Assembly (NCBI RefSeq): GCF_006716785.1
Contig: NZ_VFPQ01000001.1
Span: forward strand, 3,596,001 to 3,660,000
Origin: Thermopolyspora flexuosa
GTDB taxonomy: Bacteria > Actinomycetota > Actinomycetes > Streptosporangiales > Streptosporangiaceae
Length of the DNA stretch: 64,000 nucleotides
Direction: 5' to 3'
Shown: positions 1 to 64,000 of the stretch, piece by piece
Numbering within the stretch: the first letter of the stretch is position 1
Layout of the letters: every line of letters begins with the position of its first letter
Program-made: the position numbers and the translations under genes
The notes under the pieces: generated by a model
The model's input: the letters and a program-made list of their open reading frames with translations, nothing else
The model's database searches: none
Told to the model about the DNA's origin: nothing

Positions 1-1392
1 CTCGCGGATCGCGTCGTCGAGCGGCGGCTGCTCGTACTCCGCCAGCTTGGCCCGGTAGATCTCGCCCGCGCGGGCGGCGGCGTCCTTGCCGCCGTTGCGC
101 ATCCACCGCTCGTAGTTGTCGGAGGAGGACAGCAGCGGGCGGTAGAAGCAGGTGCGGAAGCGTTCCATGGTGTGGGCCGCGCCGAGGAAGTGGCCGCCGT
201 GGCCGACCTCGGCGTGGGCGTCGAAGGCGAGCGAGGCCTCGTCGATCTCCAGCGGGGTGAACTCCTCCTGCAGCATGCGCAGGATCTCGATGTCGACGAT
301 GAACTTCTCGTAGCCGCTGACCAGCCCGCTCTCCAGCCAGCCCGCGGCGTGCATCACCCAGTTCGCCCCGGCGAGGAAGGTGGGCAGCATGGTCATCAGC
401 GCCTCGTACCCGGCCTGGGCGTCGGCCACCTGCGAGGAGGTGAGGCCGCCGCCGGACCGCCACGGCAGGCCGAAGTGCCGGGCGATCTGGCCGGTGGCGA
501 GCAGGCCGATCGCGGACTCGGGGGTGCCGAAGCACGGCGAGCCGGTGCGCATGTCGATGTTCGACAGGAACGAGCCGAAGATCACCGGGCAGCCGGGGCG
601 GATGAGCTGGGACAGCGCGATGCCGGTGAGCGCCTCGGCGATCTGCTGGGCGAGCGCGGCCGGGATCGTCACCGGGGACATCGCGCCCATGAGCAGGAAC
701 GGGGTGATCACCACCGGCTGGTTCGCCGCGGAGTACTCGAACTGGGCGTCGAGCATGCGCTCGTCCCAGCGCAGCGGCGAGTTGCAGTTGATGAGGGCGA
801 TCACGGCCGGGGTGCGCTCGATGTTCTCCCGCCCGCCGAACAGGATCGAGGTCATCGCGATGGTGTCCGCCGCGTTCGGCCCGGACACCACGTTGCCCAT
901 GTAGATCTTGTCGGTGAGGGTCTGCAGCGCGTACGTCATGTCGAGGTGCCGGGAGTCGAGCGGCACGTCGTTCGGCTCGCACACCACCCCGCCGGCCGAG
1001 TCGAGTTCGGAAAACACCTGGGAGAGCTTGCAGAACCGGTGGAAGTCGTCGAGGGTGGCGTCCCGCCGTACGTCGCCCTCGCGCACGAACGGCGAGCCGT
1101 ACACGGCGCCGAAGACCATGTGGTCGCCGCCGATGTGCACGGTGTTGGCCGGGTTGCGGGCCTGCACGTCGAACTCGCGGGGGGCCTTGGCGACCTGCTC
1201 GAGCACGAACTCGGGGTCGAAGAAGACGGTCTTGTCCTCGACCTTCATGCCCGCCCTGCGGAACAGCTCCAGCGCCCGGGGCGAGTCGAACTCGACGCCG
1301 ATCTCGGAGACGATGCGCCGCCAGCCGCGGTCGAGGGTGGCCATGGCGTCGGCGGAGAGGATCTCGTAGCGGGGCATCCGATTGACGAACAC
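1..1392 (-). CDS. MttB-family corrinoid methyltransferase, non-pyrrolysine (partial)
   Basis: Trimethylamine-methyltransferase superfamily protein, open at the left edge after 464 codons; the family is usually about 480-500 residues, so only the last part is missing. It would move a methyl group from a quaternary amine to the Co(I) corrinoid of the partner protein at 2299-2961. I read no in-frame TAG, so it belongs with the non-Pyl members (MtgB, MtpB, MtcB) rather than true trimethylamine MttB. The C-terminal block with GHGGHFLGAAHTMERFR is typical. Start: GTG at 1392 with GGGAGG just upstream. It is divergent from the IclR-led operon. Substrate is not provable from sequence; glycine betaine is inferred from the dimethylglycine/sarcosine genes at 29-36 kb and the betaine-type transporter at 49-52 kb. 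Confidence 0.88.
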   Translation of the reverse strand, partial: MFVNRMPRYEILSADAMATLDRGWRRIVSEIGVEFDSPRALELFRRAGMKVEDKTVFFDPEFVLEQVAKAPREFDVQARNPANTVHIGGDHMVFGAVYGSPFVREGDVRRDATLDDFHRFCKLSQVFSELDSAGGVVCEPNDVPLDSRHLDMTYALQTLTDKIYMGNVVSGPNAADTIAMTSILFGGRENIERTPAVIALINCNSPLRWDERMLDAQFEYSAANQPVVITPFLLMGAMSPVTIPAALAQQIAEALTGIALSQLIRPGCPVIFGSFLSNIDMRTGSPCFGTPESAIGLLATGQIARHFGLPWRSGGGLTSSQVADAQAGYEALMTMLPTFLAGANWVMHAAGWLESGLVSGYEKFIVDIEILRMLQEEFTPLEIDEASLAFDAHAEVGHGGHFLGAAHTMERFRTCFYRPLLSSSDNYERWMRNGGKDAAARAGEIYRAKLAEYEQPPLDDAIRE

Positions 1393-1402
1393 GCTGCCTC
1401 CC

Positions 1403-1432
1403 TTGACCTCGCTGTGATCAAAATTTTACGCT
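1403..1432 (+). promoter_or_regulatory. Candidate promoter of the IclR-led operon (leaderless)
   Basis: TTGACC at 1403-1408 and TACGCT at 1427-1432 are separated by 18 bases. Transcription would start about 7 bases further on, at or next to the ATG at 1439, so the mRNA would be leaderless. This fits the absence of a ribosome binding site before that ATG. On the opposite strand TAAAAT (1423-1428) could be the -10 of the methyltransferase gene. Confidence 0.4.
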
Positions 1433-1450
1433 CGAATTATGGAATTCGAG
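1431..1450. promoter_or_regulatory. Perfect inverted repeat, candidate IclR operator
   Basis: CTCGAATT (1431-1438) and AATTCGAG (1443-1450) form a perfect 8-base inverted repeat with a 4-base spacer, centred on the ATG of the regulator. It lies in the divergent promoter region between the methyltransferase and the IclR gene, so a bound protein could control both directions. Confidence 0.6.
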
Positions 1451-2302
1451 TCCCACAATGTGGAACTCCCGCCTGGGGGCGGCGCGAGCCGCGCAGCCCG
1501 GGCGACCGCGCGCCCGGGCCCGGCCGAGCGCCGGTCCGGGACCCAGGCGATCGACCGGGCCGCGGGCCTGCTCGTCCGGGTGATCGAGGCGGACGAGCCG
1601 CTGCCGTTCTCCCGGCTGCACGCCGAGTCCGGGCTGTCGAAGAGCACCGCCTCCCGGCTGCTGTCCGCGCTGGAACGGCACGGCCTGCTCGGCCGCGACG
1701 CGAGCGGCGCGTTCGTGCCCGGCCCGGTGCTCACCCGGTACGCGAGCCGTTCCGGCCTCGCCGAGCTGATCGCGGCGGCGCAGCCGGTGCTGGAACGGCT
1801 CGGCGAGAAGACCGGCGAGACGGTGAACCTGGCCGTGCCGTCCGGGACCGAGGTGGAGCAGGTGGCCCAGGTGGACAGCCGCTACCTGCTCGGCGCCACG
1901 AACTGGGTGGGCCTGCGGGTGCCGCTGCACTGCTCGGCGCTCGGCAAGGTGTTCGTCGCGTTCGGCGCGGCCGAGCTGCCCCGCGGCCCGCTGGAGCGGC
2001 GCACGCCGCACACCGTCACCGACCGCACCCGGCTCGCCGCGCAGCTCGCCGAGATCCGCCGGACCGGGTACGGCGTGGCGGTCGAGGAGCTGGAGCCCGG
2101 CCTGGTCGCGATCGCCGCCCCGGTGCGCGGCCGCGGTGGCCGGGTGATCGCCGCCATCTCGGTCTCGGGGCCGGCCCTCCGGCTCGACGCCGGCCGGATC
2201 GCCGAGATCGGCGCCCTGCTGGTCGCCGAGACGGATGGCCTCTCCGCGGCACTGGGATCGGCCGTCATCCGCACGGCCGGCGAGCCGGAAGGCGGGTCAT
2301 GA
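1439..2302 (+). CDS. IclR-family transcriptional regulator
   Basis: 287-residue IclR-type regulator. A variable N-terminus of about 35 residues is followed by the winged helix (from GTQAIDRAAGLL; recognition region GLSKSTASRLLSALERHG) and a C-terminal effector-binding GAF-like domain (NLAVPSGTEVEQVAQVDS to the end). The last codons overlap the corrinoid protein gene as ATGA (2299-2302), so the regulator is the first gene of the methyl-transfer operon. It probably controls its own operon and the divergent methyltransferase through the dyads at 1431-1468, with betaine or a product as effector (inference). The alternative start GTG 1460 would leave both dyads largely outside the coding region. 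Confidence 0.9.
   Translation: MEFESHNVELPPGGGASRAARATARPGPAERRSGTQAIDRAAGLLVRVIEADEPLPFSRLHAESGLSKSTASRLLSALERHGLLGRDASGAFVPGPVLTRYASRSGLAELIAAAQPVLERLGEKTGETVNLAVPSGTEVEQVAQVDSRYLLGATNWVGLRVPLHCSALGKVFVAFGAAELPRGPLERRTPHTVTDRTRLAAQLAEIRRTGYGVAVEELEPGLVAIAAPVRGRGGRVIAAISVSGPALRLDAGRIAEIGALLVAETDGLSAALGSAVIRTAGEPEGGS
1448..1468. promoter_or_regulatory. Second inverted repeat overlapping the first
   Basis: GAGTCCCACA (1448-1457) and TGTGGAACTC (1459-1468) pair in 9 of 10 positions around a single A. It shares GAG with the repeat at 1431-1450. Two abutting dyads suggest cooperative binding of two dimers, as is common for IclR-family proteins. It lies inside the coding start unless translation begins at GTG 1460. 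Confidence 0.5.
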
Positions 2303-2961
2303 ACGAGCAGGACATCCTCCGCGGCCTGTACGACGAGACGCTGGCCGGCAACGGCCCGGCCGTACTCGACCTCACCGACCGGGGCCTTGAGCTCGGCCTC
2401 GCCCCCGAGACGATGCTGTTCGACGCGCTCATCCCCGCGCTGGAGGAGGTGGGCGCCCGGTTCGAACGGGGCGACTTCTTCGTGCCGGAGATGCTCATCG
2501 CGGGCAGGGCGATGGCCGGGGCGATGGAGGTGCTGCGGCCGCTGCTCGCGCAGACCGGCGCGTCCTCGATCGGCACGTTCGTGATGGGCACCGTCAAGGG
2601 CGACGTGCACGACATCGGCAAGAACCTGGTGAACATCATGCTCGAGGGCGCCGGGTTCACCGTGATCGACCTCGGCGTGCAGGTGCCGCCGGAGCGGTTC
2701 GTCGAGGCGGTCCGCGAGCACAGGCCGGACATCGTCGGGTTCTCCGCGTTCCTCACCACGACGATGCCGATGTTCAAGGCGAACATCAACGCGCTGGTCA
2801 AGGCGGGCCTGCGCGACCAGGTGATCGTGATGGTGGGCGGCGCGCCGGTCACCCAGGAGTACGCCGACGCGGTCGGCGCGGACGGGTACGCGGCCGACGC
2901 CTCCTCGGCGGTGCGCCGCGCCAAGGAACTGCTCGAACGCCGCCGGGCCCTGGTCTCCTGA
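2299..2961 (+). CDS. Corrinoid (B12-binding) methyltransferase shuttle protein
   Basis: 220-residue two-domain corrinoid protein of the MtgC/MttC type. The N-terminal helical cap (about residues 1-90) is followed by the Rossmann-like B12 domain carrying the signature D102-x-H104-x-x-G107 (GDVHDIGKN), whose histidine is the lower cobalt ligand, and a later VMVGGAPV loop. It would carry the methyl group between the MttB-like protein and the tetrahydrofolate methyltransferase encoded next. The ATG overlaps the stop of the IclR gene, so translation is coupled. The larger open frame running back to base 172 is antisense to the methyltransferase and not coding. Confidence 0.93.
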   Translation: MNEQDILRGLYDETLAGNGPAVLDLTDRGLELGLAPETMLFDALIPALEEVGARFERGDFFVPEMLIAGRAMAGAMEVLRPLLAQTGASSIGTFVMGTVKGDVHDIGKNLVNIMLEGAGFTVIDLGVQVPPERFVEAVREHRPDIVGFSAFLTTTMPMFKANINALVKAGLRDQVIVMVGGAPVTQEYADAVGADGYAADASSAVRRAKELLERRRALVS

Positions 2962-2976
2962 GGAGGGCGGTCGCAC

Positions 2977-3831
2977 ATGCACACGGTCCTCCGCTCCCAC
3001 GCCCGCGAGGTGGTCATCGGCCCCGACCGGCCGTTCTGCGTGATCGGCGAGCGCATCAACCCCACCGGGCGCAAGAGGTTCGCCGAGGCGCTGCGCGCGG
3101 GCGACCTCTCCCAGGTGGTCGTCGACGTCGAGCGCCAGGTCGCCGCCGGTGCCGACATGCTCGATGTGAACGCGGGCGTGCCGCTCGCCGACGAGGCCGG
3201 CCTGCTCGCCCGCATGGTCCGGCTGGTTCAGGAGCACACCGACCTGCCGCTGTGCCTCGACTCCTCGGTGGTCGAGGCGCTCGAGGCGGGCCTCGCCGTC
3301 TACCGGGGCAAGGCCCTGGTGAACTCGGTGACCGGCGAGGACGACCGGCTCGCCGAGGTGCTGCCGCTGGTGAAGCGGTACGGCGCGGCGGTGATCGCGC
3401 TCGCCAACGACGAGACCGGCATCCCGGAGACGGTCGAGAAGCGGCTGGAGATCACCGACAAGATCGTCCGGGTGGCGACGCGGGAGTACGGCATCCCGCT
3501 CGAGGACATCGTCATCGACCCGCTCGCGATGACGGTCGGCGCGGACGCCGACGCGGTGACCGTCACGCTGGAGACGATCCGCGAGATCCGCCGCCGGTAC
3601 GGGCTGAACATGTGCCTGGGCGCCTCGAACGTGTCGTTCGGCCTGCCCGACCGGGCGACGATCAACGCCGCGTTCCTCGCCATGGCGATGTCCGCCGGCC
3701 TCACCAGCGCGATCATGAACGCGCTCGCCCCCGAGTGCGTCGCCGCGGTGCGCGCGGGCGACCTGCTGCTCGGCAACGACCCGTGGGGCGCGAACTGGAT
3801 CGCCGCCTACCGCGCCAAGGCCGCGTCATGA
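2977..3831 (+). CDS. Methyltetrahydrofolate:corrinoid methyltransferase (pterin-binding domain)
   Basis: 284-residue stand-alone pterin-binding TIM-barrel protein of the MeTr/MtgA type. The N-terminal FCVIGERINPTGRKRF strand, DMLDVNAG and LCLDSS blocks line the folate pocket in this family, and GLNMCLGASNVSFGLP is also characteristic. In a betaine pathway it would transfer the methyl group from methyl-corrinoid to tetrahydrofolate, giving 5-methyl-THF. GGAGG lies just before the ATG, 15 bases after the corrinoid gene. Its stop overlaps the start of the activator gene (ATGA, 3828-3831). Direction of transfer is inferred from context. Confidence 0.92.
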   Translation: MHTVLRSHAREVVIGPDRPFCVIGERINPTGRKRFAEALRAGDLSQVVVDVERQVAAGADMLDVNAGVPLADEAGLLARMVRLVQEHTDLPLCLDSSVVEALEAGLAVYRGKALVNSVTGEDDRLAEVLPLVKRYGAAVIALANDETGIPETVEKRLEITDKIVRVATREYGIPLEDIVIDPLAMTVGADADAVTVTLETIREIRRRYGLNMCLGASNVSFGLPDRATINAAFLAMAMSAGLTSAIMNALAPECVAAVRAGDLLLGNDPWGANWIAAYRAKAAS

Positions 3832-5714
3832 CGGCCGACTCCGTGCCGGTGCGCGAGGACGGCCGCCCCGCCCCGCCGCCGGAGCCGACCGCCCGGGTAC
3901 GGCTGCGCTTCGAGCCGTCCGGGGTGCAGGTGAGCGTGCCGCCCGGGGTGACCGTGTTCGAGGCGGCGAGCTGGAACGGCGTCGCGATCGACTCGACCTG
4001 CGGCGGGCACGGCACCTGCCGCAAGTGCAAGGTGCGGATCGCCGCGGGCGAGGTCCCGGTCTCCCGGCACGACCCGCGGGCGTTCGACGCCGAGCGGCTG
4101 CGGCAGGGCTGGCGGCTCGCCTGCCTCGCCCAGGCCACCGGCGACCTCACCGTGGAGGTGCCGCCGCTGACCACCCGGCCGAAGGCGGCCACGGTCGGGG
4201 TGGGGCGGCAGGTGATCCTGCGCCCGGCCGTGCAGAAGCGGTACCTCGAGCTGGCCGAGCCGTCGCTCGCCGACCAGACCCCGGACGTGGAGCGGATCGT
4301 GCGCGCGCTCGACGACCTCGAGGTCATACCCGACCTGCACGTGTACCGGCGGGCCGGGCGGGTGCTGCGCGCCGCCGACTTCAAGGTGACCGCGGTGGTG
4401 GTGGGCACCGCGCTGATCGACGTCGAGCCGGGGGACACCACCGCCCGCCGGTACGGCATCGCCTTCGACCTCGGCACCACCACCGTGGTGGCCACCCTGC
4501 TCGACCTCGCCACCGGCGCCCCGGCCGCGGTCGCCTCGATGCTCAACCTGCAGCAGCCGTACGGCGCGGACGTGATCTCCCGGATCAGCGCGGCGATGCT
4601 CGACCCGGCCGCGCTCGACCGGCTGCGCGACGCGGCCCGGGACACGCTCGCCCGGCTCACCGGCGAGGTGTGCGCCCGGGCCGGGGTGGCCCGGGAGGAG
4701 GTGTACGAGATCGCGCTGGCGGGCAACGCGACCATGGTGCACCTGGCGCTCGGCATCGACCCCGAGCCGCTCGGCGTGGCCCCGTTCGTGATGGCGGCCC
4801 GTTCCTTCCCGGAGCTGCTCGCCGGCGACCTCGGCGTGCCGGTGCACCCGCGGGCGCGCGCGGTGGTGCTGCCCGCGCTCGGCGCGTACGTCGGCGGCGA
4901 CATCGTGGCCGGGGCGCTCGCCGCCGGGATGGACCGGGACCGGCGGCTGCGGCTGCTCATCGACGTCGGCACCAACTGCGAGATCGTGCTCGGCGACGCC
5001 GACCGGCTGCTCGCCACCGCCGCCCCGGCCGGGCCCGCGTTCGAGGGCGCGCAGATCCGGTGCGGCATGCGGGCCGCGCCCGGCGCGATCGAGACCGTGC
5101 GCATCGACCCGGCCGCCGGGCGGGTGGCGCTCGGGGTGATCGGCGACGCCGCCCCGGCCGGGCTGTGCGGGTCCGGGCTGGTGGACGCGGTCGCCGAGCT
5201 GCGCCGTACCGGGCTGCTCGACGCATCCGGGCGGCTCGCCGACCCGGACGCGGCGCGGCGGATCTCCCCGGCGCTCGCCGAACGGCTCGCCACGGTCGAC
5301 GGCGAGCGCGCCTTCCTGCTCACCGGCCCGGACGCGGCCGAGCCGGTGTACCTGTCGCAGCGCGACATCCGGGAGCTGCAGTTCGCCAAGGGCGCGATCG
5401 CCACCGGGTGGCGGCTGCTGCTCGAGGAGTACGGCGCGGCCGAGCCGGACATCCGGCAGGTGCTGCTCGCGGGCTCGTTCGGCTCGTACCTCTCCCCCGC
5501 CTCGGCGATCCGCATCGGCCTGGTGCCCCGGCTCGCGCCGACCCGGATCGTGAGCGCGGGCAACGTGGCGGGCGAGGGCGCGAAGCTCGCGCTGCTGTCG
5601 GCGCAGGAGCGGGCCGGGGCGCTCGCGCTGCTGGAGGAGGTGCGCTATGTCGAGCTCTCCGACCGGCCCGACTTCAACGACCGTTTCGTCGGCGAGCTCG
5701 CCTTCCCCGGCTGA
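3828..5714 (+). CDS. Corrinoid activation protein with [2Fe-2S] and ASKHA-like domains (RamA/RACE type)
   Basis: 628-residue reductive activator of corrinoid enzymes. A [2Fe-2S] ferredoxin domain occupies about residues 22-110, with cysteines C58, C64, C67 (STCGGHGTCRKCK) and C99. A linker and then the DUF4445 ASKHA-type ATPase-like domain follow (FDLGTTTVVATLLDLATG, IDVGTNCEI, LAGSFGSYL). Such proteins return oxidised Co(II) to Co(I), usually with ATP, so the methyl cycle survives accidental oxidation; this would matter in an aerobic host. The start overlaps the preceding stop. Length is normal for the [2Fe-2S] class, whereas archaeal RamA instead carries C-terminal [4Fe-4S] clusters. Confidence 0.9.
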   Translation: MTADSVPVREDGRPAPPPEPTARVRLRFEPSGVQVSVPPGVTVFEAASWNGVAIDSTCGGHGTCRKCKVRIAAGEVPVSRHDPRAFDAERLRQGWRLACLAQATGDLTVEVPPLTTRPKAATVGVGRQVILRPAVQKRYLELAEPSLADQTPDVERIVRALDDLEVIPDLHVYRRAGRVLRAADFKVTAVVVGTALIDVEPGDTTARRYGIAFDLGTTTVVATLLDLATGAPAAVASMLNLQQPYGADVISRISAAMLDPAALDRLRDAARDTLARLTGEVCARAGVAREEVYEIALAGNATMVHLALGIDPEPLGVAPFVMAARSFPELLAGDLGVPVHPRARAVVLPALGAYVGGDIVAGALAAGMDRDRRLRLLIDVGTNCEIVLGDADRLLATAAPAGPAFEGAQIRCGMRAAPGAIETVRIDPAAGRVALGVIGDAAPAGLCGSGLVDAVAELRRTGLLDASGRLADPDAARRISPALAERLATVDGERAFLLTGPDAAEPVYLSQRDIRELQFAKGAIATGWRLLLEEYGAAEPDIRQVLLAGSFGSYLSPASAIRIGLVPRLAPTRIVSAGNVAGEGAKLALLSAQERAGALALLEEVRYVELSDRPDFNDRFVGELAFPG

Positions 5715-6312
5715 CCGGCCGCCGGAGCGCACGATCGGGGTGATCGCCTGCGGGGCGCTCGCCCGGCACCTGCGCGAGATCGCCGACCGGCGCGGCTGGC
5801 CGGTGACCGTGCACCCGCTGCCGCCGCTGCTGCACAACCGGCCACAGCGCATCGCCGCCGCGGTCGAGGCGCTCGTGGCCGAACTGCGCCCGCGCCACCG
5901 GCGGCTCGCGGTCGCGTACGCCGACTGCGGCACGTACGGCGCGCTCGACGAGGTGTGCGCCCGGTACGGCCTGGCCCGGCTGCGCGGCGCGCACTGCTAC
6001 GAGGTGTTCGCCGGGCGGCTCGCGCACGACCTGATCGCCGAGGAGCCGGGCACCTACCTGCTCACCGACTACCTGGTGCGCACCTTCGACCGCTCGGTCG
6101 TCGCCGAGCTCGGCCTCGACCGGTACCCCGAGCTCCGGGACGCGTACTTCGGCCACTACCGCCGCATCGTCTGGCTCGCCCAGTCCCCCACCGCCGAGCT
6201 GCGCGCCCAGGCCGAGCGGGCGGCCGGGCTGCTCGGCCTGCCGCTCACCGTGCTGGGGGTCGGCGACGCCGGGCTGGAGCGGGAGCTGGCGGCCCTGCTC
6301 GCCGCCCGGTGA
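5647..6312 (+). CDS. DUF1638 protein of methyltransferase operons
   Basis: 221-residue DUF1638 protein. The domain begins at TIGVIACGALA (about residue 30) and contains VAYADCGTYGALD, HCYEVFAG and TYLLTDYLVRTFD. Conserved cysteines and a histidine suggest metal or cofactor binding, but the biochemical role of the family is not established; it is repeatedly found beside MttB-like and corrinoid genes. The only sensible start is ATG 5647, giving an overlap of 68 bases with the activator gene, because a later GTG would remove the first beta strand. It is the last gene of the operon. Confidence 0.8.
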   Translation: MSSSPTGPTSTTVSSASSPSPADRPPERTIGVIACGALARHLREIADRRGWPVTVHPLPPLLHNRPQRIAAAVEALVAELRPRHRRLAVAYADCGTYGALDEVCARYGLARLRGAHCYEVFAGRLAHDLIAEEPGTYLLTDYLVRTFDRSVVAELGLDRYPELRDAYFGHYRRIVWLAQSPTAELRAQAERAAGLLGLPLTVLGVGDAGLERELAALLAAR

Positions 6313-7523
<1,211 letters not shown>

Positions 7524-7581
7524 CCCGCCCTTAGGAACGGCACAGCGTGCGCCTATCGCGGTCACGGCTTGACTGAGTGCC

Positions 7582-8022
7582 ATGAGAAACAGGACGAAGC
7601 TGGTCATGGCAGGTGTCGGGATCGCCGCGGTGCTCGGCGGCGGGAGCGCGGTCGCGCTGGCGGCCAACGCCCCGGCGCAGGTGCCCACGGCGGCGCAGGG
7701 CTTCCGCGCCGAGCCGACACCGTCCCCGTCGACCGCCGAGCCGAAGGCGGCCGTGGAGGACACGGTCACCCGGGAGCAGGCGATCGAGATCGCCACGAAC
7801 AAGGTCCCGGGCGCACAGGTCACCGACGTCGAGCGCGACCGGGAGCACGGGCGGCGCGTCTGGGAGATCGAGCTGCACAAGGGCGACCAGGAGTACGACG
7901 TGCACGTCGCCACCGACAGCGGGGAGATCGTCAAGTTCCACCAGGAGCACGACGACGACTGGGACGATGACGACCGCTACGACGATGACGACGACCGGGA
8001 CGACGACGATTACGACGACTGA
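7582..8022 (+). CDS. Secreted PepSY-domain protein with poly-aspartate tail
   Basis: 146 residues. An N-terminal signal or anchor (about residues 5-28, LVMAGVGIAAVLGGGSAVAL) is followed by a Pro/Thr/Ala linker and one PepSY domain (about 62-115, VTREQAIEIATNKVPG to TDSGEIVKFH). The last 23 residues hold 18 Asp, encoded by a GAY-rich stretch at about 7951-8019. PepSY proteins often modulate extracellular proteases or accompany two-component systems, and one lies 0.9 kb away. The acidic tail could bind cations. It converges with the anchored protein at 8256-8792. Confidence 0.82.
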   Translation: MRNRTKLVMAGVGIAAVLGGGSAVALAANAPAQVPTAAQGFRAEPTPSPSTAEPKAAVEDTVTREQAIEIATNKVPGAQVTDVERDREHGRRVWEIELHKGDQEYDVHVATDSGEIVKFHQEHDDDWDDDDRYDDDDDRDDDDYDD

Positions 8023-8132
8023 GGCCGGCTCGCCGTACCCGGCCGGTTGAGCGGCGGGGACCCGCGCGGGCGAGGTGCCCGCCGCACGACCGGGACGATC
8101 GCACCCACCTACGGCACCGTCGCACCGCAAAG

Positions 8133-8171
8133 GGGCCCTTCTCCTCGGCATCGGCCGTGCGGAGAGGGCCC
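8133..8171. terminator. Terminator-like hairpin between convergent genes
   Basis: GGGCCC plus TTCTCC (8133-8144) pairs with GGAGAGGGCCC (8161-8171), an 11-bp stem with one bulged T and a 16-base loop. It lies between two convergent genes, so it could serve both. There is no T tract, as is frequent in high-GC actinomycetes. Confidence 0.45.
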
Positions 8172-8255
8172 TGTCTCGGGTCCGGGAGCCGGTACGGCCG
8201 GCACGCGGCGGACGTACCGGACGATCAGGCGACGAGGCCCGGCCGGAGGCGGTGC

Positions 8256-8792
8256 CTAGTCGGTCTCGGTGTCGGTCTCGACGGTGTGCACCGGCCCGGA
8301 CGCGGAGCAGCGGACCTCGATCTCCACCTCGCCCCGGTCGCTCTCGAACGTCACCTTGGCCGACTCGTCCGGCCCGGGATCCACGTCGTCGACCTCGTAC
8401 CCCTGGGCCGGGCTCCACGACCGCAGCGTCACCAGGCCGCCCTGGCAGCGGGCGACCACGCTGCCGCCGCGCGTGGTGATCACCCTGCTCACCGCCGTCG
8501 GCGTCGGCGCGGGCGTGGCCTCGGGCGTGGGCCGCGGGCTCGCCTCGGCGGAGGCGGTGGGGGTGGGCTCCGGCACCGCCGGAGACGAGGACGGGCCGGG
8601 CGACGGCCGCGTGGGCCGCGGCGAGGCCTCGGCGCGGGCGAGCGCGTCGCGCGCCTCCTCGGCGGACAGCACGTCGCCGGGGCCGCCCGCGAAGGTGCGG
8701 CCCACCAGGCCGATGACGGCGATCCCCGCGCCGGTCGCGACCAGGGCGGTGAGCACCCAGCCCGCCACCACGAGCAGCAGCCGCCGGTTCAC
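8256..8792 (-). CDS. Membrane-anchored protein with Pro/Thr/Ser linker, unknown function
   Basis: 178 residues from GTG 8792, chosen because GAGAGGA lies about 10 bases upstream; the longer frame would need a TTG. One N-terminal transmembrane segment (about residues 4-28) is followed by a low-complexity Pro/Ser/Thr/Ala linker (about 55-100) and a small C-terminal domain with two cysteines (VVARCQGGLVTLRSW, VEIEVRCSASG) that may form a disulfide outside the cell. It is divergent from the response regulator at 8926 and shares its repeated promoter region, so it may be a target or sensor partner of that system. I do not recognise the domain. Confidence 0.75.
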   Translation of the reverse strand: MNRRLLLVVAGWVLTALVATGAGIAVIGLVGRTFAGGPGDVLSAEEARDALARAEASPRPTRPSPGPSSSPAVPEPTPTASAEASPRPTPEATPAPTPTAVSRVITTRGGSVVARCQGGLVTLRSWSPAQGYEVDDVDPGPDESAKVTFESDRGEVEIEVRCSASGPVHTVETDTETD

Positions 8793-8856
8793 CGCGTCAC
8801 CGTCCTCTCTGGTCGCCGTGCCGTTCCCCGGGCTCCTCCACCCTTCCAGTGGCAAC

Positions 8857-8889
8857 GCTAAGCGGGGGTTAAGGCGGCGCTAACGCGTG
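8857..8889. repeat. Three 11-bp direct repeats, candidate response-regulator site
   Basis: TAA triplets at 8859, 8870 and 8881 are exactly 11 bp apart, within repeats GCTAAGCGGGG, GTTAAGGCGGC and GCTAACGCGTG. PhoB/OmpR-type regulators bind direct repeats with this helical period. The array lies 37-70 bases before the response-regulator start and between two divergent genes. Confidence 0.55.
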
Positions 8890-8925
8890 GTGCGGCAGGC
8901 GAGGCGACGGGTTACGGTGGCAGGG

Positions 8926-9606
8926 ATGGCCGGGGTTCTGCTCATCGAGGACGACGTCGCGATCCGCACCGCGCTCACCCGCGGACTGCGCGAACGCGGC
9001 CACGCCGTGTCCTCCTCCGGCACGGCGATGGACGGGCTGCGCCAGGCCCTCGCCGAACGCCCCGACCTGATCGTGCTCGACCTGGGGCTGCCCGACCTCG
9101 ACGGCGCCGAGGTGCTCCGCATGCTCCGCGCGGTGAGCCGCACGCCGGTGATCGTGGCCACCGCGCGCGACCAGGAGTCCGACATCGTGCGGCTGCTCGA
9201 CGCCGGCGCCGACGACTACGTGGTCAAGCCGTTCAGCGCGGCCCAGCTCGACGCCCGCATCCGGGCCGTGCTGCGCCGCCTCGGCGAGAGCCGTACCGAC
9301 GACGTGATCGTCGTGGGCGAGCTGCGGCTCGACCCGCGCGCCCGGGAGGCGACCCTCGCGGGCGCCCCGCTCGACCTGAGCCCGCGCGAGTTCGACCTGC
9401 TGCACTACCTCGCGGTACGGCAGGGCGAGGTGGTGACCAAGCGCGAGCTGCTCGTCGAGGTGTGGCACGTGCCGTACGGCGGGGCCGACAAGACCGTGGA
9501 CGTGCACCTGTCCTGGCTGCGCCGCAAGCTCGGCGAGACCGCCCAGGAGCCGCGCTACCTGCAGACGGTGCGCGGCGTCGGCGTGAAGCTGGTCGCCCCG
9601 TCATGA
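8926..9606 (+). CDS. OmpR/PhoB-type response regulator
   Basis: 226 residues. The receiver domain (about 1-118) has acidic pocket E8-D9-D10, phosphorylation site D52 (IVLDLGLPDLDG) and K101 (VVKPF). The winged-helix DNA-binding domain (about 130-225) contains LSPREFDLLHYLA and DVHLSWLRRKLGE. ATG 8926 was chosen over one at 8887 because the receiver starts directly there. It is followed by a tiny frame and the histidine kinase. It likely regulates its own divergent promoter region through the 11-bp repeats. Confidence 0.94.
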   Translation: MAGVLLIEDDVAIRTALTRGLRERGHAVSSSGTAMDGLRQALAERPDLIVLDLGLPDLDGAEVLRMLRAVSRTPVIVATARDQESDIVRLLDAGADDYVVKPFSAAQLDARIRAVLRRLGESRTDDVIVVGELRLDPRAREATLAGAPLDLSPREFDLLHYLAVRQGEVVTKRELLVEVWHVPYGGADKTVDVHLSWLRRKLGETAQEPRYLQTVRGVGVKLVAPS

Positions 9607-9683
9607 TCCGCCCGCCCCTGCCGGACGCGCCCCGCACGCCCGGCGGCCGTGACCGCCGCCCCGGCCCGGCCGGACCGCGATGA
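9603..9683 (+). CDS. 26-codon linker ORF bridging response regulator and kinase
   Basis: An ATG at 9603 overlaps the response-regulator stop (ATGA, 9603-9606) and the frame ends in a TGA (9681-9683) that overlaps the kinase ATG (9680) as ATGA. The 26-residue product would be Pro/Arg/Gly-rich (MIRPPLPDAPRTPGG and so on) with no domain. Its likely role is to carry terminating ribosomes across the gap and couple kinase translation to the regulator. It could also be chance. Confidence 0.35.
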   Translation: MIRPPLPDAPRTPGGRDRRPGPAGPR

Positions 9684-10966
9684 GGCGCTGGCTGGCGCTG
9701 CTGGTGGCGGCGACGACCTCGCTCGTGCTGGTCGCGCTGCTCGTCCCGCTCGCGCTGCTGATCCGCACCGCCGCGGAGAACGCCGCGACCGGCGAGGCGA
9801 CCCGCACCGCCGAGTCGGTGGCCGTCGCCGTGGCCGTCGAGGACGAGCAGGCCCTGGAGCTCACCGTGGAGCGGGCCTCGGCCACCGGGTACCCGATCAC
9901 GGTCTTCCTCCCGGGCGGCCGTACCCTCGGCGTCCCCGCGCCGCGTTCCGCCGCGGTACGGCTCGCCGCGCGCGGCCGCAGCGTCACCGCCGAGGCGCCG
10001 GGCGGCCGGGAGATCCTCGTCGCCGTGCAGGGCCTGCCCGAGGGCACGGCCGTGGTCCGCGTGTTCCTGAGCGACGCGGCGCTCACCCGCGGCGTCGCCG
10101 AGGCGTGGCTCGGCATGCTCCTGCTCGGCCTCGCCCTGGTCGGCCTCGGCATCCTCGTCGCCGACCGGCTGGCCCGCGCCGTGATCCGCCCGGTCACCGC
10201 CCTCGCCCAGGTGTCGCACCGGCTGGCCGCGGGCGACCTGTCCGCGCGGGCCGAGCCGGGCGGCCCGCCCGAGGTGCGCTCGGTCGCGACGGCCCTCAAC
10301 CACCTGGCCGACCGCATCGACGAGCTGCTCGCCGAGGAACGCGAGACCGTCGCCGACATCTCCCACCGGCTGCGCACCCCGCTCACCGCGCTGCGCCTGG
10401 AGGCCGAGTCGCTGCGCGATCCCGAGGAGGCGGCCCGGGTCGAGGCCCGGGTCGACGCGCTGGAACGCGCGGTCTCCGCGGTCATCACCGACGTGCGCCG
10501 CCGCAGGCGGGAGCGGGGGTCCTGCGACGCCGCCACGGTGGTGGCCGACCGGGTCGCGTTCTGGTCGGTCCTCGCCGAGGACCAGGGCCGGGCCGTCACC
10601 GTGGACCTCGCCCCCGCCCCGCAGCCGGTCGCGGTGGGCGCCGACGACCTCGCCGCCTGCGTGGACGCGCTGCTCGGCAACGTGTTCGCGCACACCGCCG
10701 AGGGCACGCCGTTCACGGTACGGCTCGCGCCCACCCCGTCGGGCGTCGAGCTCACCATCGCCGACGCCGGGCCCGGCTTCCCGCCGGACCTTGTGCACGG
10801 CGCGCTGCGGCGCGGCCACAGCGGGGCGGGCTCCACCGGGCTCGGCCTCGACATCGCCCGCCGTACCGCCGAGTCCGCGGGCGGCGCCCTCCGCCTCGCC
10901 GCGGCGCCGGGCGGCGGTGCCCAGGTCACCCTCCTGCTGCCCTCCCCCGCCCCCGGGGACGGGTGA
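9680..10966 (+). CDS. Membrane sensor histidine kinase
   Basis: 428 residues. Two transmembrane helices (about 4-29 and 145-170) bracket a short extracellular domain of about 115 residues. HAMP follows (about 170-222), then the dimerisation box with H229 (DISHRLRTPLTALRLE) and a HATPase domain with LLGNVFAHT, IADAGPGFPP and GSTGLGLDIARR. It pairs with the regulator at 8926. The extracellular signal is unknown; nearby PepSY and anchored proteins are candidates. There is no ribosome site before ATG 9680, consistent with coupling from the upstream 26-codon frame. Confidence 0.93.
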   Translation: MRRWLALLVAATTSLVLVALLVPLALLIRTAAENAATGEATRTAESVAVAVAVEDEQALELTVERASATGYPITVFLPGGRTLGVPAPRSAAVRLAARGRSVTAEAPGGREILVAVQGLPEGTAVVRVFLSDAALTRGVAEAWLGMLLLGLALVGLGILVADRLARAVIRPVTALAQVSHRLAAGDLSARAEPGGPPEVRSVATALNHLADRIDELLAEERETVADISHRLRTPLTALRLEAESLRDPEEAARVEARVDALERAVSAVITDVRRRRRERGSCDAATVVADRVAFWSVLAEDQGRAVTVDLAPAPQPVAVGADDLAACVDALLGNVFAHTAEGTPFTVRLAPTPSGVELTIADAGPGFPPDLVHGALRRGHSGAGSTGLGLDIARRTAESAGGALRLAAAPGGGAQVTLLLPSPAPGDG

Positions 10967-11156
10967 AACGCGCAGGTCGACGGGCGACCGGCCGGTGTGG
11001 CGGGGTGCCGGATCGGCGGTCACCGTGATGGCGCAAAAGTGATCAAAGCCGACGTGGGCGTCGCTAACATGATCTTCACGTGAGTACCAGTGTGGTTCAC
11101 GTCGCGCCGGACGTCCCGGTTTGTGAGGGGACTCCGGTGCGCCGCGGGGGGCGTCC

Positions 11157-12224
11157 ATGACCCGGCCCGCGGACATCATGTCCTTCACCTTCGCGAGCGC
11201 CTGCCTGGTGTGCGGGGTGGTGCTCGGCATCCTCCTGCGCGCGCTGTTCGGCCGGCTCGCGCAGCGGGCCGCCTCCACCACCAGCCAGTGGGACGACCTG
11301 TGGTGGAACATGTTGCGGCAGATCGCCCTGCCCGCGACGGCCATCACCGGGGCGTGGTGGGCGACGAACATCCTGCGGCTGGAGGAGCCGGTACGCGGGT
11401 TCGTCGAGCGGGTGCTCCTCGCCGCGATCGTGCTCACGGTCTCGTTCACGATCGCGCAGTTCGCCGCCAACATGGTGCGCTCGGTCGCCCTCTCCCGATC
11501 GGGGGTGGCGAGGTCGGCGAGCATCTTCGTCCTGCTCACCCGCGGCACCATCGTCGGCGTCGGCGTCATGGTGCTGCTGCAGAGCATCGGCATATCGGTC
11601 GCGCCGCTGCTCACCGCGCTGGGCGTGGGCGGTCTCGCCGTCGCCCTCGCCCTGCAGGAGACGCTGCGCAACCTCTTCGCCGGCATCCAGATCCTGGCCT
11701 CGAAGAAGGTCCAGCCCGGCGACTTCGTGCGCCTCGACACCGGTGAGGAGGGGTACGTCGACGACATCAACTGGCGGAACACCACCGTGCGCCAGCTGTC
11801 CGGGAACATCGTGATCGTGCCGAACGCGCACCTCGCCGACACGGTGATGACGAACTACCACCAGCCGGTGGAGGAGACGTCCGTCACCGTGAAGGTCGGG
11901 GTGAGCTACGACAGCGACCTCGACGAGGTCGAGCGCATCACGCTCGAGGTGGCGCGTGACGTGCAGCGGACCGTTCCAGGCGCGGTGCCCGACTTCGAGC
12001 CGCTGATCCGCTTCAACACCTTCGGCGAGCTCCGGATCGACTTCTCGGTGATCCTGCGCGCGAGCGAGCCGTCGGCGCAGTACCTCATCGTGCACGAGTT
12101 CATCAAGCGCCTGCACCGGCGCTACCGCGAGGAGAACATCGAGATCCCCTACAAGCCCTACGAGTCGCTCCCGCCCGCCGAGGAGGCCAAGCAGGAGCGG
12201 CCCGAGCTCACCGCGGCCCGCTAG
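11157..12224 (+). CDS. MscS-family mechanosensitive channel
   Basis: 355 residues. Three to four membrane helices lie in about residues 5-170; the last is the pore helix with the Gly/Ala-rich ALGVGGLAVALALQETLRNLFAGI, typical of MscS TM3. The beta domain (about 178-245, VQPGDFVRL, VPNAHLAD) and alpha/beta C-terminal vestibule domain follow. It releases solutes on hypo-osmotic shock, which would fit a cell that accumulates betaine (inference). A strong terminator follows at 12290. Confidence 0.92.
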   Translation: MTRPADIMSFTFASACLVCGVVLGILLRALFGRLAQRAASTTSQWDDLWWNMLRQIALPATAITGAWWATNILRLEEPVRGFVERVLLAAIVLTVSFTIAQFAANMVRSVALSRSGVARSASIFVLLTRGTIVGVGVMVLLQSIGISVAPLLTALGVGGLAVALALQETLRNLFAGIQILASKKVQPGDFVRLDTGEEGYVDDINWRNTTVRQLSGNIVIVPNAHLADTVMTNYHQPVEETSVTVKVGVSYDSDLDEVERITLEVARDVQRTVPGAVPDFEPLIRFNTFGELRIDFSVILRASEPSAQYLIVHEFIKRLHRRYREENIEIPYKPYESLPPAEEAKQERPELTAAR

Positions 12225-12289
12225 GCGAACGCGCGGCCGGGCGACACCGGCACGCGAACCCGCCTTCGATCGGCGGTGACGCGCTCATC

Positions 12290-12341
12290 GGCCCATTCGC
12301 CGTGGCATGGACGACCACGGCGAATGGGCCGGGCCGTTTTT
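12290..12341 (+). terminator. Strong Rho-independent terminator
   Basis: Perfect 16-bp stem, GGCCCATTCGCCGTGG (12290-12305) with its complement at 12315-12330, a 9-base loop, and five T at 12337-12341. It ends the channel transcript; as the stem is symmetrical it may also slow transcripts arriving from the RDD gene on the other strand. Confidence 0.85.
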
Positions 12342-12482
12342 CGGCGGCCCGCCGGCCCGGCATGGCCGGCCGGAGGCGTTCCCGAGGCTGCGACTCACCG
12401 GGGTGCGGCCTCGGCGGTCCCTCGGCCCTGCCGTACCGGCTCGCCGAGCGGAACGCATGCCTCCACCGTGCGCCACACCCGG

Positions 12483-13235
12483 TCACGTCACGGGCTCCGC
12501 CCGGGCCGGTTCGGCGATCTCGCGGGGCGCGGCCAGGACCACCCTCGTCCCGGCGAGCCGGTCCAGCACACGCCGGCGGTCGCCGACCAGGAACGGCACC
12601 CAGTCCAGCCAGGCCGCCGGGCCGAGGAGGAAGCCGAGGCGGCGGACGATCCCGGAGATGCCGCTGATCCGCAGGCCGGTGCCGGTGACCACGCGCAGGC
12701 CCAGCAGATACTTGCCGGGCGTGGTGCCGGTACGGCTCTCGATGAGGCCGAGCCCGAGCACCGACCAGGCCAGCGCGAGGGGGATGCCGACCGTGAACAG
12801 CGCCCCGGCGTGGTCGTACCCGCCGCAGCCGAACGGCGAGGAGACGCAGAAGGTGTCGCCGAGGCGGATGTACCACGCCGGCGGGAACGCCCAGGCCACC
12901 TGGTCGCGCGTGGCCAGGTCCCGCAGCACGAGGGTGACCGTCAGCACGATCAGCGGCAGGTTGTCGACGGCGGCCGCCACGAGGCGCCGCGTGGCTGGGG
13001 CCGGGTCGGCGAGCCGTACCCGGGCGAAGGACTTCGCCGCCGCCTCGGGATCGCCGAGACGGCGCAGCGCCTCGTCCAGTTCGCCCGCCTCGGCGGCCTC
13101 GGTCAGGTGATCGGTGAGTTCGGCGACGATCGCCCGCCGTTCCCGGACGGGGCCCGGCAGCAGGGCGGCCACCTCGCGCGTGTACGTCTCGATGACCTTG
13201 CGGTCGCGCTCGCCGGTGCGCTGGTCGTAACTCAT
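12483..13235 (-). CDS. HAAS plus RDD-family membrane protein
   Basis: 250 residues. The N-terminal helical HAAS/DUF1700-type domain (about 10-75, YTREVAALLPGPVRERRAIVAELTDHL cut here to its start, LGDPEAAAKSFA) is typical of genes paired with PadR regulators. An RDD membrane domain follows with at least three transmembrane segments and the conserved ESRTGTTPGKYLLGLRVVT motif. The start ATG 13235 overlaps the PadR stop as ATGA, so the two are a coupled pair in which PadR-like and HAAS proteins are often functionally linked. The exact transport or envelope role is unknown. Confidence 0.85.
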   Translation of the reverse strand: MSYDQRTGERDRKVIETYTREVAALLPGPVRERRAIVAELTDHLTEAAEAGELDEALRRLGDPEAAAKSFARVRLADPAPATRRLVAAAVDNLPLIVLTVTLVLRDLATRDQVAWAFPPAWYIRLGDTFCVSSPFGCGGYDHAGALFTVGIPLALAWSVLGLGLIESRTGTTPGKYLLGLRVVTGTGLRISGISGIVRRLGFLLGPAAWLDWVPFLVGDRRRVLDRLAGTRVVLAAPREIAEPARAEPVT

Positions 13236-13615
13236 CGGTGCACTCCGTCCAATGTGTCGAGCAGGGCGCGCATCGCCTCGACGAGCTCGCTCCACTCCGC
13301 CCGCAGCAGGGCCAGGTGAACCCGGCCGTCGCCCGTGATCGAGTAGTACTTCCGCGGCCTGCCCCGGCCGCCCTCCACCTCCCAGGAGGACACGATGAGT
13401 CCCGCGTCCTCCAGGCGGTGCAGCAGCGGGTAGAGCGTGCCCTCCTTGATCTCCAGCACGCCCGCACCGGCGCTCTGCAGCAGTTTCAGCAGCTCGTACC
13501 CGTAGCGCCGACCCGAGCTGAGGATCGACAACACGGCCAGCTCGGCGGTGCCCCTGGCCAGCTCGCGCCGGAGCCGGTGCAGCGTCGGGGCGCCCTCCTC
13601 ATCGATGTCCGTCAC
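13232..13615 (-). CDS. PadR-family transcriptional regulator
   Basis: 127-residue short PadR regulator: winged helix in about residues 20-100 (ILSSGRRYGYELLKLLQ, EGTLYPLLHRLEDAGLI, GRPRKYYSIT) and a C-terminal dimerisation helix. It is first in a two-gene operon with the HAAS-RDD protein and probably represses it from the dyad at 13635-13655. Confidence 0.93.
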   Translation of the reverse strand: MTDIDEEGAPTLHRLRRELARGTAELAVLSILSSGRRYGYELLKLLQSAGAGVLEIKEGTLYPLLHRLEDAGLIVSSWEVEGGRGRPRKYYSITGDGRVHLALLRAEWSELVEAMRALLDTLDGVHR

Positions 13616-13634
13616 TCTTTCACGGTACGACCAG

Positions 13635-13655
13635 ATACTTGGTGCGGCAAGGTAT
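13635..13655. promoter_or_regulatory. Candidate PadR operator/promoter dyad
   Basis: ATACTTG (13635-13641) and CAAGGTAT (13648-13655) form an inverted repeat with one unpaired base, 20 bases upstream of the PadR start. The reverse strand reads TATACC here, a possible -10. Outer ATAC/GTAT halves resemble PadR-type sites. Confidence 0.5.
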
Positions 13656-14283
13656 AAGGCCGGATAAGGCTCGGGCGACAGGCGGACCTCACTGCGGCGT
13701 TACGTCCAGGCGCCTGCGGCGGGCCAGGCGCGGACCGCGCAAGTGCGGGCGGGCATGACCTGGCGCTGCGGCGGATACGCGCTGGTCGGCCGAAGGGGCC
13801 GCAAGGGTCAGACAGCGCTCGGCCTGTCTGCCGTCCACCTTGTGGGCGGGAGCCTGCGCGTGGCGGCCCGGGCGGCGACGGCCGCCGGGTGGATGTTGAC
13901 GGGCGGGCGCGACAGCGGCTTCCGCACAGTCCTTCTGACTCGTCGCGTATGGCGAGCACCGGGAGGATCACCGACGCCGCCTGGCCGGGGCCGGTCCCGC
14001 GAGACGTGACCGCGGGCCGCCGGTGTTCTTGTTGCGGACCGGTCGAGCCTCGGTGGCGGCTACAACCGGTTGGGCTGTTCCTCGTTCGGCCGGTCCGGCT
14101 TCGGCTCGTCCGCCGGGGCGGCCGTCTGCGGCGGCAGGTTGCTCGCGGTGGTGCCAATAGCCGGTCTCCGGTGGCCGGCATGATCGATCCCGCGCCGTCG
14201 GCGGCCCCGGTCATCATGGACCCGACGCGACCAGAGCCGGGGCCGAGAGGGCGGCGCCGCGCCGTTGGCGCCGGAGGCGAAGG
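13656..14283. other. Intergenic region, no gene recognised
   Basis: 628 bases upstream of the PadR pair and downstream of the HNH gene. The frames present have no family resemblance or ribosome site and contain Arg-rich out-of-frame composition. I see no terminator with a T tract. Confidence 0.4.
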
Positions 14284-15042
14284 TCAGCGGCACTGCTCCA
14301 GCATCGCGCTCTTGTCGGCCGTGGTGACCGGAAGGTCGTACTTGAGCGCGACCTGGGCGAACCGCGTCACGTAGGCGCAGCGAATCCTGCGGTTCGGCGG
14401 AAGCCAGGAGGCAGGGCTGGCGTCGCCCTTGCTGGAGTTGGTGGAGCCGTCCACGCCGAGCAGGTTGAGCGGGTCGTTCGCGATCTGGACCCGCTTCGCC
14501 TTCGGCCAGCGCGAGGCGCCCATCTGCCAGCTGTACGACAGCGGCACCACGTGGTCGATCTGCACCTTGGCCGCCTCGGCCTTGCGCCACTCGATCGTGG
14601 TGCCCGTGTAGGGGTCGTAGATGGTCATCGACTCCAGCACGCAGTCGGAGCCGGACCGGTACTTCAGGTTCGTGCCGTCCCGGGCGAGCACGTCGTTGCG
14701 GGTGTCGCACCCGTTGCGGGCGAGCGGTACGCCGGTGGCCGTGTCCGCCCAGGCGTAGCCGTACTCCTCGCGGGAGTAGCCGGTCTTGGGGCCGCGCCCC
14801 CTGGTGGCGAGCTTCTCGATGAGGGCCCGGGCCTCCTCCTTGTCCTTGGCCGAGATGATCGGCGCGAGCCCGGGCTTGGTGCCGTCCGGGTTGTCGAGGG
14901 GGTTGGTGCCCGGTTCGGACGACCCGCCGTTCGATCTGGCGGACCCTGCGTCCGTCTCCAGACCGACCGCGTCCACCAGGCCACAGCCGGTCAGCGCGGC
15001 CGCCGCCGCCAGCATCGCCACAGCCGTCCGAATTACGCGCAT
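14284..15042 (-). CDS. Secreted HNH (DUF1524) nuclease-like lipoprotein
   Basis: 252 residues. A lipoprotein signal with lipobox LTGC (Cys about residue 20) is followed by a Ser/Gly/Asn linker and a DUF1524-type HNH domain (about 70-250), with IDHVVPLSYSWQMGA carrying the catalytic Asp-His and NDPLNLLGVDGSTNSSKGD the later Asn residues. Two Cys pairs in the domain (GCDTRND, SDCVLE, IRCAYV, EQCR) fit an exported fold. It would cut DNA or RNA outside the cell for nutrition or competition. ATG 15042 follows GAGG by 6 bases. No immunity gene is evident. Confidence 0.87.
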   Translation of the reverse strand: MRVIRTAVAMLAAAAALTGCGLVDAVGLETDAGSARSNGGSSEPGTNPLDNPDGTKPGLAPIISAKDKEEARALIEKLATRGRGPKTGYSREEYGYAWADTATGVPLARNGCDTRNDVLARDGTNLKYRSGSDCVLESMTIYDPYTGTTIEWRKAEAAKVQIDHVVPLSYSWQMGASRWPKAKRVQIANDPLNLLGVDGSTNSSKGDASPASWLPPNRRIRCAYVTRFAQVALKYDLPVTTADKSAMLEQCR

Positions 15043-15174
15043 CCCCCACCTCAAAACCGGTTAATGAACATGCAAGCCCCAGGTATAGCAAACAGCCGAT
15101 TTCCCGGCGATAGCCGTACCGGTGAGCAGCACACCGCCGCGGCGTGGGGCAGGTCGTTCCGGCTGCGACAGGTT

Positions 15175-16420
15175 TCAGCCCGCGAGCACCCCGGCCAGCC
15201 AGTCGTAGACGATCGACGAGGTCAGGGCGATGTTGCCGATGCCGCAGTGCGCGTCGGCGCCGTCGGCCACGGTCAGCCGGTGGAACCGCTTGTGCGGGAC
15301 GTCGAGGCGCTCGTGGAAGGACGCGGCCTGGGCCCGCTGCACCGCGCTCTCCCCGTCCGCGGACAGCGACAGCACGGGCACGGTGATCCTCTCGACCAGG
15401 TCGGTCAGGCGGAAGGCCCGGGTGAGGCGCAGGAACTCGCCCAGCGACGCGGCACCTGTGGTCCACAGCATGGAGTTCTCGATCGTCGCGGCGAGCGTCC
15501 AGTCCAGCGCCGCGGCCTGCCGGTGGACCTCGTCCCAGAACGCGTCGGGCGCGTCCGGCGGTGGCGGTGTGGGCAGCGCCGTGGTGATCGCGTCCATGAT
15601 CGCCTCGTGGATGTCGAGGATCGGGGCGTTGGCGACGAGCGCCGCGACGCGCCGGTCGAACGCCGCCGCGCGGGGCGCGAGATAGCCGCCGAAGCTCAGC
15701 CCGTACAGGGCGATCCGGTCCGGCCGTACCTCGGGGCGCGCGGCCACGTGGTCGAGTACCGCCCCGAGCGGCACCTCGGCGTCGGCGCGCATCACCTGGC
15801 CGGGATGGTGGTGCAGCAGCCCGCGCTGCCCCGGCCCGTGGAACAGCACGACGTTGAGCCCGCGGGCGAGCGCCTCGGGCACCCCGGCGAGGAAGTACAG
15901 CTCCTCGCCGTGCCCACCGCCGCCGCCCCAGATCACCACGGTGGGCCGGGGCGCGCCGTCGCCTGCCGCGGCGAAGAAGTAGCCGGGCAGGTTCGGGCCG
16001 TCGCGGTACGGCACGCGCAGCCGCTCGGCCGGCGTGCCGAGCAGCGGCAGCGCCCGGTCGAAACAGGACACCCCCTCGTCGTACAGCGCCGCGGCCTCGG
16101 CCGGGCGGCTCCGGTCGACGAAGAACTCGGCGGCGCGCAGGTAGTTGTAGGCACGGTGGAAATGCGTGCGGGCGGTCGCCGTCCGCCCCGCGGCGAGGGC
16201 CTCCCGCGCCCGGGCCGCGTTCGGCCAGCCCTGCTCGGCCCCAGGCGCGCACGTACGCCTCCCGGCCGCCGCCCGCCTCCGCGATCCTGCGGGCCACGTA
16301 CGCCACCTCGCCGGCGGACGCCGCGCCGTACCCGGCGTAGGCGAGGGTGCGGATGAAGGCGAAATCCTGAAGTTCACCGGCGGCGAGCCCGAGCCGGTTG
16401 ACCGTCATCACCCTGGCCAT
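15175..16420 (-). pseudogene. Alpha/beta hydrolase gene with a +1 frameshift
   Basis: The coding signal begins at ATG 16420 (GGGGAG upstream; MARVMTVNRLGLAAGELQDF) and continues as FAFIRTLAYAGYGAASAGEV to about residue 65. It then continues in another frame from about 16240 (NAARAREALAAGRTATARTHF, LRAAEFF) to the stop at 15175. The joined product is a DUF1100/FrsA-like alpha/beta hydrolase with nucleophile motif YGLSFGGYLAPR and a C-terminal His region (DGADAHCGIG). An extra base between about 16200 and 16250, in a GGCC/CGCG-rich run, explains it. It may be a real lesion, a sequencing error or, less likely, programmed frameshifting. It is divergent from the TetR gene. Confidence 0.75.
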
Positions 16421-16504
16421 CGCGAATTCTCCCCTTGCTGGTGAAATGTCACCCCCAAGGGTTGTGAAATGGGCTGTGTCGTACCATCGGCAACCGTCTC
16501 GGAG

Positions 16505-16521
16505 TGTCGCGCCGTGCGACA
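16505..16521. promoter_or_regulatory. Candidate TetR operator
   Basis: Perfect inverted repeat TGTCGC (16505-16510) and GCGACA (16516-16521) with a 5-base spacer, ending 11 bases before the TetR start codon and within the region divergent to the hydrolase. A further TGTCGC half lies at 16534. Confidence 0.5.
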
Positions 16522-16532
16522 TGGGGGGACAG

Positions 16533-17147
16533 ATGTCGCATAGCCTTCAGGCCGCCCGCACGCGACGGCTGATCCGCCAGGCGTTCGTGGAGCTGGTCGA
16601 CGAAAAGGGCTTCACCGAGGTGACCGTTTCGGACATCGCGGCCCGCGCGATGGTCAATCGGGCCACGTTCTACCGCCACTTCCGGGACAAGTACCACGTG
16701 GCCGAGCAGATTTTCGCCGAGATCGCCGCCGAGATCCCCCTCGACGCGGACCCCGCCGCCCAGGATCCGACCGACCGCGTACGGTCATGGACCCGGTTCT
16801 TCGAGCGTTTCGCCACGCACGCCAAACTGTTCCGCCCGCTCCTCGGCCGCCGCGGCGACCCCGCCTTCACCGCCCACCTGCGCGAACTCTGCGTCCAGGT
16901 GGCCCGCCGGCGGCTCGGCACGGCCAGGCGGACCTGCCCCCTCGCCGGGCGCACGCCGTCCGGCATCCCCGAGGACCTGGTCCTCTTCCTCGCCGCCAAC
17001 CACATCGTCGCCACCCTGAGCTGGTGGCTGGAGGACGGCCGCCACCACACCCCGGAACAGATGGCCACCACCGTCGTGCAATTCTTCAGCCAGGGCTACT
17101 TCCGCGCCCTCGGCCTCCACGATCTCCCTCTCGGTGACCGCAAATGA
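16533..17147 (+). CDS. TetR-family regulator
   Basis: 204 residues. TetR helix-turn-helix lies in about residues 8-55 (RLIRQAFVELVDEKGF, VTVSDIAARAMVNRATFYRHF), followed by a TetR_C-type ligand-binding domain with WWLEDGRHHTPEQMA. ATG 16533 was chosen because GGGGGGA lies 5 bases upstream; earlier ATGs run into the dyad. It is divergent from the frameshifted hydrolase, its probable target. Confidence 0.9.
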   Translation: MSHSLQAARTRRLIRQAFVELVDEKGFTEVTVSDIAARAMVNRATFYRHFRDKYHVAEQIFAEIAAEIPLDADPAAQDPTDRVRSWTRFFERFATHAKLFRPLLGRRGDPAFTAHLRELCVQVARRRLGTARRTCPLAGRTPSGIPEDLVLFLAANHIVATLSWWLEDGRHHTPEQMATTVVQFFSQGYFRALGLHDLPLGDRK

Positions 17148-17413
17148 TCATCGGCCCGTTCGCTCCCGATGCGATAGGGGGTTACCGGCAATTCGTCCAC
17201 ATACGGCTGCCCTCGCCGCCTCGTACGGGCGGGAACACTTCACTGTTCCCGTCAGCGCAGCGAGATCGAAACGGAAAGGCCGAGACGGTCGACTTCCTGC
17301 CGCGCCCGCCATGTTCCTCCAAGATGGTCACGAGGCCGGCCTCTGCCATATCGAGCCCACGGCGGAACCGACCGCCGGCCGGTCCCAGGTAGCGAGTCTG
17401 AAAGGCGCGAAGA

Positions 17414-19387
17414 ATGGAGCGACCGCCCCCGGTACCCCCGGGAACAGGGCCGCTGTCGCCCGATTTCTCCGGGATGAATCCGGCCCTGATGGCCGAGTTC
17501 GTCGCGCTGCTGGAGAAGGCGCAGGCCGTTCTGCGGGAGGAGACGGGGGCGATACTCGCCGAGCTGGCGCGGGTCGGCGGCGACCGTACCCGTATGCTGC
17601 GCGTCCAGGACGTGGCGAACTGGGTGGAGCGGCAGCTTCCGGATCTGCGGCGTCGCGAGGAGCTGGCCCGCAAGACCGGCGCGCTGCCGTCCTGGACGCC
17701 CGGCGGCGGGCAAGGGCTGCGTCCGTTCGACGAGAGCGCCTTCGTCAGCGTGACCGAGGCCCGGCTGCGGGGCGCCGCCCTCGCCCGCTCGATCGGCGAC
17801 GTCTCCCCCTTCACCATCGGCGCCCGCGACAGGTACGCGACGTTCGTCAAGACGCTCGCCGAGCACGAGGACGACCCCGATTTCACCGCGGCGTTCTTCG
17901 CGGAACTCGGCCTGGAGAGCACGCTCGACCTCGGGCGGCGGCTGCGCGGCGCGCTGGGCGATGACGCCGATAAGGCGATCGACACGGTCAGCCGCGCGTT
18001 CGGCACGGCGATCCGCTCCGGCGGCGGCTCGCGCGCGTTCGCCCAGATGCGGGAACGGCTCGCCGCCGGGCCCGTTCTCACCAAGGCCGGAGGCGTGACG
18101 GTACGCAAACACGGCCTCGGCGATCTGCTGCGCGCGGGCGAGTTCCCCGCGGGTTGGCTCGCCGGCGTGGTCAACCGGCATGCCCTCGCCCCCGACAGCA
18201 ACGTCAGCGGCGAGGACCTCGCCGGCTTCCTCAACGCCCTCGGCAACAACCCTGCCGCGGCTCGCGCGGCGATCGCCGCGGCGACCCGCGACGTCCCCCT
18301 GGAGACCTTCCTCCGGCGGCTCAACGACCGGGTCGCGGTGCGGTCCAGCTTCGCCCATCAGGACCACCTTCAGGCCAAGGAGAACTCGCGGGCGGACGCC
18401 TTCGGCCGGATGCTCGCCGCCGCGGCGGGCGCGTACGACGAGCGGGACGGCGCGCACAGCGCCGAGGCCGCCAGGCTCGCGTTCGATCTCATCAGGACGT
18501 TGCCGAAGCTGGACATCGCCGAGCCCACCAGGGTGCACCTCGCCGAGATCGCCGGGGCGTACGCCACGGAGATCACCGAGGGGGCGAACCTCAGCGACGC
18601 CAACCGCACCCTGCCCAGCGCCTTCGGCGCGGTGAAGACCGTGGTCCCCGGGCTCAAACCGGCCTTCCGGCTGAGCCCGGCCGACACGTTCGCGTTCGTG
18701 AAGACGTTCGCCACCTCACCTGCAACGATCAAGCCCTTCGAGAAGGGCATGGGTGACCTCGCCGACCGGCTCGTCCGGGCCGCGGCCGACGGCGCCCGCG
18801 GCATCGAACCTCTGGAGCGGGTCATGCGCGCCCTGGGCCACGTCTCCGGCATGCAGTACGCCGCCGAGCGGCTGGTTCAGGGCGCCCTCGACGCCGAGGA
18901 CGAGGCGAGACGCAAAGGGCAATCCTTCCTACTGGGCCTCGCCCTCGGTGTGGCCGGGATCGTCGTACCGCTCGAGGGCCAGGCACTGTGGCTGGCCCTG
19001 AGCACCGGCGCCCCGCTCGCCTTCGACAAACTCACCGAGGTCGACAAGACGCGGCTGCAGGCACTCGACGACAAGGTACGGCTCGCCGCCCTGGCCCGCG
19101 GCCACTGGCTGGTCAACGCCCTCATTGACAGCGGCTTCAGACCGACCGTGCCCGCCACCGACCCGCGCTTCGCCCACCCGCCGATCACCGGCCCGGACGG
19201 CCGCCTGCTCCCCTTCGACCAGATCGCCAAGGACAAGCAGGCCCTCCGCAACCTCAACAACTGGCTCATCGCCAACGGCTCGGGCGGCACCTCAAAGACC
19301 AAACTCGGCGAGGCGGCGAAATGGCTGGACGAGATCGTCTTCAACGGGGCACGCGCGACCTCAGCCCAAGATCCAGCACCCCACTGA
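17414..19387 (+). CDS. Large DUF6571-like protein, copy A
   Basis: 657 residues, mostly helical. I assign it to the actinobacterial DUF6571-like group found with WXG100-like proteins; function unknown. An N-terminal coiled segment (MAEFVALLEKAQAVLREE) may be the WXG-like helical hairpin. Middle blocks include FRLSPADTFAFVKTFA and the C-terminal half a hydrophobic Gly/Ala stretch (about 505-535, LLGLALGVAGIVVPLEG) that could be a membrane-inserting hairpin, then KVRLAALARGHWLVNALIDSGF. It is a clear paralogue of the protein at 42017-43981 (shared LSP.DT..F..TF, AAA.LG..SG.Q and ..A.GF blocks). No ribosome site is strong; ATG 17474 is an alternative start. Confidence 0.78.
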   Translation: MERPPPVPPGTGPLSPDFSGMNPALMAEFVALLEKAQAVLREETGAILAELARVGGDRTRMLRVQDVANWVERQLPDLRRREELARKTGALPSWTPGGGQGLRPFDESAFVSVTEARLRGAALARSIGDVSPFTIGARDRYATFVKTLAEHEDDPDFTAAFFAELGLESTLDLGRRLRGALGDDADKAIDTVSRAFGTAIRSGGGSRAFAQMRERLAAGPVLTKAGGVTVRKHGLGDLLRAGEFPAGWLAGVVNRHALAPDSNVSGEDLAGFLNALGNNPAAARAAIAAATRDVPLETFLRRLNDRVAVRSSFAHQDHLQAKENSRADAFGRMLAAAAGAYDERDGAHSAEAARLAFDLIRTLPKLDIAEPTRVHLAEIAGAYATEITEGANLSDANRTLPSAFGAVKTVVPGLKPAFRLSPADTFAFVKTFATSPATIKPFEKGMGDLADRLVRAAADGARGIEPLERVMRALGHVSGMQYAAERLVQGALDAEDEARRKGQSFLLGLALGVAGIVVPLEGQALWLALSTGAPLAFDKLTEVDKTRLQALDDKVRLAALARGHWLVNALIDSGFRPTVPATDPRFAHPPITGPDGRLLPFDQIAKDKQALRNLNNWLIANGSGGTSKTKLGEAAKWLDEIVFNGARATSAQDPAPH

Positions 19388-19399
19388 TCTCGCCTGTTA

Positions 19400-19855
19400 T
19401 CACTCGATCGGGAGGCACTCGGTCCGGCCGTTTACCACATAGCGTTTCTCGCCCGGAGATTCTATGGTGATCCGCGTACGGGCGGTGGTGCTGACGAGCT
19501 CACGTTTAGTATCGCCGAGTTTGGCGTCGGTAAGCGTGTAGTCACCGAGCGCGGTCAGGCCACCGACCATATTGGTGACCAGCCCTTCCGGGTCACCCGA
19601 CCCGAAGTTGTCCACTCCGGTCGCACCATAGGTCTGCATTGCCCGGTTTTCCCCACAGGGGATGTTTTTCCCTCCCGGGTCGGTGACCTTGATATCGGAG
19701 GCACGCACCCTTTCCAGCAGCTGGGTGATGTGCTGTTTCAGGATCGCTCCCGCCTCGGCTGCGGTGGGTTCGTCGGAGTTCCCATCGCCGCATCCGGCCA
19801 GCGCGAGCAAAGCAATGAAGATGAGCGAAACGGTGCGGCGTAATGAGTGTGCCAT
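19400..19855 (-). CDS. Small lipoprotein with KNIPCGE motif, copy A
   Basis: 151 residues. Signal peptide with lipobox LAGC (Cys about residue 22) and a mature domain of about 125 residues with two cysteines (GGKNIPCGENRAMQTYG and TECLPIE at the C-terminus), likely a disulfide. It is related to the lipoprotein at 43989-44465 (KDIPCGEGGFRRV, TACLSG). Each copy sits immediately 3' of, and convergent with, a DUF6571-like gene (12 bases here). GGAG lies 6 bases before ATG 19855. Function unknown; an envelope partner or immunity-like protein is possible. Confidence 0.8.
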   Translation of the reverse strand: MAHSLRRTVSLIFIALLALAGCGDGNSDEPTAAEAGAILKQHITQLLERVRASDIKVTDPGGKNIPCGENRAMQTYGATGVDNFGSGDPEGLVTNMVGGLTALGDYTLTDAKLGDTKRELVSTTARTRITIESPGEKRYVVNGRTECLPIE

Positions 19856-20309
19856 CACCTGCTCCCGTGGCCGACGACCGAATACCGAATGTGATCGTCG
19901 TGCGAGAAAGACCGATCCGTGTGATCGGCTGATCACGCGAACGAGGCCCGGGGAAGAACGTGCCTGACCTGATCCCTTGGCGAGCGACGGGGCCTCGATT
20001 GCACCTCCAACGGGTCGAGACCTCCCCACCTCATCACGTCGCGGCCAGCCCGACCACCAGCGGAAACACAGACACTGCGTAGCGCTGATGACGATCATCA
20101 CGCAGTCTAATCCACCGACAAGGCCGTGTCATGCTTTGAGTTCCAACACCATCTTCCGGCGGCCACTCTTCACTTAACGCCCGTAGCACAATGCGGACAT
20201 GACATGCCATTCTTGCGGCCAGCGCTGGCAATCACTGCGCGAATCACATACTGTTCGACCGAGAGGCACGGCGACTCTTGACGAAGTGCACGAATAGGCA
20301 GGAACTGAT
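19856..20309. other. Intergenic region with two hairpin elements
   Basis: No gene seen in 454 bases of lower GC. CCGATC/GATCGG (19912-19928, 5-base spacer) lies upstream of the lipoprotein and could be an operator. At 20074-20106 ACTGCG and CGCAGT enclose a second perfect stem, TGATGA/TCATCA with loop CGA, with a 6-base bulge on the 5' side. Confidence 0.4.
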
Positions 20310-20591
20310 ATGGAAAAGCTCGTTCCGAATCCTCGCTACGAGGAGCTGGAACGCGCTCTCGCCATGATGCGATCGCGGGGTGAAAGGTTGCAGGCCGCCT
20401 TGGATCCCGCGTTCGATGCCTTCACCTCCCGCGCGGTCTGGGTCGGGCCGGCCGCGAGAGCGTTCCGCGACGGGCTCGCCCACTACCGGAATCTGCTCAA
20501 GACGGCGGTCAACGACGTCATCGCCGACCTGGAAGCCCAGCTCGGATCCATCAGGCGGGAGATCCCACCCAACTCGATCCGGGGCGGCTGA
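20310..20591 (+). CDS. WXG100-like small helical protein, copy A
   Basis: 93 residues, predicted all-helical hairpin. AVWVGPAARAFRDGL at about residues 45-59 is the W-x-G turn typical of WXG100/ESX substrates; AGGA lies upstream of the ATG. It is paralogous to the protein at 41630-41938: both begin LVPNPR/MVPNPR, followed by EEL/VEL and V-W-x-G-P. In copy B this gene lies directly before the DUF6571-like gene, whereas here it lies after the lipoprotein gene. It may be exported by a type VII system encoded elsewhere (inference). Confidence 0.78.
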   Translation: MEKLVPNPRYEELERALAMMRSRGERLQAALDPAFDAFTSRAVWVGPAARAFRDGLAHYRNLLKTAVNDVIADLEAQLGSIRREIPPNSIRGG

Positions 20592-20896
20592 CCGGCGCAT
20601 CAACTCGGCGTACGTCCCGGTTGATGCCACCCCGAGGGCAGTTGATTGTGCCACCACCGTGGACATGTTCGTCGCCGATCGGGCAGCCATGAGCGGTGTG
20701 GCACCGCAAGAACGCCGAGGCCGTACCCCGATCGGTGAGGCGGTTGGCGCCCGTCTGCGGGAGGGCGACACCCGGGCCGGACGCACCGGGATCGTTCCGC
20801 ATCCCGGTGGGTCCGGTCGAGTCCGTGGCCGGTGGGATCACAATCGGGTCCTGTTCCGAACCCGGCGCCGAAGCTCACCGGCGATATCTGTGTTGG
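20592..20896. other. Intergenic region, nothing recognised
   Basis: 305 bases between the convergent WXG100-like gene and the helicase gene. Only short GC-rich frames are present, and I see no clear terminator. Confidence 0.35.
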
Positions 20897-23506
20897 TCAC
20901 TCCGTCTCAGGAGGACTCCGGTCAGGATCGCCGCCGAGGGCGGTTTCCACGCGATGGCCTCCCCAACCCGTGTCCGTCTTCCAGATGATCGACACGTCGA
21001 GGATCTCGCGGATCACGTCCACCGCCCAGGTGTCGGAGGGTTCCGCGGGCAGGACAAGGAAGATCTCGTCCACCCGGTCCCCGCCGGCCCACCCGATCTC
21101 ACGGGCGTGCACCGCCGCCGCGCGCAGTTCCGTGTAGGTGTGCGCCGCGCGAGCCGACACCACGTAGATCGTGGTTCCTCGATCGGTCGTGCGGGCGACG
21201 TAGCCGAGGTCGGCCTCGACCGGGTCGAAATCGTTCTTGCACAGGTCGGCCATGAGCGCGTAGCGGAGGTAGCCGTGGCCGCGCTGCCTGTGGTCGGCGG
21301 TGGCCTGCTCCCGCAGCCCCGCGAGGAGCCGGTCGCGGCTCTCGTACGTCCCGGTGTCCGTCGAGGTGTGTGCCTCGGGCGCGGCGTCGGCCGCAGCGGC
21401 CTTCTGGCCGGTGCCCTTTGCCGGGCCGCCGAGTTCGGCGGGGAGCGGGGCGGAGTGGAGGACGGTCAGCGTCTGGGTGCACCGGGTGATCGCGACGTAG
21501 AGCCTGCGCAGCCCCACCGGGCCCTGCTCGGCGAGGAGCTGCGGCTCCACCACGATCACGTGGTCGAACTCCAGCCCTTTGGCCATGCTCGCCGGCAGGA
21601 CGGTGATCTGCCGGCCGAGCCCGGGCAGGGCCGACTCCTGGGCCGCCGCGACCTCGCCGCGGATCCCGTCCAGCAGCTCCCCGTCGTCCGGCGTGATGAT
21701 CGCGACCGACCGCACCTGGTCCTCGCTGCGCATGGCGAGGTTGAGGGCGCGGGAAACCGTCTCCGCGACGAGCTTGGCACGCCGGACCGGCGTGACGGTC
21801 AGCGAGCCCGGGGCGGGCGGGCGGATCGGCCCCGGGTACGCGGTGGACGGCGACAGGGCGGTGGCGAGCGGCCTGGCGAACTCCATGACCTCCCGCGGCA
21901 CCCGGTAGCCGGCGGTGAGCTCGGCGATGCGCCAGCCGTCGCCTCCCGCGAGGATGCCGACGAGGCGGCCCCACACGTCGTACTGACGACTCCCGACGCT
22001 CTGGGCGAGGTCCCCGAGCACGGTCATGGATCCGCTCGGGCAGCGGCGGGCGAGCGAGCGGGCCTGCATGGGGGTGAGGTCCTGGGCCTCGTCCACGACG
22101 ATGTGCCGGTAGCGCCGCGGCTCGTCGCCCGACAGCAGCACCCGCAGCTCCTCGAGGCACACGAGGTCCTCCGGCGTCCACGGCTCGTCGGCCGTCCGCC
22201 GGGCCTGCGGCCGCAGCAGGGCACGCTGCTCCTCGTCGGTGAGCACGCCGAACGCCGCCTGCCGTACGGCTTCCGCCGAGTCGTACAGGTGACGCAGCAC
22301 GCGCTCGGCGGTGAGGCTCGGCCAGACCGCGTTGAGGAGGGCGGCGAGGCGCGGCTGCCGCTCCGCCTGGGAGCGGAACCCGGGGTCGATGCTCTTGCGC
22401 CGGTTCGCGGGCCACCGCTCGAGCAGCAGGTCCAGGGTGCGGTCGATGAAGCGCCTGCGCCGCACGAGGTAGGGGCCTGCGGAGTCCCGCGCCTCCCGGA
22501 CGAGGTCGACGAGTTCCGCCCGGCCGATCCTCAGCAGCACGCCGCGGAAGACGAACTCGAGGTCCTCGGTGATCCGGTCGGGGCGGATCCAGGCCTCGAC
22601 GGCGTTGCGCAGCACCGTGGCCATGCGCTCGTCGGACTTGACCAGCCGGGCCTCCGGCGTGTCGGTGCCGCGGACCTCGCCGTCCCACAGCTGGGAGATC
22701 TCCACGATGGAGACGCCACGGCTGCCGAGCCGGGGCAGCACGTCCTTGACGTACCGCAGGAACTCCCGGTGCGGGCCGACGACGAGCACCTCGTCGGGGG
22801 TGAAGCGCCCGTTGTCGAGCAGCCAGGTGACCCGGTGCAGCCCGACCGCGGTCTTGCCGGTACCCGGGCCGCCCTGGATGACCAGCAGTCCCTTGCGGTC
22901 GTCGGAGACGAGCAGCAGCTGGTCGCGCTGGATGGTCTCGACGATGTCCCGCATCGACCCGTCGCGCGCCCGGTCGAGCTCGGCGAGCAGGAAGGGATCG
23001 ACGCCTGCGGTGGTCTCGGCCCCGGCGTCCGCCTGCGGCGGGGATGCGGCGGTCGCGGACTCCGGGGGCGGCTGGATCAGCCGGTCGCTGTAGTCGAGGA
23101 CCTTGCGCTCCTCGCAGTGGAGCCTCCGCAGCCGCCACACGCCCCTGGGGTCGTCGGGCGTGGCGGCCTGCCACCGTACGGCCTGCGGGCTGCTCCACTT
23201 GACCAGCACCAGGTCGCCGTTGCGGTCGCGTACGGTCCGGCGGCCGAGATACCAGGTGAGCCGAGCGTCGGGATCCTCGGTGAGGTCGACGCGGGAGATG
23301 ACGAGGGACCGCCCGCCCAGATCCTCACGGAGGCCGAACTCGGCGGGTACGTCGGGCACGGGGGCGAGCCCGGCGTCGGGGCAGTCCGAGCGCAGCTTGG
23401 CGCGGACGGCGTCGACGGAGCGCTGATCCTCGTCCGCACAGGCGTAGATGCGGTCCACTTCGCGCTGCTCTTCGGCGATGACGTCGGCGCGGTCGACCTG
23501 ACCCAT
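20897..23506 (-). CDS. HelD-like UvrD/Rep-family helicase/ATPase with extra C-terminal domain
   Basis: 869 residues. The N-terminal coiled region (EEQREVDRIYACADEDQRSVDAV cut short: EEQREVDRIY, DEDQRSV) and WYLGRRTVRD block are typical of HelD. Walker A GGPGTGKT is at about 212-219, preceded by IQRDQLLLV. Walker B HIVVDEAQDLTPMQ, AELTAGYRVP and VIVVEPQLL..GLRRLYVAITRCTQ complete the SF1 core. HelD proteins dislodge or recycle RNA polymerase. After about residue 720 a further 130-150 residues follow (GYLRYALMADLCKNDFDP, TTIYVVSARAAHTYTEL, DEIFLVLPAEPSDTW) that are not part of usual HelD. GGAGG precedes ATG 23506. A DNA-repair or defence helicase is the alternative. Confidence 0.85.
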   Translation of the reverse strand: MGQVDRADVIAEEQREVDRIYACADEDQRSVDAVRAKLRSDCPDAGLAPVPDVPAEFGLREDLGGRSLVISRVDLTEDPDARLTWYLGRRTVRDRNGDLVLVKWSSPQAVRWQAATPDDPRGVWRLRRLHCEERKVLDYSDRLIQPPPESATAASPPQADAGAETTAGVDPFLLAELDRARDGSMRDIVETIQRDQLLLVSDDRKGLLVIQGGPGTGKTAVGLHRVTWLLDNGRFTPDEVLVVGPHREFLRYVKDVLPRLGSRGVSIVEISQLWDGEVRGTDTPEARLVKSDERMATVLRNAVEAWIRPDRITEDLEFVFRGVLLRIGRAELVDLVREARDSAGPYLVRRRRFIDRTLDLLLERWPANRRKSIDPGFRSQAERQPRLAALLNAVWPSLTAERVLRHLYDSAEAVRQAAFGVLTDEEQRALLRPQARRTADEPWTPEDLVCLEELRVLLSGDEPRRYRHIVVDEAQDLTPMQARSLARRCPSGSMTVLGDLAQSVGSRQYDVWGRLVGILAGGDGWRIAELTAGYRVPREVMEFARPLATALSPSTAYPGPIRPPAPGSLTVTPVRRAKLVAETVSRALNLAMRSEDQVRSVAIITPDDGELLDGIRGEVAAAQESALPGLGRQITVLPASMAKGLEFDHVIVVEPQLLAEQGPVGLRRLYVAITRCTQTLTVLHSAPLPAELGGPAKGTGQKAAAADAAPEAHTSTDTGTYESRDRLLAGLREQATADHRQRGHGYLRYALMADLCKNDFDPVEADLGYVARTTDRGTTIYVVSARAAHTYTELRAAAVHAREIGWAGGDRVDEIFLVLPAEPSDTWAVDVIREILDVSIIWKTDTGWGGHRVETALGGDPDRSPPETE

Positions 23507-23628
23507 TGCTACCTCCACGGGTGGGCCGAGGGAGAGGGAAGTCGATGCCTGCCGGGAACGTGCGACCGGCAGACGGGGTGTTCGGCGGTTGCGGCCCGCG
23601 GGAGGGCCGCTGCCGGGTACGCCGCCGG

Positions 23629-24147
23629 TCAGGCGGCCTGGGCGACGGGCGGCTCGAAGGTGACGACCTCGGGGGCGGCCAGGTAGAGGCGCCAATTGAG
23701 CGAGCCCCGCTTCGAGACGACGGTGACGTGCATGCCGTGTCCGGCGAGCCAGGCGGCCAGGTCGGTGAAGTGGCCGTCGCCGGAGCCGATCACCACCCGC
23801 TCGAACCGCTCCGGGAGGCGGTCGGCGTAGCCGCACTCGGTGAGCGCGCGGTCGGCCCCGTCCGGGCCCGAGCGGATCAGCAATTGGATGCCGCGCAGCG
23901 CAATCCCGACGGAGAGCACGGCGCGGGGGTTGACCGCGACCACGAACTGGTCGGCCGGGCCGACCGGCACGAGCCCGCGGTAGCGGCTCATGAACGCGGT
24001 GACCTGCGCGGCGGTGGGGCTGGGCGAGCCGGTCAGGTTCTCGATGTCGAGCAGGTGGATGCCACGCCCGCGCCGCAGCAGGCGCCTGCGCCGCCGCGTG
24101 CGGGTGCGGGACCGGTGGGATGCCGCAGGGCAGACGGTAGGGGGCAT
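23629..24147 (-). CDS. NYN-domain (PIN-like) ribonuclease
   Basis: 172 residues from ATG 24147. A basic Arg-rich N-terminus (residues 12-28) suited to nucleic-acid contact precedes a NYN/PIN-like fold with predicted metal ligands D34 (HLLDIENL), D99 and D124 (GSGDGHF). GMHVTVVSKRGSLNWRLYLAA closes the domain. Such proteins cleave RNA. The second Asp of the usual SGDxDF is His here. It is encoded 122 bases upstream of the helicase on the same strand and is divergent from the methylase at 24297. Confidence 0.85.
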   Translation of the reverse strand: MPPTVCPAASHRSRTRTRRRRRLLRRGRGIHLLDIENLTGSPSPTAAQVTAFMSRYRGLVPVGPADQFVVAVNPRAVLSVGIALRGIQLLIRSGPDGADRALTECGYADRLPERFERVVIGSGDGHFTDLAAWLAGHGMHVTVVSKRGSLNWRLYLAAPEVVTFEPPVAQAA

Positions 24148-24198
24148 GAGCGGGCTTCCCTTTCCAGCAGGGTACGGCGTGCCGACGCCAACCATTGA

Positions 24199-24208
24199 AA
24201 CACGTGTT
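24199..24208. promoter_or_regulatory. Perfect palindrome between NYN and methylase genes
   Basis: AACACGTGTT is a perfect 10-base palindrome in the shared divergent region. The methylase carries an N-terminal HTH, so autoregulation is possible. Confidence 0.4.
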
Positions 24209-24237
24209 GATGCAATCGACCAACAGATTTCGAGACG

Positions 24238-24267
24238 TTGGCATGAAGTGACGGGTTGCTGTATGGT
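24238..24267 (+). promoter_or_regulatory. Candidate sigma-70-type promoter of the methylase gene
   Basis: TTGGCA (24238-24243) and TATGGT (24262-24267) with an 18-base spacer; the start codon lies 30 bases after the -10, leaving room for GGAGG at 24286-24290. Confidence 0.5.
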
Positions 24268-24296
24268 CGCGCCGAACACCGAAGCGGAGGAGTGAC

Positions 24297-26327
24297 GTGG
24301 CCAAGGACGTCGAGGTGACGGTGGCCGATATCGCCCGGCTGGGCGGTGTCGGACGCGCCGCGGTGAGCAACTGGCGCCGCCGGCACGACGACTTCCCGCA
24401 GCCCGTGGGCGGCACCTCGGTCAACCCCGTCTTCTCACTGGCCGAGGTACGGCGGTGGCTGCTCGCCCATTCCGAGGGCAAGAAGCTGCCCGAACGCGAG
24501 TGGCTCTGGCAGGACCTGCGAGCGTGCACGGCGTCGGACGATCCCGCGGAACTGATCGCCGACCTCGGCGCCTTCCTCGTCTACCTGCACCGGAACCGGG
24601 CGGACTGGGCCGAACTGTCCGCGGCGGACGACGCCACCGTCGCCACCGAACTCCCCCGCCGGGTCCACGCCGTGTGCGCCGAGATCCTCGACGACCCGCC
24701 GACACCGCACTCCCTGGCGAAGGTCGAGGTACCGCTGCTGCGCCGCCTCGCCGATCTCGCCGACGCCGACGGTCCTGCCACGACCTTCGGCTTCCTCCGC
24801 GACCGCTGGTTCGAACTGCACAGCAGGCGCACGTACGCCACCCCCGAACCCGTGGCGAAACTCATGGCCGAGCTCGCCGGGCTCGCCGCCGAGGCGGTGC
24901 TCGACCCGGCCTGCGGCACGGGGGCCCTGCTGGAGCCTTTCCGCTCCCGCCCGAACGGCCCGCCCGGCCTGCTCCTCGGCCAGGAGCTCGACGCCGCGAC
25001 CGCCCGCCTCACCGCCGTGCACCTCGCGTTCGGCTCCGCGCGGGTGAAGATCGCTCCCGGCGACTCGCTGCGGAACGACGCCTTCCCGGACGTGCTCGTC
25101 GACACGGTCGTGTGCTACCCGCCGTTCAACGACCGCGCCTGGGGATATGAGGAGCTGGCCGCCGACCCTCGCTGGGACTACGGCCTGCCGCCGCGCATGG
25201 AGTCCGAGCTCGCCTGGGTGCAGCACGCCCTCGCCCACCTCAAACCTGGCGGCACCGCCGTACTGGTCATGCCACCGGCCGCCGCCAATCGCAGGTCGGG
25301 CCGCCGTATCCGGAGCCAGCTCATCCGCCGCGGCGCGCTCCGGGCGGTGATCGCCCTGCCGCAGGGCGCGGTGCCGAACATGGCGGTCGCCCTCATGCTG
25401 TGGGTGCTGCGCCGCCCTGCCGACGCCCGCGCCCCCGAGCACGTCCTGATGGTCGACACCGCGACCCGCCCGGTCGACTTCGCCCGCGTCGCGGCCGACG
25501 CCTGGGCCCGCTTCGACCGAGGCGAGCACGCCGACGAGCCGGGAGTCAGCACCGCCGTACCGGTCGTCGAGCTGCTCGACGACGCCGTCGACCTCACCCC
25601 CGCCCGCTACCTCGTCCCACCCGCCGAGGACCTGACTCCCGAGCGGATCACCGCCGAAGGCGAGAAGATCGCCACCTTGCTCCGCGCAACCGCCGACCTG
25701 ATCCCAGCCGTCGAGGCCCTTGGCGAATCGGGCAACCTACCCACGGTCCCGCTCGCCGAGCTCGAACGGCGCGGCATGCTCACCATCCACCAGAGCATGT
25801 CCGCGGCCAACTTTTCACTTCTCCTCAGCGATCTCCCCTTTTTCACGCTCGAGGAACTGCTCGGCGAGAAGAGACCGGACGATGTCGCGCCGCCCTCTGT
25901 CTTGGCCCAGCACGTGATCGCGGTCGAGCCTGGAGACGTGCTGGTCACGCAGCACGCAACCCGGCTGATCGCCCTAGTGGTGGCGAATCGCTGCGTCGTC
26001 CCCGGCCCTCGCGTGACCCTGCTGCGACCGGACCCCGAACGGCTCGACCCCCATTTCCTCGCCGGCTTCGTCAGCGGCTCGACGAACGTCCGCCACTACA
26101 CCGGAACCGGCAGCAGGCTGTTCACCGACATCCGCCGCGCCGAGATCCCGCTGCTGCCCATCGAGGAGCAGCGCGCGTACGGCGAAGCCTTCCGGCGCCT
26201 GACGGATTTCGGCCGCGACCTGCGCCACGCGGCGGCCATGGGCGAGGATCTGATCCGACTTATCTCGGACGGCCTCACACAGCGAATCGTGCGGCCCGCC
26301 GGTACGCATACGAATGGAACACGGTGA
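24297..26327 (+). CDS. HTH + N6-adenine methylase + HsdS-like specificity fusion
   Basis: 676 residues from GTG 24297 (GGAGG 7 bases upstream). An N-terminal MerR/HTH-like domain (about 7-60, VTVADIARLGGVGRAAVSNW) is followed by helices and an HsdM-type methylase domain with motif I LDPACGTGALLEPF (about 202-215) and motif IV CYPPFN (about 273-278). A C-terminal target-recognition region (about 480-650, VEPGDVLVTQHATRLIALVV, GTGSRLFTDIRRAEIPLLP) resembles type I specificity subunits. The motif IV position that is normally Asn/Asp/Ser is Tyr here, so activity is doubtful. No endonuclease subunit is present. It may be a modification enzyme or a methyl-sequence reader/regulator. Confidence 0.87.
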   Translation: MAKDVEVTVADIARLGGVGRAAVSNWRRRHDDFPQPVGGTSVNPVFSLAEVRRWLLAHSEGKKLPEREWLWQDLRACTASDDPAELIADLGAFLVYLHRNRADWAELSAADDATVATELPRRVHAVCAEILDDPPTPHSLAKVEVPLLRRLADLADADGPATTFGFLRDRWFELHSRRTYATPEPVAKLMAELAGLAAEAVLDPACGTGALLEPFRSRPNGPPGLLLGQELDAATARLTAVHLAFGSARVKIAPGDSLRNDAFPDVLVDTVVCYPPFNDRAWGYEELAADPRWDYGLPPRMESELAWVQHALAHLKPGGTAVLVMPPAAANRRSGRRIRSQLIRRGALRAVIALPQGAVPNMAVALMLWVLRRPADARAPEHVLMVDTATRPVDFARVAADAWARFDRGEHADEPGVSTAVPVVELLDDAVDLTPARYLVPPAEDLTPERITAEGEKIATLLRATADLIPAVEALGESGNLPTVPLAELERRGMLTIHQSMSAANFSLLLSDLPFFTLEELLGEKRPDDVAPPSVLAQHVIAVEPGDVLVTQHATRLIALVVANRCVVPGPRVTLLRPDPERLDPHFLAGFVSGSTNVRHYTGTGSRLFTDIRRAEIPLLPIEEQRAYGEAFRRLTDFGRDLRHAAAMGEDLIRLISDGLTQRIVRPAGTHTNGTR

Positions 26328-26780
26328 TCACCAACCACCAGACGTACGCGAACTTCCTCTGGTCCGTCACCGATTTACTGCGGAGCCGAGAGGAGAAGAA
26401 CTCGCCGCGATGAGTTCCCCAGAGTGATGCGGACAGGACGGTAATCAGTGGCGGTGGTACGCCCGAGCACCGCGTCGAGCCGCTGTCCCGGCTGCGACGG
26501 CTCCGCGACGCGCTGATCAACGGCCGTTGCGGGGCTCGAACACGATGGTCATGCCGAAGCCGTCGTGATACACGCCAACGAAGCCGTCCTCGCCGCACTC
26601 GACCGGGACCTCCTCGCCTCGTCCCTGGCCGTGGCGAACTCCGCAACCTGCCGCAACTCCTGAAAGATGATCAAATGCGGCTTGTCATCCTGCAATGCGT
26701 CATCAGAAGGATCCAGCAGGACGCCACAGCGACAACGGTCCACTCGTAAGCCCAACCCACCGCCACGCCGAGGCCGACGC
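26328..26780. other. Intergenic region with possible gene remnant
   Basis: No intact gene in 453 bases. At 26538-26663 a 41-codon open segment reads protein-like (EHDGHAEAVVIHANEAV, then LAALDRDLLASS), and just upstream another frame reads SRLRRLRDALINGR. They could be pieces of one decayed gene; I cannot assign a family. Confidence 0.3.
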
Positions 26781-28385
26781 TCACGCCACTGCGACGGACC
26801 GCAGCCTCTCGTCCAGGCTTCGCACGTGCGCGTTGTCCGACCAGGGCTCCAGGCGTTGGCGGGCCTGGGTGAGCATGTGGGCGAGGCGGGCCGAGCTGTG
26901 GGTGCGCATGATGGTCACCGCCTCGGAGAGCTTGGCCGTGGCCGCCGGGATCTCCTTGCTCTGGATCAAGGCCATGCCGTGGTGGATCAGGCCGAACGCC
27001 CGTTCCCTGGTGTAGCCGGAGCCGAGGGCCTTGAGCTGGGAGGCGGCGGTGTCGGCGGCCTTCCGGGCGTTGCCGAGGGCGGTGTAGACGAAGCAGGAGG
27101 CGCCTTCCATGCCTCGTGATTCCCTGACCCAGTAGAGGTAGGGAGGTTCGATCGACGTCGGCCTGTCCGCCCAGCTCTTGGCGGCTTCCAGGCCGCGCAG
27201 CGCCTCGGTGGCCTGGCCGGCGAGGCCGTGGGCCCAGGCCGAGGAGACGGCGTTGCACGCCCGGACCAGGTCGCTGCCGCCGCGTCGGGTCCATCCCTGC
27301 GTGGCGAACGCGTGGTCCAGGGCGGTCCCGGCGTCGCCGCGGAAGGCGGCCATCCAGCTGTGCCAGTGGTGGATGTAGGCGACGAGAACGGCGTCGCCGG
27401 TCTCGTGCGCGGCCTCGAGCCCGGCGTCGAACGCACGCTCGGCGGCCGGGTAGTCCAGGCGGTCGTAGTGCAGGTATCCGGCGAGCTGGGCGAGTTCGGC
27501 GTAGGCGTGGACGAGGCGGGCCCGCAGGCCGGGGAGCAGGGACTGGGTGCCGAGCAGGCGGGCGACCAGCTTGCGCTGGGCTTCGACGACGGAGAGGACC
27601 TTGGCCGGGCCGTAGGTGTCGTCGAGGCGGCGGCACCGGGCGATGAGCTTCTCGATCGTCGCCACGGTTTCGGCGTCGACGCGTCCCTGGGCTCGGACGA
27701 CGCGGGCGAGCCGGGCCTCCTCGTCCGGATCCAGCTGGCGGAGCAGCGCCAGGGCGGGCGCACCGCCCAGGGCGAGGGACAGCTCCAGCAGCAGCTCCCG
27801 TCGTTTCATGTCGGCCTCCTCGGCGCTGACGGCGCGGAACAGCGCCGTGCAGCTCTCCACGCTCAGGGCAGCGGCCTCGGCGGCACTGCGGGCGGTGACC
27901 CGGCGCGGTCCTCCCGGGTGTGCCTCGTCGTCCATGCTGACACGTTGCTGTTGAACCGGGCAGGACGAGAAAGGTTGAAACGGGTCGAGGTGACGGAAGT
28001 CTGCCCGATCGATCACATCCCGGTCGTGGGCGCTGTAGGTGGCGAAGACCTCGCCGGTGAGGAGGTTGCGTGCCCGGGTCTGGTAGACCTGCGCCAGCAG
28101 GGCGAGCACCCGCGCCGTGGGGCGGCGGCCCGCGGCGGGCCAGGCCTCGAAGTCGTAGAGGCGGCCCTCGCGCAGCGTCGCCGTACCGGCCGGGTCGAGG
28201 GCGTTGAGCTCGTCGACCACGTCGACGGCGGTACGGCCGTGGGCGAGCCGGTAGCAGCGCAGCGGGCCGACCTCGTGGACGAGCGCGATGACGTCGGCGA
28301 TCTGGTCCCAGGTGAAGCGTTTCGCGCGCAGCGCCTCGCTCCACGAGCGGCAGCGCAGCACGATCGCGTAGCCCTCACCGGACAT
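26781..28385 (-). CDS. HTH plus TPR-type transcriptional regulator
   Basis: 534 residues. The N-terminal part (about 1-115; WSEALRAKRFTWDQIADVIAL, TLREGRLYDFEAWPA, ALLAQVYQTRARNLLTGEV) resembles an XRE-type HTH of actinomycete NsdA-like regulators, and the rest (about 200-520) is a TPR-like helical array (YPAAERAFDAGLEAAHETGD, ALGNARKAADTAASQL). ATG 28385 has GGAG 8 bases upstream; ATG 28421 is an alternative. It is divergent from a HATPase protein, a pairing frequent in actinomycete developmental regulation. Confidence 0.82.
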   Translation of the reverse strand: MSGEGYAIVLRCRSWSEALRAKRFTWDQIADVIALVHEVGPLRCYRLAHGRTAVDVVDELNALDPAGTATLREGRLYDFEAWPAAGRRPTARVLALLAQVYQTRARNLLTGEVFATYSAHDRDVIDRADFRHLDPFQPFSSCPVQQQRVSMDDEAHPGGPRRVTARSAAEAAALSVESCTALFRAVSAEEADMKRRELLLELSLALGGAPALALLRQLDPDEEARLARVVRAQGRVDAETVATIEKLIARCRRLDDTYGPAKVLSVVEAQRKLVARLLGTQSLLPGLRARLVHAYAELAQLAGYLHYDRLDYPAAERAFDAGLEAAHETGDAVLVAYIHHWHSWMAAFRGDAGTALDHAFATQGWTRRGGSDLVRACNAVSSAWAHGLAGQATEALRGLEAAKSWADRPTSIEPPYLYWVRESRGMEGASCFVYTALGNARKAADTAASQLKALGSGYTRERAFGLIHHGMALIQSKEIPAATAKLSEAVTIMRTHSSARLAHMLTQARQRLEPWSDNAHVRSLDERLRSVAVA

Positions 28386-28442
28386 CGGCCGCTCCTTCCG
28401 CGAGCCCGCCTTCACCTGCATGAACGCACGGATCGTATAGCG

Positions 28443-28453
28443 AACGTCACGTT
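28443..28453. promoter_or_regulatory. Palindrome in divergent promoter region
   Basis: AACGT-C-ACGTT is a perfect 5+1+5 dyad followed by a further ACGTG. The reverse strand has TATACG at about 28433-28438 as a possible -10 for the TPR regulator, so the dyad would lie just upstream of it. Confidence 0.4.
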
Positions 28454-28640
28454 ACGTGCAGCCGGTATGGCGATCCGGTCGGCCGCCGCGGAGTGGCGCA
28501 TCCGGGCAGGCGGGCGTCTTCGCACGTCACCGACGCCGCCGGGCCGGGTGGTCACCGCCCGGATGTGGATCTCCGCGCGGCGGCGGGCCCACGCCACCGT
28601 TGTGGCGGCCAACATCGCGATCGACGCAAGGAGCCGCCAC

Positions 28641-29135
28641 ATGTCCTCTCTCCCCGACCGTGGCATCGGCATGGCCCGGGCGGAGCTTCCCGAGCCGTGC
28701 CCCGAGCTGATCTGGGCCGCCGCCTGCCGGCCCGGCGAGGCCGTGACCTGGCGGAAGATCTTCCCCGGCACCACCGAGCGCGTGGCCGAGGCGCGCCGCC
28801 TGACCGGGCTGTTCCTCGACGACACCCCGCTCGCCGACGACGCCGCCTGGATCGTGGGCGAGCTCGCCGCCAACGCCGTGCGCCACACCAGATCCGGCGA
28901 GGCCGGTGGCGAGTACGTGCTCGAGCTGCGCCGAACCCGGCACCTCGCCCGGCTCACCGTGTGCGACCTCGGCGGCGGGGGCAGGCCGACGTTCACGCCC
29001 GCCGCGCCCGGCCTGCCGTACGCCGAGCACGGCTACGGCCTGCGCGCCATCGCACAGCTCGCCGCCCGCACCGGGGTGCGCGGCACCCCCGAATACGGCC
29101 ACGCGGTCTGGGCCGACCTGCTGCTCGGCGGGTGA
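28641..29135 (+). CDS. RsbW-like ATP-binding (anti-sigma kinase type) protein
   Basis: 164 residues with a single HATPase_c_2 domain: IVGELAANAVRHTR (N box, about 73-86), VCDLGGGGRPTF and EHGYGLRAIAQLA (G boxes). There is no histidine or membrane segment. Such proteins act as anti-sigma or regulatory kinases in actinomycetes. AAGGAG lies 8 bases before ATG 28641. It is divergent from the TPR regulator and convergent with the sarcosine oxidase operon, ending 26 bases from it. Confidence 0.87.
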   Translation: MSSLPDRGIGMARAELPEPCPELIWAAACRPGEAVTWRKIFPGTTERVAEARRLTGLFLDDTPLADDAAWIVGELAANAVRHTRSGEAGGEYVLELRRTRHLARLTVCDLGGGGRPTFTPAAPGLPYAEHGYGLRAIAQLAARTGVRGTPEYGHAVWADLLLGG

Positions 29136-29161
29136 CCGCCCCGGCCTGACGCGCGGCAGGG

Positions 29162-32100
29162 TCAGGACGTGGCCGCCGCGTCCGCCCGGCAGGCGTCGAG
29201 GAGCCGGTCGGCGAGGTAGGTGGCGTACGAGGCGCGCACGTACAGGCGGTAGGTGTCGTCGGCGGTGCGCTGCACGATGACCGGGGCCTGGCCGAGCAGG
29301 GTCTGGGCGTGCTGGCCGACCTCGAACACGTTCGGGTGGAGGTCGATCGGGCAGCCGGTGAGCAGCAGCTCGCGGGCGTCCGGGCCGGACAGCTCGATGA
29401 TCGTGCGCTGGGCGGAGACGTCCACGCAGCAGCCGGCGTGCACCACCGGCTCCTCGTCGCCGACGATGAGCCACCAGCCCGGGCCGAGCTCGAGCACGTC
29501 GCTCGTGGGCGCCGACGGCACGGCGCGGGCGCGTACCTCCCACATCTGGAGGAACGGGATCTCCCGGATGGTCGTGCTGCCCGTCCCGGCCGCGGCGAAG
29601 CGCTCCGCGTACCCGGCGAGCGGGCTGCGCGCGGTGGCGCGGGGGAACGGGCGCGGCGGCTCGGGCAGCCACTCCCGCTCCGCGGGGTCGCCGTCGCGGC
29701 GCGTGTTGTCCGGGTCGTAGAAGACCGGGTCGACCACGGTCACCGGTACGGCACGGCCGCGCGACCAGGCGACCAGCCGGTCCCCGGGCGACGCCGTCGC
29801 CAGCGCGAGCGCGAAGGTACGGCCCAGCGCGGCGCTGCGGTACGACGAGGTGACGTGGCCGAGCATCGGCACCGGCGGGCGCGGCGGGCCGTCCCCGTTC
29901 GGCGCGATGAGCTGGGCGCCCTCGTCGACGAGCACGGACGGGTCCTCGGGCAGCAGGCCGACCAGCCGCCTGCGGCCGGGGCGGCGGGTGTCGGGGCGGG
30001 CGAACGAGCGCTTGCCGATGAAGTCGCGCTTGCGGGTGGAGACGAGCCGGGACAGGCCGAGGTCGTGCGGGGTGACCGTGCCGTCGGTCTCGTGGCCGAC
30101 GAGGATGTAGCCCTTCTCGGCCCGCAGCACGTGCATCGCCTCGGTCCCGTACGGCACGGCCCCGAGCTCGAGCACCGCGTCCCACACGGCCGCGCCGTAC
30201 CAGGACGGCACGTTGATCTCGTAGGAGAGCTCGCCGGAGAAGCCGACGCGGAGGATGCGCGCCCCCGCGACGCCGAGCACGGTGGCCTCGCGCCAGGTCA
30301 TGAACGGGAAGCCGGAAAGGTCGAGGCCGGGGGCGAGGGCGGCGACGATGCGGCGGGAGTGCGGGCCGGACACGGTGATGGTGGCCCAGTGGTCGGTGAC
30401 CGGGGTGAGCCAGACCCGCAGGTCGGGCCACTCGGTCTGGAGCCACTCCTCCAGCCAGTCGAGCACGGCGGCGGCGTTGCCGGTGGTCGTGGTGGCCAGG
30501 AAGTGGTCCTCGCCGAGCCGGGCGACCACACCGTCGTCGAACACCATGCCGTCGGCGCGGCACATCAGCCCGTACCGGCACGAGCCGACCGGCAGCGTGG
30601 ACATCGTGTTCGTGTAGACGCGGTCGAGGAACTCGCCCGCGTCCGGCCCCTGGATGTCGATCTTGCCGAGGGTGGAGGCGTCGAGCGCGCCGCACGCGGT
30701 GCGCACCGCGGTGCACTCGCGCAGCACGGCCGCCGCCATGTCCTCGCCGGGCAGCGGGTAGTAGCGGGGCCGCAGCCAGCCGCCCGCGTCCTCGAAGACC
30801 GCGCCGCGCGCCACGTGCCGGTCGTGCAGCGCGGTCACCCGGGCCGGGTCCGACAGCATGCCGCGGTCCCGCCCGGCGAGGGCGGCGAACGACACCGGCG
30901 TGTACGGCGGGCGGAACGTGGTCGGGCCGACCGGGTCGCCGAGCAGCGCCGACACCACGGGCGAGGTGACCGCGGTCTTGCCCTGCTCCGCCCCGGTCCC
31001 GGCGGTGGTGTACCGCTTGACGTGCTCGGGCGAGCGCAGCCCGGCGCCGAGCGCGCGGCGCACGTCGGCGACGGTCACGTCGCGGTGCAGGTCGACGAAC
31101 GCCTCGCGGTGCGCGCCGGGGGCGGGCTCGTGTTCCACCAGGTCGCGCAGCGGGGCGGTCGGCTCGGCCGGGCCGTCCGGCTCGTCGGTGACCGGCGGGT
31201 CCCATCGCCCGCCGCGCGCGTACCCGCACAGCTCGGCCGCCTGGGCGCCCGCGGCGAAGCCGTCCGCGATCGCGGCGGCCGTGCCGTACACGCCGCGGCA
31301 GGCCCCGGCGGAGCGCTCGGCCTGCGCGGACAGGTGCGGCACGTACGCCTGGAGCTCCTCGTCGAACCGCAGCCTGCCCTGCGACTGGCCGAACAGGTGC
31401 ACGACCGGGTTCCAGCCGCCGCACACCGCGAGCAGGTCGGCCTCGATCTCCCGGTCGGCGCCGCCCGCGCGCACGGTGACCGAGGCGAGCACGCCCTGCC
31501 CGTCGCCGCCGGTGCCGGTGACGGCCGCGCCGCGCAGCACCTCGACGCCGAGGCCGGCGACGGCCGCCGCGGCAGGCCCCTCGCCGGACCGCGGGTCGGC
31601 GATCGCGGCGACCTCCACGCCCGCGGCGAGCAGGTCGGCCGCCGCCTGGTAGCCGGAGTCGGCGCAAGTGAACACGACCGCGCGCCGCCCGGGCAGCACG
31701 CCGTACCGGTTGGCGTAGGTGCGGGCCGCGTTGGCGAGCATGACCCCGGGCCGGTCGTTGCCGGGGAACGGGATGAGCCGCTCGTGCGCGCCGGTGGCGA
31801 GCACCACCCGGGCGGCCCGGATGCGCCACAGCCGGGTGGCGTCCGCGCCGCGGCGCTCCACCGCGACCAGGAAGTTGTGGTCGTAGTAGCCGAGCACGGT
31901 GGTACGGCACAGCACCCGCGTCTCGGGCAGGGCGGCGAGCCGGTCGAGCACGGCCGCGACCCACTCCGCGGCCGGGGCGCCGTCGATGCGCACCCGGGAG
32001 CCGAGCAGGTCGCCGCCCGCCTCCTCCTGCTCGTCGACGAGCACGACGCGGGCGCCGGTGATCCCGGCGGCGAGCGCGGCGGCGAGCCCGGCCGGGCCGG

Positions 32101-32497
32101 CGCCGACCACGAGCACGTCGCAGTGCAGGTACGCCTTGTCGTGGCGGCCCGCCGCGCCGTTCGCGTCGTCGAGCCTGCCCTTGCCGCGCAGCGAGAATGC
32201 GGCGAGCCCGTCGCGCAAGGGGACCGTGGTCGCGGCGACCATCGGCTCATGGTCGATGCGCAGCAGCGCGTTCGGCTCCTCCACCCCGCAGGTGTACACG
32301 CCGCGGGGGCGGCCGAGATCCACGCTGTGGCCGACCACGCGCACGCCGTTCGCGAGCAGCGCCGAGGCGACCGTGTCGCCGGGGTGCCCGGTCAGGGTGC
32401 GCCCGTCGAAGGTGAAGCGGAGCGTCCGGCCGCGGTCGATCCGCCCGCCCGCCGCGCGCCGGTACGGCTGCGCCGCCCCGCCGTCATGTCCGCCCAC
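29162..32497 (-). CDS. soxA: Sarcosine oxidase alpha-gamma fusion
   Basis: 1111 residues against about 940-970 for usual alpha. Order: Fer2-like N-terminus (about 20-80), NAD-binding flavoprotein region (DVLVVGAGPAGLAAALAAG), and the C-terminal tetrahydrofolate-binding GCV_T region ending at about 930 (VVDPVFYDPDNTRRDGD). From about residue 955 it continues as a SoxG-like gamma subunit (SPLAGYAERFAAAG, IREIPFLQMWEVRARAVPS, VDVSAQRTIIELSGPDA, YLADRLLDACRAD). No separate soxG exists here. The enzyme oxidises sarcosine to glycine plus H2O2 and passes the methyl as 5,10-methylene-THF. GTG 32497 is the start; last gene of the operon. Confidence 0.93.
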   Translation of the reverse strand: MGGHDGGAAQPYRRAAGGRIDRGRTLRFTFDGRTLTGHPGDTVASALLANGVRVVGHSVDLGRPRGVYTCGVEEPNALLRIDHEPMVAATTVPLRDGLAAFSLRGKGRLDDANGAAGRHDKAYLHCDVLVVGAGPAGLAAALAAGITGARVVLVDEQEEAGGDLLGSRVRIDGAPAAEWVAAVLDRLAALPETRVLCRTTVLGYYDHNFLVAVERRGADATRLWRIRAARVVLATGAHERLIPFPGNDRPGVMLANAARTYANRYGVLPGRRAVVFTCADSGYQAAADLLAAGVEVAAIADPRSGEGPAAAAVAGLGVEVLRGAAVTGTGGDGQGVLASVTVRAGGADREIEADLLAVCGGWNPVVHLFGQSQGRLRFDEELQAYVPHLSAQAERSAGACRGVYGTAAAIADGFAAGAQAAELCGYARGGRWDPPVTDEPDGPAEPTAPLRDLVEHEPAPGAHREAFVDLHRDVTVADVRRALGAGLRSPEHVKRYTTAGTGAEQGKTAVTSPVVSALLGDPVGPTTFRPPYTPVSFAALAGRDRGMLSDPARVTALHDRHVARGAVFEDAGGWLRPRYYPLPGEDMAAAVLRECTAVRTACGALDASTLGKIDIQGPDAGEFLDRVYTNTMSTLPVGSCRYGLMCRADGMVFDDGVVARLGEDHFLATTTTGNAAAVLDWLEEWLQTEWPDLRVWLTPVTDHWATITVSGPHSRRIVAALAPGLDLSGFPFMTWREATVLGVAGARILRVGFSGELSYEINVPSWYGAAVWDAVLELGAVPYGTEAMHVLRAEKGYILVGHETDGTVTPHDLGLSRLVSTRKRDFIGKRSFARPDTRRPGRRRLVGLLPEDPSVLVDEGAQLIAPNGDGPPRPPVPMLGHVTSSYRSAALGRTFALALATASPGDRLVAWSRGRAVPVTVVDPVFYDPDNTRRDGDPAEREWLPEPPRPFPRATARSPLAGYAERFAAAGTGSTTIREIPFLQMWEVRARAVPSAPTSDVLELGPGWWLIVGDEEPVVHAGCCVDVSAQRTIIELSGPDARELLLTGCPIDLHPNVFEVGQHAQTLLGQAPVIVQRTADDTYRLYVRASYATYLADRLLDACRADAAATS

Positions 32498-32546
32498 GTG
32501 TCATCCCCACCCTCTGACCTGCTCGGTGCTCGCTCGCCGTGCCCGG

Positions 32547-32876
32547 TCACGCCCGGCCGCGCCGGAACCGGGACCGCCGCTCCGGCGCGTCCCGGCCGCG
32601 GCCGCCGCCCGGGTCGGTGGCGCCGTCCGGGCCGCCCGGCTTGATCTCGTGGGTGACCGTGTGCCGCCGTACCGTGAACCAGGTGCGGCACCCGGCGGCG
32701 TGGAACCAGCGCTCGTGGAACCACCCCTTGGGGTTGTCGCGCATGAACAGGTACTCGGCCCACTCCTCGTCGGTGAGCGCCGCCGGGTCCTCCGGGCAGG
32801 CGACCCCGGCCTGGCCGCCGTAGCGGAACTCGATCTCGTCGCGGGGCCCGCACCAGGGGCAGTCGATGTGCAGCAT
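32547..32876 (-). CDS. soxD: Sarcosine oxidase delta subunit
   Basis: 109 residues; the zinc-binding delta subunit of heterotetrameric sarcosine oxidase. Probable ligands are C6, C9 (CPWCGPRDE), H59 and C63 (WFHAAGC). EEWAEYLFMRDNPKGWFHER and TVTHEIKPGG are typical. The last 20 residues are a Gly/Arg-rich extension. Its ATG overlaps the soxB stop (TGATG), so translation is coupled; the alpha-gamma gene follows after 49 bases. Confidence 0.93.
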   Translation of the reverse strand: MLHIDCPWCGPRDEIEFRYGGQAGVACPEDPAALTDEEWAEYLFMRDNPKGWFHERWFHAAGCRTWFTVRRHTVTHEIKPGGPDGATDPGGGRGRDAPERRSRFRRGRA

Positions 32877-34087
32877 CAGTGCGCCACCGCCGCCGCGCCG
32901 TGCTCGTCGATGAGCGCCCCGGTGGTGAAGCGGTCGAGCGTGAACGGCTCGGCGAGCGGGTGCGGGCGGCCGTTCGCGATCGTGTCCGCGTACACCCAGC
33001 CGCTGCCGGGGGTGGCCTTGAAGCCGCCGGTCCCCCACCCGGCGTTGATGAACAGGTTCTCCACCGGGGTGAGGCCGATGATCGGGGAGGCGTCCGGGGA
33101 GACGTCCACGATCCCGGCCCAGGTGCGCAGCACCCGCGCCCGCGCGAAGATCGGGAAGAGTTCCAGTGCGGCGCTCATCTGCCTCTCGATGATGTGGAAG
33201 GACCCGCGCTGGCCGTACGAGTTGTAGGCGTCGATGCCCGCGCCCATGACGAGCTCGCCCTTGTGCGCCTGGCTGACGTAGACGTGCACCGCGTTCGACA
33301 TCACCACGCAGTCGAGCACCGGCTCCAGCAGCTCGGAGACGAGCGCCTGCAGCGGGTGGGACTGCAGCGGCAGCCGGATGCCGGCGCGGGCGGCGAGCAC
33401 CGAGGTGTGCCCGGCGGCGGCGAGCGCGACCCGGTGGGCGCCGATCCGGCCGAGGTTGGTGCGCACCCCGCGGACCCGGCCGCCGGCGATGTCGAACCCG
33501 GTGACCTCGCAGCCCTGGATGAGGTCGACGCCGAGCCGGTCGGCGGCCCGCGCGTACGCCCAGGCGACCCGGTCGTGCTTGGCGATGCCCGCGCGGCGCT
33601 GCAGGGTGGCGCCGAGCACCGGGTGGCGCACGTCCGGCGAGGTGTTGACGATCGGGCAGAACTTCCTCACCTCGTCGACGTCGAGCCACTCGGCGTCGAT
33701 GCCGTTGAGCAGGTTCGCGTTCACCCGGCGCATGCCCTCGCGCACCTCGGACGGGCTGTGGGCGAGGTTGAGCACGCCGCGCTGGCTGAACAGCAGGTCG
33801 TAGTCGAGCTCCTCGGCGAGGCCCTCCCACAGCTTGAGCGCGTGCTCGTAGATCGCGGCGCTCTCGTCCCACAGGTAGTTGGAGCGGATGATCGTGGTGT
33901 TGCGGGCCATGTTGCCGCCCGCGAGCCAGCCCCGCTCGAGCACCGCGACGTCGGTGATGCCGTGGTTCCTCGCCAGGTAGTAGGCGGTGGCGAGGCCGTG
34001 CCCGCCGCCGCCGACGATCACCACGTCGTAGGCGCGCCGCGGCTCCGGGGTGCGCCACAGGAAGTCCGGGTGGGGAGACTCGTTCAC
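32876..34087 (-). CDS. soxB: Sarcosine oxidase beta subunit
   Basis: 403-residue FAD/FMN subunit. The dinucleotide fold is [18 protein letters not shown] (about 22-39). H171 (IAKHDRVAW) matches the position of the covalent FMN histidine in the Corynebacterium-type beta subunit. C-terminal [17 protein letters not shown] is the FAD-closing block. It carries the sarcosine oxidation site, working with alpha-gamma and delta. It lies 10 bases after the dimethylglycine dehydrogenase gene. Confidence 0.95.
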
Positions 34088-34097
34088 GCGCGGGCCC

Positions 34098-37101
<3,004 letters not shown>

Positions 37102-37743
37102 GTGACCATCCCCCGGCCACCGGGTGCCCGGCAGCCCGACCGGATGCCGCCCGCCACGCGGCCCGCGCCGCTGTGGGCGCGGGCGGTGAGCGAGATCCTC
37201 TCCCCCGCGCACCTGGTGATGGCGCTGCCGCTCGCCATCGGGTGGCACGCCACCTGGCCGGAGTTCTCCGGCGCGCTGTGGGGACTGGTCGCGTCGCTGT
37301 TCTGCGGGGCCGTGCCGTACGCGGTGATCCTCGCCGGGGTGCGCGCGGGGCGGCTCACCGACAAGCACATCGCGCGGCGCGACCAGCGGGTTCGGCCGCT
37401 CGTGCTCGCGCTCGGCTCGGTGGTGGCCGGGCTCGGCGCGCTGCTGCTGCTCGGGGCGATCCCGGCCGTGGTGGTGCTGGTGCTCGGCATGCTGGTGGCG
37501 CTCGCCGTGATCGTGCCGATCACCGCGTTCTGGAAGATCAGCCTGCACGCGGCCGTGGCGGCCGGGACGGCCATCGTGCTCACCTTCACCTTCGGCGGCC
37601 TCGCCGCCGCGCTCGCCTGGCCGCTCACCGTCCTCGTGGCCGCGGCCCGCGTCGCGCTGGGCGCGCACACCGTCGCGCAGGTGATCGCCGGGGGCCTGGT
37701 CGGCTCCCTCGTCCCGCTCGGGGTCTATCTCCTCGCCCTGTGA
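37102..37743 (+). CDS. PAP2-like integral membrane protein
   Basis: 213 residues with about five or six transmembrane segments. DKHIARRDQRVRP and the C-terminal ARVALGAHTVAQVIAGGLVG resemble motifs 1 and 3 of PAP2 lipid phosphatases, and WKISLHA motif 2 (PSGH-like, degenerate). Departures from the consensus make catalysis uncertain. GTG 37102 has GAGGAG about 13 bases upstream; ATG 37144 is possible. It stands alone, divergent from the dimethylglycine operon. Confidence 0.65.
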   Translation: MTIPRPPGARQPDRMPPATRPAPLWARAVSEILSPAHLVMALPLAIGWHATWPEFSGALWGLVASLFCGAVPYAVILAGVRAGRLTDKHIARRDQRVRPLVLALGSVVAGLGALLLLGAIPAVVVLVLGMLVALAVIVPITAFWKISLHAAVAAGTAIVLTFTFGGLAAALAWPLTVLVAAARVALGAHTVAQVIAGGLVGSLVPLGVYLLAL

Positions 37744-37916
37744 GCCCGCGGCTCGCCCCGCCGCCCAGGTCGCGGGCGTACCCAGCGACCTTCGAATTCG
37801 GGCTGACTGAAAGTCATGTTTTCGGCCGAGCCCATATCGGCCGCGGCGAAATCGAGACGTTACCACTCGTTTATCAAGTCGTACATTTTGTATCGGTGAC
37901 ATACTGTGGGGCATAA

Positions 37917-37936
37917 CCGTTCAATTTCGTGAACGG
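37917..37936. promoter_or_regulatory. Inverted repeat upstream of VWA gene
   Basis: CCGTTCA (37917-37923) and TGAACGG (37930-37936) form a perfect 7-base dyad with a 6-base spacer in an AT-richer stretch. TACTGT at about 37903 could be a -10. The dyad would overlap a GTG at 37929, favouring the later start at 37980. Confidence 0.45.
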
Positions 37937-37979
37937 TGAAGGCTGTCGACGGGGACAGAACGCCAAGAGTTACGTGACG

Positions 37980-40028
37980 ATGAGCGGGCCGGGGGGCGGA
38001 AAGCGCCACAAAAATGCGCGGCGTATCGTCCTGCCCCTGATCGGCGGTGTGACGCTGTTCGTCATCGAGATTTTCGCCCCGCTGCTCATCGACAGCGGCG
38101 ACGCGGCCCCGTTCCTCTCCCTCGTGGGCCTGCTCGTCGTGCTGGTCGCGGTCGCGGAGCTGCTCCGGCTGCAGCCGGAGGCGATCGAGCCGCTGGCGTC
38201 GCTCCTGTCCGCCGTGGCCCGGCGGCTGCGCCTGCGCACCCGGCCGCGGCGGGCCCCCAGGCAGGCCAGGCGGTGGATCCCGGCCGCGGCCGTGCTGCGC
38301 CGCCTGCGCGTCCTCGTCGCCCACGTGGTGGTCATCGCCGGGTTCGCCGCGTCCGCCTGGCTCGCCACCACCTGGGTGACCACCCGGGTGGCGCCGGGCT
38401 GGGGCGAGCCGTGCGGCCGCCCGCTCGAGCTGCGCGTGCTCACCTCCGCCGAGAACCGCGACATCATCCGGCGGCTCGCCGACGAGTTCGCGGTCTCGCC
38501 GGAGAACAACCGGGGCTGCCGGCTCGCGCACATCACCCTCTCCACGCAGTCCTCCGCCGAGGTGGTACGGCAGGCGTTCCTGCGCGAGTGGTCCGGCCCG
38601 TCGAGCGTGGGCACCGACTCCCCCGTCGCCACGCTGCTCGGCGCCCGCCCCGACGTGTGGCTCCCCGCATCCACGGCCGAGGTGGAGCACGTGCTCGCGC
38701 TGCGGCCCAGGGACGCCGAGCTGGAGGTGATGGGCTCGCTCGCCTACACGCCGATGGTGTTCGCCGCGCCGAAGCGGTACCGGCAGCGCATCGAGAGCCA
38801 GCTGCCGCAGGCGGGCTCGCCGTCCTGGCGCGACCTCATCGACGCGGCGGTCCGGTCCGGCCTCACCGTGGCCCGGCCCGACCCCGGCCTCTCCGTCGCC
38901 GGGCTGCTCGCCACGGTCGACCTCTACCGGGGGATCCCGCGCGGGAACACCCAGGCGCTGCGCGACCTGGAACGGCGGATCACCTCGCTCGGCACCCCGG
39001 TGAGCGGCCTGCGCGACCTGCTGTGCACGATCCGCACCTCCGGCGCCTCGACCACCGCCGTGATCGTCACCGAGCAGGCGTGGCTCGACTACGAGCGGGG
39101 CGAGCCGCTCGGCGACGGCTGCCCGCGGCCCGGCGGCCGTCCCCCGGTCTCCTACCACGCCTTCCACCCGGCGGACGCGCACGGGGCCGACCACCCCTTC
39201 GTCCGCGTCACCTGGGGGAAGGAGGCGGACCCGCGGCGCGACGAGGCGATCGACCGGTGGCGGCGGTGGCTGGCGGAGCGGCTCGCCTCGGCGGGTGGCT
39301 ACCGCAGCACCGCCGGGCAGGCCGTGGGCGACCTGCCGCCGATCATCGAGCCCGAGGTCCCGGTGCGCCGGTTCCGCGGCCAGGAGCTCGCCCGCACGCT
39401 CGAGGAGTTCCCCAGCGCGCGGCAGGCCGTCACCCTCGCGTTCATCGTCGACCGCTCCGGATCGATGAACAAGCCGACCGCGGAGAACGTCTCCCGGCTC
39501 GACCGGGCCCGCGAGCTCATCGACGCCTCGCTGCGGCTGCTCGGCGCCGCCGACTCGGCGGGCGTGGCGGCGTTCCCCGCCGAGGGCGAGCCCGGCGGCC
39601 CGCGCCTCCACCAGATCCAGCCGGTCGTGCCGTTCAGCGGGGAGAACCGGGAGGAGGCGGCCAAGCGGCTCGCCGCCTTCGACGGCCGGGGCTCGGGCCA
39701 CATGCCGCTGTACGACGCGATCGAGGAGGCGGCGCGCGGGCTGCGCGGCCGGGGCGTCAACCAGGCCGTGGTCGTGTTCACCGACGGCGAGCGGAGCACC
39801 CGCGGCGGCATCGACGCCGCCGAGCTCGCCCGGCGCCTCGCCGCGTCCGCCGACCGGCCGCGCGTGTTCGTGGTCGCGATCGGCGAACGCGAATGCGACG
39901 AGCCGGACATCACCCGGCTGGAGGAGCACGACGTCATGTCCCGCTGCTACGCGGCGAGCGAATCCACCACCGACCAGCTCATCGGCTGGCTCTTCGCCGA
40001 CCTGCGCGCCGAGGGTGAGGCCCGATGA
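37980..40028 (+). CDS. Membrane-anchored solute-binding plus VWA-domain protein
   Basis: 682 residues from ATG 37980. Three N-terminal transmembrane helices (about 15-35, 42-60, 108-130) are followed by a periplasmic-binding-like region (about 145-440; LELRVLTSAENRDIIRRLAD, YTPMVFAAPKRYR) and a von Willebrand factor A domain (about 480-675) with MIDAS motif D-x-S-x-S (VDRSGSMNKP), GHMPLYDAIEEA and VFTDGERST. It is co-translated with another binding protein (ATGA at 40025-40028) but no permease or ATPase is nearby. It may sense or bind an extracellular ligand rather than import it. Function unknown. Confidence 0.8.
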   Translation: MSGPGGGKRHKNARRIVLPLIGGVTLFVIEIFAPLLIDSGDAAPFLSLVGLLVVLVAVAELLRLQPEAIEPLASLLSAVARRLRLRTRPRRAPRQARRWIPAAAVLRRLRVLVAHVVVIAGFAASAWLATTWVTTRVAPGWGEPCGRPLELRVLTSAENRDIIRRLADEFAVSPENNRGCRLAHITLSTQSSAEVVRQAFLREWSGPSSVGTDSPVATLLGARPDVWLPASTAEVEHVLALRPRDAELEVMGSLAYTPMVFAAPKRYRQRIESQLPQAGSPSWRDLIDAAVRSGLTVARPDPGLSVAGLLATVDLYRGIPRGNTQALRDLERRITSLGTPVSGLRDLLCTIRTSGASTTAVIVTEQAWLDYERGEPLGDGCPRPGGRPPVSYHAFHPADAHGADHPFVRVTWGKEADPRRDEAIDRWRRWLAERLASAGGYRSTAGQAVGDLPPIIEPEVPVRRFRGQELARTLEEFPSARQAVTLAFIVDRSGSMNKPTAENVSRLDRARELIDASLRLLGAADSAGVAAFPAEGEPGGPRLHQIQPVVPFSGENREEAAKRLAAFDGRGSGHMPLYDAIEEAARGLRGRGVNQAVVVFTDGERSTRGGIDAAELARRLAASADRPRVFVVAIGERECDEPDITRLEEHDVMSRCYAASESTTDQLIGWLFADLRAEGEAR

Positions 40029-41431
40029 GCGCCGGGGGCCGCCGCCGGTTGCGCTGGCTGGCCGCGCTCGCCACGGCCGGCGCGCTCGCCGGCACGGTGT
40101 CCGCGCTCGTGCCGTACCACCAGCGGTACGGCCACGCCTGCGAGCGCGACCCGGCGGACAACCGGATCGTGATGCTCAGCGGCGAGGACATCAATCCCGG
40201 GCGGCACCGGCACGAGCTGATCAAGGAGTGGGAGCGGCGCAACCCCGGCGGGCCGTCGGTCACGCTGATCGAGATCTCGGGCGGGTCGAACAGCGAGTAC
40301 GGCGAGGCCCTCGCCTCGCAGCAGCTCGGGAGCTGCCGGTACGACATCCTCCTGCTCGACGTGGTGTGGATGCGCACGTTCATCGACGGCGGCTACCTCG
40401 AGCCGTTCCCGGACGGCGAGTTCCGGCCGGACAACTTCCTGCCCGGGCCGTGGTGGACCGGCACCGGCTCCGACGGCCGGCAGTACGGCATCCCGTTCAA
40501 GAGCGACGTCGGGCTGCTGTTCTACCGCAGGGACCTGATGCCCGAGCCGCCGCGGAACTGGGACGAGCTGCGCGACCGCACGATCGAGAACCTGCTGCCG
40601 AGCGCGAAGACCAAGGTCACGGCGGGCATGGTGACCCAGCTCGCCGACTACGAGGGCCTGACCGTCAACGGCATGGAGGCGATCTGGGCCGCGGGCGGCA
40701 CGCTGCGGGTGGAGGGCCGGAAGGTGGTGCTCGACGACGCCGCGGTCGCCGGGCTGCAGCGGCTCGTCGACGAGACCACCCGGACGGTGATCCACCCGGC
40801 GTCCACCGAGTACCAGGAGACCGAGAGCCTGAAGGCGTTCATGCAGAGCCGCGTCCTCACCATGCGGAACTGGCCGTACGCCTACGCGGTGCTCAAGGCC
40901 GACCCGGTGCTGCGGGACAAGGTCGGGGTCACCGAGCTGTTCGCGCCTCCCGGCGGGTCCGGCGGCGCGGCCGTGCTGGGCGGGCAGAACCTGGTGATCC
41001 CCAGGAACGCGCTGCACAAGGAGGAGGCACGGGAGTTCGTGCGGTTCCTCACCGATCCGCGGCGGCAGTGCCTGCTGTTCACCCGCAGTGGGTACGTGCC
41101 GGTGCGGACCGAGGTGTACGACCGGAACAACACCTCGGCCACGGCGTGCACCGAGCTGTGGGGCGAGCCGGGCGAGCGGGCGGAGGACGGCGTGGAGAAG
41201 GCCGACACGGCCGACGCCAGGGATCTGCGCGAGCTCGCCGGTGTGCTCGACCGGGCGCTGCGGAACGCCCGGCCGCGCCCTGCCGTACCCGACTATCCGG
41301 CGTTCAGCCGCGCGTTCCACCGCTACCTGCACAACGCGATCGTGGGCAGCGAGACGGTGTCGAAGCAGGAGCTTGAGCGCCTGCTCACCGCGTGCGCGGG
41401 CTGGACCCCGCCCCGCGGCCAGTGCCCGTGA
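40025..41431 (+). CDS. Extracellular solute-binding protein (family 1 type), orphan
   Basis: 468 residues. An N-terminal membrane anchor/signal (about 8-30, LRWLAALATAGALAGTVSAL) without a clear lipobox is followed by a MalE/ThuE-like binding fold (YDILLLDVVWMRTFIDGGYL, YGIPFKSDVGLLFYRRDLMP, MRNWPYAYAVLKADP). The C-terminal 100 residues are longer than typical. It overlaps the VWA gene start-to-stop and is followed 200 bases later by the WXG100-like/DUF6571-like set. With no transporter genes adjacent, a sensing or scavenging role with the VWA partner is more likely than classical import. Confidence 0.85.
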   Translation: MSAGGRRRLRWLAALATAGALAGTVSALVPYHQRYGHACERDPADNRIVMLSGEDINPGRHRHELIKEWERRNPGGPSVTLIEISGGSNSEYGEALASQQLGSCRYDILLLDVVWMRTFIDGGYLEPFPDGEFRPDNFLPGPWWTGTGSDGRQYGIPFKSDVGLLFYRRDLMPEPPRNWDELRDRTIENLLPSAKTKVTAGMVTQLADYEGLTVNGMEAIWAAGGTLRVEGRKVVLDDAAVAGLQRLVDETTRTVIHPASTEYQETESLKAFMQSRVLTMRNWPYAYAVLKADPVLRDKVGVTELFAPPGGSGGAAVLGGQNLVIPRNALHKEEAREFVRFLTDPRRQCLLFTRSGYVPVRTEVYDRNNTSATACTELWGEPGERAEDGVEKADTADARDLRELAGVLDRALRNARPRPAVPDYPAFSRAFHRYLHNAIVGSETVSKQELERLLTACAGWTPPRGQCP

Positions 41432-41629
41432 CGCCGCGGGTTCCGGTACGGCGGGACGTCGGCCCGAAATGGCGGAAATTTCTGCCCGAAAAGCGCGGTG
41501 GTTTCTGTGGAGGATTTCTCATATGGTGCGGCCGTATGCCGGGTGGTGATTCGTCGGCGGACCTGAACCGGCGGGCGGGGATAATTCGTTTGCCAGGCGA
41601 GCGGTAAATCCGTGGCGGGAAGGGACGGC

Positions 41630-41938
41630 ATGGCCGAGCGAATGGTGCCCAACCCTCGGCATGTGGAGCTGAAGGCGCTGCTGGCCGAGGTGGCGGAGCG
41701 GGCGCGCGAGGCCCGCGACGCCTACCGGCCCGCCGCGGAGGCGATGGGATCGGGCAAGGTGTGGACCGGGCCCACCGCCCGGCGGTGGCGGGACGAGCTG
41801 GAGGACCGGCACCGCCGGCTGGCGGCCGCGACCCGGCAGGTGACGGCCGCGATCGAGGCGGAGCTGCGGCGCCACCCCGAGCTCGTCACCGAGAGCGAGG
41901 CGGACGCCATCCGGAGGCAGCGCAGCGGCAGGCTGTGA
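41630..41938 (+). CDS. WXG100-like small helical protein, copy B
   Basis: 102 residues, helical hairpin with VWTGPTARRWRDEL at about residues 44-57 as the W-x-G-type turn. AAGGGA lies about 8 bases before ATG 41630. It is paralogous to the protein at 20310-20591 (shared MVPNPR/LVPNPR N-terminus and V-W-x-G-P). It precedes the DUF6571-like gene by 78 bases in the same direction, so the two are probably co-expressed and may form an exported pair. Confidence 0.8.
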   Translation: MAERMVPNPRHVELKALLAEVAERAREARDAYRPAAEAMGSGKVWTGPTARRWRDELEDRHRRLAAATRQVTAAIEAELRRHPELVTESEADAIRRQRSGRL

Positions 41939-42016
41939 CGTGCGGTACGGCCGGGCCGTCGCCTCGCCCGCGCGGGAAGCGGTGCCCGGCGCCGACCTGT
42001 CCGGGAGGGACGCTCC

Positions 42017-43981
42017 ATGGGAGCCACGAGTGAGTTCTGCGGCATCGACCCCGACGAGATGGGCCGCCTCGCCGGGGTGCTCGCCACGGGCTCGGACCGG
42101 CTGGCGGCGTTCCACCAGGAGGTCGGCCGCAGGCTGCGCGAGCACGGCATCCACGTCCCCGCGCTCCGGGAGATCGCCGACATCGCCGGGTGGGGCCGCG
42201 GACAGGTGCCGATGCTCCGGGAGCGGGCGCGGCTCATCCGGGCGCTGAACGCCGACCCCGGCCTGGGGACGAGCGCGGCTCCGGGCATGCTGCGGCTGCC
42301 GGACCGGCTGGCGGACTACGAGCGCGCGCAGAGCCTCGCCCGCATGTACGGGCAGGACATCTTCGTCAACTTCAGCGGCGAGTTCCAGGGCAAACTCATC
42401 CACGCCCACATCAAGGAGATCGAACGCCTCGCGGAGAACCCGCACGCGGCCGCCGCCTTCTTCGCGCTGCTCCCGCCGAAGATCCGCGACAACCTGCCCA
42501 CGCTGATCGCGAGCACCGGCAGCCCGACCGCGAAGGAGGACGTCGCGGCCTTCGGCAAGGCCCTCGGCGCGGCCCTGCGGGCGCCGGTCCTGGTGCCCGC
42601 GTTCGGCAAGGTCAGGAGCGACCTGCTGCGCCCGGCCCCGAACCGGCCCGTCGCGTGGAACCGGCTCGCCCTGCTCCGGCACGCCGACGCGCCCTCGGAC
42701 GTGCGCAGCGCGGCGGCCCGTGCGCTGGTGCTCGACGACTTCGTGCGCACGCCGTACCAGGAGTGGCGTGCGGCCGGGACCGGCGAGGCGAAGGCGCTCG
42801 GCCTGCCCGCCGACCTCGTCAGCCTCGGCCTCGAGGTCCTCGCCGGGGACGGCGCTGCGGCCCGGGACGCCTTCTCCCGGGTGGGCGGGGACGACGTCAG
42901 GCTCACCCAGGTCGACAAGATGCGGCGGTTCCTCGCCTACGCACGGTGGAGCGGCCACGGGGACGACATCGCCGACGCCTTCGGCCGCGTGATCGAGGCC
43001 GGCGCCGAGGTGCACACCGAAAAGCCCGGCAGGCACAGCCCACCCGCCGCCGCCTTCGCCCTGGACGCCATCAAGGCCGCAGGCTCCTTCGGCGACGCCA
43101 TCCCCGAACGCGCCCGCGACTCCATGGCCACCCTCGCCAAGTCCTACATCCACGAACTGGCCTCAGGCGCCCGCTTCGATAAGGCCATTGACCGGACCTC
43201 CGGCATGAGCGTCCCAGACGACTGGACGCACATCCCGGGGGTAACTCCCTCCTTCTACCTGAGTCCCGGCGACACCTACCGCTTCTTACAGACCTTCGTG
43301 GGCGACAACGGCCTCGCCGACGACTTCGACATCGCGGCCGGGCGATTCCGGAACGAGATTTTGATCACCACGGCCAAGTCGGATGCCCGACGCGGCACAC
43401 ATCATTTCGAGGATGCGGCCGCGATGCTCGGCGACCTGGCAGGCCTACAGTTCAAGGCCACGCTGGACGTACGAGGAGAGCAGGACGCGACCGGTGATCT
43501 GGTCCGTGATCTCACGAAGAACTCGGTATCTCTCGGCATTGACCAGATTCCGGTCGCGGGAGCTCTCAAGGCCGCTTGGGATGTGACGAAGGCCTACATC
43601 GTCAGCAGTGGTCTGGATGCTTGGGGCGAGAGCTTCAAAACTCACGTGGAGCGGGTGACCGGCGCACGAGCGGACTTCGTCAAACGACAGAAATACGATC
43701 TGGCCCAGATCCTGCACCGCGCTGGGTTTCCATCAAGCGAGCCTCCGCCTGAACTCATCAGCAAGACCACCGGAGAACTCAAGACCTACGATGAACTCCT
43801 TCAGGAGGCCAAGCGCGAGGCCAAGGACGGCGGCCGACCGTGGGAACAGGTATTGAAGGAGAAACTCACGCCCTACGAACGGTGGCTGGACGGTAACCAC
43901 GAGCTCGACAAGAAGAGCGAGTACTCCTCGCGGATGCAGTCCAGTGAGTATGCGAAGGAACAGATCGGAATCTGGGATTAA
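42017..43981 (+). CDS. Large DUF6571-like protein, copy B
   Basis: 654 residues, helical, paralogous to the protein at 17414-19387. Shared blocks include FYLSPGDTYRFLQTF, AAAMLGDLAGLQFKA and LAQILHRAGF near the C-terminus. The hydrophobic C-terminal segment of copy A is replaced by NSVSLGIDQIPVAGALKAA, which is weaker. The final about 100 residues are charged and distinct, and the DNA from about 43350 onwards has visibly lower GC than the 5' part, suggesting a C-terminal exchange as in polymorphic effectors (inference). No known toxin motif was recognised. It ends 8 bases before a convergent lipoprotein gene. Confidence 0.78.
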   Translation: MGATSEFCGIDPDEMGRLAGVLATGSDRLAAFHQEVGRRLREHGIHVPALREIADIAGWGRGQVPMLRERARLIRALNADPGLGTSAAPGMLRLPDRLADYERAQSLARMYGQDIFVNFSGEFQGKLIHAHIKEIERLAENPHAAAAFFALLPPKIRDNLPTLIASTGSPTAKEDVAAFGKALGAALRAPVLVPAFGKVRSDLLRPAPNRPVAWNRLALLRHADAPSDVRSAAARALVLDDFVRTPYQEWRAAGTGEAKALGLPADLVSLGLEVLAGDGAAARDAFSRVGGDDVRLTQVDKMRRFLAYARWSGHGDDIADAFGRVIEAGAEVHTEKPGRHSPPAAAFALDAIKAAGSFGDAIPERARDSMATLAKSYIHELASGARFDKAIDRTSGMSVPDDWTHIPGVTPSFYLSPGDTYRFLQTFVGDNGLADDFDIAAGRFRNEILITTAKSDARRGTHHFEDAAAMLGDLAGLQFKATLDVRGEQDATGDLVRDLTKNSVSLGIDQIPVAGALKAAWDVTKAYIVSSGLDAWGESFKTHVERVTGARADFVKRQKYDLAQILHRAGFPSSEPPPELISKTTGELKTYDELLQEAKREAKDGGRPWEQVLKEKLTPYERWLDGNHELDKKSEYSSRMQSSEYAKEQIGIWD

Positions 43982-43988
43982 GCGGCGG

Positions 43989-44465
43989 CTATCCCGAGAG
44001 ACAGGCAGTCATTATTTGCAGCCTCCATGTCGGTTTTTCTGGTGAGACGTAGGCGCTCACTTGGAGGCCCGCATCCTTCTTCTCCCCCTGAATGAAGCGT
44101 CCTTCCTGCGCGTCCTGCTGCCCAGGATCCAAGGCCAGCTCATATCCAAAATCCTGGGCGAGAACGTTCTCCATGAGACGCTGGGCGCGATCCAGATGGG
44201 AATCCACCGCGTCATCATCGCGATCCTCGTTCGCGGTGGCTCTCATCACACGCCGGAACCCTCCCTCTCCGCAGGGTATGTCCTTGTCGCCTCGTTGCAG
44301 GATACGCAGCTCGAGCAGCGGATTCTTGAAGAACTCGTGTGACTCCAGACGCTGCACATCCTTCTGCAGCTCTGCCGCCGCATCCTCAAACGACGGCTCG
44401 CCGGAGGAACAGCTCACCGCCAATGCCAGCGGCAAAAGGATAGCCAGCGATCGGACGGCGCGCAC
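43989..44465 (-). CDS. Small lipoprotein with KDIPCGE motif, copy B
   Basis: 158 residues from GTG 44465, chosen because GGAGGT lies directly upstream. Signal peptide with lipobox AVSC (Cys 19) and a mature domain with GDKDIPCGEGGFRRV and a C-terminal TACLSG; the two cysteines match those of the lipoprotein at 19400-19855. As in copy A it is convergent with a DUF6571-like gene. GC is lower than the surroundings. Function unknown. Confidence 0.8.
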   Translation of the reverse strand: MRAVRSLAILLPLALAVSCSSGEPSFEDAAAELQKDVQRLESHEFFKNPLLELRILQRGDKDIPCGEGGFRRVMRATANEDRDDDAVDSHLDRAQRLMENVLAQDFGYELALDPGQQDAQEGRFIQGEKKDAGLQVSAYVSPEKPTWRLQIMTACLSG

Positions 44466-44922
44466 TCCCACCTCCGAACGTGATCGCCTGAACGGTCTCA
44501 CCAATCTTTGCTCACCGAGCTCACCCGCCGCCACGTTATCGAATGGTGCCGACAGGTCAGGCATGACAGGAGAGGGCACCCGATATCGGACACGCCGATA
44601 TAGAAAAAATGGGTCACGAATATACGTACCGACCTCACAGGCGCAGCCCGAACGGGGCTCGGGCGCCCTGGACACGACAGAGGGCCACCCTCGACATGAC
44701 CGGAGCCGCGTCCCGTCATTCACCTTGGGGCACCGGATTCTCACTCGCCTCCCAATAGAGAAAAGAGGACATTGATCGCAAATCATGACATAATTGTCAT
44801 AGCTTTTCGTCCATCCCGTGAGGAGCAGGTGCTGGATGATCGGCGCGGGCAACGGGCGCCGTCGTTGGCGAACGAGGCGAGCACGACTGCGGCACCGCCG
44901 TCCGATCAGGACTGGAGCAGAT
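44466..44922. other. AT-richer intergenic region with an inverted repeat
   Basis: 457 bases without a supported gene. ATATCGG (44583-44589) and CCGATAT (44595-44601) form a perfect dyad with a 5-base spacer, about 120 bases upstream of lipoprotein B. The stretch 44580-44640 and 44755-44815 are unusually AT-rich for this genome and may hold the promoters for both flanking genes. Confidence 0.4.
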
Positions 44923-45195
44923 GTGATCTCAAGGTGGGCGTGGGCAGGCCGAGTCGTCGCATGGCTGGGGCTTGCCGGGCACCTGTGCACCCTGCCCTAC
45001 TACCTGGCCAGCGGCCTCGTGGCGCCCCTGTGGGCGATCATCGTGCTGCTGCTCGCGTGGCTCGGTCTGCTGGCGCTCGCCGTGCTCGCCGTACGCGCCC
45101 GGTCGGCCTGGGGGCTGGCCGTTCCCATCGTTGCCGTCGCCCTGTGGTGGTGCGCCATCACGGCCGGAGAGGTCTTCCTGGGCTGGCAGGCCTGA
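44923..45195 (+). CDS. Small integral membrane protein
   Basis: 90 residues from GTG 44923, preceded by GGAG. Three hydrophobic segments (about 10-27, 30-52, 60-85) with PYYLASGLVAPLWAII and SAWGLAVPIVAVALWWCAI fill almost the whole protein. I do not recognise a family with certainty and cannot assign a function. Confidence 0.65.
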   Translation: MISRWAWAGRVVAWLGLAGHLCTLPYYLASGLVAPLWAIIVLLLAWLGLLALAVLAVRARSAWGLAVPIVAVALWWCAITAGEVFLGWQA

Positions 45196-45408
45196 CGTCG
45201 CTCCAGGCAGCCGGATGAGACCGCCCAGGCGGGCGAACCTCAAGGCCGGCGGGCAGAAGGGCGAGCGTGCACGCCGCCGTCGAACAGGCAAGGGCTCGGC
45301 AACGCAGGGAGGTTCCGGCGGCGGTGTGCGCCGCCGCCGGGGATCCGCGCGGCCATACGGCAATGCCTGCCGGAGCCCTCGCCGCCCCGGCAGGCCGGCC
45401 GCAGAAGG

Positions 45409-46062
45409 TCACAGGCCCTCGGCCAGGGCGTCCCAGAAGGCGATCTCGTAGCGGTACAGGGCGCGGGCCATGCGGAGGGCCATCGCCGAGTCCTCGCCCG
45501 CGTCGAGGCCGGCCTGGATCACGGTGGTTGCCTGTTCCTCGAAGCCGGGCGGCATCTTGCTGAAGAAGTGGAAGAAGGCCACGGCGTTCTCGGCGAGGTC
45601 GTAGCGGGAGGCGAGGGCGCCGGCGGTGCGGGCACAGTAGGCGCCCCAGACGCCGAAGTTCGTGAGCATGGCCAGTGTGATGCCGCTCAGCGTGCCGTTG
45701 ATCGCGCTCCACGCGAGGTACGCCGGATAGGTCTGGGCCAACGGGTCCGGCTCGTAGCGCCGCAGGAACGCCTCGTCGGCACCGACCGCGTCGGCGAAGG
45801 TGACGAGCAGCCGCTGGGCCTGGATCTCGCCGCCGCTGAGGGACAGGAACATCTCGCCCGCGGGCGCCTCGGGGAAGCGGGCCGCGAGCGCGGCGAAGCT
45901 GCGCTGGTCGCTGCGCAGGATCCAGTACTGCTCACCGGCGAACGCCCGCAGCCGGTCGTTCGGCACCCGCCCCTCCTCGAGCAGGTCGAGGAACGTGTTC
46001 GGCCCGACGACGATCTCCTTGGCGGCGGCCGCGATCAGCTCCTTGGCCGTGGGCTTGCCCAT
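45409..46062 (-). CDS. TenA/PqqC-superfamily protein
   Basis: 217 residues, all-helical haem-oxygenase-like fold of the TenA/THI-4/PQQC superfamily (FAGEQYWILRSDQRSFAALA, AYLAWSAINGTLSGITLAML, FFSKMPPGFEEQATTVIQ). The classical thiaminase TenA active-site arrangement is not clear, so thiamine salvage is not proven; other members are redox or cofactor-processing enzymes. ATG 46062 has GGAGG 7 bases upstream. A perfect TTGACA lies on the reverse strand at 46129-46124. Confidence 0.7.
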   Translation of the reverse strand: MGKPTAKELIAAAAKEIVVGPNTFLDLLEEGRVPNDRLRAFAGEQYWILRSDQRSFAALAARFPEAPAGEMFLSLSGGEIQAQRLLVTFADAVGADEAFLRRYEPDPLAQTYPAYLAWSAINGTLSGITLAMLTNFGVWGAYCARTAGALASRYDLAENAVAFFHFFSKMPPGFEEQATTVIQAGLDAGEDSAMALRMARALYRYEIAFWDALAEGL

Positions 46063-46100
46063 CACTCTTCCTCCGTCCTGTCGCCCGACCTCTACATGAT

Positions 46101-46129
46101 CAATGACTATCCATGACCGATGTTGTCAA
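46101..46129 (-). promoter_or_regulatory. Candidate promoter of the TenA-like gene
   Basis: Reverse strand TTGACA (46129-46124) with TCATTG 17 bases on (46106-46101): a consensus -35 and a weak -10. CCATGA/TCATGG half-sites (46111-46116 and 46131-46136) flank the -35. Confidence 0.4.
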
Positions 46130-46309
46130 ATCATGGAAATTGGTGGGCCTTCTCACCGTCGGAGCACGGCCGGCCGGACCGGGCATCCCGGTGCGGCGAC
46201 CGGCGGACGCCCTTGCTAGCGTGCCTGCGTGATCGCGCCGTCACACGGCGGCGGGAACCCGGGTGTGGCACCGCGCGTTCGCTGAGTGAGGTCAACGCGA
46301 GGAGAGGCC

Positions 46310-47080
46310 GTGTTTCGCAAGCTGCTGGCCGCGTTCGGCGCGGGGGTCGAGGTCGATACCGTGCTGCACAACCCCCAGGTACGACCGGGCGAGACCCTCC
46401 ACGGTGAGGTGCGGTTCCGTGGCGGTTCCTCCGATCACCGGGTGGACGCGATCACCATCGACTTCACCGCGGTGGTCGAGGTCGAGCTCGGCGACCACGA
46501 GAGCCGCCACACCTTCAGCTTTCTGCGCGCCCAGGTGGCCGGGCCGTTCGAGCTGAGGGCGGGCCAGGCCCACGCCCTGCCGTTCGCGATCCCGGTGCCG
46601 TGGGAGACGCCGCTGAGCGCGATCGCCGGTCATCCGCTGCCCGGCATGCGGCTCGGCGTGGCGACCGAGCTGGCGCTCGCGGGCGCGCTCGACAAGGGCG
46701 ACCTCGACCCGCTCTTCGTCAACCCGCTGCCCGAGCAGGAGTACGTGCTCGCCGCACTGGACCGCATGGGCTTCCGGTTCAAGGGCGCCGACCTGGAGGC
46801 GGGCACGCTGCGCGGCTCGACGATGCCCTTCTACCAGGAGATCGAGTACCACGCGGGCCCGGAGTGGCGGCGCCACTTCAACGAGCTCGAGCTCACCTTC
46901 ATCGCCGGGCCGTCCTCGATGGACGTGCTGCTCGAGGCGGACACCCGCGGCGGCTTCCTCACCTCGAGCCGCGACGTGTACAACCGGTTCCGCGTGCGGT
47001 ACGGCGAGCACCCCGGCGCCGTGGAGCAGGCGCTGCGCGAGGGCCTGCGCGCCATGGCCCGCCGCCGCGGCTGGTTCTGA
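46310..47080 (+). CDS. SpoOM-family sporulation-control protein
   Basis: 256 residues, arrestin-like SpoOM fold: VDTVLHNPQVRPGETLHGEV, ITIDFTAVVEVELGD and PFAIPVPWETPLSAIAGHPLPGM are family blocks, and the C-terminal half ends in basic RRRGW. GTG 46310 follows AGGAGAGG. SpoOM proteins affect sporulation or cell-cycle control in Bacillus and are widespread in actinomycetes. It converges with the acetyltransferase gene. Confidence 0.88.
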   Translation: MFRKLLAAFGAGVEVDTVLHNPQVRPGETLHGEVRFRGGSSDHRVDAITIDFTAVVEVELGDHESRHTFSFLRAQVAGPFELRAGQAHALPFAIPVPWETPLSAIAGHPLPGMRLGVATELALAGALDKGDLDPLFVNPLPEQEYVLAALDRMGFRFKGADLEAGTLRGSTMPFYQEIEYHAGPEWRRHFNELELTFIAGPSSMDVLLEADTRGGFLTSSRDVYNRFRVRYGEHPGAVEQALREGLRAMARRRGWF

Positions 47081-47126
47081 CCGCCACCCCGAGCGGTACG
47101 GCCGGCCGGAAGCGGGGCCGCGGGGC

Positions 47127-47642
47127 TCAGTCGACGAGCTCCTCGGCGAGCAGGTCCATCAGCAGGCCGTCGTGCCAGGTGCCGTCGGGGCCGCGCTCGT
47201 AGCGGCGCATGATGCCGACCGGGCGGAAGCCGACCTTGGTGTAGCAGCGGATCGCGGCGTGGTTGTCCGCGGCCGGGTCGATGGCGAGCCGGTGGTGGCC
47301 GCGGTCGTGGATGAGGTGGCGGGCGAGGGTGCGGACCGCGTCGGTGCCGAGGCCGCGCCCGTGCACCGCCGGGTCGAGGTAGATGTCGATGCCCGCGTGC
47401 CGGTAGGTCGGCTCGGTCTGCTCCCACCACTGGATCGCGCCGACCACCCGGCCCGCGTACTCGATCACCAGCGTCTCCGTGCCCGGGTCGGAGATCTCGT
47501 CGGCGACCTGGGCCGCCATGTCGCTCGCCGTACCCCAGCGCGCGGCCACCTCGGGGGTGGCCCGGATGCGCACGAGTTCCGGCAGGTCACCTGGCTCGGT
47601 CGGGCGCAGGGTCACGAGCGCGCCGCGCAGAGGCTCCGCCAT
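47127..47642 (-). CDS. GNAT-family N-acetyltransferase
   Basis: 171 residues; GNAT fold of the AAC(6')/RimJ-like type. The acetyl-CoA loop is VHGRGLGTDAVRTLA (about 94-108), with IDIYLDPAV before it and CYTKVGFRPVGIMRRYERGPDG after it. The substrate may be an aminoglycoside or another amine; resistance cannot be concluded from sequence alone. Confidence 0.85.
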   Translation of the reverse strand: MAEPLRGALVTLRPTEPGDLPELVRIRATPEVAARWGTASDMAAQVADEISDPGTETLVIEYAGRVVGAIQWWEQTEPTYRHAGIDIYLDPAVHGRGLGTDAVRTLARHLIHDRGHHRLAIDPAADNHAAIRCYTKVGFRPVGIMRRYERGPDGTWHDGLLMDLLAEELVD

Positions 47643-47729
47643 GTCCCGACCGTACCGCCGCCGTGCCCGCCCTGTCGCGGGTGATGACCGTGGCCGCCCG
47701 GCCCGGAGCCCGGGCGGCCACGGACGCGC

Positions 47730-49397
47730 TCACCCGTCGTCCCTCTTCTTGCTCGGATCGTGCCGGTAGAACTCGACGTACTCCGGCGGCAGCGGGGTGT
47801 TGCCGAGGATGAGGTCGGCGGCCTTCTCCGCGATCATCATCGTGGGCGCGTAGATGTTGCCGTTGGTGATGTACGGTATCGCCGACGCGTCCACCACCCG
47901 CAGTCCTTCCACGCCGTGCACCTTCATCGACCTCGGGTCGAGCACGGACATGTCGTCCACGCCCATGCGGCAGGTGCACGAGGGGTGGAGGGCGGTCTCC
48001 GCGTCCCGGGCCACCCAGTCGAGGATCTCCTCGTCGGTCTCCACCTCCGGCCCGGGGGACAGCTCACCGCCGTCGAGCTCGGCGAACGCGGGTTGGCTCA
48101 TGATGTGGCGGGTGTGCCGGATCGCCTCCACCCACTCCCGCCGGTCCTGCTCGGTGGACAGGTAGTTGAACCGCAGCGCGGGCTTCACCCGCGGATCGGC
48201 CGACCTGATCTTCACCCAGCCGCGCGCGTCGGAGTACATCGGCCCGACGTGCACCTGGTAGCCGTGGCCCTCGGCGGGCCGGGTGCCGTCGTAGCGCACG
48301 GCGATCGGCAGGAAGTGGAACATGATGTTCGGGTAGAGGACATCATCATTTGAGCGGATAAATCCCCCCGCCTCAAAGTGATTGGTCGACCCCGGCCCCG
48401 AACGGCCGAACAGCCACCGCGCGCCGACGAACGGCCGCCGCCACATCGCCAGGTGCGGCGCCATCGACACCGGCTGGGTGCACGCGTGCTGGACGTACAC
48501 CTCCAGGTGGTCCTGCAGGTTCTGCCCCACCCCGGGCAGGTGCTGCACGATCGGGATGTTCAGGTCCTTCAGGTCCCGCGCGTCCCCCACCCCGGAGAGC
48601 TGGAGCAGCTGCGGGGACGCGATCGCGCCCGCGCAGAGGATCACCTCGCCCGCGCGGATCACCTCGCGGCCGCACTCCACCCCGACCGCCCGGTTCCCGT
48701 CGAACACGATCCGGCTGACGAAGGCCCGGGTGCGCACCTCGAGGTTGGGCCGGCGTTTGGCCGGATAGAGGTAGGCGCGGGCCGCGCTCCACCGCCGCCC
48801 GTGCCGGATGTTGCGGTCGAAGGTGGAGAACCCCTCCTGCCGGTACCCGTTGACGTCGTCGGTGAGCTCGTACCCGGCCTGCTGCACCGCCGCGAAGAAC
48901 GCCTCGAACAGCGGCCCCCTGGCCGGACCGCGCTCGAGCACGAGCGGCCCGCCGTGCCCGCGGAACGGCGCGTCCCGCTCCGACACCGGGCCGGTGCAGT
49001 TCTCCATCTTCTTGAAGTACGGCAGGCAGTGCGCGAAGTCCCAGGTCTCCATCCCGGCGTCGGCCGCCCACTTCTGGTAGTCGAGCGGGTTGCCGCGCTG
49101 GAAGATCATGCCGTTGATGCTGCTCGACCCGCCGAGCACCTTGCCACGCGCGTGGTAGATGCGCCTGCCGTGCATGTACGGCTCGGGCTCGGTCTCGTAC
49201 CGCCAGTCGTAGAACCGGCTCCCGATCGGGAACATCAGCGCGGCCGGCATGTGGATGAACACGTCCCACCGGTAGTCGGGCCGGCCCGCCTCCAGCACGA
49301 GGACCCGGACCTCCGGGTTCTCGGTCAGCCGCGCCGCCAGCGCCGATCCGGCGGATCCGGCGCCGACGATGACGAAGTCGTACATCCCGCGGCTCAC
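47730..49397 (-). CDS. betA: GMC-family choline dehydrogenase
   Basis: 555-residue FAD enzyme. [17 protein letters not shown] is the dinucleotide motif; [20 protein letters not shown] and [21 protein letters not shown] are the two GMC signatures; the catalytic His is about residue 471 ([12 protein letters not shown]), with N-x-N in [18 protein letters not shown]. It would oxidise choline to betaine aldehyde. It follows the betaine-type ABC genes after 151 bases, supporting that role. No betaine aldehyde dehydrogenase is in the window. GTG 49397 or ATG 49385 may be the start. Confidence 0.88.
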
Positions 49398-49548
49398 CGC
49401 GGCAGCCGCCCCTTCCCGGCACCGGGAGCGGCCTCACCCCGCCTCCCCGGGGTCTCGCCCACCCGCGTCCGGTGGGCCGGCACGTCGTCGGTCCACCACG
49501 GCGGCGCCGTACCCGGGCCGGTCCGGCCCGCCGGCCTGCGTCGAAGTC

Positions 49549-51524
49549 TCATGCGGCGACCCTCTTCTTCCTCCGTTCGGCCCCGGATCCCTGGGTGATC
49601 CGGTCGAGCATGACCCCCAGGAGGACGATGGCGATACCGGCCGCGAAGCCCTTGCCGAAGTCCTCGTACTGGGAGAAGCCCGCCACCACGTCGTAACCCA
49701 GAGCGCCCGCGCCGACAAGACCGCCGACCACCACGACCGCGAGGACCATGATGATCCCCTGGTTCACGGCGAGCAGCAGCGCGCGCTTCGCCATCGGAAG
49801 CTGGACCTTCCACAGCAGCTGGCGCGGGGTGGAGCCGGCCGACGTCGCCGCCTCGACCACGGTGGCGGGTACGGCCCGCAGGCCGTCCTCGATTAGGCGG
49901 GCGACCGGAGGCACCGCGTAGATCACCGAGGCGGCGATCGCGGTGAACCGGGAGGGGGAGAACAGGGCGAGTGCGGGCAGCAGGTAGACGAACGACGGCA
50001 TGGTCTGCGCCGCGTCGAGCACCGGCCGCAGCAGCGTGGAGAACCGGTCGTGCCGCGCCGAGGCGATGCCGAGCGCGAGCCCGAAGACCACGGTGAGCAC
50101 GGTCGCCACCAGCACCATGGTGAGCGTCTCCATGCTGTGCTGCCACAGGCCGAGCACGGCCGTCGCGAGCAGGCACCCCGTCGCGGTGAGCGCCGCCCGC
50201 ATGCCGCTCACCTTCAGCGCCAGGGCGAACACCGCCCCGGCGAGCAGCCACCACGGCGAGGTGGTGAGCACCGTCTGCAGCGGGTTGAGCAGGTAGTCGC
50301 TGACGGTGTCCTTGATCCAGTTCGTGGCGGCGTACCAGTTGGTCTCGATCCACAGCGTGGCGGCGTTCACGTGCGGGGCGAGCGGGTACTGCCACTGCGC
50401 CGGGAACGCCTCGGGCAGCGCCCGGGAGACCGCGACGCCCGCGACCGCGGCCACGCCGGCGACCGCCCAGCGCACCCGCCCGGGGATGCGCCCGCGCCAC
50501 CGCGGTGCGGCACCACCGCCGCCGGATCCCGTGCCGCGCACCCGGGTCAGGCGGTCGAGCACGACCGCCATGATCACGATGGCGATGCCGCCGTCGAACA
50601 GCGCCCCGGTGTTGGTCCGGGACAGCGCGCTGATGATCTTCTCGCCGAGACCCGGGGCGTCGATCAGCGCGGTGATCACGACCATCGAGATCGCCATCAT
50701 GATCGTCTGGTTGACGGCGAGCAGGATGGTCGAGCGGGCCATCGGCAGCCGCACCTTGATGAGGGTCTGCCACCAGGTGGCCCCGATCGACCGGGACGCC
50801 TCGATCGCGGCCGGGGAGACCTGGCGGATGCCGAGCGCGGCGATCCGGATCGCGGGCGGGATCGAGTAGATCATGGTGGCGACCGTCGCCGAGGGCGCGC
50901 CGATGAGGAAGAACAGCGTCATCGGCGCGAGGTAGGCGAAGGTCGGCATGATCTGCATCACGTCGAGGATCGGCGTGAGGAACCGCCGGACCCGCTCCGA
51001 GTACCCCGCCCAGACGCCGAGCGGCAGCCCGATCAGCAGCGACAGCAGCACGGCGGCGAGCACCAGGGCGAGGGTGTCGACCGCCATCTCCCACACGCCG
51101 AGCACGCCGAACGAGGCGAACCCGGCGAGCGCCAGCAGGGCGAGCCGCGGGCCGCCGAGCGCCCAGCCCAGCGCCCCGGCGGCGACGATCAGACCCGGCC
51201 AGCCCATCGCGTGCAGGCCGGTCTGCAGCGCGGTCACCAGCACGTCGATGAACAGCCGGATGTAGTTGATGAAGAACAGGAAGATCGGGCTGCTGTTGCG
51301 GTTCGCGTCCACCCAGTCCCGGGCGTCGCGCAGGATGGCGAAGGCCCGGGCGTCCTCGTCGTGCGGGAGCACCGCCTCGCCCGCGAACAGCAGGTAGAGC
51401 ACGACGGCGAGGGTGACGCCCCCGGCCCAGGGCACCCAGCCCGGCACCCGGACGCGGCGGGCGGGTTGCGCGGCCGGGGCCTTCGCGGTCACCGGCGGGG
51501 GTGAGACGACCGGTGCGGGGCTGG

Positions 51525-51528
<4 letters not shown>
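49549..51528 (-). CDS. Betaine/proline-type ABC permease, two fused domains
   Basis: 659 residues made of two tandem BPD_transp_1 permease domains (about 60-330 and 390-650), each with its EAA-type loop ([42 protein letters not shown]). Each block is ProW/OpuAB-like, with the segment [16 protein letters not shown] and its repeat [16 protein letters not shown]. Usual systems have one such chain acting as a dimer; here both halves are in one chain. The ATG overlaps the ATPase stop (ATGA). No substrate-binding protein is encoded in this operon. Confidence 0.92.
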
Positions 51529-52604
<1,076 letters not shown>

Positions 52605-52822
52605 GGTGCTCCTAATTCGGGGGTTCGGGAGTCTGGCGCCCGCGAGGTGGGCCACAGCCCGATCCCGCGCCCGGTCCGACATCGACGCGCTTTCAGACCC
52701 AGCCGGGTGTTTCGCCGTCCCCAGCGAGCACCACAGTGTCCTGCAACAGGATCGAAGCTAAAACGTCGACGCGTCAATACGGGCGTAACCCGAAAGAGCA
52801 CCCCCTGATTGTGACCAACTGG

Positions 52823-52839
52823 AGATATGCCATATATCT
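52823..52839. promoter_or_regulatory. AT-rich inverted repeat between cupin and ABC genes
   Basis: AGATAT (52823-52828) and ATATCT (52834-52839) form a perfect dyad with a 5-base spacer, about 220 bases upstream of the ATPase start and just after the cupin gene. It may be an operator or lie in the long leader of the transporter operon. Confidence 0.4.
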
Positions 52840-52869
52840 ATGGAATGGGCGCGCCGCGCCGGTGCGCAT

Positions 52870-53235
52870 TCAGGCGCGCCCGTAGGCGTCCTCCAGGCGC
52901 TCGATGTCCTCCTCGTCGAAGTGCCCGAAGGCGATCTCCAGAATTCGCGCCGGAGCCTCGCCCTCACAGCTCAGCCGGTGCAGCTGCCGGGCGCGGATCA
53001 GCACCCGATCCCCCACGTCGGGCCTGGTCACCTCGCCGTCGATCTCGAACACGAGGCCGGGATCGAGCGCCACCCACAGCTCGTCGCGATGCTCGTGCCG
53101 CTGCAGGCTCAGCTTCTGGCCGGGCCGTACCGTGATGATTTTGACCGTCGAGGGCTCGTTGAGGGTGAAGCGCTCGAACGCGCCCCACGGCCGCTCGTCA
53201 CGTACCACGGCGCCGAGCCGGTCGATCTCCAGCAC
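52870..53235 (-). CDS. Cupin, mannose-6-phosphate isomerase type II-like
   Basis: 121 residues, single cupin domain. RPWGAFERFTLN, RPGQKLSLQRHEHRDELWVAL (metal-binding His pair in QRHEHRDE) and VGDRVLIRARQLHRLSC match the C-terminal domain of bifunctional GDP-mannose pyrophosphorylase/phosphomannose isomerase. As a stand-alone domain it may isomerise sugar phosphates or simply bind a small molecule. GTG 53235 follows AGGAGGGG. It lies between the TPR-like gene and the transporter operon. Confidence 0.8.
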   Translation of the reverse strand: MLEIDRLGAVVRDERPWGAFERFTLNEPSTVKIITVRPGQKLSLQRHEHRDELWVALDPGLVFEIDGEVTRPDVGDRVLIRARQLHRLSCEGEAPARILEIAFGHFDEEDIERLEDAYGRA

Positions 53236-53455
53236 GTGCCCCTCCTATCTGCTCACCGCGCACCGTCGCGCGGTCGTCGTTACCCGATGGGCGATCGGCA
53301 GGCAGAAGCCTACCGGCGTGGGGCCCGGTTCCCCCAGCACCCGGCGTCCCGAACCTGACATAAAGGCAAAAATCGGATAAACGCATTTTCAGGAACGGGC
53401 CGCCGGGAACTATGCCATAAAGCGGACAGAGGGATTTTCGGACGCACGGAAACTA

Positions 53456-55738
53456 TTAAAGCCCGTACTCCTTGACAATACGTTCGTGCCGTTCGACCTC
53501 GATTCCGACCTCGCGGGCGAGGTCGAGCCAGGCGAGCGGGTGCGTCCACCGCTCGGTGGCGTCGTCGAGCAGCGCGTCGACCTCGCGCGGGGTGACGTTC
53601 GGCGGCACCGCGACCCAGCCGTACACGCCGGGCAGCCGCTCCCCCGTGCCGGGGTGCGTGACGGTGTAGTCGTCGTCGCTGTACACCCAGATCGCCCAGC
53701 CGCGCTCGTCGAGCACCTGGTTGAACTCGACCCACTCCTGCTCGCTCGGGGCGGCGCCGTCGAAGAACCAGCTCGTGTACCCGGCCGAGCGCAGCATCGC
53801 GACCGCGGCGAACGGGATGATGAACCGCTCCCGCTCCTGCTCGTCCTCCGGCACCGGCTCCAGCGGCGTCGGGTCGATCACCACGATGTCGTTGACGTTG
53901 TAGTCGACGCCCCGCGGCTGCGCGACGAGCAGGCGCGCGGTCGCCGGGCCGGTGCGCAGCGCGAGCACCTCGCGGCGGCTGCCGTCGGGGGCGGGCAGCA
54001 CCGCCCGGATGAGGTGCCACTCCTCCTCGATCGGCCCCTCGGTGCTCTGCAGCGGCATGCCGAGCTTGGCGGCGCCCGTCCGCACGGTCGCCCAGTCCTC
54101 GGCGATCGTCGCCATGACGATCATGCGCCAGACGTCCTCGTCCTCGATCTCCGGCGAGTCGAGCACGTCCTTGATGATCCCCGCGGCCTTGGCGTTGTCG
54201 CCGAGCTGCTGCACCGCGCCCGCCCACAGCCTGCGGGCGTCCATGCCGATGCCGGCCTCGACCGCGGCCTCGGCCTCCCGCGCCGTCTCCTCCCAGCGCT
54301 CGCGCCGCCGGTGCAGCCGGGCGCGGGCGAGGTGGGCCGGGCCGGCCGGGAGCCGCTCGGCGAGTCGCTCCACCTTCTCGTCCTGCCCGGCGTCGAGCAG
54401 CAGGCTGGTGAGGTAGCCGATGTCCTCGGCGTCCGCGGTCGCGGGGTCGCCGTTCTCGACGATCATCCGCCAGTAGATGTCCGCGCCCACCGCCGGGTAG
54501 CCGAGGAAGCCGAGCGTGGTGGTGTGGCGGCGGGTCGCCGCGAGGTCCTCGCCGGACAGCGGCCACAGCCACTCCACCCAGCGCTCCGGGTCGGCGGTGA
54601 TGCCGTCCGCCGCGTCGAACGCCCCCACCAGCTCGTTGCGGGGCGCGGGCGCCTTCGGCGGGGTCGCCTGCTCGGCCCGCTGCCGCAGCACCTCGACCTC
54701 CTCGGCGAGGGACTCCGCCTTCTCCAGGCGGCGCAGGCCCTCGGCGGCGTCCTCGACGAGCAGGCGGGCCTGCCACACGCCCTGCCGGCCGATGGCGAGC
54801 GCGGCGGCCGCGACCAGCACCTCCACCCGGGCGCGGTGGCCGCCCATGGTGGCGAAGTAGTCCGCCCACTGGCGCAGCACCCGGCCGAGCTGCCAGCTGT
54901 TGGTGATCTTGCCGTGGAAGCCGAGCCGGTCCACCACCTGCGCCCACTCGACCCAGTCGCGCGGGTGCCCGTCGATCACGTCGAGGTCGGGCAGCGCCTC
55001 GACGGCCTCGTCGAGCCGGTTGAGCGCGGTGAGCACCCGGGCGCGCAGCAGCCTCTCGCGGCGCTCCTTCGCCACCGGGTCGTCCGGCTTGAAGGCGGTC
55101 GCCTCGTCGAGCAGGGCGAGCGCGTCCTCCGCGGCGCCCACCGCGAGCAGCGCCCGCACGCCCGCGGCCGCGAGCTCCCAGCTCGCCGCCTTCTCGGCCG
55201 CGCGCAGCCGCTCGGTCACCGACCGGGAGTAGGCGACCGCCTCCTGCGCGGTGCCCGCGTCGAGCAGCGCCAGGATGTACTGCGTGGTCAGGCCGGTGTA
55301 GGCCGGCGAGTCCGGCCCCATGCCGTCGAGCGCGGTGCCGAGCACGGCGAGCCGCTCGGCCGCGTACCTGGGGCCGTCGGTGTTCGCGAGCGCGATCGCC
55401 AGCGCCTCCACGGCCGCCGGGGCCGCGGGGCAGTCGCGGACCTCGTCCCGCCGGGCGAACTCGACCAGCGCCCTGGCGTCCTCCAGCGCGACCTCGCCCT
55501 GCGCACGGTCACCGATCCGGCCGATGAGATGCCAGTACCTGGCGAAGAACTCGAGCCACGGCTGCCCCGCCACGCCCGCCTGCTGGGCCACCGCGGGCGC
55601 CATCACGTCCAGCTGCGCATATCGTCCTTCCAGCGCCTGGGCCGGAAGGTCCCCCAGTGCGAGGGCCAGCCCGGCGTTCCCCGCCTCGTACAACTGCCGC
55701 TGGGTGTCGCCGACCCACGCCCAGATGTCCACGTCCAT
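53456..55738 (-). CDS. Large TPR-like protein of unknown function
   Basis: 760 residues, mostly alpha-helical with TPR/SEL-like spacing through about 60-540 (ALLAVGAAEDALALLDEAT, LLRARVLTALNRLDEAVEAL, HLARARLHRRRERWEETARE), then an alpha/beta C-terminal part of about 200 residues (RFIIPFAAVAMLRSAGYTS, WVYSDDDYTVTHPGTGERLPG) with many acidic residues. No signal peptide or membrane helix. It lies at the end of the dapF/miaA strand block. Probably a cytoplasmic scaffold; function not recognised. Confidence 0.7.
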   Translation of the reverse strand: MDVDIWAWVGDTQRQLYEAGNAGLALALGDLPAQALEGRYAQLDVMAPAVAQQAGVAGQPWLEFFARYWHLIGRIGDRAQGEVALEDARALVEFARRDEVRDCPAAPAAVEALAIALANTDGPRYAAERLAVLGTALDGMGPDSPAYTGLTTQYILALLDAGTAQEAVAYSRSVTERLRAAEKAASWELAAAGVRALLAVGAAEDALALLDEATAFKPDDPVAKERRERLLRARVLTALNRLDEAVEALPDLDVIDGHPRDWVEWAQVVDRLGFHGKITNSWQLGRVLRQWADYFATMGGHRARVEVLVAAAALAIGRQGVWQARLLVEDAAEGLRRLEKAESLAEEVEVLRQRAEQATPPKAPAPRNELVGAFDAADGITADPERWVEWLWPLSGEDLAATRRHTTTLGFLGYPAVGADIYWRMIVENGDPATADAEDIGYLTSLLLDAGQDEKVERLAERLPAGPAHLARARLHRRRERWEETAREAEAAVEAGIGMDARRLWAGAVQQLGDNAKAAGIIKDVLDSPEIEDEDVWRMIVMATIAEDWATVRTGAAKLGMPLQSTEGPIEEEWHLIRAVLPAPDGSRREVLALRTGPATARLLVAQPRGVDYNVNDIVVIDPTPLEPVPEDEQERERFIIPFAAVAMLRSAGYTSWFFDGAAPSEQEWVEFNQVLDERGWAIWVYSDDDYTVTHPGTGERLPGVYGWVAVPPNVTPREVDALLDDATERWTHPLAWLDLAREVGIEVERHERIVKEYGL

Positions 55739-55954
55739 GGCAGGCCAGTCTGCCAGTTCACGGGGGATGCCCCAAACGATTCCCCGCGCGGCGGACCTGT
55801 GTTCACCTCGCCGACCTGCGGCGCTTTCCCCGGCGACGTGCGAGTGTTCACTCTCGGGTGAGCGGAATGTGTGCGCGAGGGCACACCGCCCGGCCGGGTG
55901 CCGCGCGGGCCTCGGCGCGGACCGCCGGCCCGCGGGTACGGCTTTCGCGAGGCG

Positions 55955-56794
55955 TCAGGCGACGAGCGCGGCGGCGTGGATCTCGCCCTCGGCGACCAGG
56001 ACGGCGGGGCCGGTGAGGAAGGCGGTGTGCTCCTCCAGCGTCACCCGCACCTCGCCGCCGGGAACCTCGACGGTCCAGGCGCCGGTGGTCTCGCCCGCCG
56101 CCCGGGCCGCGGCGACCGCGGCGGCGACCGTTCCGGTGCCGCAGGAGCGGGTCTCACCCGAGCCGCGCTCGTACACGCGCATCGCGACGCGGCGCCCGCC
56201 CGCCCGGTTGAGCAGCTCCACGTTGACGCCCTGCGGGAACACGGCCGGGTCGAAGGACGGGGGCCGGGTGAGGTCGATGCCGCCCACCGGCTCGTCGGTC
56301 AGGCAGGCGAGGTGGGGGTTGCCCACGTCCACGCACACGCCGGGGTACTCACGCCCGGCCACCACGGCGCGGCTGGTGCCGAAGACGCGGGGCAGGCCCA
56401 TGTCCACGGTGACGTCGCCGGTGGCGCCGAGCCGTACCCGCCGGACGCCCGCGCGGGTGGCGACGCCGAGCTCGCCCGGGGCGGCCAGCCCCGCCTCGAC
56501 CAGGTAGCGGGCGAACACCCGCACCCCGTTGCCGCACATCTCGGCGACGCTGCCGTCGGCGTTGCGGTAGTCCATGAACCACTCCGCCTCCCCCGCCTGA
56601 CCGGCGACCTCGGGGCAGAGCTTGGCGGGCACCACGCGCAGCACGCCGTCCGCGCCGACCCCGGCGCGCCGGTCGCAGATCGCGGCCACCAGCTCCGGCG
56701 ACAGGTCGAGCCGCCCGTCGGGGTCGGGAAGGATCACGAAATCGTTCTGCGTGCCGTGGCCCTTGACGAACCGCAGCGTCTCCGGCGAGTGCAT
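55955..56794 (-). CDS. dapF: Diaminopimelate epimerase
   Basis: 279 residues, standard length. The two catalytic cysteines are C87 (AEMCGNGVRVF) and C218 (TRSCGTGTVAAA). It interconverts LL- and meso-diaminopimelate for lysine and peptidoglycan synthesis. KGHGTQNDFVILPD at the N-terminus is the family start. It lies downstream of miaA on the same strand, a conserved actinobacterial order. Confidence 0.97.
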   Translation of the reverse strand: MHSPETLRFVKGHGTQNDFVILPDPDGRLDLSPELVAAICDRRAGVGADGVLRVVPAKLCPEVAGQAGEAEWFMDYRNADGSVAEMCGNGVRVFARYLVEAGLAAPGELGVATRAGVRRVRLGATGDVTVDMGLPRVFGTSRAVVAGREYPGVCVDVGNPHLACLTDEPVGGIDLTRPPSFDPAVFPQGVNVELLNRAGGRRVAMRVYERGSGETRSCGTGTVAAAVAAARAAGETTGAWTVEVPGGEVRVTLEEHTAFLTGPAVLVAEGEIHAAALVA

Positions 56795-56893
56795 GTCACG
56801 AATGGTACGGCCGGCCCGGACCCGCCCGTGCCAACCGGCCGGGCCCGCGGCGCGCCGTACCGGCCCGCCGCGGGCGGCCGAGGCGCGGCGGGC

Positions 56894-57832
56894 TCAGCCG
56901 AGCGCGGCGTGGTGGCCGGTGACGAGCGCGAGGGCGCGGTCGACCAGGTCGGGGGCGTCGTACGGCAGCCAGTGCACGCGGGGGTCGCGGCGGAACCACG
57001 ACTCCTGGCGGCGGGCGAACCGGCGGGTCGCCCGGATCGTCTCCGCCTTGGCCTGCTCCTCGGTCCACTCCCCGGCGAGCATGCGCAGCACCTGCGCGTA
57101 GCCGAGGGCGCGGCCGGCGGTGCGGCCGTCGGCGAGCCCGGCCGCGGCGAGGCGGCGCACCTCGTCGACGAACCCGTCCCGCCACATGCGCTCCACCCGG
57201 CGCGCGATGCGCTCGTCCAGCTCGGGGCGCGGCACCTCAAGGCCGATCTGCACGCTCGGGTAGATCGACTCGTAGGACGGCATGCGGGCGGTGAACGGCC
57301 CCCCGGACAGCTCGATCACCTCAAGGGCCCGCACGATGCGGCGGCCGTTGCTCGGCAGGATCGCCGCGGCGGCGTCCGGGTCGAGCTCGGCGAGGCGGCG
57401 GTGGAGCACGGCCGGGCCGACGCGCTCCAGCTCCGCCTCCAGGCGCGCCCGGATCGCCGGGTCGGTGCCGGGGAAGTCGAGGTCGTCGAGCACGGCCCGC
57501 ACGTACAGGCCGGAGCCGCCGACCAGGATCGGCACCCTGCCCGCGGCGCGCAGCTCGTCGACGATGCGCCGGGCGGCGCGCTGGTACTCGGCGACGCTCG
57601 CGGTCTTGGTGACCGGCCAGATGTCGAGCAGGTGGTGCGGCACGCCGCGCCGCTCGGCCACGGTGAGCTTCGCCGTACCGATGTCCATGCCCTCGTAGAG
57701 CTGCATCGAGTCGGCGTTGATGACCTCACCGTCGAGCCGGAGCGCCAGCTCGACGCCCAGGTCGGACTTGCCCGCCGCGGTCGGGCCGACCACGGCCAGC
57801 ACGGGGACGCGCGCCATCGGCGGTTCGGACAT
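56894..57832 (-). CDS. miaA: tRNA dimethylallyltransferase
   Basis: 312 residues. P-loop GPTAAGKS (16-23), then [28 protein letters not shown] and [20 protein letters not shown]. It adds dimethylallyl to A37 of UNN-decoding tRNAs, making the substrate for MiaB encoded 1.1 kb upstream on the same strand. ATG 57832 or 57817. Confidence 0.97.
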
Positions 57833-58035
57833 GAGACGAGTCTGTCAGGAGCCGGGGACTGCTCGCGCCGGACCGGACCGGTACGGCCTGCCGTCCGGCG
57901 GCGTCCGGGCACGGTGGACGCCGGTCCGGTCGCGCCGGAGCGCCCGTGCAACGAGGCGGAACGGCACGGACGCTCCGCGGGAAGGCGGGCGGACCGGACC
58001 GGCCGGTTCAGCATGCCAGAGCGCGGGGCCGCCCG

Positions 58036-58773
58036 CTAAACCGGGTTCTCCACGGAGTTGAGGTAGGGGACGTCGGCGATCGGCGGGGTGTCGGCCGACG
58101 TGCCCGGGATCTGGCCCGGCGGCCCGTCCGGGTACGGCGGGCCGTCGTCCTCCTCGGCGCCGCCGCCGCCCGAGCCGCCCTTGCCGCCGCCTCCGGACGA
58201 TCCGCCGCCCGAGTCGGTCTTCGACGACGACCGGCCGCCGGTACCGGTCTCGCCGCCCGCGCCTCCGGAGCCGCCGCCCGCTCCCCCGCCTCCGGAGCCG
58301 CCGCCGATCGGCTCGCCGTCGACCGGCACGTCCGCGCCGCGGTCGCCCTCCGGCGCCTGTTCGGGTCCGGTCGCGCCCTGCTCGTCGCCGGATCCGGCCT
58401 GCTGCTCCCGCTGCGCGCCGTTCCCGGCGCCGGCCCCCGGCTCGGCCGGGGCGGTGGCGGCGGGGTTCGATCCGCCCGCGGGCGCCTCCCGCGAGGAGAG
58501 CAGGTACACCGCGCCGCCCGAGGCCGAGGCGGCGGCGACCGCGATGGCCGCGCCGATCAGGATCGTGCGGCCGCGCGAGGGTTTGCCGCCGTCCGCGCGG
58601 GGCGGCTCACCGGGCCGCTGCGCCGTACCCGGGCCGTACGGGCCGTATCCGGCGGGGGCGCCGCCGGGGCCGGACAGGTATTCGTACGGGCCGGACGGTG
58701 GGCCGGACTGCGTGTGAGGTGGCGTGGCAGGCGGAACCGGGCCGCCCGTGTGGGCGCCGTCGTGCCGTCGCAT
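58036..58773 (-). CDS. Gly/Pro-rich single-pass membrane protein
   Basis: 245 residues. A cytoplasmic Pro/Gly/Tyr-rich N-terminus (about 1-70), one transmembrane helix (TILIGAAIAVAAASASGGAV, about 70-90), then an extracellular Gly/Ser/Asp-rich low-complexity region with long Gly runs to a hydrophobic-free end (PPIADVPYLNSVENPV). GGGAGAG precedes ATG 58773. It sits between miaB and miaA. Function unknown; such proteins are frequent envelope components in actinomycetes. Confidence 0.7.
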   Translation of the reverse strand: MRRHDGAHTGGPVPPATPPHTQSGPPSGPYEYLSGPGGAPAGYGPYGPGTAQRPGEPPRADGGKPSRGRTILIGAAIAVAAASASGGAVYLLSSREAPAGGSNPAATAPAEPGAGAGNGAQREQQAGSGDEQGATGPEQAPEGDRGADVPVDGEPIGGGSGGGGAGGGSGGAGGETGTGGRSSSKTDSGGGSSGGGGKGGSGGGGAEEDDGPPYPDGPPGQIPGTSADTPPIADVPYLNSVENPV

Positions 58774-58981
58774 GTGTGAACTCTCCCTGCGGGCGATCGT
58801 CCGGAAACCGGGCAGGCTTCCGCAGTCGGTCGCCCACATTAACGACAATCACGGCACGACGCCCCAAGAATCACAAAATGATCACGGCATTCGCGGCGAA
58901 ATCTCCTTCTCGGACACCGCGCCACAAAGGCCGCGAATCACGCCTGGTACGCCGACCCGGCCGGCCGTGCCGGCCGCGCGG

Positions 58982-60466
58982 TCAGCCCCGCCGGATCGCG
59001 GGCATGCCGAGCAGCACCGGGCTCCGCCCGCCCGCGCCGGACGCCCCGGCGCCGCACGCCGCGCTCTGCCGTGCCTCCCAGGCGTCGCCCGCCCGGGTAC
59101 GGCGCAGCGCCAGGATGGGCCCGTCGGCGATGAGATGGTGCGGCGCGGCCTGGGTGACCTCGACGGTGACCATGTCCCCGGGGCGGGGACGGCCGTGCCC
59201 GCCCGCGGGGGTGAAGTGCACCAGCCGGTTGTCCGGCGCGCGGCCGGTCATGCGGTGCGTCGCGTCGTCCTTGCGGCCCTCGCCCTCGGCGACCAGCACC
59301 TCGAGCACCCGGCCCACCTGTGCCTTGTTCTCCGCCCAGGAGATGTCGTTCTGCAGCGCGACCAGCCGCTCGTACCGCTCCTGGACCACCTCGCGCGGTA
59401 CCTGGTCCGGCATGGTCGCCGCGGGCGTGCCGGGCCGGATCGAGTACTGGAAGGTGTACGCGCCGGCGAACCGGGCCTCCCGCACCACGTCGAGCGTGGC
59501 CTGGAAGTCCTCCTCGGTCTCGCCGGGGAAGCCGACGATGATGTCGGTGGTGATCGCCGCGTCCGGGATCGCGGCGCGCACCCGCTCGAGGATGCCGAGG
59601 AAGCGCGCGGCGCGGTAGGAGCGGCGCATCGCCCGCAGGATGCGGTCCGAGCCGGACTGCAGCGGCATGTGCAGCGACGGCATGACGTTCGGCGTCTCGG
59701 CCATCGCCTCGATCACGTCGTCGGTGAACGCGGCCGGGTGCGGCGAGGTGAACCGCACCCGCTCCAGGCCCTCGATGCCGCCGCACGCGCGCAGCAGCTT
59801 GCTGAACGCCTGACGGTCGCCGAACTCCACGCCGTAGGTGTTGACGTTCTGCCCGAGCAGGGTGACCTCGAGCACGCCCTGCTCGACGAGGGCGCGCACC
59901 TCGGCGAGCACCTCGCCGGGACGCCGGTCGCGCTCCTTGCCGCGCAGCGACGGCACGATGCAGAACGTGCACGTGTTGTTGCACCCGACCGAGATCGCCA
60001 CCCACGCGGCGTAGACGGACTCGCGCCGGGTCGGCAGCGTCGAGGGGAAGACCTCCAGCGACTCCTTGATCTCCACCTGCGCCTCGCGCAGCACGCGGGC
60101 GCGCTCGAGCAGGACGGGCAGCGAGCCGAGGTTGTGGGTGCCGAAGACCACGTCCACCCACGGGGCCCGCCGGATGATCTCGCCCTGGTCCTTCTGCGCC
60201 AGGCAGCCGCCGACGGCGATCTGCATGCCGGGGTGCTTCGCCTTGATCGGCCGCAGGTGGCCGAGGTTGCCGTACAGGCGGTTGTCGGCGTTCTCCCGCA
60301 CCGCGCAGGTGTTGAACACCACCACGTCGGGCGTCTCACCCTCGGCGGCGGGCAGGTAGCCGGCCTCCTCGAGCAGCCCGGCGAGCCGCTCGGAATCGTG
60401 CACGTTCATCTGGCACCCGAAGGTCCGTACCTGGTACGTGCGGGCGCCCTGCTCGGAGACAGTCAT
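58982..60466 (-). CDS. miaB: tRNA-2-methylthio-N6-dimethylallyladenosine synthase
   Basis: 494 residues, radical-SAM methylthiotransferase. N-terminal cluster cysteines C18, C54, C88 (TFGCQMN, FNTCAVR, GGCLAQ) and the radical-SAM C162-x3-C166-x2-C169 (GCNNTCTFC), followed by TRAM-like C-terminus (about 380-450). It adds methylthio to i6A37 made by MiaA. ATG 60466 was chosen because the family begins here. Divergent from the glutamate transporter operon. Confidence 0.96.
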
Positions 60467-60679
60467 CGCACTCACAAGGGTAGGCGTTCGGCGGACCGGC
60501 CGTGGCCGGACCGACGAGGGCCGTGCGCGGGCGGCCGGGAGCGGCCCGGCGCCGGTCCGCGGCGGAATTCTCCGCCCGCCCGGCGCTTCGCGCTGGGCGA
60601 AAGAGCAGGTGACGCCGCCTGTCAAGAGGACTTCCCGTAGATCGAACGCAGCACGTAAACGTGCCGTGACCTGATCGGT

Positions 60680-60689
60680 ACCAGCTGGT
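60680..60689. promoter_or_regulatory. Palindrome upstream of the glutamate-type transporter operon
   Basis: ACCAGCTGGT is a perfect 10-base palindrome 39 bases before the ATPase start codon. The short distance and lack of a good ribosome site there suggest a short leader. Confidence 0.4.
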
Positions 60690-60727
60690 TAGTGACGTTT
60701 GGCCCTCACCCACCTACGTTGTTGACC

Positions 60728-61483
60728 ATGACGGAGACCGGGGGGTCCACTCCTCTTGTCAGGCTTGAGGGTGTCAACAAGTATTTCGGGGACCATCATG
60801 TCCTGCGTGATATCAATCTGACCGTTTCCCGCGGCGAGGTTGTCGTGGTCATCGGCCCGTCCGGCGGCGGCAAATCCACGCTGTGCCGTACGATCAACCG
60901 GCTGGAGCCGATCGACTCTGGAACGATCACCTTCGAGGGCAAGCCGTTGCCGGCCGAAGGGAAAGCGCTCGCCAGGCTGCGCGCCGACGTGGGCATGGTC
61001 TTTCAGTCGTTCAACCTCTTCGCGCACAAGACGATCCTGGAGAACGTCACGCTCGGCCCGATCAAGGTGCGGAAGATCCCCCGGGAACAGGCCGAGCGGC
61101 GGGCCATGGAGCTGTTGGAACGTGTCGGGATCGCCGCCCACGCGTCGAAGTACCCCGCGCAGCTCTCGGGCGGTCAGCAGCAGCGCTGCGCCATCGCCCG
61201 CGCCCTCGCGATGGATCCCAAAATGATCCTCTTCGACGAGCCCACCTCCGCCCTCGACCCCGAGATGGTCCAGGAGGTGCTCGACGTGATGATCGGGCTC
61301 GCCCGGGACGGCATGACGATGATGGTCGTCACCCACGAGATGGGATTCGCGCGTCGCGCCGCGAACCGCGTGGTGTTCATGGCCGACGGCCAGATCGTCG
61401 AGGAAGGCGAGCCGGAGCGGTTCTTCACCGATCCCACAACGGAGCGGGCGAAGGATTTCCTGTCAAAGATCTTGACGCACTGA
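60728..61483 (+). CDS. gluA: Glutamate-type ABC transporter ATPase
   Basis: 251 residues of the polar amino acid ATPase family. Walker [10 protein letters not shown] (about 41-49), Q-loop [12 protein letters not shown], signature [16 protein letters not shown], Walker [14 protein letters not shown] and VVTHEMGFA. It is first in a four-gene operon whose order (ATPase, binding protein, two permeases) matches corynebacterial gluABCD. Substrate glutamate or glutamine is inferred from that order. Confidence 0.92.
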
Positions 61484-61527
61484 TTGTCGGGGCGACCGGC
61501 CTCCCCGGAGAAAACGAGGTAACGAAA

Positions 61528-62418
61528 ATGCGGATACGACGTTTGGCGATGGCGCTCACCGCCGCCGGCGCGCTCACCCTCGGCCTGGCCGCCTGCGGCG
61601 GCGGTGGCGAGGGCTCGGACGGCGCCACGGCGGCCGGTGACGGCTCGGTCGTGGACAAGATCAAGAACACCAAGCGGGTCGTCGTCGGCACCAAGTGGGA
61701 CCAGCCCGGTCTCGGCCTGAAGTCCGGCGCCGGCGAGCCGGAGGGGTTCGACGTCGACGTCGCCAAGTACGTGATCAAGGAGCTCGCGGGCGGCGAGGAC
61801 GTGCAGATCGAGTGGAAGGAGTCGGCGTCCTCGAACCGTGAGGCGTTCCTCGCCAACGGCACCGTGGACATCATCTTCGCCTCGTACTCGATCACCGAGG
61901 AGCGCAAGAGCAAGGTGACCTTCGGCGGGCCGTACATCATCGCCCACCAGGACACGATGGTCCGCGCGGACGACAACCGGATCCAGAAGGCCACCGACCT
62001 CGCGGGCAAGCGCATCTGCCAGGCCGCCGGGTCCAACTCCTACAAGCGCATCACCGACCCGCCGCCGGACGGCCAGCTCGACCTCGACGCCCAGCTCGTC
62101 GGCGCGGCGAACTACTCCGAGTGCGTGGCCAAGCTCGCGGGCAACAACCTCGACGCGGTCACCACCGACGACCTCATCCTCGCCGGGTTCGCCCAGCAGG
62201 GCGGCGGCAACTTCAAGATCCTCGGTGACCCGTTCACCGACGAGAAGTACGGCGTCGGCCTGAAGAAGGGCGACGTCAAGACCTGCGAGGCGGTCAACCA
62301 GGCCATCCAGAAGATGTACAGCGACGGCACCGCCAAGCAGCTGCTCGACAAGTGGTTCGGCAAGACGCAGGGCCTGAAGCTGCCCACCGAGGCACCGCCC
62401 GCGGAGGGCTGCTCCTGA
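61528..62418 (+). CDS. gluB: Glutamate-type solute-binding lipoprotein
   Basis: 296 residues. A lipoprotein signal with lipobox LAAC (Cys 23) is followed by a SBP_bac_3 fold (VVVGTKWDQPGLGLKSGAGE, EGFDVDVAKYV, DIIFASYSITEERKSKVTF, KYGVGLKKGD). GAGG lies upstream of the ATG. It delivers the amino acid to the permeases encoded next. Confidence 0.93.
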   Translation: MRIRRLAMALTAAGALTLGLAACGGGGEGSDGATAAGDGSVVDKIKNTKRVVVGTKWDQPGLGLKSGAGEPEGFDVDVAKYVIKELAGGEDVQIEWKESASSNREAFLANGTVDIIFASYSITEERKSKVTFGGPYIIAHQDTMVRADDNRIQKATDLAGKRICQAAGSNSYKRITDPPPDGQLDLDAQLVGAANYSECVAKLAGNNLDAVTTDDLILAGFAQQGGGNFKILGDPFTDEKYGVGLKKGDVKTCEAVNQAIQKMYSDGTAKQLLDKWFGKTQGLKLPTEAPPAEGCS

Positions 62419-62501
62419 TCGACCGCTGACCGACTCACGTGTGGCGGCCGGGGCCCGACTCCGGGTCCCCGGCCGTCGCCGTACCCACCGGGTGGAGCTC
62501 G

Positions 62502-63170
62502 ATGGACGAACTGATCAAGTACGCTCCGGACCTCGCCGTGGGCTTCCTGCACAACCTGCAGATCGCGGCCCTCTGCGCGGTCTTCTCCCTGATCCTCGGC
62601 ACGATCCTGGTCGTCATGCGGGTGGCGCCGACGCCGGTGCTGCGCGCGGTCGGCACCGTGTACGTGAACGTGGTGCGCAACACCCCGCTCACGCTGGTGC
62701 TGGCGTTCTGCGCGCTCGGCCTCAGCGACACCCTGGGGCTGATCTTCTCCGACACGCCGATCACCAACAGCTTCTGGCTCGTCGTGCTCGGCCTGTCGGC
62801 GTACACGGCGACCTTCGTCTGCGAGGCGCTGCGCTCCGGCATCAACACGGTGCCGCTGGGTCAGGCGGAGGCGGCCCGGGCGATCGGGCTCACCTTCTCC
62901 CAGTCGCTGCGGCTGATCATCCTGCCGCAGGCGGCCCGGTCGGTCATCGCGCCGCTCGGCAGCGTGATGATCGCGATGACGAAGAACACCACGGTGGCGA
63001 TCGCGGCCGGGTACCTCGCCGAGTCGGCCTTCGTCATGCGTGACACCTTCGACGACACCGGCGTGTCGATCCCGATCTTCCTCGGGCTGGCGGCCGCGTT
63101 CATGGCGGTGACGCTGCCGATCGGGTTCTTCACCGGCTGGCTGGCCAAGCGGATGGCGGTGGCGCGATGA
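62502..63170 (+). CDS. gluC: Glutamate-type ABC permease 1
   Basis: 222 residues, HisM/GlnP-type permease with five membrane helices; EAA loop QAEAARAIGLTFSQSLRLII (about 127-146), YVNVVRNTPLTLVLAF. ATG 62502 has GGAG 6 bases upstream. The stop overlaps the next start as ATGA. Confidence 0.93.
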   Translation: MDELIKYAPDLAVGFLHNLQIAALCAVFSLILGTILVVMRVAPTPVLRAVGTVYVNVVRNTPLTLVLAFCALGLSDTLGLIFSDTPITNSFWLVVLGLSAYTATFVCEALRSGINTVPLGQAEAARAIGLTFSQSLRLIILPQAARSVIAPLGSVMIAMTKNTTVAIAAGYLAESAFVMRDTFDDTGVSIPIFLGLAAAFMAVTLPIGFFTGWLAKRMAVAR

Positions 63171-64000
63171 GCTCGCAGGCGAGCGTCCTCTTCGACGTGC
63201 CCGGGCCGCGCGCCCGGCTGCGCAACAACATCCTCACGCTGCTCACCGTCGTGGGGATCCTCGCGGTGGCGTACTTCGTGTACGTCAAGTTCGACGAGAA
63301 GGGCCAGTGGAGCGCGATCCTCTGGCGGCACTTCCTCGAGGCCAAGACCTGGACGGACTTCATCATCCCCGGGCTGATCGGGACGCTGAAGGCCGCCGCC
63401 CTCGGGTCGGTGTGCGCGCTCGTGTTCGGCGCGGTGTTCGGCCTCGCCCGGCTGTCCGACCACTGGTGGATCCGCGTCCCCGCGGGCGCCGTGGTGGAGT
63501 TCTTCCGGGCGATCCCGCTGCTGCTGCTCATCTTCTTCCTGTTCTTCCTCGCGCCGAGCGTGTTCGGCGGCGGCGACTACACGCTGCTCGCGCTGGTGAC
63601 CGGGCTCACCCTGTACAACGGGTCGGTGCTCGCCGAGGTGGTGCGGGCCGGGGTGCTCGCCGTGCCGAAGGGGCAGTCGGAGGCGGCGTACGCGATCGGG
63701 CTGCGCAAGAGCGGGGTGCTGTGGCTGATCCTGATCCCGCAGGCGGTCACCGCGATGATGCCCGCGATCGTCAGCCAGCTCGTGGTGCTGCTCAAGGACA
63801 CCGCGCTCGGGTACATCATCGCCTACCAGGACCTGCTCAACATGGGCTTCGTGATCCTGCCGGCGAACTACTTCGGCACCCGGGTGTCGAGCGCGATCGT
63901 CATCGCCGTCGTCTACATCGGGCTGAACATGGCGCTCAGCGCCCTCGCCACCTGGCTGGAGAAGCGCAGCCGCCGCAGCAGCAAGACGAGCGCGAAGCCG
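63167..64000 (+). CDS. gluD: Glutamate-type ABC permease 2 (partial)
   Basis: 278 codons are present and the frame is still open at the right edge. HisM-like permease with an extra N-terminal helix (NILTLLTVVGILAVAYFVYV, about 21-40), FRAIPLLLLIFFLFFL and EAA loop SEAAYAIGLRKSGVLWLILI. The Ser/Lys/Arg-rich sequence at the edge suggests that nearly all of the protein is present. Confidence 0.93.
   Translation, partial: MSSQASVLFDVPGPRARLRNNILTLLTVVGILAVAYFVYVKFDEKGQWSAILWRHFLEAKTWTDFIIPGLIGTLKAAALGSVCALVFGAVFGLARLSDHWWIRVPAGAVVEFFRAIPLLLLIFFLFFLAPSVFGGGDYTLLALVTGLTLYNGSVLAEVVRAGVLAVPKGQSEAAYAIGLRKSGVLWLILIPQAVTAMMPAIVSQLVVLLKDTALGYIIAYQDLLNMGFVILPANYFGTRVSSAIVIAVVYIGLNMALSALATWLEKRSRRSSKTSAKP

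Follow-up and report, generated by a model that had tools for sequence, protein, structure and literature searches.

Three genes of Thermopolyspora flexuosa, encoding a large, almost all-helical protein (BIG), a lipoprotein (LIP) and a small WXG100-like protein (WXG), form one unit that is conserved in many soil actinobacteria. The association is strongly supported and far from chance. As far as the literature searched shows, the three genes have not been described as a unit. Judged by analogy, the cassette most likely represents a further version of a known arrangement, in which a type VII effector comes with a partner and an immunity protein. Three orphan families, the DUF6571-like proteins, the WXG-like proteins and the lipoproteins of LppA fold, would thereby be brought into one testable system. 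Two such trios, set A and set B, were present in the window, which comprises the whole analysed stretch of 64,000 nucleotides.

All three genes of set A were confirmed at positions 17414-20591, in the order BIG> <LIP WXG>. BIG-A (17414-19387, forward strand) encodes a DUF6571-like protein of 657 amino acids; no signal peptide was seen in it, and its start is common to a close relative. LIP-A (19400-19855, reverse strand) encodes a lipoprotein of 151 amino acids and is convergent with BIG-A, with 12 bp between the two genes. Its lipobox L-A-G-C comprises residues 19-22 (19790-19801, reverse strand), the surrounding motif being LALAGC in LIP-A and LALAVSC in LIP-B. A signal peptide with lipobox cysteine was accordingly assigned to LIP; the homologue L048 is without the cysteine. 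The sequence-only reading had described a disulfide-type lipoprotein with the motif KNIPCGE. This motif was recovered in LIP-A together with two further invariant cysteines, C67 and C147. WXG-A (20310-20591, forward strand) encodes a WXG100-like small protein of 93 amino acids with the motif AVWVGPAARAF, in which W-x-G occupies residues 44-46 (20439-20447, forward strand). Purine-rich stretches were located upstream of the starts of WXG-A, WXG-B and LIP-B.

A second trio with changed order had been noticed from the letters, and a homologous set was indeed located at 41630-44465, about 21 kb downstream of set A. Its order is WXG> BIG> <LIP, compared with BIG-LIP-WXG in set A. WXG-B (41630-41938, forward strand) encodes a WXG100-like protein of 102 amino acids. 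The BIG-A paralogue BIG-B (42017-43981, forward strand; 654 amino acids) follows 78 bp downstream. LIP-B (43989-44465, reverse strand) encodes a lipoprotein of 158 amino acids with a GTG start behind GGAGG and is convergent with BIG-B, with 7 bp between them. In pairwise BLASTP, WXG-A and WXG-B shared 42% identity (E 8e-17). BIG-A and BIG-B were weakly alike (E 3e-4), as were LIP-A and LIP-B (E 8e-5), and each of these pairs was joined in a common profile family. The genome held four BIG loci in total. The third copy, at C1:3003.9k, was 45% identical and accompanied by LIP, and WXG was not found there. The fourth, at C1:1496.6k, belonged to DUF6571 proper and was accompanied by WXG.

Co-occurrence was investigated in a GTDB genome scan with an alignment of set-A-like BIG proteins, which returned 68 further loci. 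They originated mostly from Streptosporangiaceae (Nonomuraea, Streptosporangium, Microbispora, Planobispora, Acrocarpospora, Sphaerisporangium and others) and from Actinomadura. The profiles used had been built from relatives found before, whose genomes also contributed some eight of the 68 loci; the rest were independent. LIP abutted BIG tail-to-tail, convergent and 3' of BIG, in 67 of 68 loci, and the lone exception lay at a contig end. The gap between BIG and LIP had a median of -4 bp, with 33 overlapping pairs (n=65 loci). WXG was found in 59 of the 68 loci. In the reverse search starting from LIP, BIG or a protein with the BIG N-domain adjoined in 19 of 20 loci. In other actinobacterial families, WXG lay beside BIG or an N-domain relative in 39 of 40 loci, often with a 4-bp overlap. 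The three families thus occur together in other genomes (67/68, 59/68 and 19/20), which bears out the functional unit proposed by the sequence-only reading. Gene order was less constant: family f21 showed the order WXG>BIG>, with a lipoprotein gene next on the same strand in several loci, and the DUF6571-proper loci showed BIG, in some an unrelated lipoprotein in place of LIP, and then WXG. Across these arrangements (ARRANGEMENTS), membership of the trio was fixed, order varied and the lipoprotein was replaceable by another family. No further neighbour family recurred near the trio; syntenic genes were shared by at most 14 of 68 loci, and a wider conserved neighbourhood was rejected.

The label DUF6571-like, given to BIG by the sequence-only reading, held at the level of the family and was marginal for the proteins of the window. 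BIG-A matched DUF6571 (PF20211) with E 1.2e-5 and 24.5 bits, below the cut-off of 27, and BIG-B had no PF20211 match. BIG-A is thus just under the cut-off; the label was retained because the relatives L038, L066 and L171 exceed it. The BIG family overlaps with DUF6571 but differs from the DUF6571-proper loci in its lipoprotein family. DUF6571 was not mentioned in the literature searched. The model of BIG-A, computed from a 62-sequence alignment (mean pLDDT 86, pTM 0.83), predicted an N-terminal helical hairpin of residues 23-53 and 59-88 (17480-17677, forward strand) and then an almost all-helical body, in agreement with the helical character first read from the sequence. A hydrophobic hairpin had also been proposed for BIG-A. 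A hydrophobic segment at residues 502-542 (18917-19039, forward strand) is real, with a maximal hydropathy of 1.84 at residue 502 (19-residue mean), and is a candidate for a membrane-interacting hairpin; the model has a pLDDT of about 31-53 in this segment and is of low confidence at residues 506-542. A membrane hairpin is not general in BIG, since only 24 of 72 homologues reach a hydropathy of 1.6. A membrane target of BIG is possible in view of the segment, which is weak in most homologues.

The fold of BIG had no credible match in the PDB, where only generic helical-repeat proteins were returned with TM of 0.26 or less. Searches of Pfam, NCBIfam and folds detected no toxin or enzyme domain. 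In the alignment, the C-terminus was conserved and not swapped between close relatives, in contrast to classical polymorphic toxins. The N-domain is modular and was also joined to other C-terminal regions in other proteins; in the window's genome and in the relative L067, it was part of a fusion, preceded by a WXG-like domain and followed by Abhydrolase_8. BIG thus has the layout of type VII effectors with a WXG partner, an N-terminal helical hairpin with a variable body. The role proposed for the hairpin is that of a module for type VII targeting, with WXG as its pairing partner.

The classification of WXG as WXG100-like found support, though not from the Pfam score. W44 and G46 were invariant in 22 homologues, which start with a conserved V-P-N-P motif. 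With about 100 amino acids and a central W-x-G, the sequence would place WXG among the WXG100 proteins, and it aligned with a canonical WXG100 protein of the window's genome. The WXG profile matched EsxA-type structures in the register of the tryptophan with E 0.02, among chance matches of similar E. The Pfam cut-off for WXG100 (PF06013) was not reached; three of the 22 members matched, with a best E of 0.12. WXG therefore resembles the WXG100/ESAT-6 family in length, central motif, EsxA register and position beside the gene for a larger protein, and differs in its score below the Pfam cut-off and in its V-P-N-P start.

For LIP, the model of the mature part had a pLDDT of about 97. Its best recognisable folds in Foldseek were the DUF4853 protein 4mjg (probability 1.00, TM 0.54, E 3e-3) and LppA of Mycobacterium tuberculosis (PDB 2v7s; probability 0.91, TM 0.44, E 5e-2). 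The likeness to LppA had been suspected beforehand and was later returned by the fold search, with moderate scores. LIP is thus predicted to resemble LppA and DUF4853 in fold, a resemblance and not a proof of descent. Direct homology to PDB or Pfam sequences, including these two, was rejected for want of a significant sequence match. Comparisons with hydrolase-linked lipoprotein-like proteins were weak or negative. No functional study of LppA was among the titles found, and a search for LppV/Rv2797c returned nothing relevant. LppA-type genes presumably adjoin DUF1023 genes in M. tuberculosis.

Sequence distances were compared over 72 complete trios, using the N-terminal 100 and the C-terminal 112 residues of BIG and controlling partly for sequence relatedness. 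WXG tracked the BIG N-terminus, with a partial rank correlation of 0.58 compared with 0.04 for the C-terminus. LIP tracked the C-terminus slightly more (0.42) than the N-terminus (0.34). The pattern was weaker among the 55 trios in set A order (LIP-C 0.45, LIP-N 0.29, WXG-N 0.44, WXG-C 0.22), where the modest differences were reversed in 2% and 5% of subsamples. The match of WXG to the N-terminus is not an effect of physical linkage, since WXG sits 3' of BIG in this order.

With somewhat better than even confidence, the trio is interpreted as a type VII secretion effector cassette, in which BIG would be the effector, WXG its export partner and LIP a cognate, probably immunity, protein. The secretion, binding, toxicity and immunity that we infer would proceed as follows. 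WXG and the helical hairpin at the N-terminus of BIG would pair to give a targeting bundle, a composite signal that an EssC/EccC-like ATPase could recognise, and BIG would be exported by the EssC-like ATPase without a Sec signal. LIP would take the Sec route and become fixed to the membrane on its outer face, as the cognate partner of the C-terminal half of BIG. It would most likely serve as immunity protein and spare the producer's own membrane or envelope from BIG. The modest co-divergence differences and the low number of homologues at hydropathy 1.6 (24/72) count against this interpretation. The same applies to the convergent position of LIP in the window's family, which is unlike that of most immunity genes.

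The role of LIP is where the strongest competing explanation applies. BIG might be a type VII secreted but non-toxic surface or envelope protein, such as a scaffold, adhesin or developmental factor, with LIP as its anchored receptor or docking partner. The one-to-one association of LIP and BIG across many genera would suit such a pair, and the conserved C-terminus of BIG and its lack of a toxin or enzyme domain speak for it and against an effector; the co-divergence of LIP with the C-terminus would be expected from a receptor pair as well. It is nevertheless considered rather unlikely, and immunity is preferred on the distribution of LIP. About seven loci had extra LIP copies next to a lone BIG (L057, L108/L222, L123, L125, L129 and L186; farther off in L097/L223), and one orphan LIP was detected (L218). 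In three loci (L044, L127, L130), BIG was split by frame breaks, for which sequencing errors are possible, while LIP was open. The exchange of LIP for an unrelated lipoprotein family in the DUF6571-proper loci was likewise counted as immunity-like. The nearest experimental analogue is also a toxin with an immunity lipoprotein (PMC10730906).

The link of the cassette to type VII secretion came from other genomes. In five of them (L164, L168, L171, L174 and L179), WXG, accompanied by BIG or by a protein with the N-domain, adjoined the gene for an EccC/EssC-like FtsK/SpoIIIE ATPase. These loci belong to another family than the window's and may share one ancestral locus, so that fewer than five independent events are represented. 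In L171, the ATPase scored 620 bits with NCBIfam EssC and the BIG-type protein passed the DUF6571 cut-off; the clusters of L164 and L174 included a lipoprotein. Judging from this gene adjacency, WXG and BIG appear tied to type VII secretion, and in organisms that lack classical ESX the trio would be connected with a secretion ATPase of EssC type. The window's genome had no EccB and no EccCa over the cut-off, both of which belong to the ESX (type VIIa) core, and EccB was absent from six other carriers as well. The ESX dependence suggested by the sequence-only reading was therefore retained as a linkage to EssC/EccC-like ATPases and rejected as a requirement for classical ESX, of which EccB is a core component. 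For the same reason, the secretion assay in an ESX mutant that this reading had named as a check is unsuitable. The window's genome encodes two EssC-like ATPases (1974 and 1501 amino acids) near C1:4.27 and 4.29 Mb, and a canonical WXG100 gene is close to each of them. Their matches to TIGR03928 (E 6e-168 and 2e-151) fell short of the equivalog cut-off. An insertion in the 1974-amino-acid ATPase was a low-complexity linker, and an intein was rejected.

These findings bear on a second alternative, in which BIG and WXG would be partners in the cytoplasm or at the membrane that no type VII system exports, and WXG would resemble WXG100 proteins only as a generic helical hairpin. In a set of 60 genomes, an EccC/EssC-like ATPase was present in each of the 15 that had a protein-level match to BIG, and BIG was absent from the 15 that lacked the ATPase (p = 0.0065, uncorrected for relatedness; 0.0066 when only the window's family is considered). 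A more sensitive profile revealed one exception, genome G050, which carries an N-domain protein (L172) without such an ATPase. This exception, and the lack of an ATPase gene near any of the 120 loci that belong to the window's family or its relatives, favour a non-exported pair and count against the effector cassette; the missing EccB and the weak Pfam match of WXG point the same way. The nested distribution, the ATPases adjoining in five other genomes, the W-x-G register shared with EsxA structures and the surface lipoprotein as obligate partner make the absence of export quite improbable. Shared synteny, that is, block inheritance without joint function, would be suggested by the origin of most loci from related genera, but it is already contradicted by the co-occurrence counts, by flanking genes that vary between loci while the trio persists, by changes of order without changes of membership, by several paralogous trios per genome and by the same pairing in other families, and can practically be dismissed.

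Among known systems, the preferred effector cassette is closest to TslA/TlaA1-TlaA2/TilA of Staphylococcus aureus, a type VII lipase with two small helical partners, an immunity lipoprotein and extra homologues upstream (PMC10730906). The features in common, putative on the side of the trio, are a bulky protein as type VII cargo, small helical proteins that pair with a helical module of this cargo, and an immunity lipoprotein with further homologues nearby. TslA differs as a phospholipase of Bacillota with a C-terminal LXG-like domain (PMC10730906), while BIG is all-helical, has its hairpin at the N-terminus and contains no known catalytic domain; a likeness without claim of homology is meant. 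On a wider scale, it is tentatively suggested, as a doubtful generalisation, that Actinobacteria harbour many interbacterial effector cassettes of EssC type (type VIIb-like) that have gone undescribed. Each would consist of a WXG partner, an effector that carries the hairpin as a tag and whose body can be exchanged (for instance a new all-helical fold or an alpha/beta hydrolase), and an immunity lipoprotein of LppA/DUF4853 fold. If this is true, the LppA-type lipoproteins of mycobacteria would likewise act in immunity, a hypothesis offered for proteins whose role was not found described in the literature searched. A literature search for DUF1023 and WXG100 together found nothing. The Abhydrolase_8 (DUF1023) proteins have a hydrolase body that is not DUF6571-like, and their lipoprotein-like neighbours match LIP weakly or not at all. 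Their loci are nevertheless arranged similarly: the fused protein of the window's genome is followed by a small lipoprotein or lipoprotein-like gene, and L230 and L233 show the order small partner, hydrolase and lipoprotein-like protein.

The genome of Thermopolyspora flexuosa harboured two EssC-like type VII ATPases, both located at 4.26-4.29 Mb of contig C1, with lengths of 1974 aa (locus L142, 10346-16270) and 1501 aa (locus L143, 7296-11801). Both were accompanied by canonical WXG100 genes, and the core ESX component EccB was absent from this genome. The 1974-aa ATPase held a low-complexity insert of ~150 aa past the Walker region.

At 2289 kb of C1, the same genome encoded a fusion protein (locus L227, 1132-3018) comprising a WXG-like domain, the N-terminal helical hairpin region (N-domain) of the large DUF6571-like protein BIG and an Abhydrolase_8 domain in one chain, followed by a small gene of 135 aa. 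At L168, L169, L170, L171, L178 and L179, the N-domain was located near the C-terminus of a shorter protein (roughly 355-383 aa) whose N-terminal part was rich in glycine and whose gene formed a pair with a WXG-like one. A conserved neighbour of 640 aa, shared between loci, was often adjacent, and in some of these loci the EssC-like ATPase was as well. In genome G050, an N-domain protein (L172) had two WXG100-like neighbours, and no EccC/EssC-like ATPase was found.

At L044, L127 and L130, BIG was split into overlapping frames beside an intact lipoprotein gene, representing either a decayed effector with retained lipoprotein or a sequencing error. Three closely similar BIG-related genes, each ~637 aa, were present in tandem at L183 (3601-9561).

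Follow-up and report, generated by a model that had tools for sequence, protein, structure and literature searches.

A candidate DNA-binding switch beside a nuclease and HelD-like operon in Thermopolyspora flexuosa, probably a derivative of type I restriction islands

A three-gene cluster of Thermopolyspora flexuosa is best read as a derivative of the extended type I restriction-modification islands of actinomycetes. It occupies positions 20897-26327 of the window, the whole stretch of 64,000 nucleotides that was analysed (C1:3596001-3660000 of a 5.77 Mb genome). A HelD-like motor and an NYN-like nuclease are encoded on the minus strand, and divergently from them, on the plus strand, an HTH-N6-methylase-TRD fusion protein, for which we use the shorthand MT. 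The account we favour, at somewhat short of an even chance, is that MT is an autoregulatory DNA-binding switch over the divergent NYN-HelD operon, which would be a transcription- or RNA-directed arm of the type I islands. Judged from sequence, the cluster resembles a layer of bacterial defence about which little is known, an anti-phage function being suggested only by the gene neighbours. The features on which the argument draws are these:

20897-23506, minus strand: HelD-like SF1 ATPase, 869 aa
20900-21379, minus strand: C-terminal extra domain of this protein, PD-(D/E)XK-like fold, aa 710-869
23629-24147, minus strand: predicted NYN-like (PIN-fold) nuclease, 172 aa
24148-24296, no strand: divergent intergenic region common to both sides, 149 bp
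24199-24208, no strand: perfect 10-bp palindrome AACACGTGTT, read by eye, overlapping the operator-like site
24205-24222, plus strand: conserved operator-like site TGTTGATGCAATCGACCA, from an alignment of relatives
24238-24267, plus strand: promoter-like TTGGCA-18-TATGGT for MT, with matching positions conserved in relatives
24297-26327, plus strand: MT, 676 aa, start codon GTG
25116-25118, plus strand: codon for Y274, with which methylase motif IV (YPPF) opens; position counted from the MT start codon
26324-26412, plus strand: HsdM stub, with a GTGA overlap with the MT stop and 17 HsdM-like residues (26333-26383)

An earlier note on this DNA had described divergent genes with a common promoter region of about 150 bases, and the measured 149 bp agrees. 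An open reading frame extending to 24529 was rejected as the extent of the helicase gene, which covers 20897-23506. Two flanking candidates were also dropped as members of the unit: the upstream genes at 17414-20591, for which no link was found, and an NsdA-family TPR regulator gene (26781-28421, 546 aa), which lies directly downstream on the opposite strand and shows no link in relatives. A search against Rfam returned no RNA family within 16000-34000. Named relatives of the genes come from Nonomuraea, Microtetraspora, Actinomadura and Thermoactinospora, which points to the Streptosporangiaceae in a broad sense.

The connection to type I restriction comes from the gene order of relatives. A Microtetraspora locus (L097) reads HsdR-HsdS-HsdM-MT<>NYN-HelD, with HsdR cut by the locus edge, and a second locus (L093) reads HsdR-HsdS-HsdM<>HelD-NYN. 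HsdR, HsdM and HsdS, which define a type I system, thus stand together in both loci, and the window lacks the set: queries with the L087 HsdS, the L087 and L082 HsdR and five HsdM proteins (E <= 1e-3) found only one 17-residue HsdM match besides MT. These 17 residues are 76% identical to HsdM N-termini, after which homology ends. The stub keeps the GTGA overlap of four bases with the MT stop that HsdM has in L032, L033, L041 and L097. The proposal that the cluster follows no known restriction layout needs a correction: the cluster is not unrelated to known restriction systems, since its relatives adjoin complete type I HsdR/HsdS/HsdM genes and the window itself retains a remnant of HsdM. The further proposal, that the layout is not that of BREX or DISARM, stands for the five window genes scanned: PADLOC found among them no Drm match (DISARM drmA/drmB/drmC), and the scans gave no PglZ, BrxC or PglX (BREX/Pgl), so membership in either system was rejected for these genes. 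The methylase and TRD of MT are related to the M and S subunits of type I systems, and in relatives intact HsdM, HsdS and HsdR genes stand next to MT or HelD; the difference is that MT fuses HTH, M and S in one chain and that the window adds a HelD-like motor and a nuclease. The loss of HsdM and the change in methylase motif IV described below suggest that in the window the regulatory and effector half has outlived the modification half.

The architecture of MT agrees with the methylase/specificity fusion with its own HTH that had been proposed. From the N-terminus it runs through the HTH (about aa 1-58), an N6 methylase domain resembling type I M (about aa 64-440) and, resembling S, one TRD with a long helix (about aa 483-661). 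A profile built from 51 relatives matches type I M subunit structures (7vru at E 2.9e-50, plus others), and its positions 513-647 match the S subunits 5ybb_D and 3okg_A (E about 7e-12). The predicted structure (pLDDT 90.3) aligns to the M subunits 3lkd (Z 31.8) and 7vs4 (Z 30.3), and 534 of its residues align to the intact methylase 7eew with an rmsd of 30.7, that is, in a different domain arrangement. Few parts of MT are as well conserved as the HTH, which lies in the N-terminal 50 residues. The alignment shows no single hypervariable TRD of the HsdS kind: the TRD-like region is moderately conserved, so either paralogues may recognise a common target or target choice may not be the task of the TRD.

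Motif IV of N6 methylases follows [NDS]PP[FYW], and that of the window MT reads YPPF, which makes methylation by this protein doubtful. Among 84 MT sequences the first residue of the motif is N in 34, D in 15 and S in 7, canonical in 56/84; the other 28 carry H (15), A (4), V (4), G (2) or one each of Y, I and T, the sole Y being that of the window. This set left out homologues of 550 aa or less, those above E 1e-40 and those without SNWR (e.g., L031), and gene starts came from a simple gene caller of our own. The altered motif and the HsdM stub had raised the suspicion of general decay, which is weakened by the rest of the protein: the window MT departs at only 1/84 highly conserved sites and ranks 49 of 84 by departures. 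Within a subset of 15 close MT it shows 9/154 departures, the second highest. Since HsdM has been lost and motif IV altered while the rest of MT is conserved, a regulatory or sensing role appears likelier than modification.

The helicase with an extra domain that the earlier note described is present, with SF1 motifs I-VI kept in an alignment of 75 sequences. Its nearest PDB chain is HelD of M. smegmatis (6yxu, E 1.4e-62, alignment starting at residue 60). The NCBIfam HelR/HelD models match it at E 6e-80 to 1e-33, far under their cut-offs, and the best of them gives 269 bits against an equivalog cut-off of 1100. According to a survey, a DWR motif in the N-terminal domain is absolutely conserved in HelD (PMC8655204). 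The window protein has KWS at this place, and across the 75 sequences the Trp is kept in 95% and the flanking D and R are not. For this reason the protein is named HelD-like rather than HelD, and it is uncertain whether it binds RNA polymerase, as HelD of classes I-III does by way of its secondary-channel and clamp arms. Three further HelD-like genes of the T. flexuosa genome lie at least 67 kb from any MT, or on another contig.

Proteins of this HelD branch carry a further domain at the C-terminus, about 130-150 residues long, which in the window protein (aa 710-869) is predicted to fold with a mean pLDDT of 90.6. Foldseek returned no match to it at E <= 0.001. VIA-align placed Cdn1 at the top (Z 10.2, rmsd 3.1, 112 aligned), with VC1899, XisH proteins, Can2, EndoMS and others at Z 8-10. 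Most of these matches have the PD-(D/E)XK fold, and the predicted structure makes the domain look PD-(D/E)XK-like. The active site of this fold is D...(D/E)xK; at the putative positions the branch has D in 72/75 sequences, E in 61/75 and L instead of K in 61/75, and the window protein has Y769 (D769Y), V782 and S. The remainder at the first of these positions consists of two gaps and the window. Because catalytic motifs are altered in both proteins, NPPF to YPPF in MT and D769Y at the HelD C-terminus, a regulatory role seems likelier than methylation.

The second minus-strand gene had been called an NYN nuclease or RNase, and this assignment holds in part. The gene is there, and the residues of its DIEN, GPDGAD and GSGD stretches, which we take to be the NYN/PIN catalytic positions, are conserved with few exceptions, and the acidic ones in 10/10 aligned sequences; D34, E36, N37, D96, D99 and D124 are kept in all aligned relatives. 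The window protein nevertheless stays below the Pfam NYN (PF01936) gathering score, with 16.8 against 24.2 bits, and a close relative in L097 falls just under the cut-off with 23.0 bits. Comparison of the NYN profile with PDB sequences gave nothing convincing, the best matches (E 0.042) being unrelated proteins and 2qip, a protein of unknown function, appearing at E 0.62.

The intergenic region carries the candidate control element. Nine such regions of the NYN and RNase HI types were aligned and have invariant columns in GTTGA, ATC-ACCA, GAC-TTG and TA--GT elements. The palindrome that had been noticed in the promoter is probably AACACGTGTT at 24199-24208, but the element conserved in relatives is a different one that overlaps it, TGTTGATGCAATCGACCA at 24205-24222. 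As the pattern TGTKRA-N5-TCRAC, the site occurs in 36/84 MT upstreams (250 bp each) versus 3/1668 upstreams of the remaining genes of these loci, and Markov shuffles of the MT upstreams gave a mean of 0.055 matches and a maximum of 1. It is found in 21/50 MT clusters (70% identity), forward in the NYN, RNase HI, DUF4352 and direct HelD types and reversed in the PP2C types. As a label on the MT tree it requires 8 changes; the site is clustered by descent yet spread over several MT branches. An operator switch in this exact form is not family-wide, since 48/84 MT upstreams lack the exact motif, including four DISARM-linked and five Streptomyces HelD-linked ones. A longer version of the pattern has seven exact matches in the T. 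flexuosa genome, two of the seven in MT intergenic regions, at 24205 in the window and at C1:4022195 beside a paralogue of the PP2C type. The window site ends 15 bp ahead of the promoter-like TTGGCA-18-TATGGT of MT. A promoter scan found no -10/-35 pair for NYN at the operator-like site, and placing the NYN promoter across it is a guess from conservation.

The idea that the genes form a single, defence-like functional neighbourhood is supported by their co-location. A lack of co-conservation in other genomes, which would have refuted it, is not what the genomes show: MT and HelD are neighbours far above expectation. Co-conservation is not universal, as 11/32 genomes have no MT within 20 kb. 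These 32 genomes, among 341 of the family, hold the HelD branch as defined at E <= 1e-110. By distances computed by hand, MT and HelD are at most 4 kb apart in 12/32 (G000, G194, G384, G311, G308, G365, G328, G356, G085, G334, G354 and G324) and at most 18 kb apart in 21/32; MT is 6-18 kb away in 9/32 and unlinked or absent in 11/32. Chance would put MT within 4 kb in roughly 0.1 of 32, an estimate that assumes genomes of about 8 Mb with some 2.5 MT each. An NYN gene lies within 4 kb of HelD in 7/32. Among HelD loci, MT is nearby in 17/83 (E < 1e-15; 19/83 at E <= 1e-6). When named loci were chosen by HelD alone, 15 of the best 79 of a larger number had MT at 4 kb or less, divergent in 14 of these, and 24 had MT or HsdM within 8 kb; with HelD clustered at 70% identity, MT is within 4 kb in 8/24 clusters from these loci. 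Synteny with the window is full in L097 and in G194, which has the same gene order. In G016, which holds the MT-NYN pair closest to that of the window, the HelD orthologue is elsewhere in the genome.

How could these parts act together? In the favoured account, an MT dimer would bind the operator-like site, probably through its HTH, though the TRD may be the reader instead. The site would fall within what we presume to be the core promoter of NYN-HelD, just upstream of the MT -35. Because of this position MT is predicted to repress NYN-HelD, the opposite of M.SsoII polarity, and bound MT might boost the expression of its own gene. Once MT was titrated, displaced or inactivated, whether by incoming DNA or by a factor of a phage, the nuclease and the HelD-like motor would be made. 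The motor may act on RNA polymerase, perhaps when stalled, and RNA may be the substrate of the NYN nuclease, or of the RNase HI that sister loci carry. Action on transcription complexes is suggested by the effector side, which pairs a motor of polymerase-recycling type with an RNase. A more specific version, to which we give only a small probability, would have the HelD-derived motor clear invading or unmodified DNA of RNA polymerase and the RNase (NYN or RNase HI) destroy the RNA, with MT as sensor and repressor even after the cleaving and modifying subunits were lost.

The same genes allow other readings. If MT were an active m6A methylase marking the host, NYN and HelD could attack unmarked DNA or transcripts. 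The match of its fold to active type I M subunits and of its TRD to HsdS speaks for this, as do the NPPF kept in the other six MT that have NYN divergent from them and the N that starts the motif in 12/13 MT adjoining HsdM. We regard it as unlikely for the window, where the motif is YPPF and the companion HsdM only a stub, and 28/84 MT relatives have none of N, D or S in first place. Those same losses could instead mark the leftover of a decaying type I island, its genes on their way out and without current function as a unit. To the truncated HsdM, the N to Y change and D769Y, at a position that is D in 72/75 HelD, this reading can add the long tree branch of the window MT (0.41; its two nearest relatives have 0.18 and 0.29). 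Three frames that are open at full length, departures at only 1/84 highly conserved sites in MT and 3/138 in HelD, and the retention of the NYN catalytic residues, the ATPase motifs and the operator make it quite unlikely.

Two further alternatives turn on which gene keeps company with which. NYN could be a toxin and MT its regulator or antidote, with HelD as a passenger, and NYN does adjoin MT without HelD in L032-L036 (none within 4.5 kb), G179 and G374. It also adjoins HelD without MT within 4 kb (G272, G239, G260, G367 and G270) and a four-gene ATPase operon, and RNase HI substitutes for it in several loci, so a toxin-antitoxin-like pair is decidedly improbable. There is a very slim chance that a housekeeping or rifamycin-type HelD/HelR gene stands beside a restriction remnant by accident: the sequence relation to the HelR models and to M. 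smegmatis HelD would fit, but the repeated co-location with MT, the altered DWR motif and the added domain would not.

For MT as an autoregulating switch there is precedent in methylases of the M.SsoII type (PMC3978073, PMC6100179). The N-terminal domain of M.SsoII binds a 15-bp palindrome between the divergent M and R genes; its own gene is repressed and that of the restriction enzyme stimulated (PMC6100179). A candidate for such a regulatory site in a divergent intergenic region is present in the window, as far as letters can tell. M.SsoII, as described there, is a C5-cytosine type II enzyme, whereas the fold of MT is type I N6-like and its predicted polarity reversed. HelD/HelR RNA polymerase recycling factors share with the window protein the SF1 core and an overall sequence relation; the window protein differs by having no DWR, by its extra PD-(D/E)XK-like domain and by its defence-type neighbourhood. 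The top structure-bank match of the MT profile is PacII_M1M2S, a type I enzyme with two different M subunits (PMC9613975). Where MT adjoins a separate HsdM, this suggests that the two might form a mixed M pair as in PacII_M1M2S. The latter enzyme is not known to have a fused HTH or TRD.

Known prokaryotic defences mostly target DNA, RNA, NAD or membranes. If the favoured account is true, restriction-type DNA recognition would be coupled to a motor from the family that recycles RNA polymerase, and transcription itself would be the target. Actinomycete HelD paralogues, of which there are up to five per genome with their purpose left open in the survey (PMC8655204), would also gain a defined role. 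The operator-like site predicts genes under MT control in many genomes and would illustrate how type I-like proteins can turn into transcription switches. The parts are of known kinds; the combination, the repeated type I link and the common operator are, as far as our searches show, apparently undescribed. Literature searches found no description of an MT/NYN/HelD module, which is weak evidence of absence, as the word "held" swamps queries for HelD.

MT homologues were found in 74/149 relatives searched, several per genome and four in that of T. flexuosa, and their partners vary. NYN, divergent from MT in the window, L032-L036 and L097, can be exchanged for other partners: RNase HI, a DUF4352-like protein or an SMC-like ATPase. 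RNase HI is the divergent gene in L039, L041, L042, L099, L102, L150 and L165. Other MT adjoin a divergent PP2C phosphatase and a downstream Ser/Thr kinase, DUF4352-like proteins (a label assigned from sequence alone), HsdM, or DISARM genes (L022, L029, L030 and L086). Several of these neighbourhoods are worth recording for themselves. Five Streptomyces loci (L110, L113, L118, L124 and L126) have HsdM-MT on one side and, divergently, genes for an SMC-like ATPase, a 122-aa protein and a longer HelD-like protein (~1130 aa) on the other. AIPR-family proteins, of abortive-infection type, lie near MT-HsdM in L041 and L032, the latter AbiU/MzaE-like in PADLOC. NYN homologues belonging to the family of the window protein are, in L052, L053, L055 and L057-L060, divergent from a conserved four-gene operon ending in an AAA_11/AAA_12-type ATPase, three genes of which have no Pfam match above cut-off in L057.

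The T. flexuosa genome itself holds two of the other arrangements. At C1:4013000-4029000 (L017), as in many relatives, a PP2C phosphatase is divergent from an MT paralogue that is followed by a Ser/Thr kinase; this phosphatase-methylase-kinase set is recurrent and has the operator-like site reversed. At C1:2140000-2157000 (L029), a DISARM-type operon combines drmA-drmB-drmC with an MT paralogue, a UvrD helicase and a Ser/Thr kinase that resembles the PADLOC PD-T4-6 models. The shared MT is its likeness to the window cluster, which differs in having no drm genes. Motif IV of the four DISARM-linked MT starts with A, I, G and V, all non-canonical.
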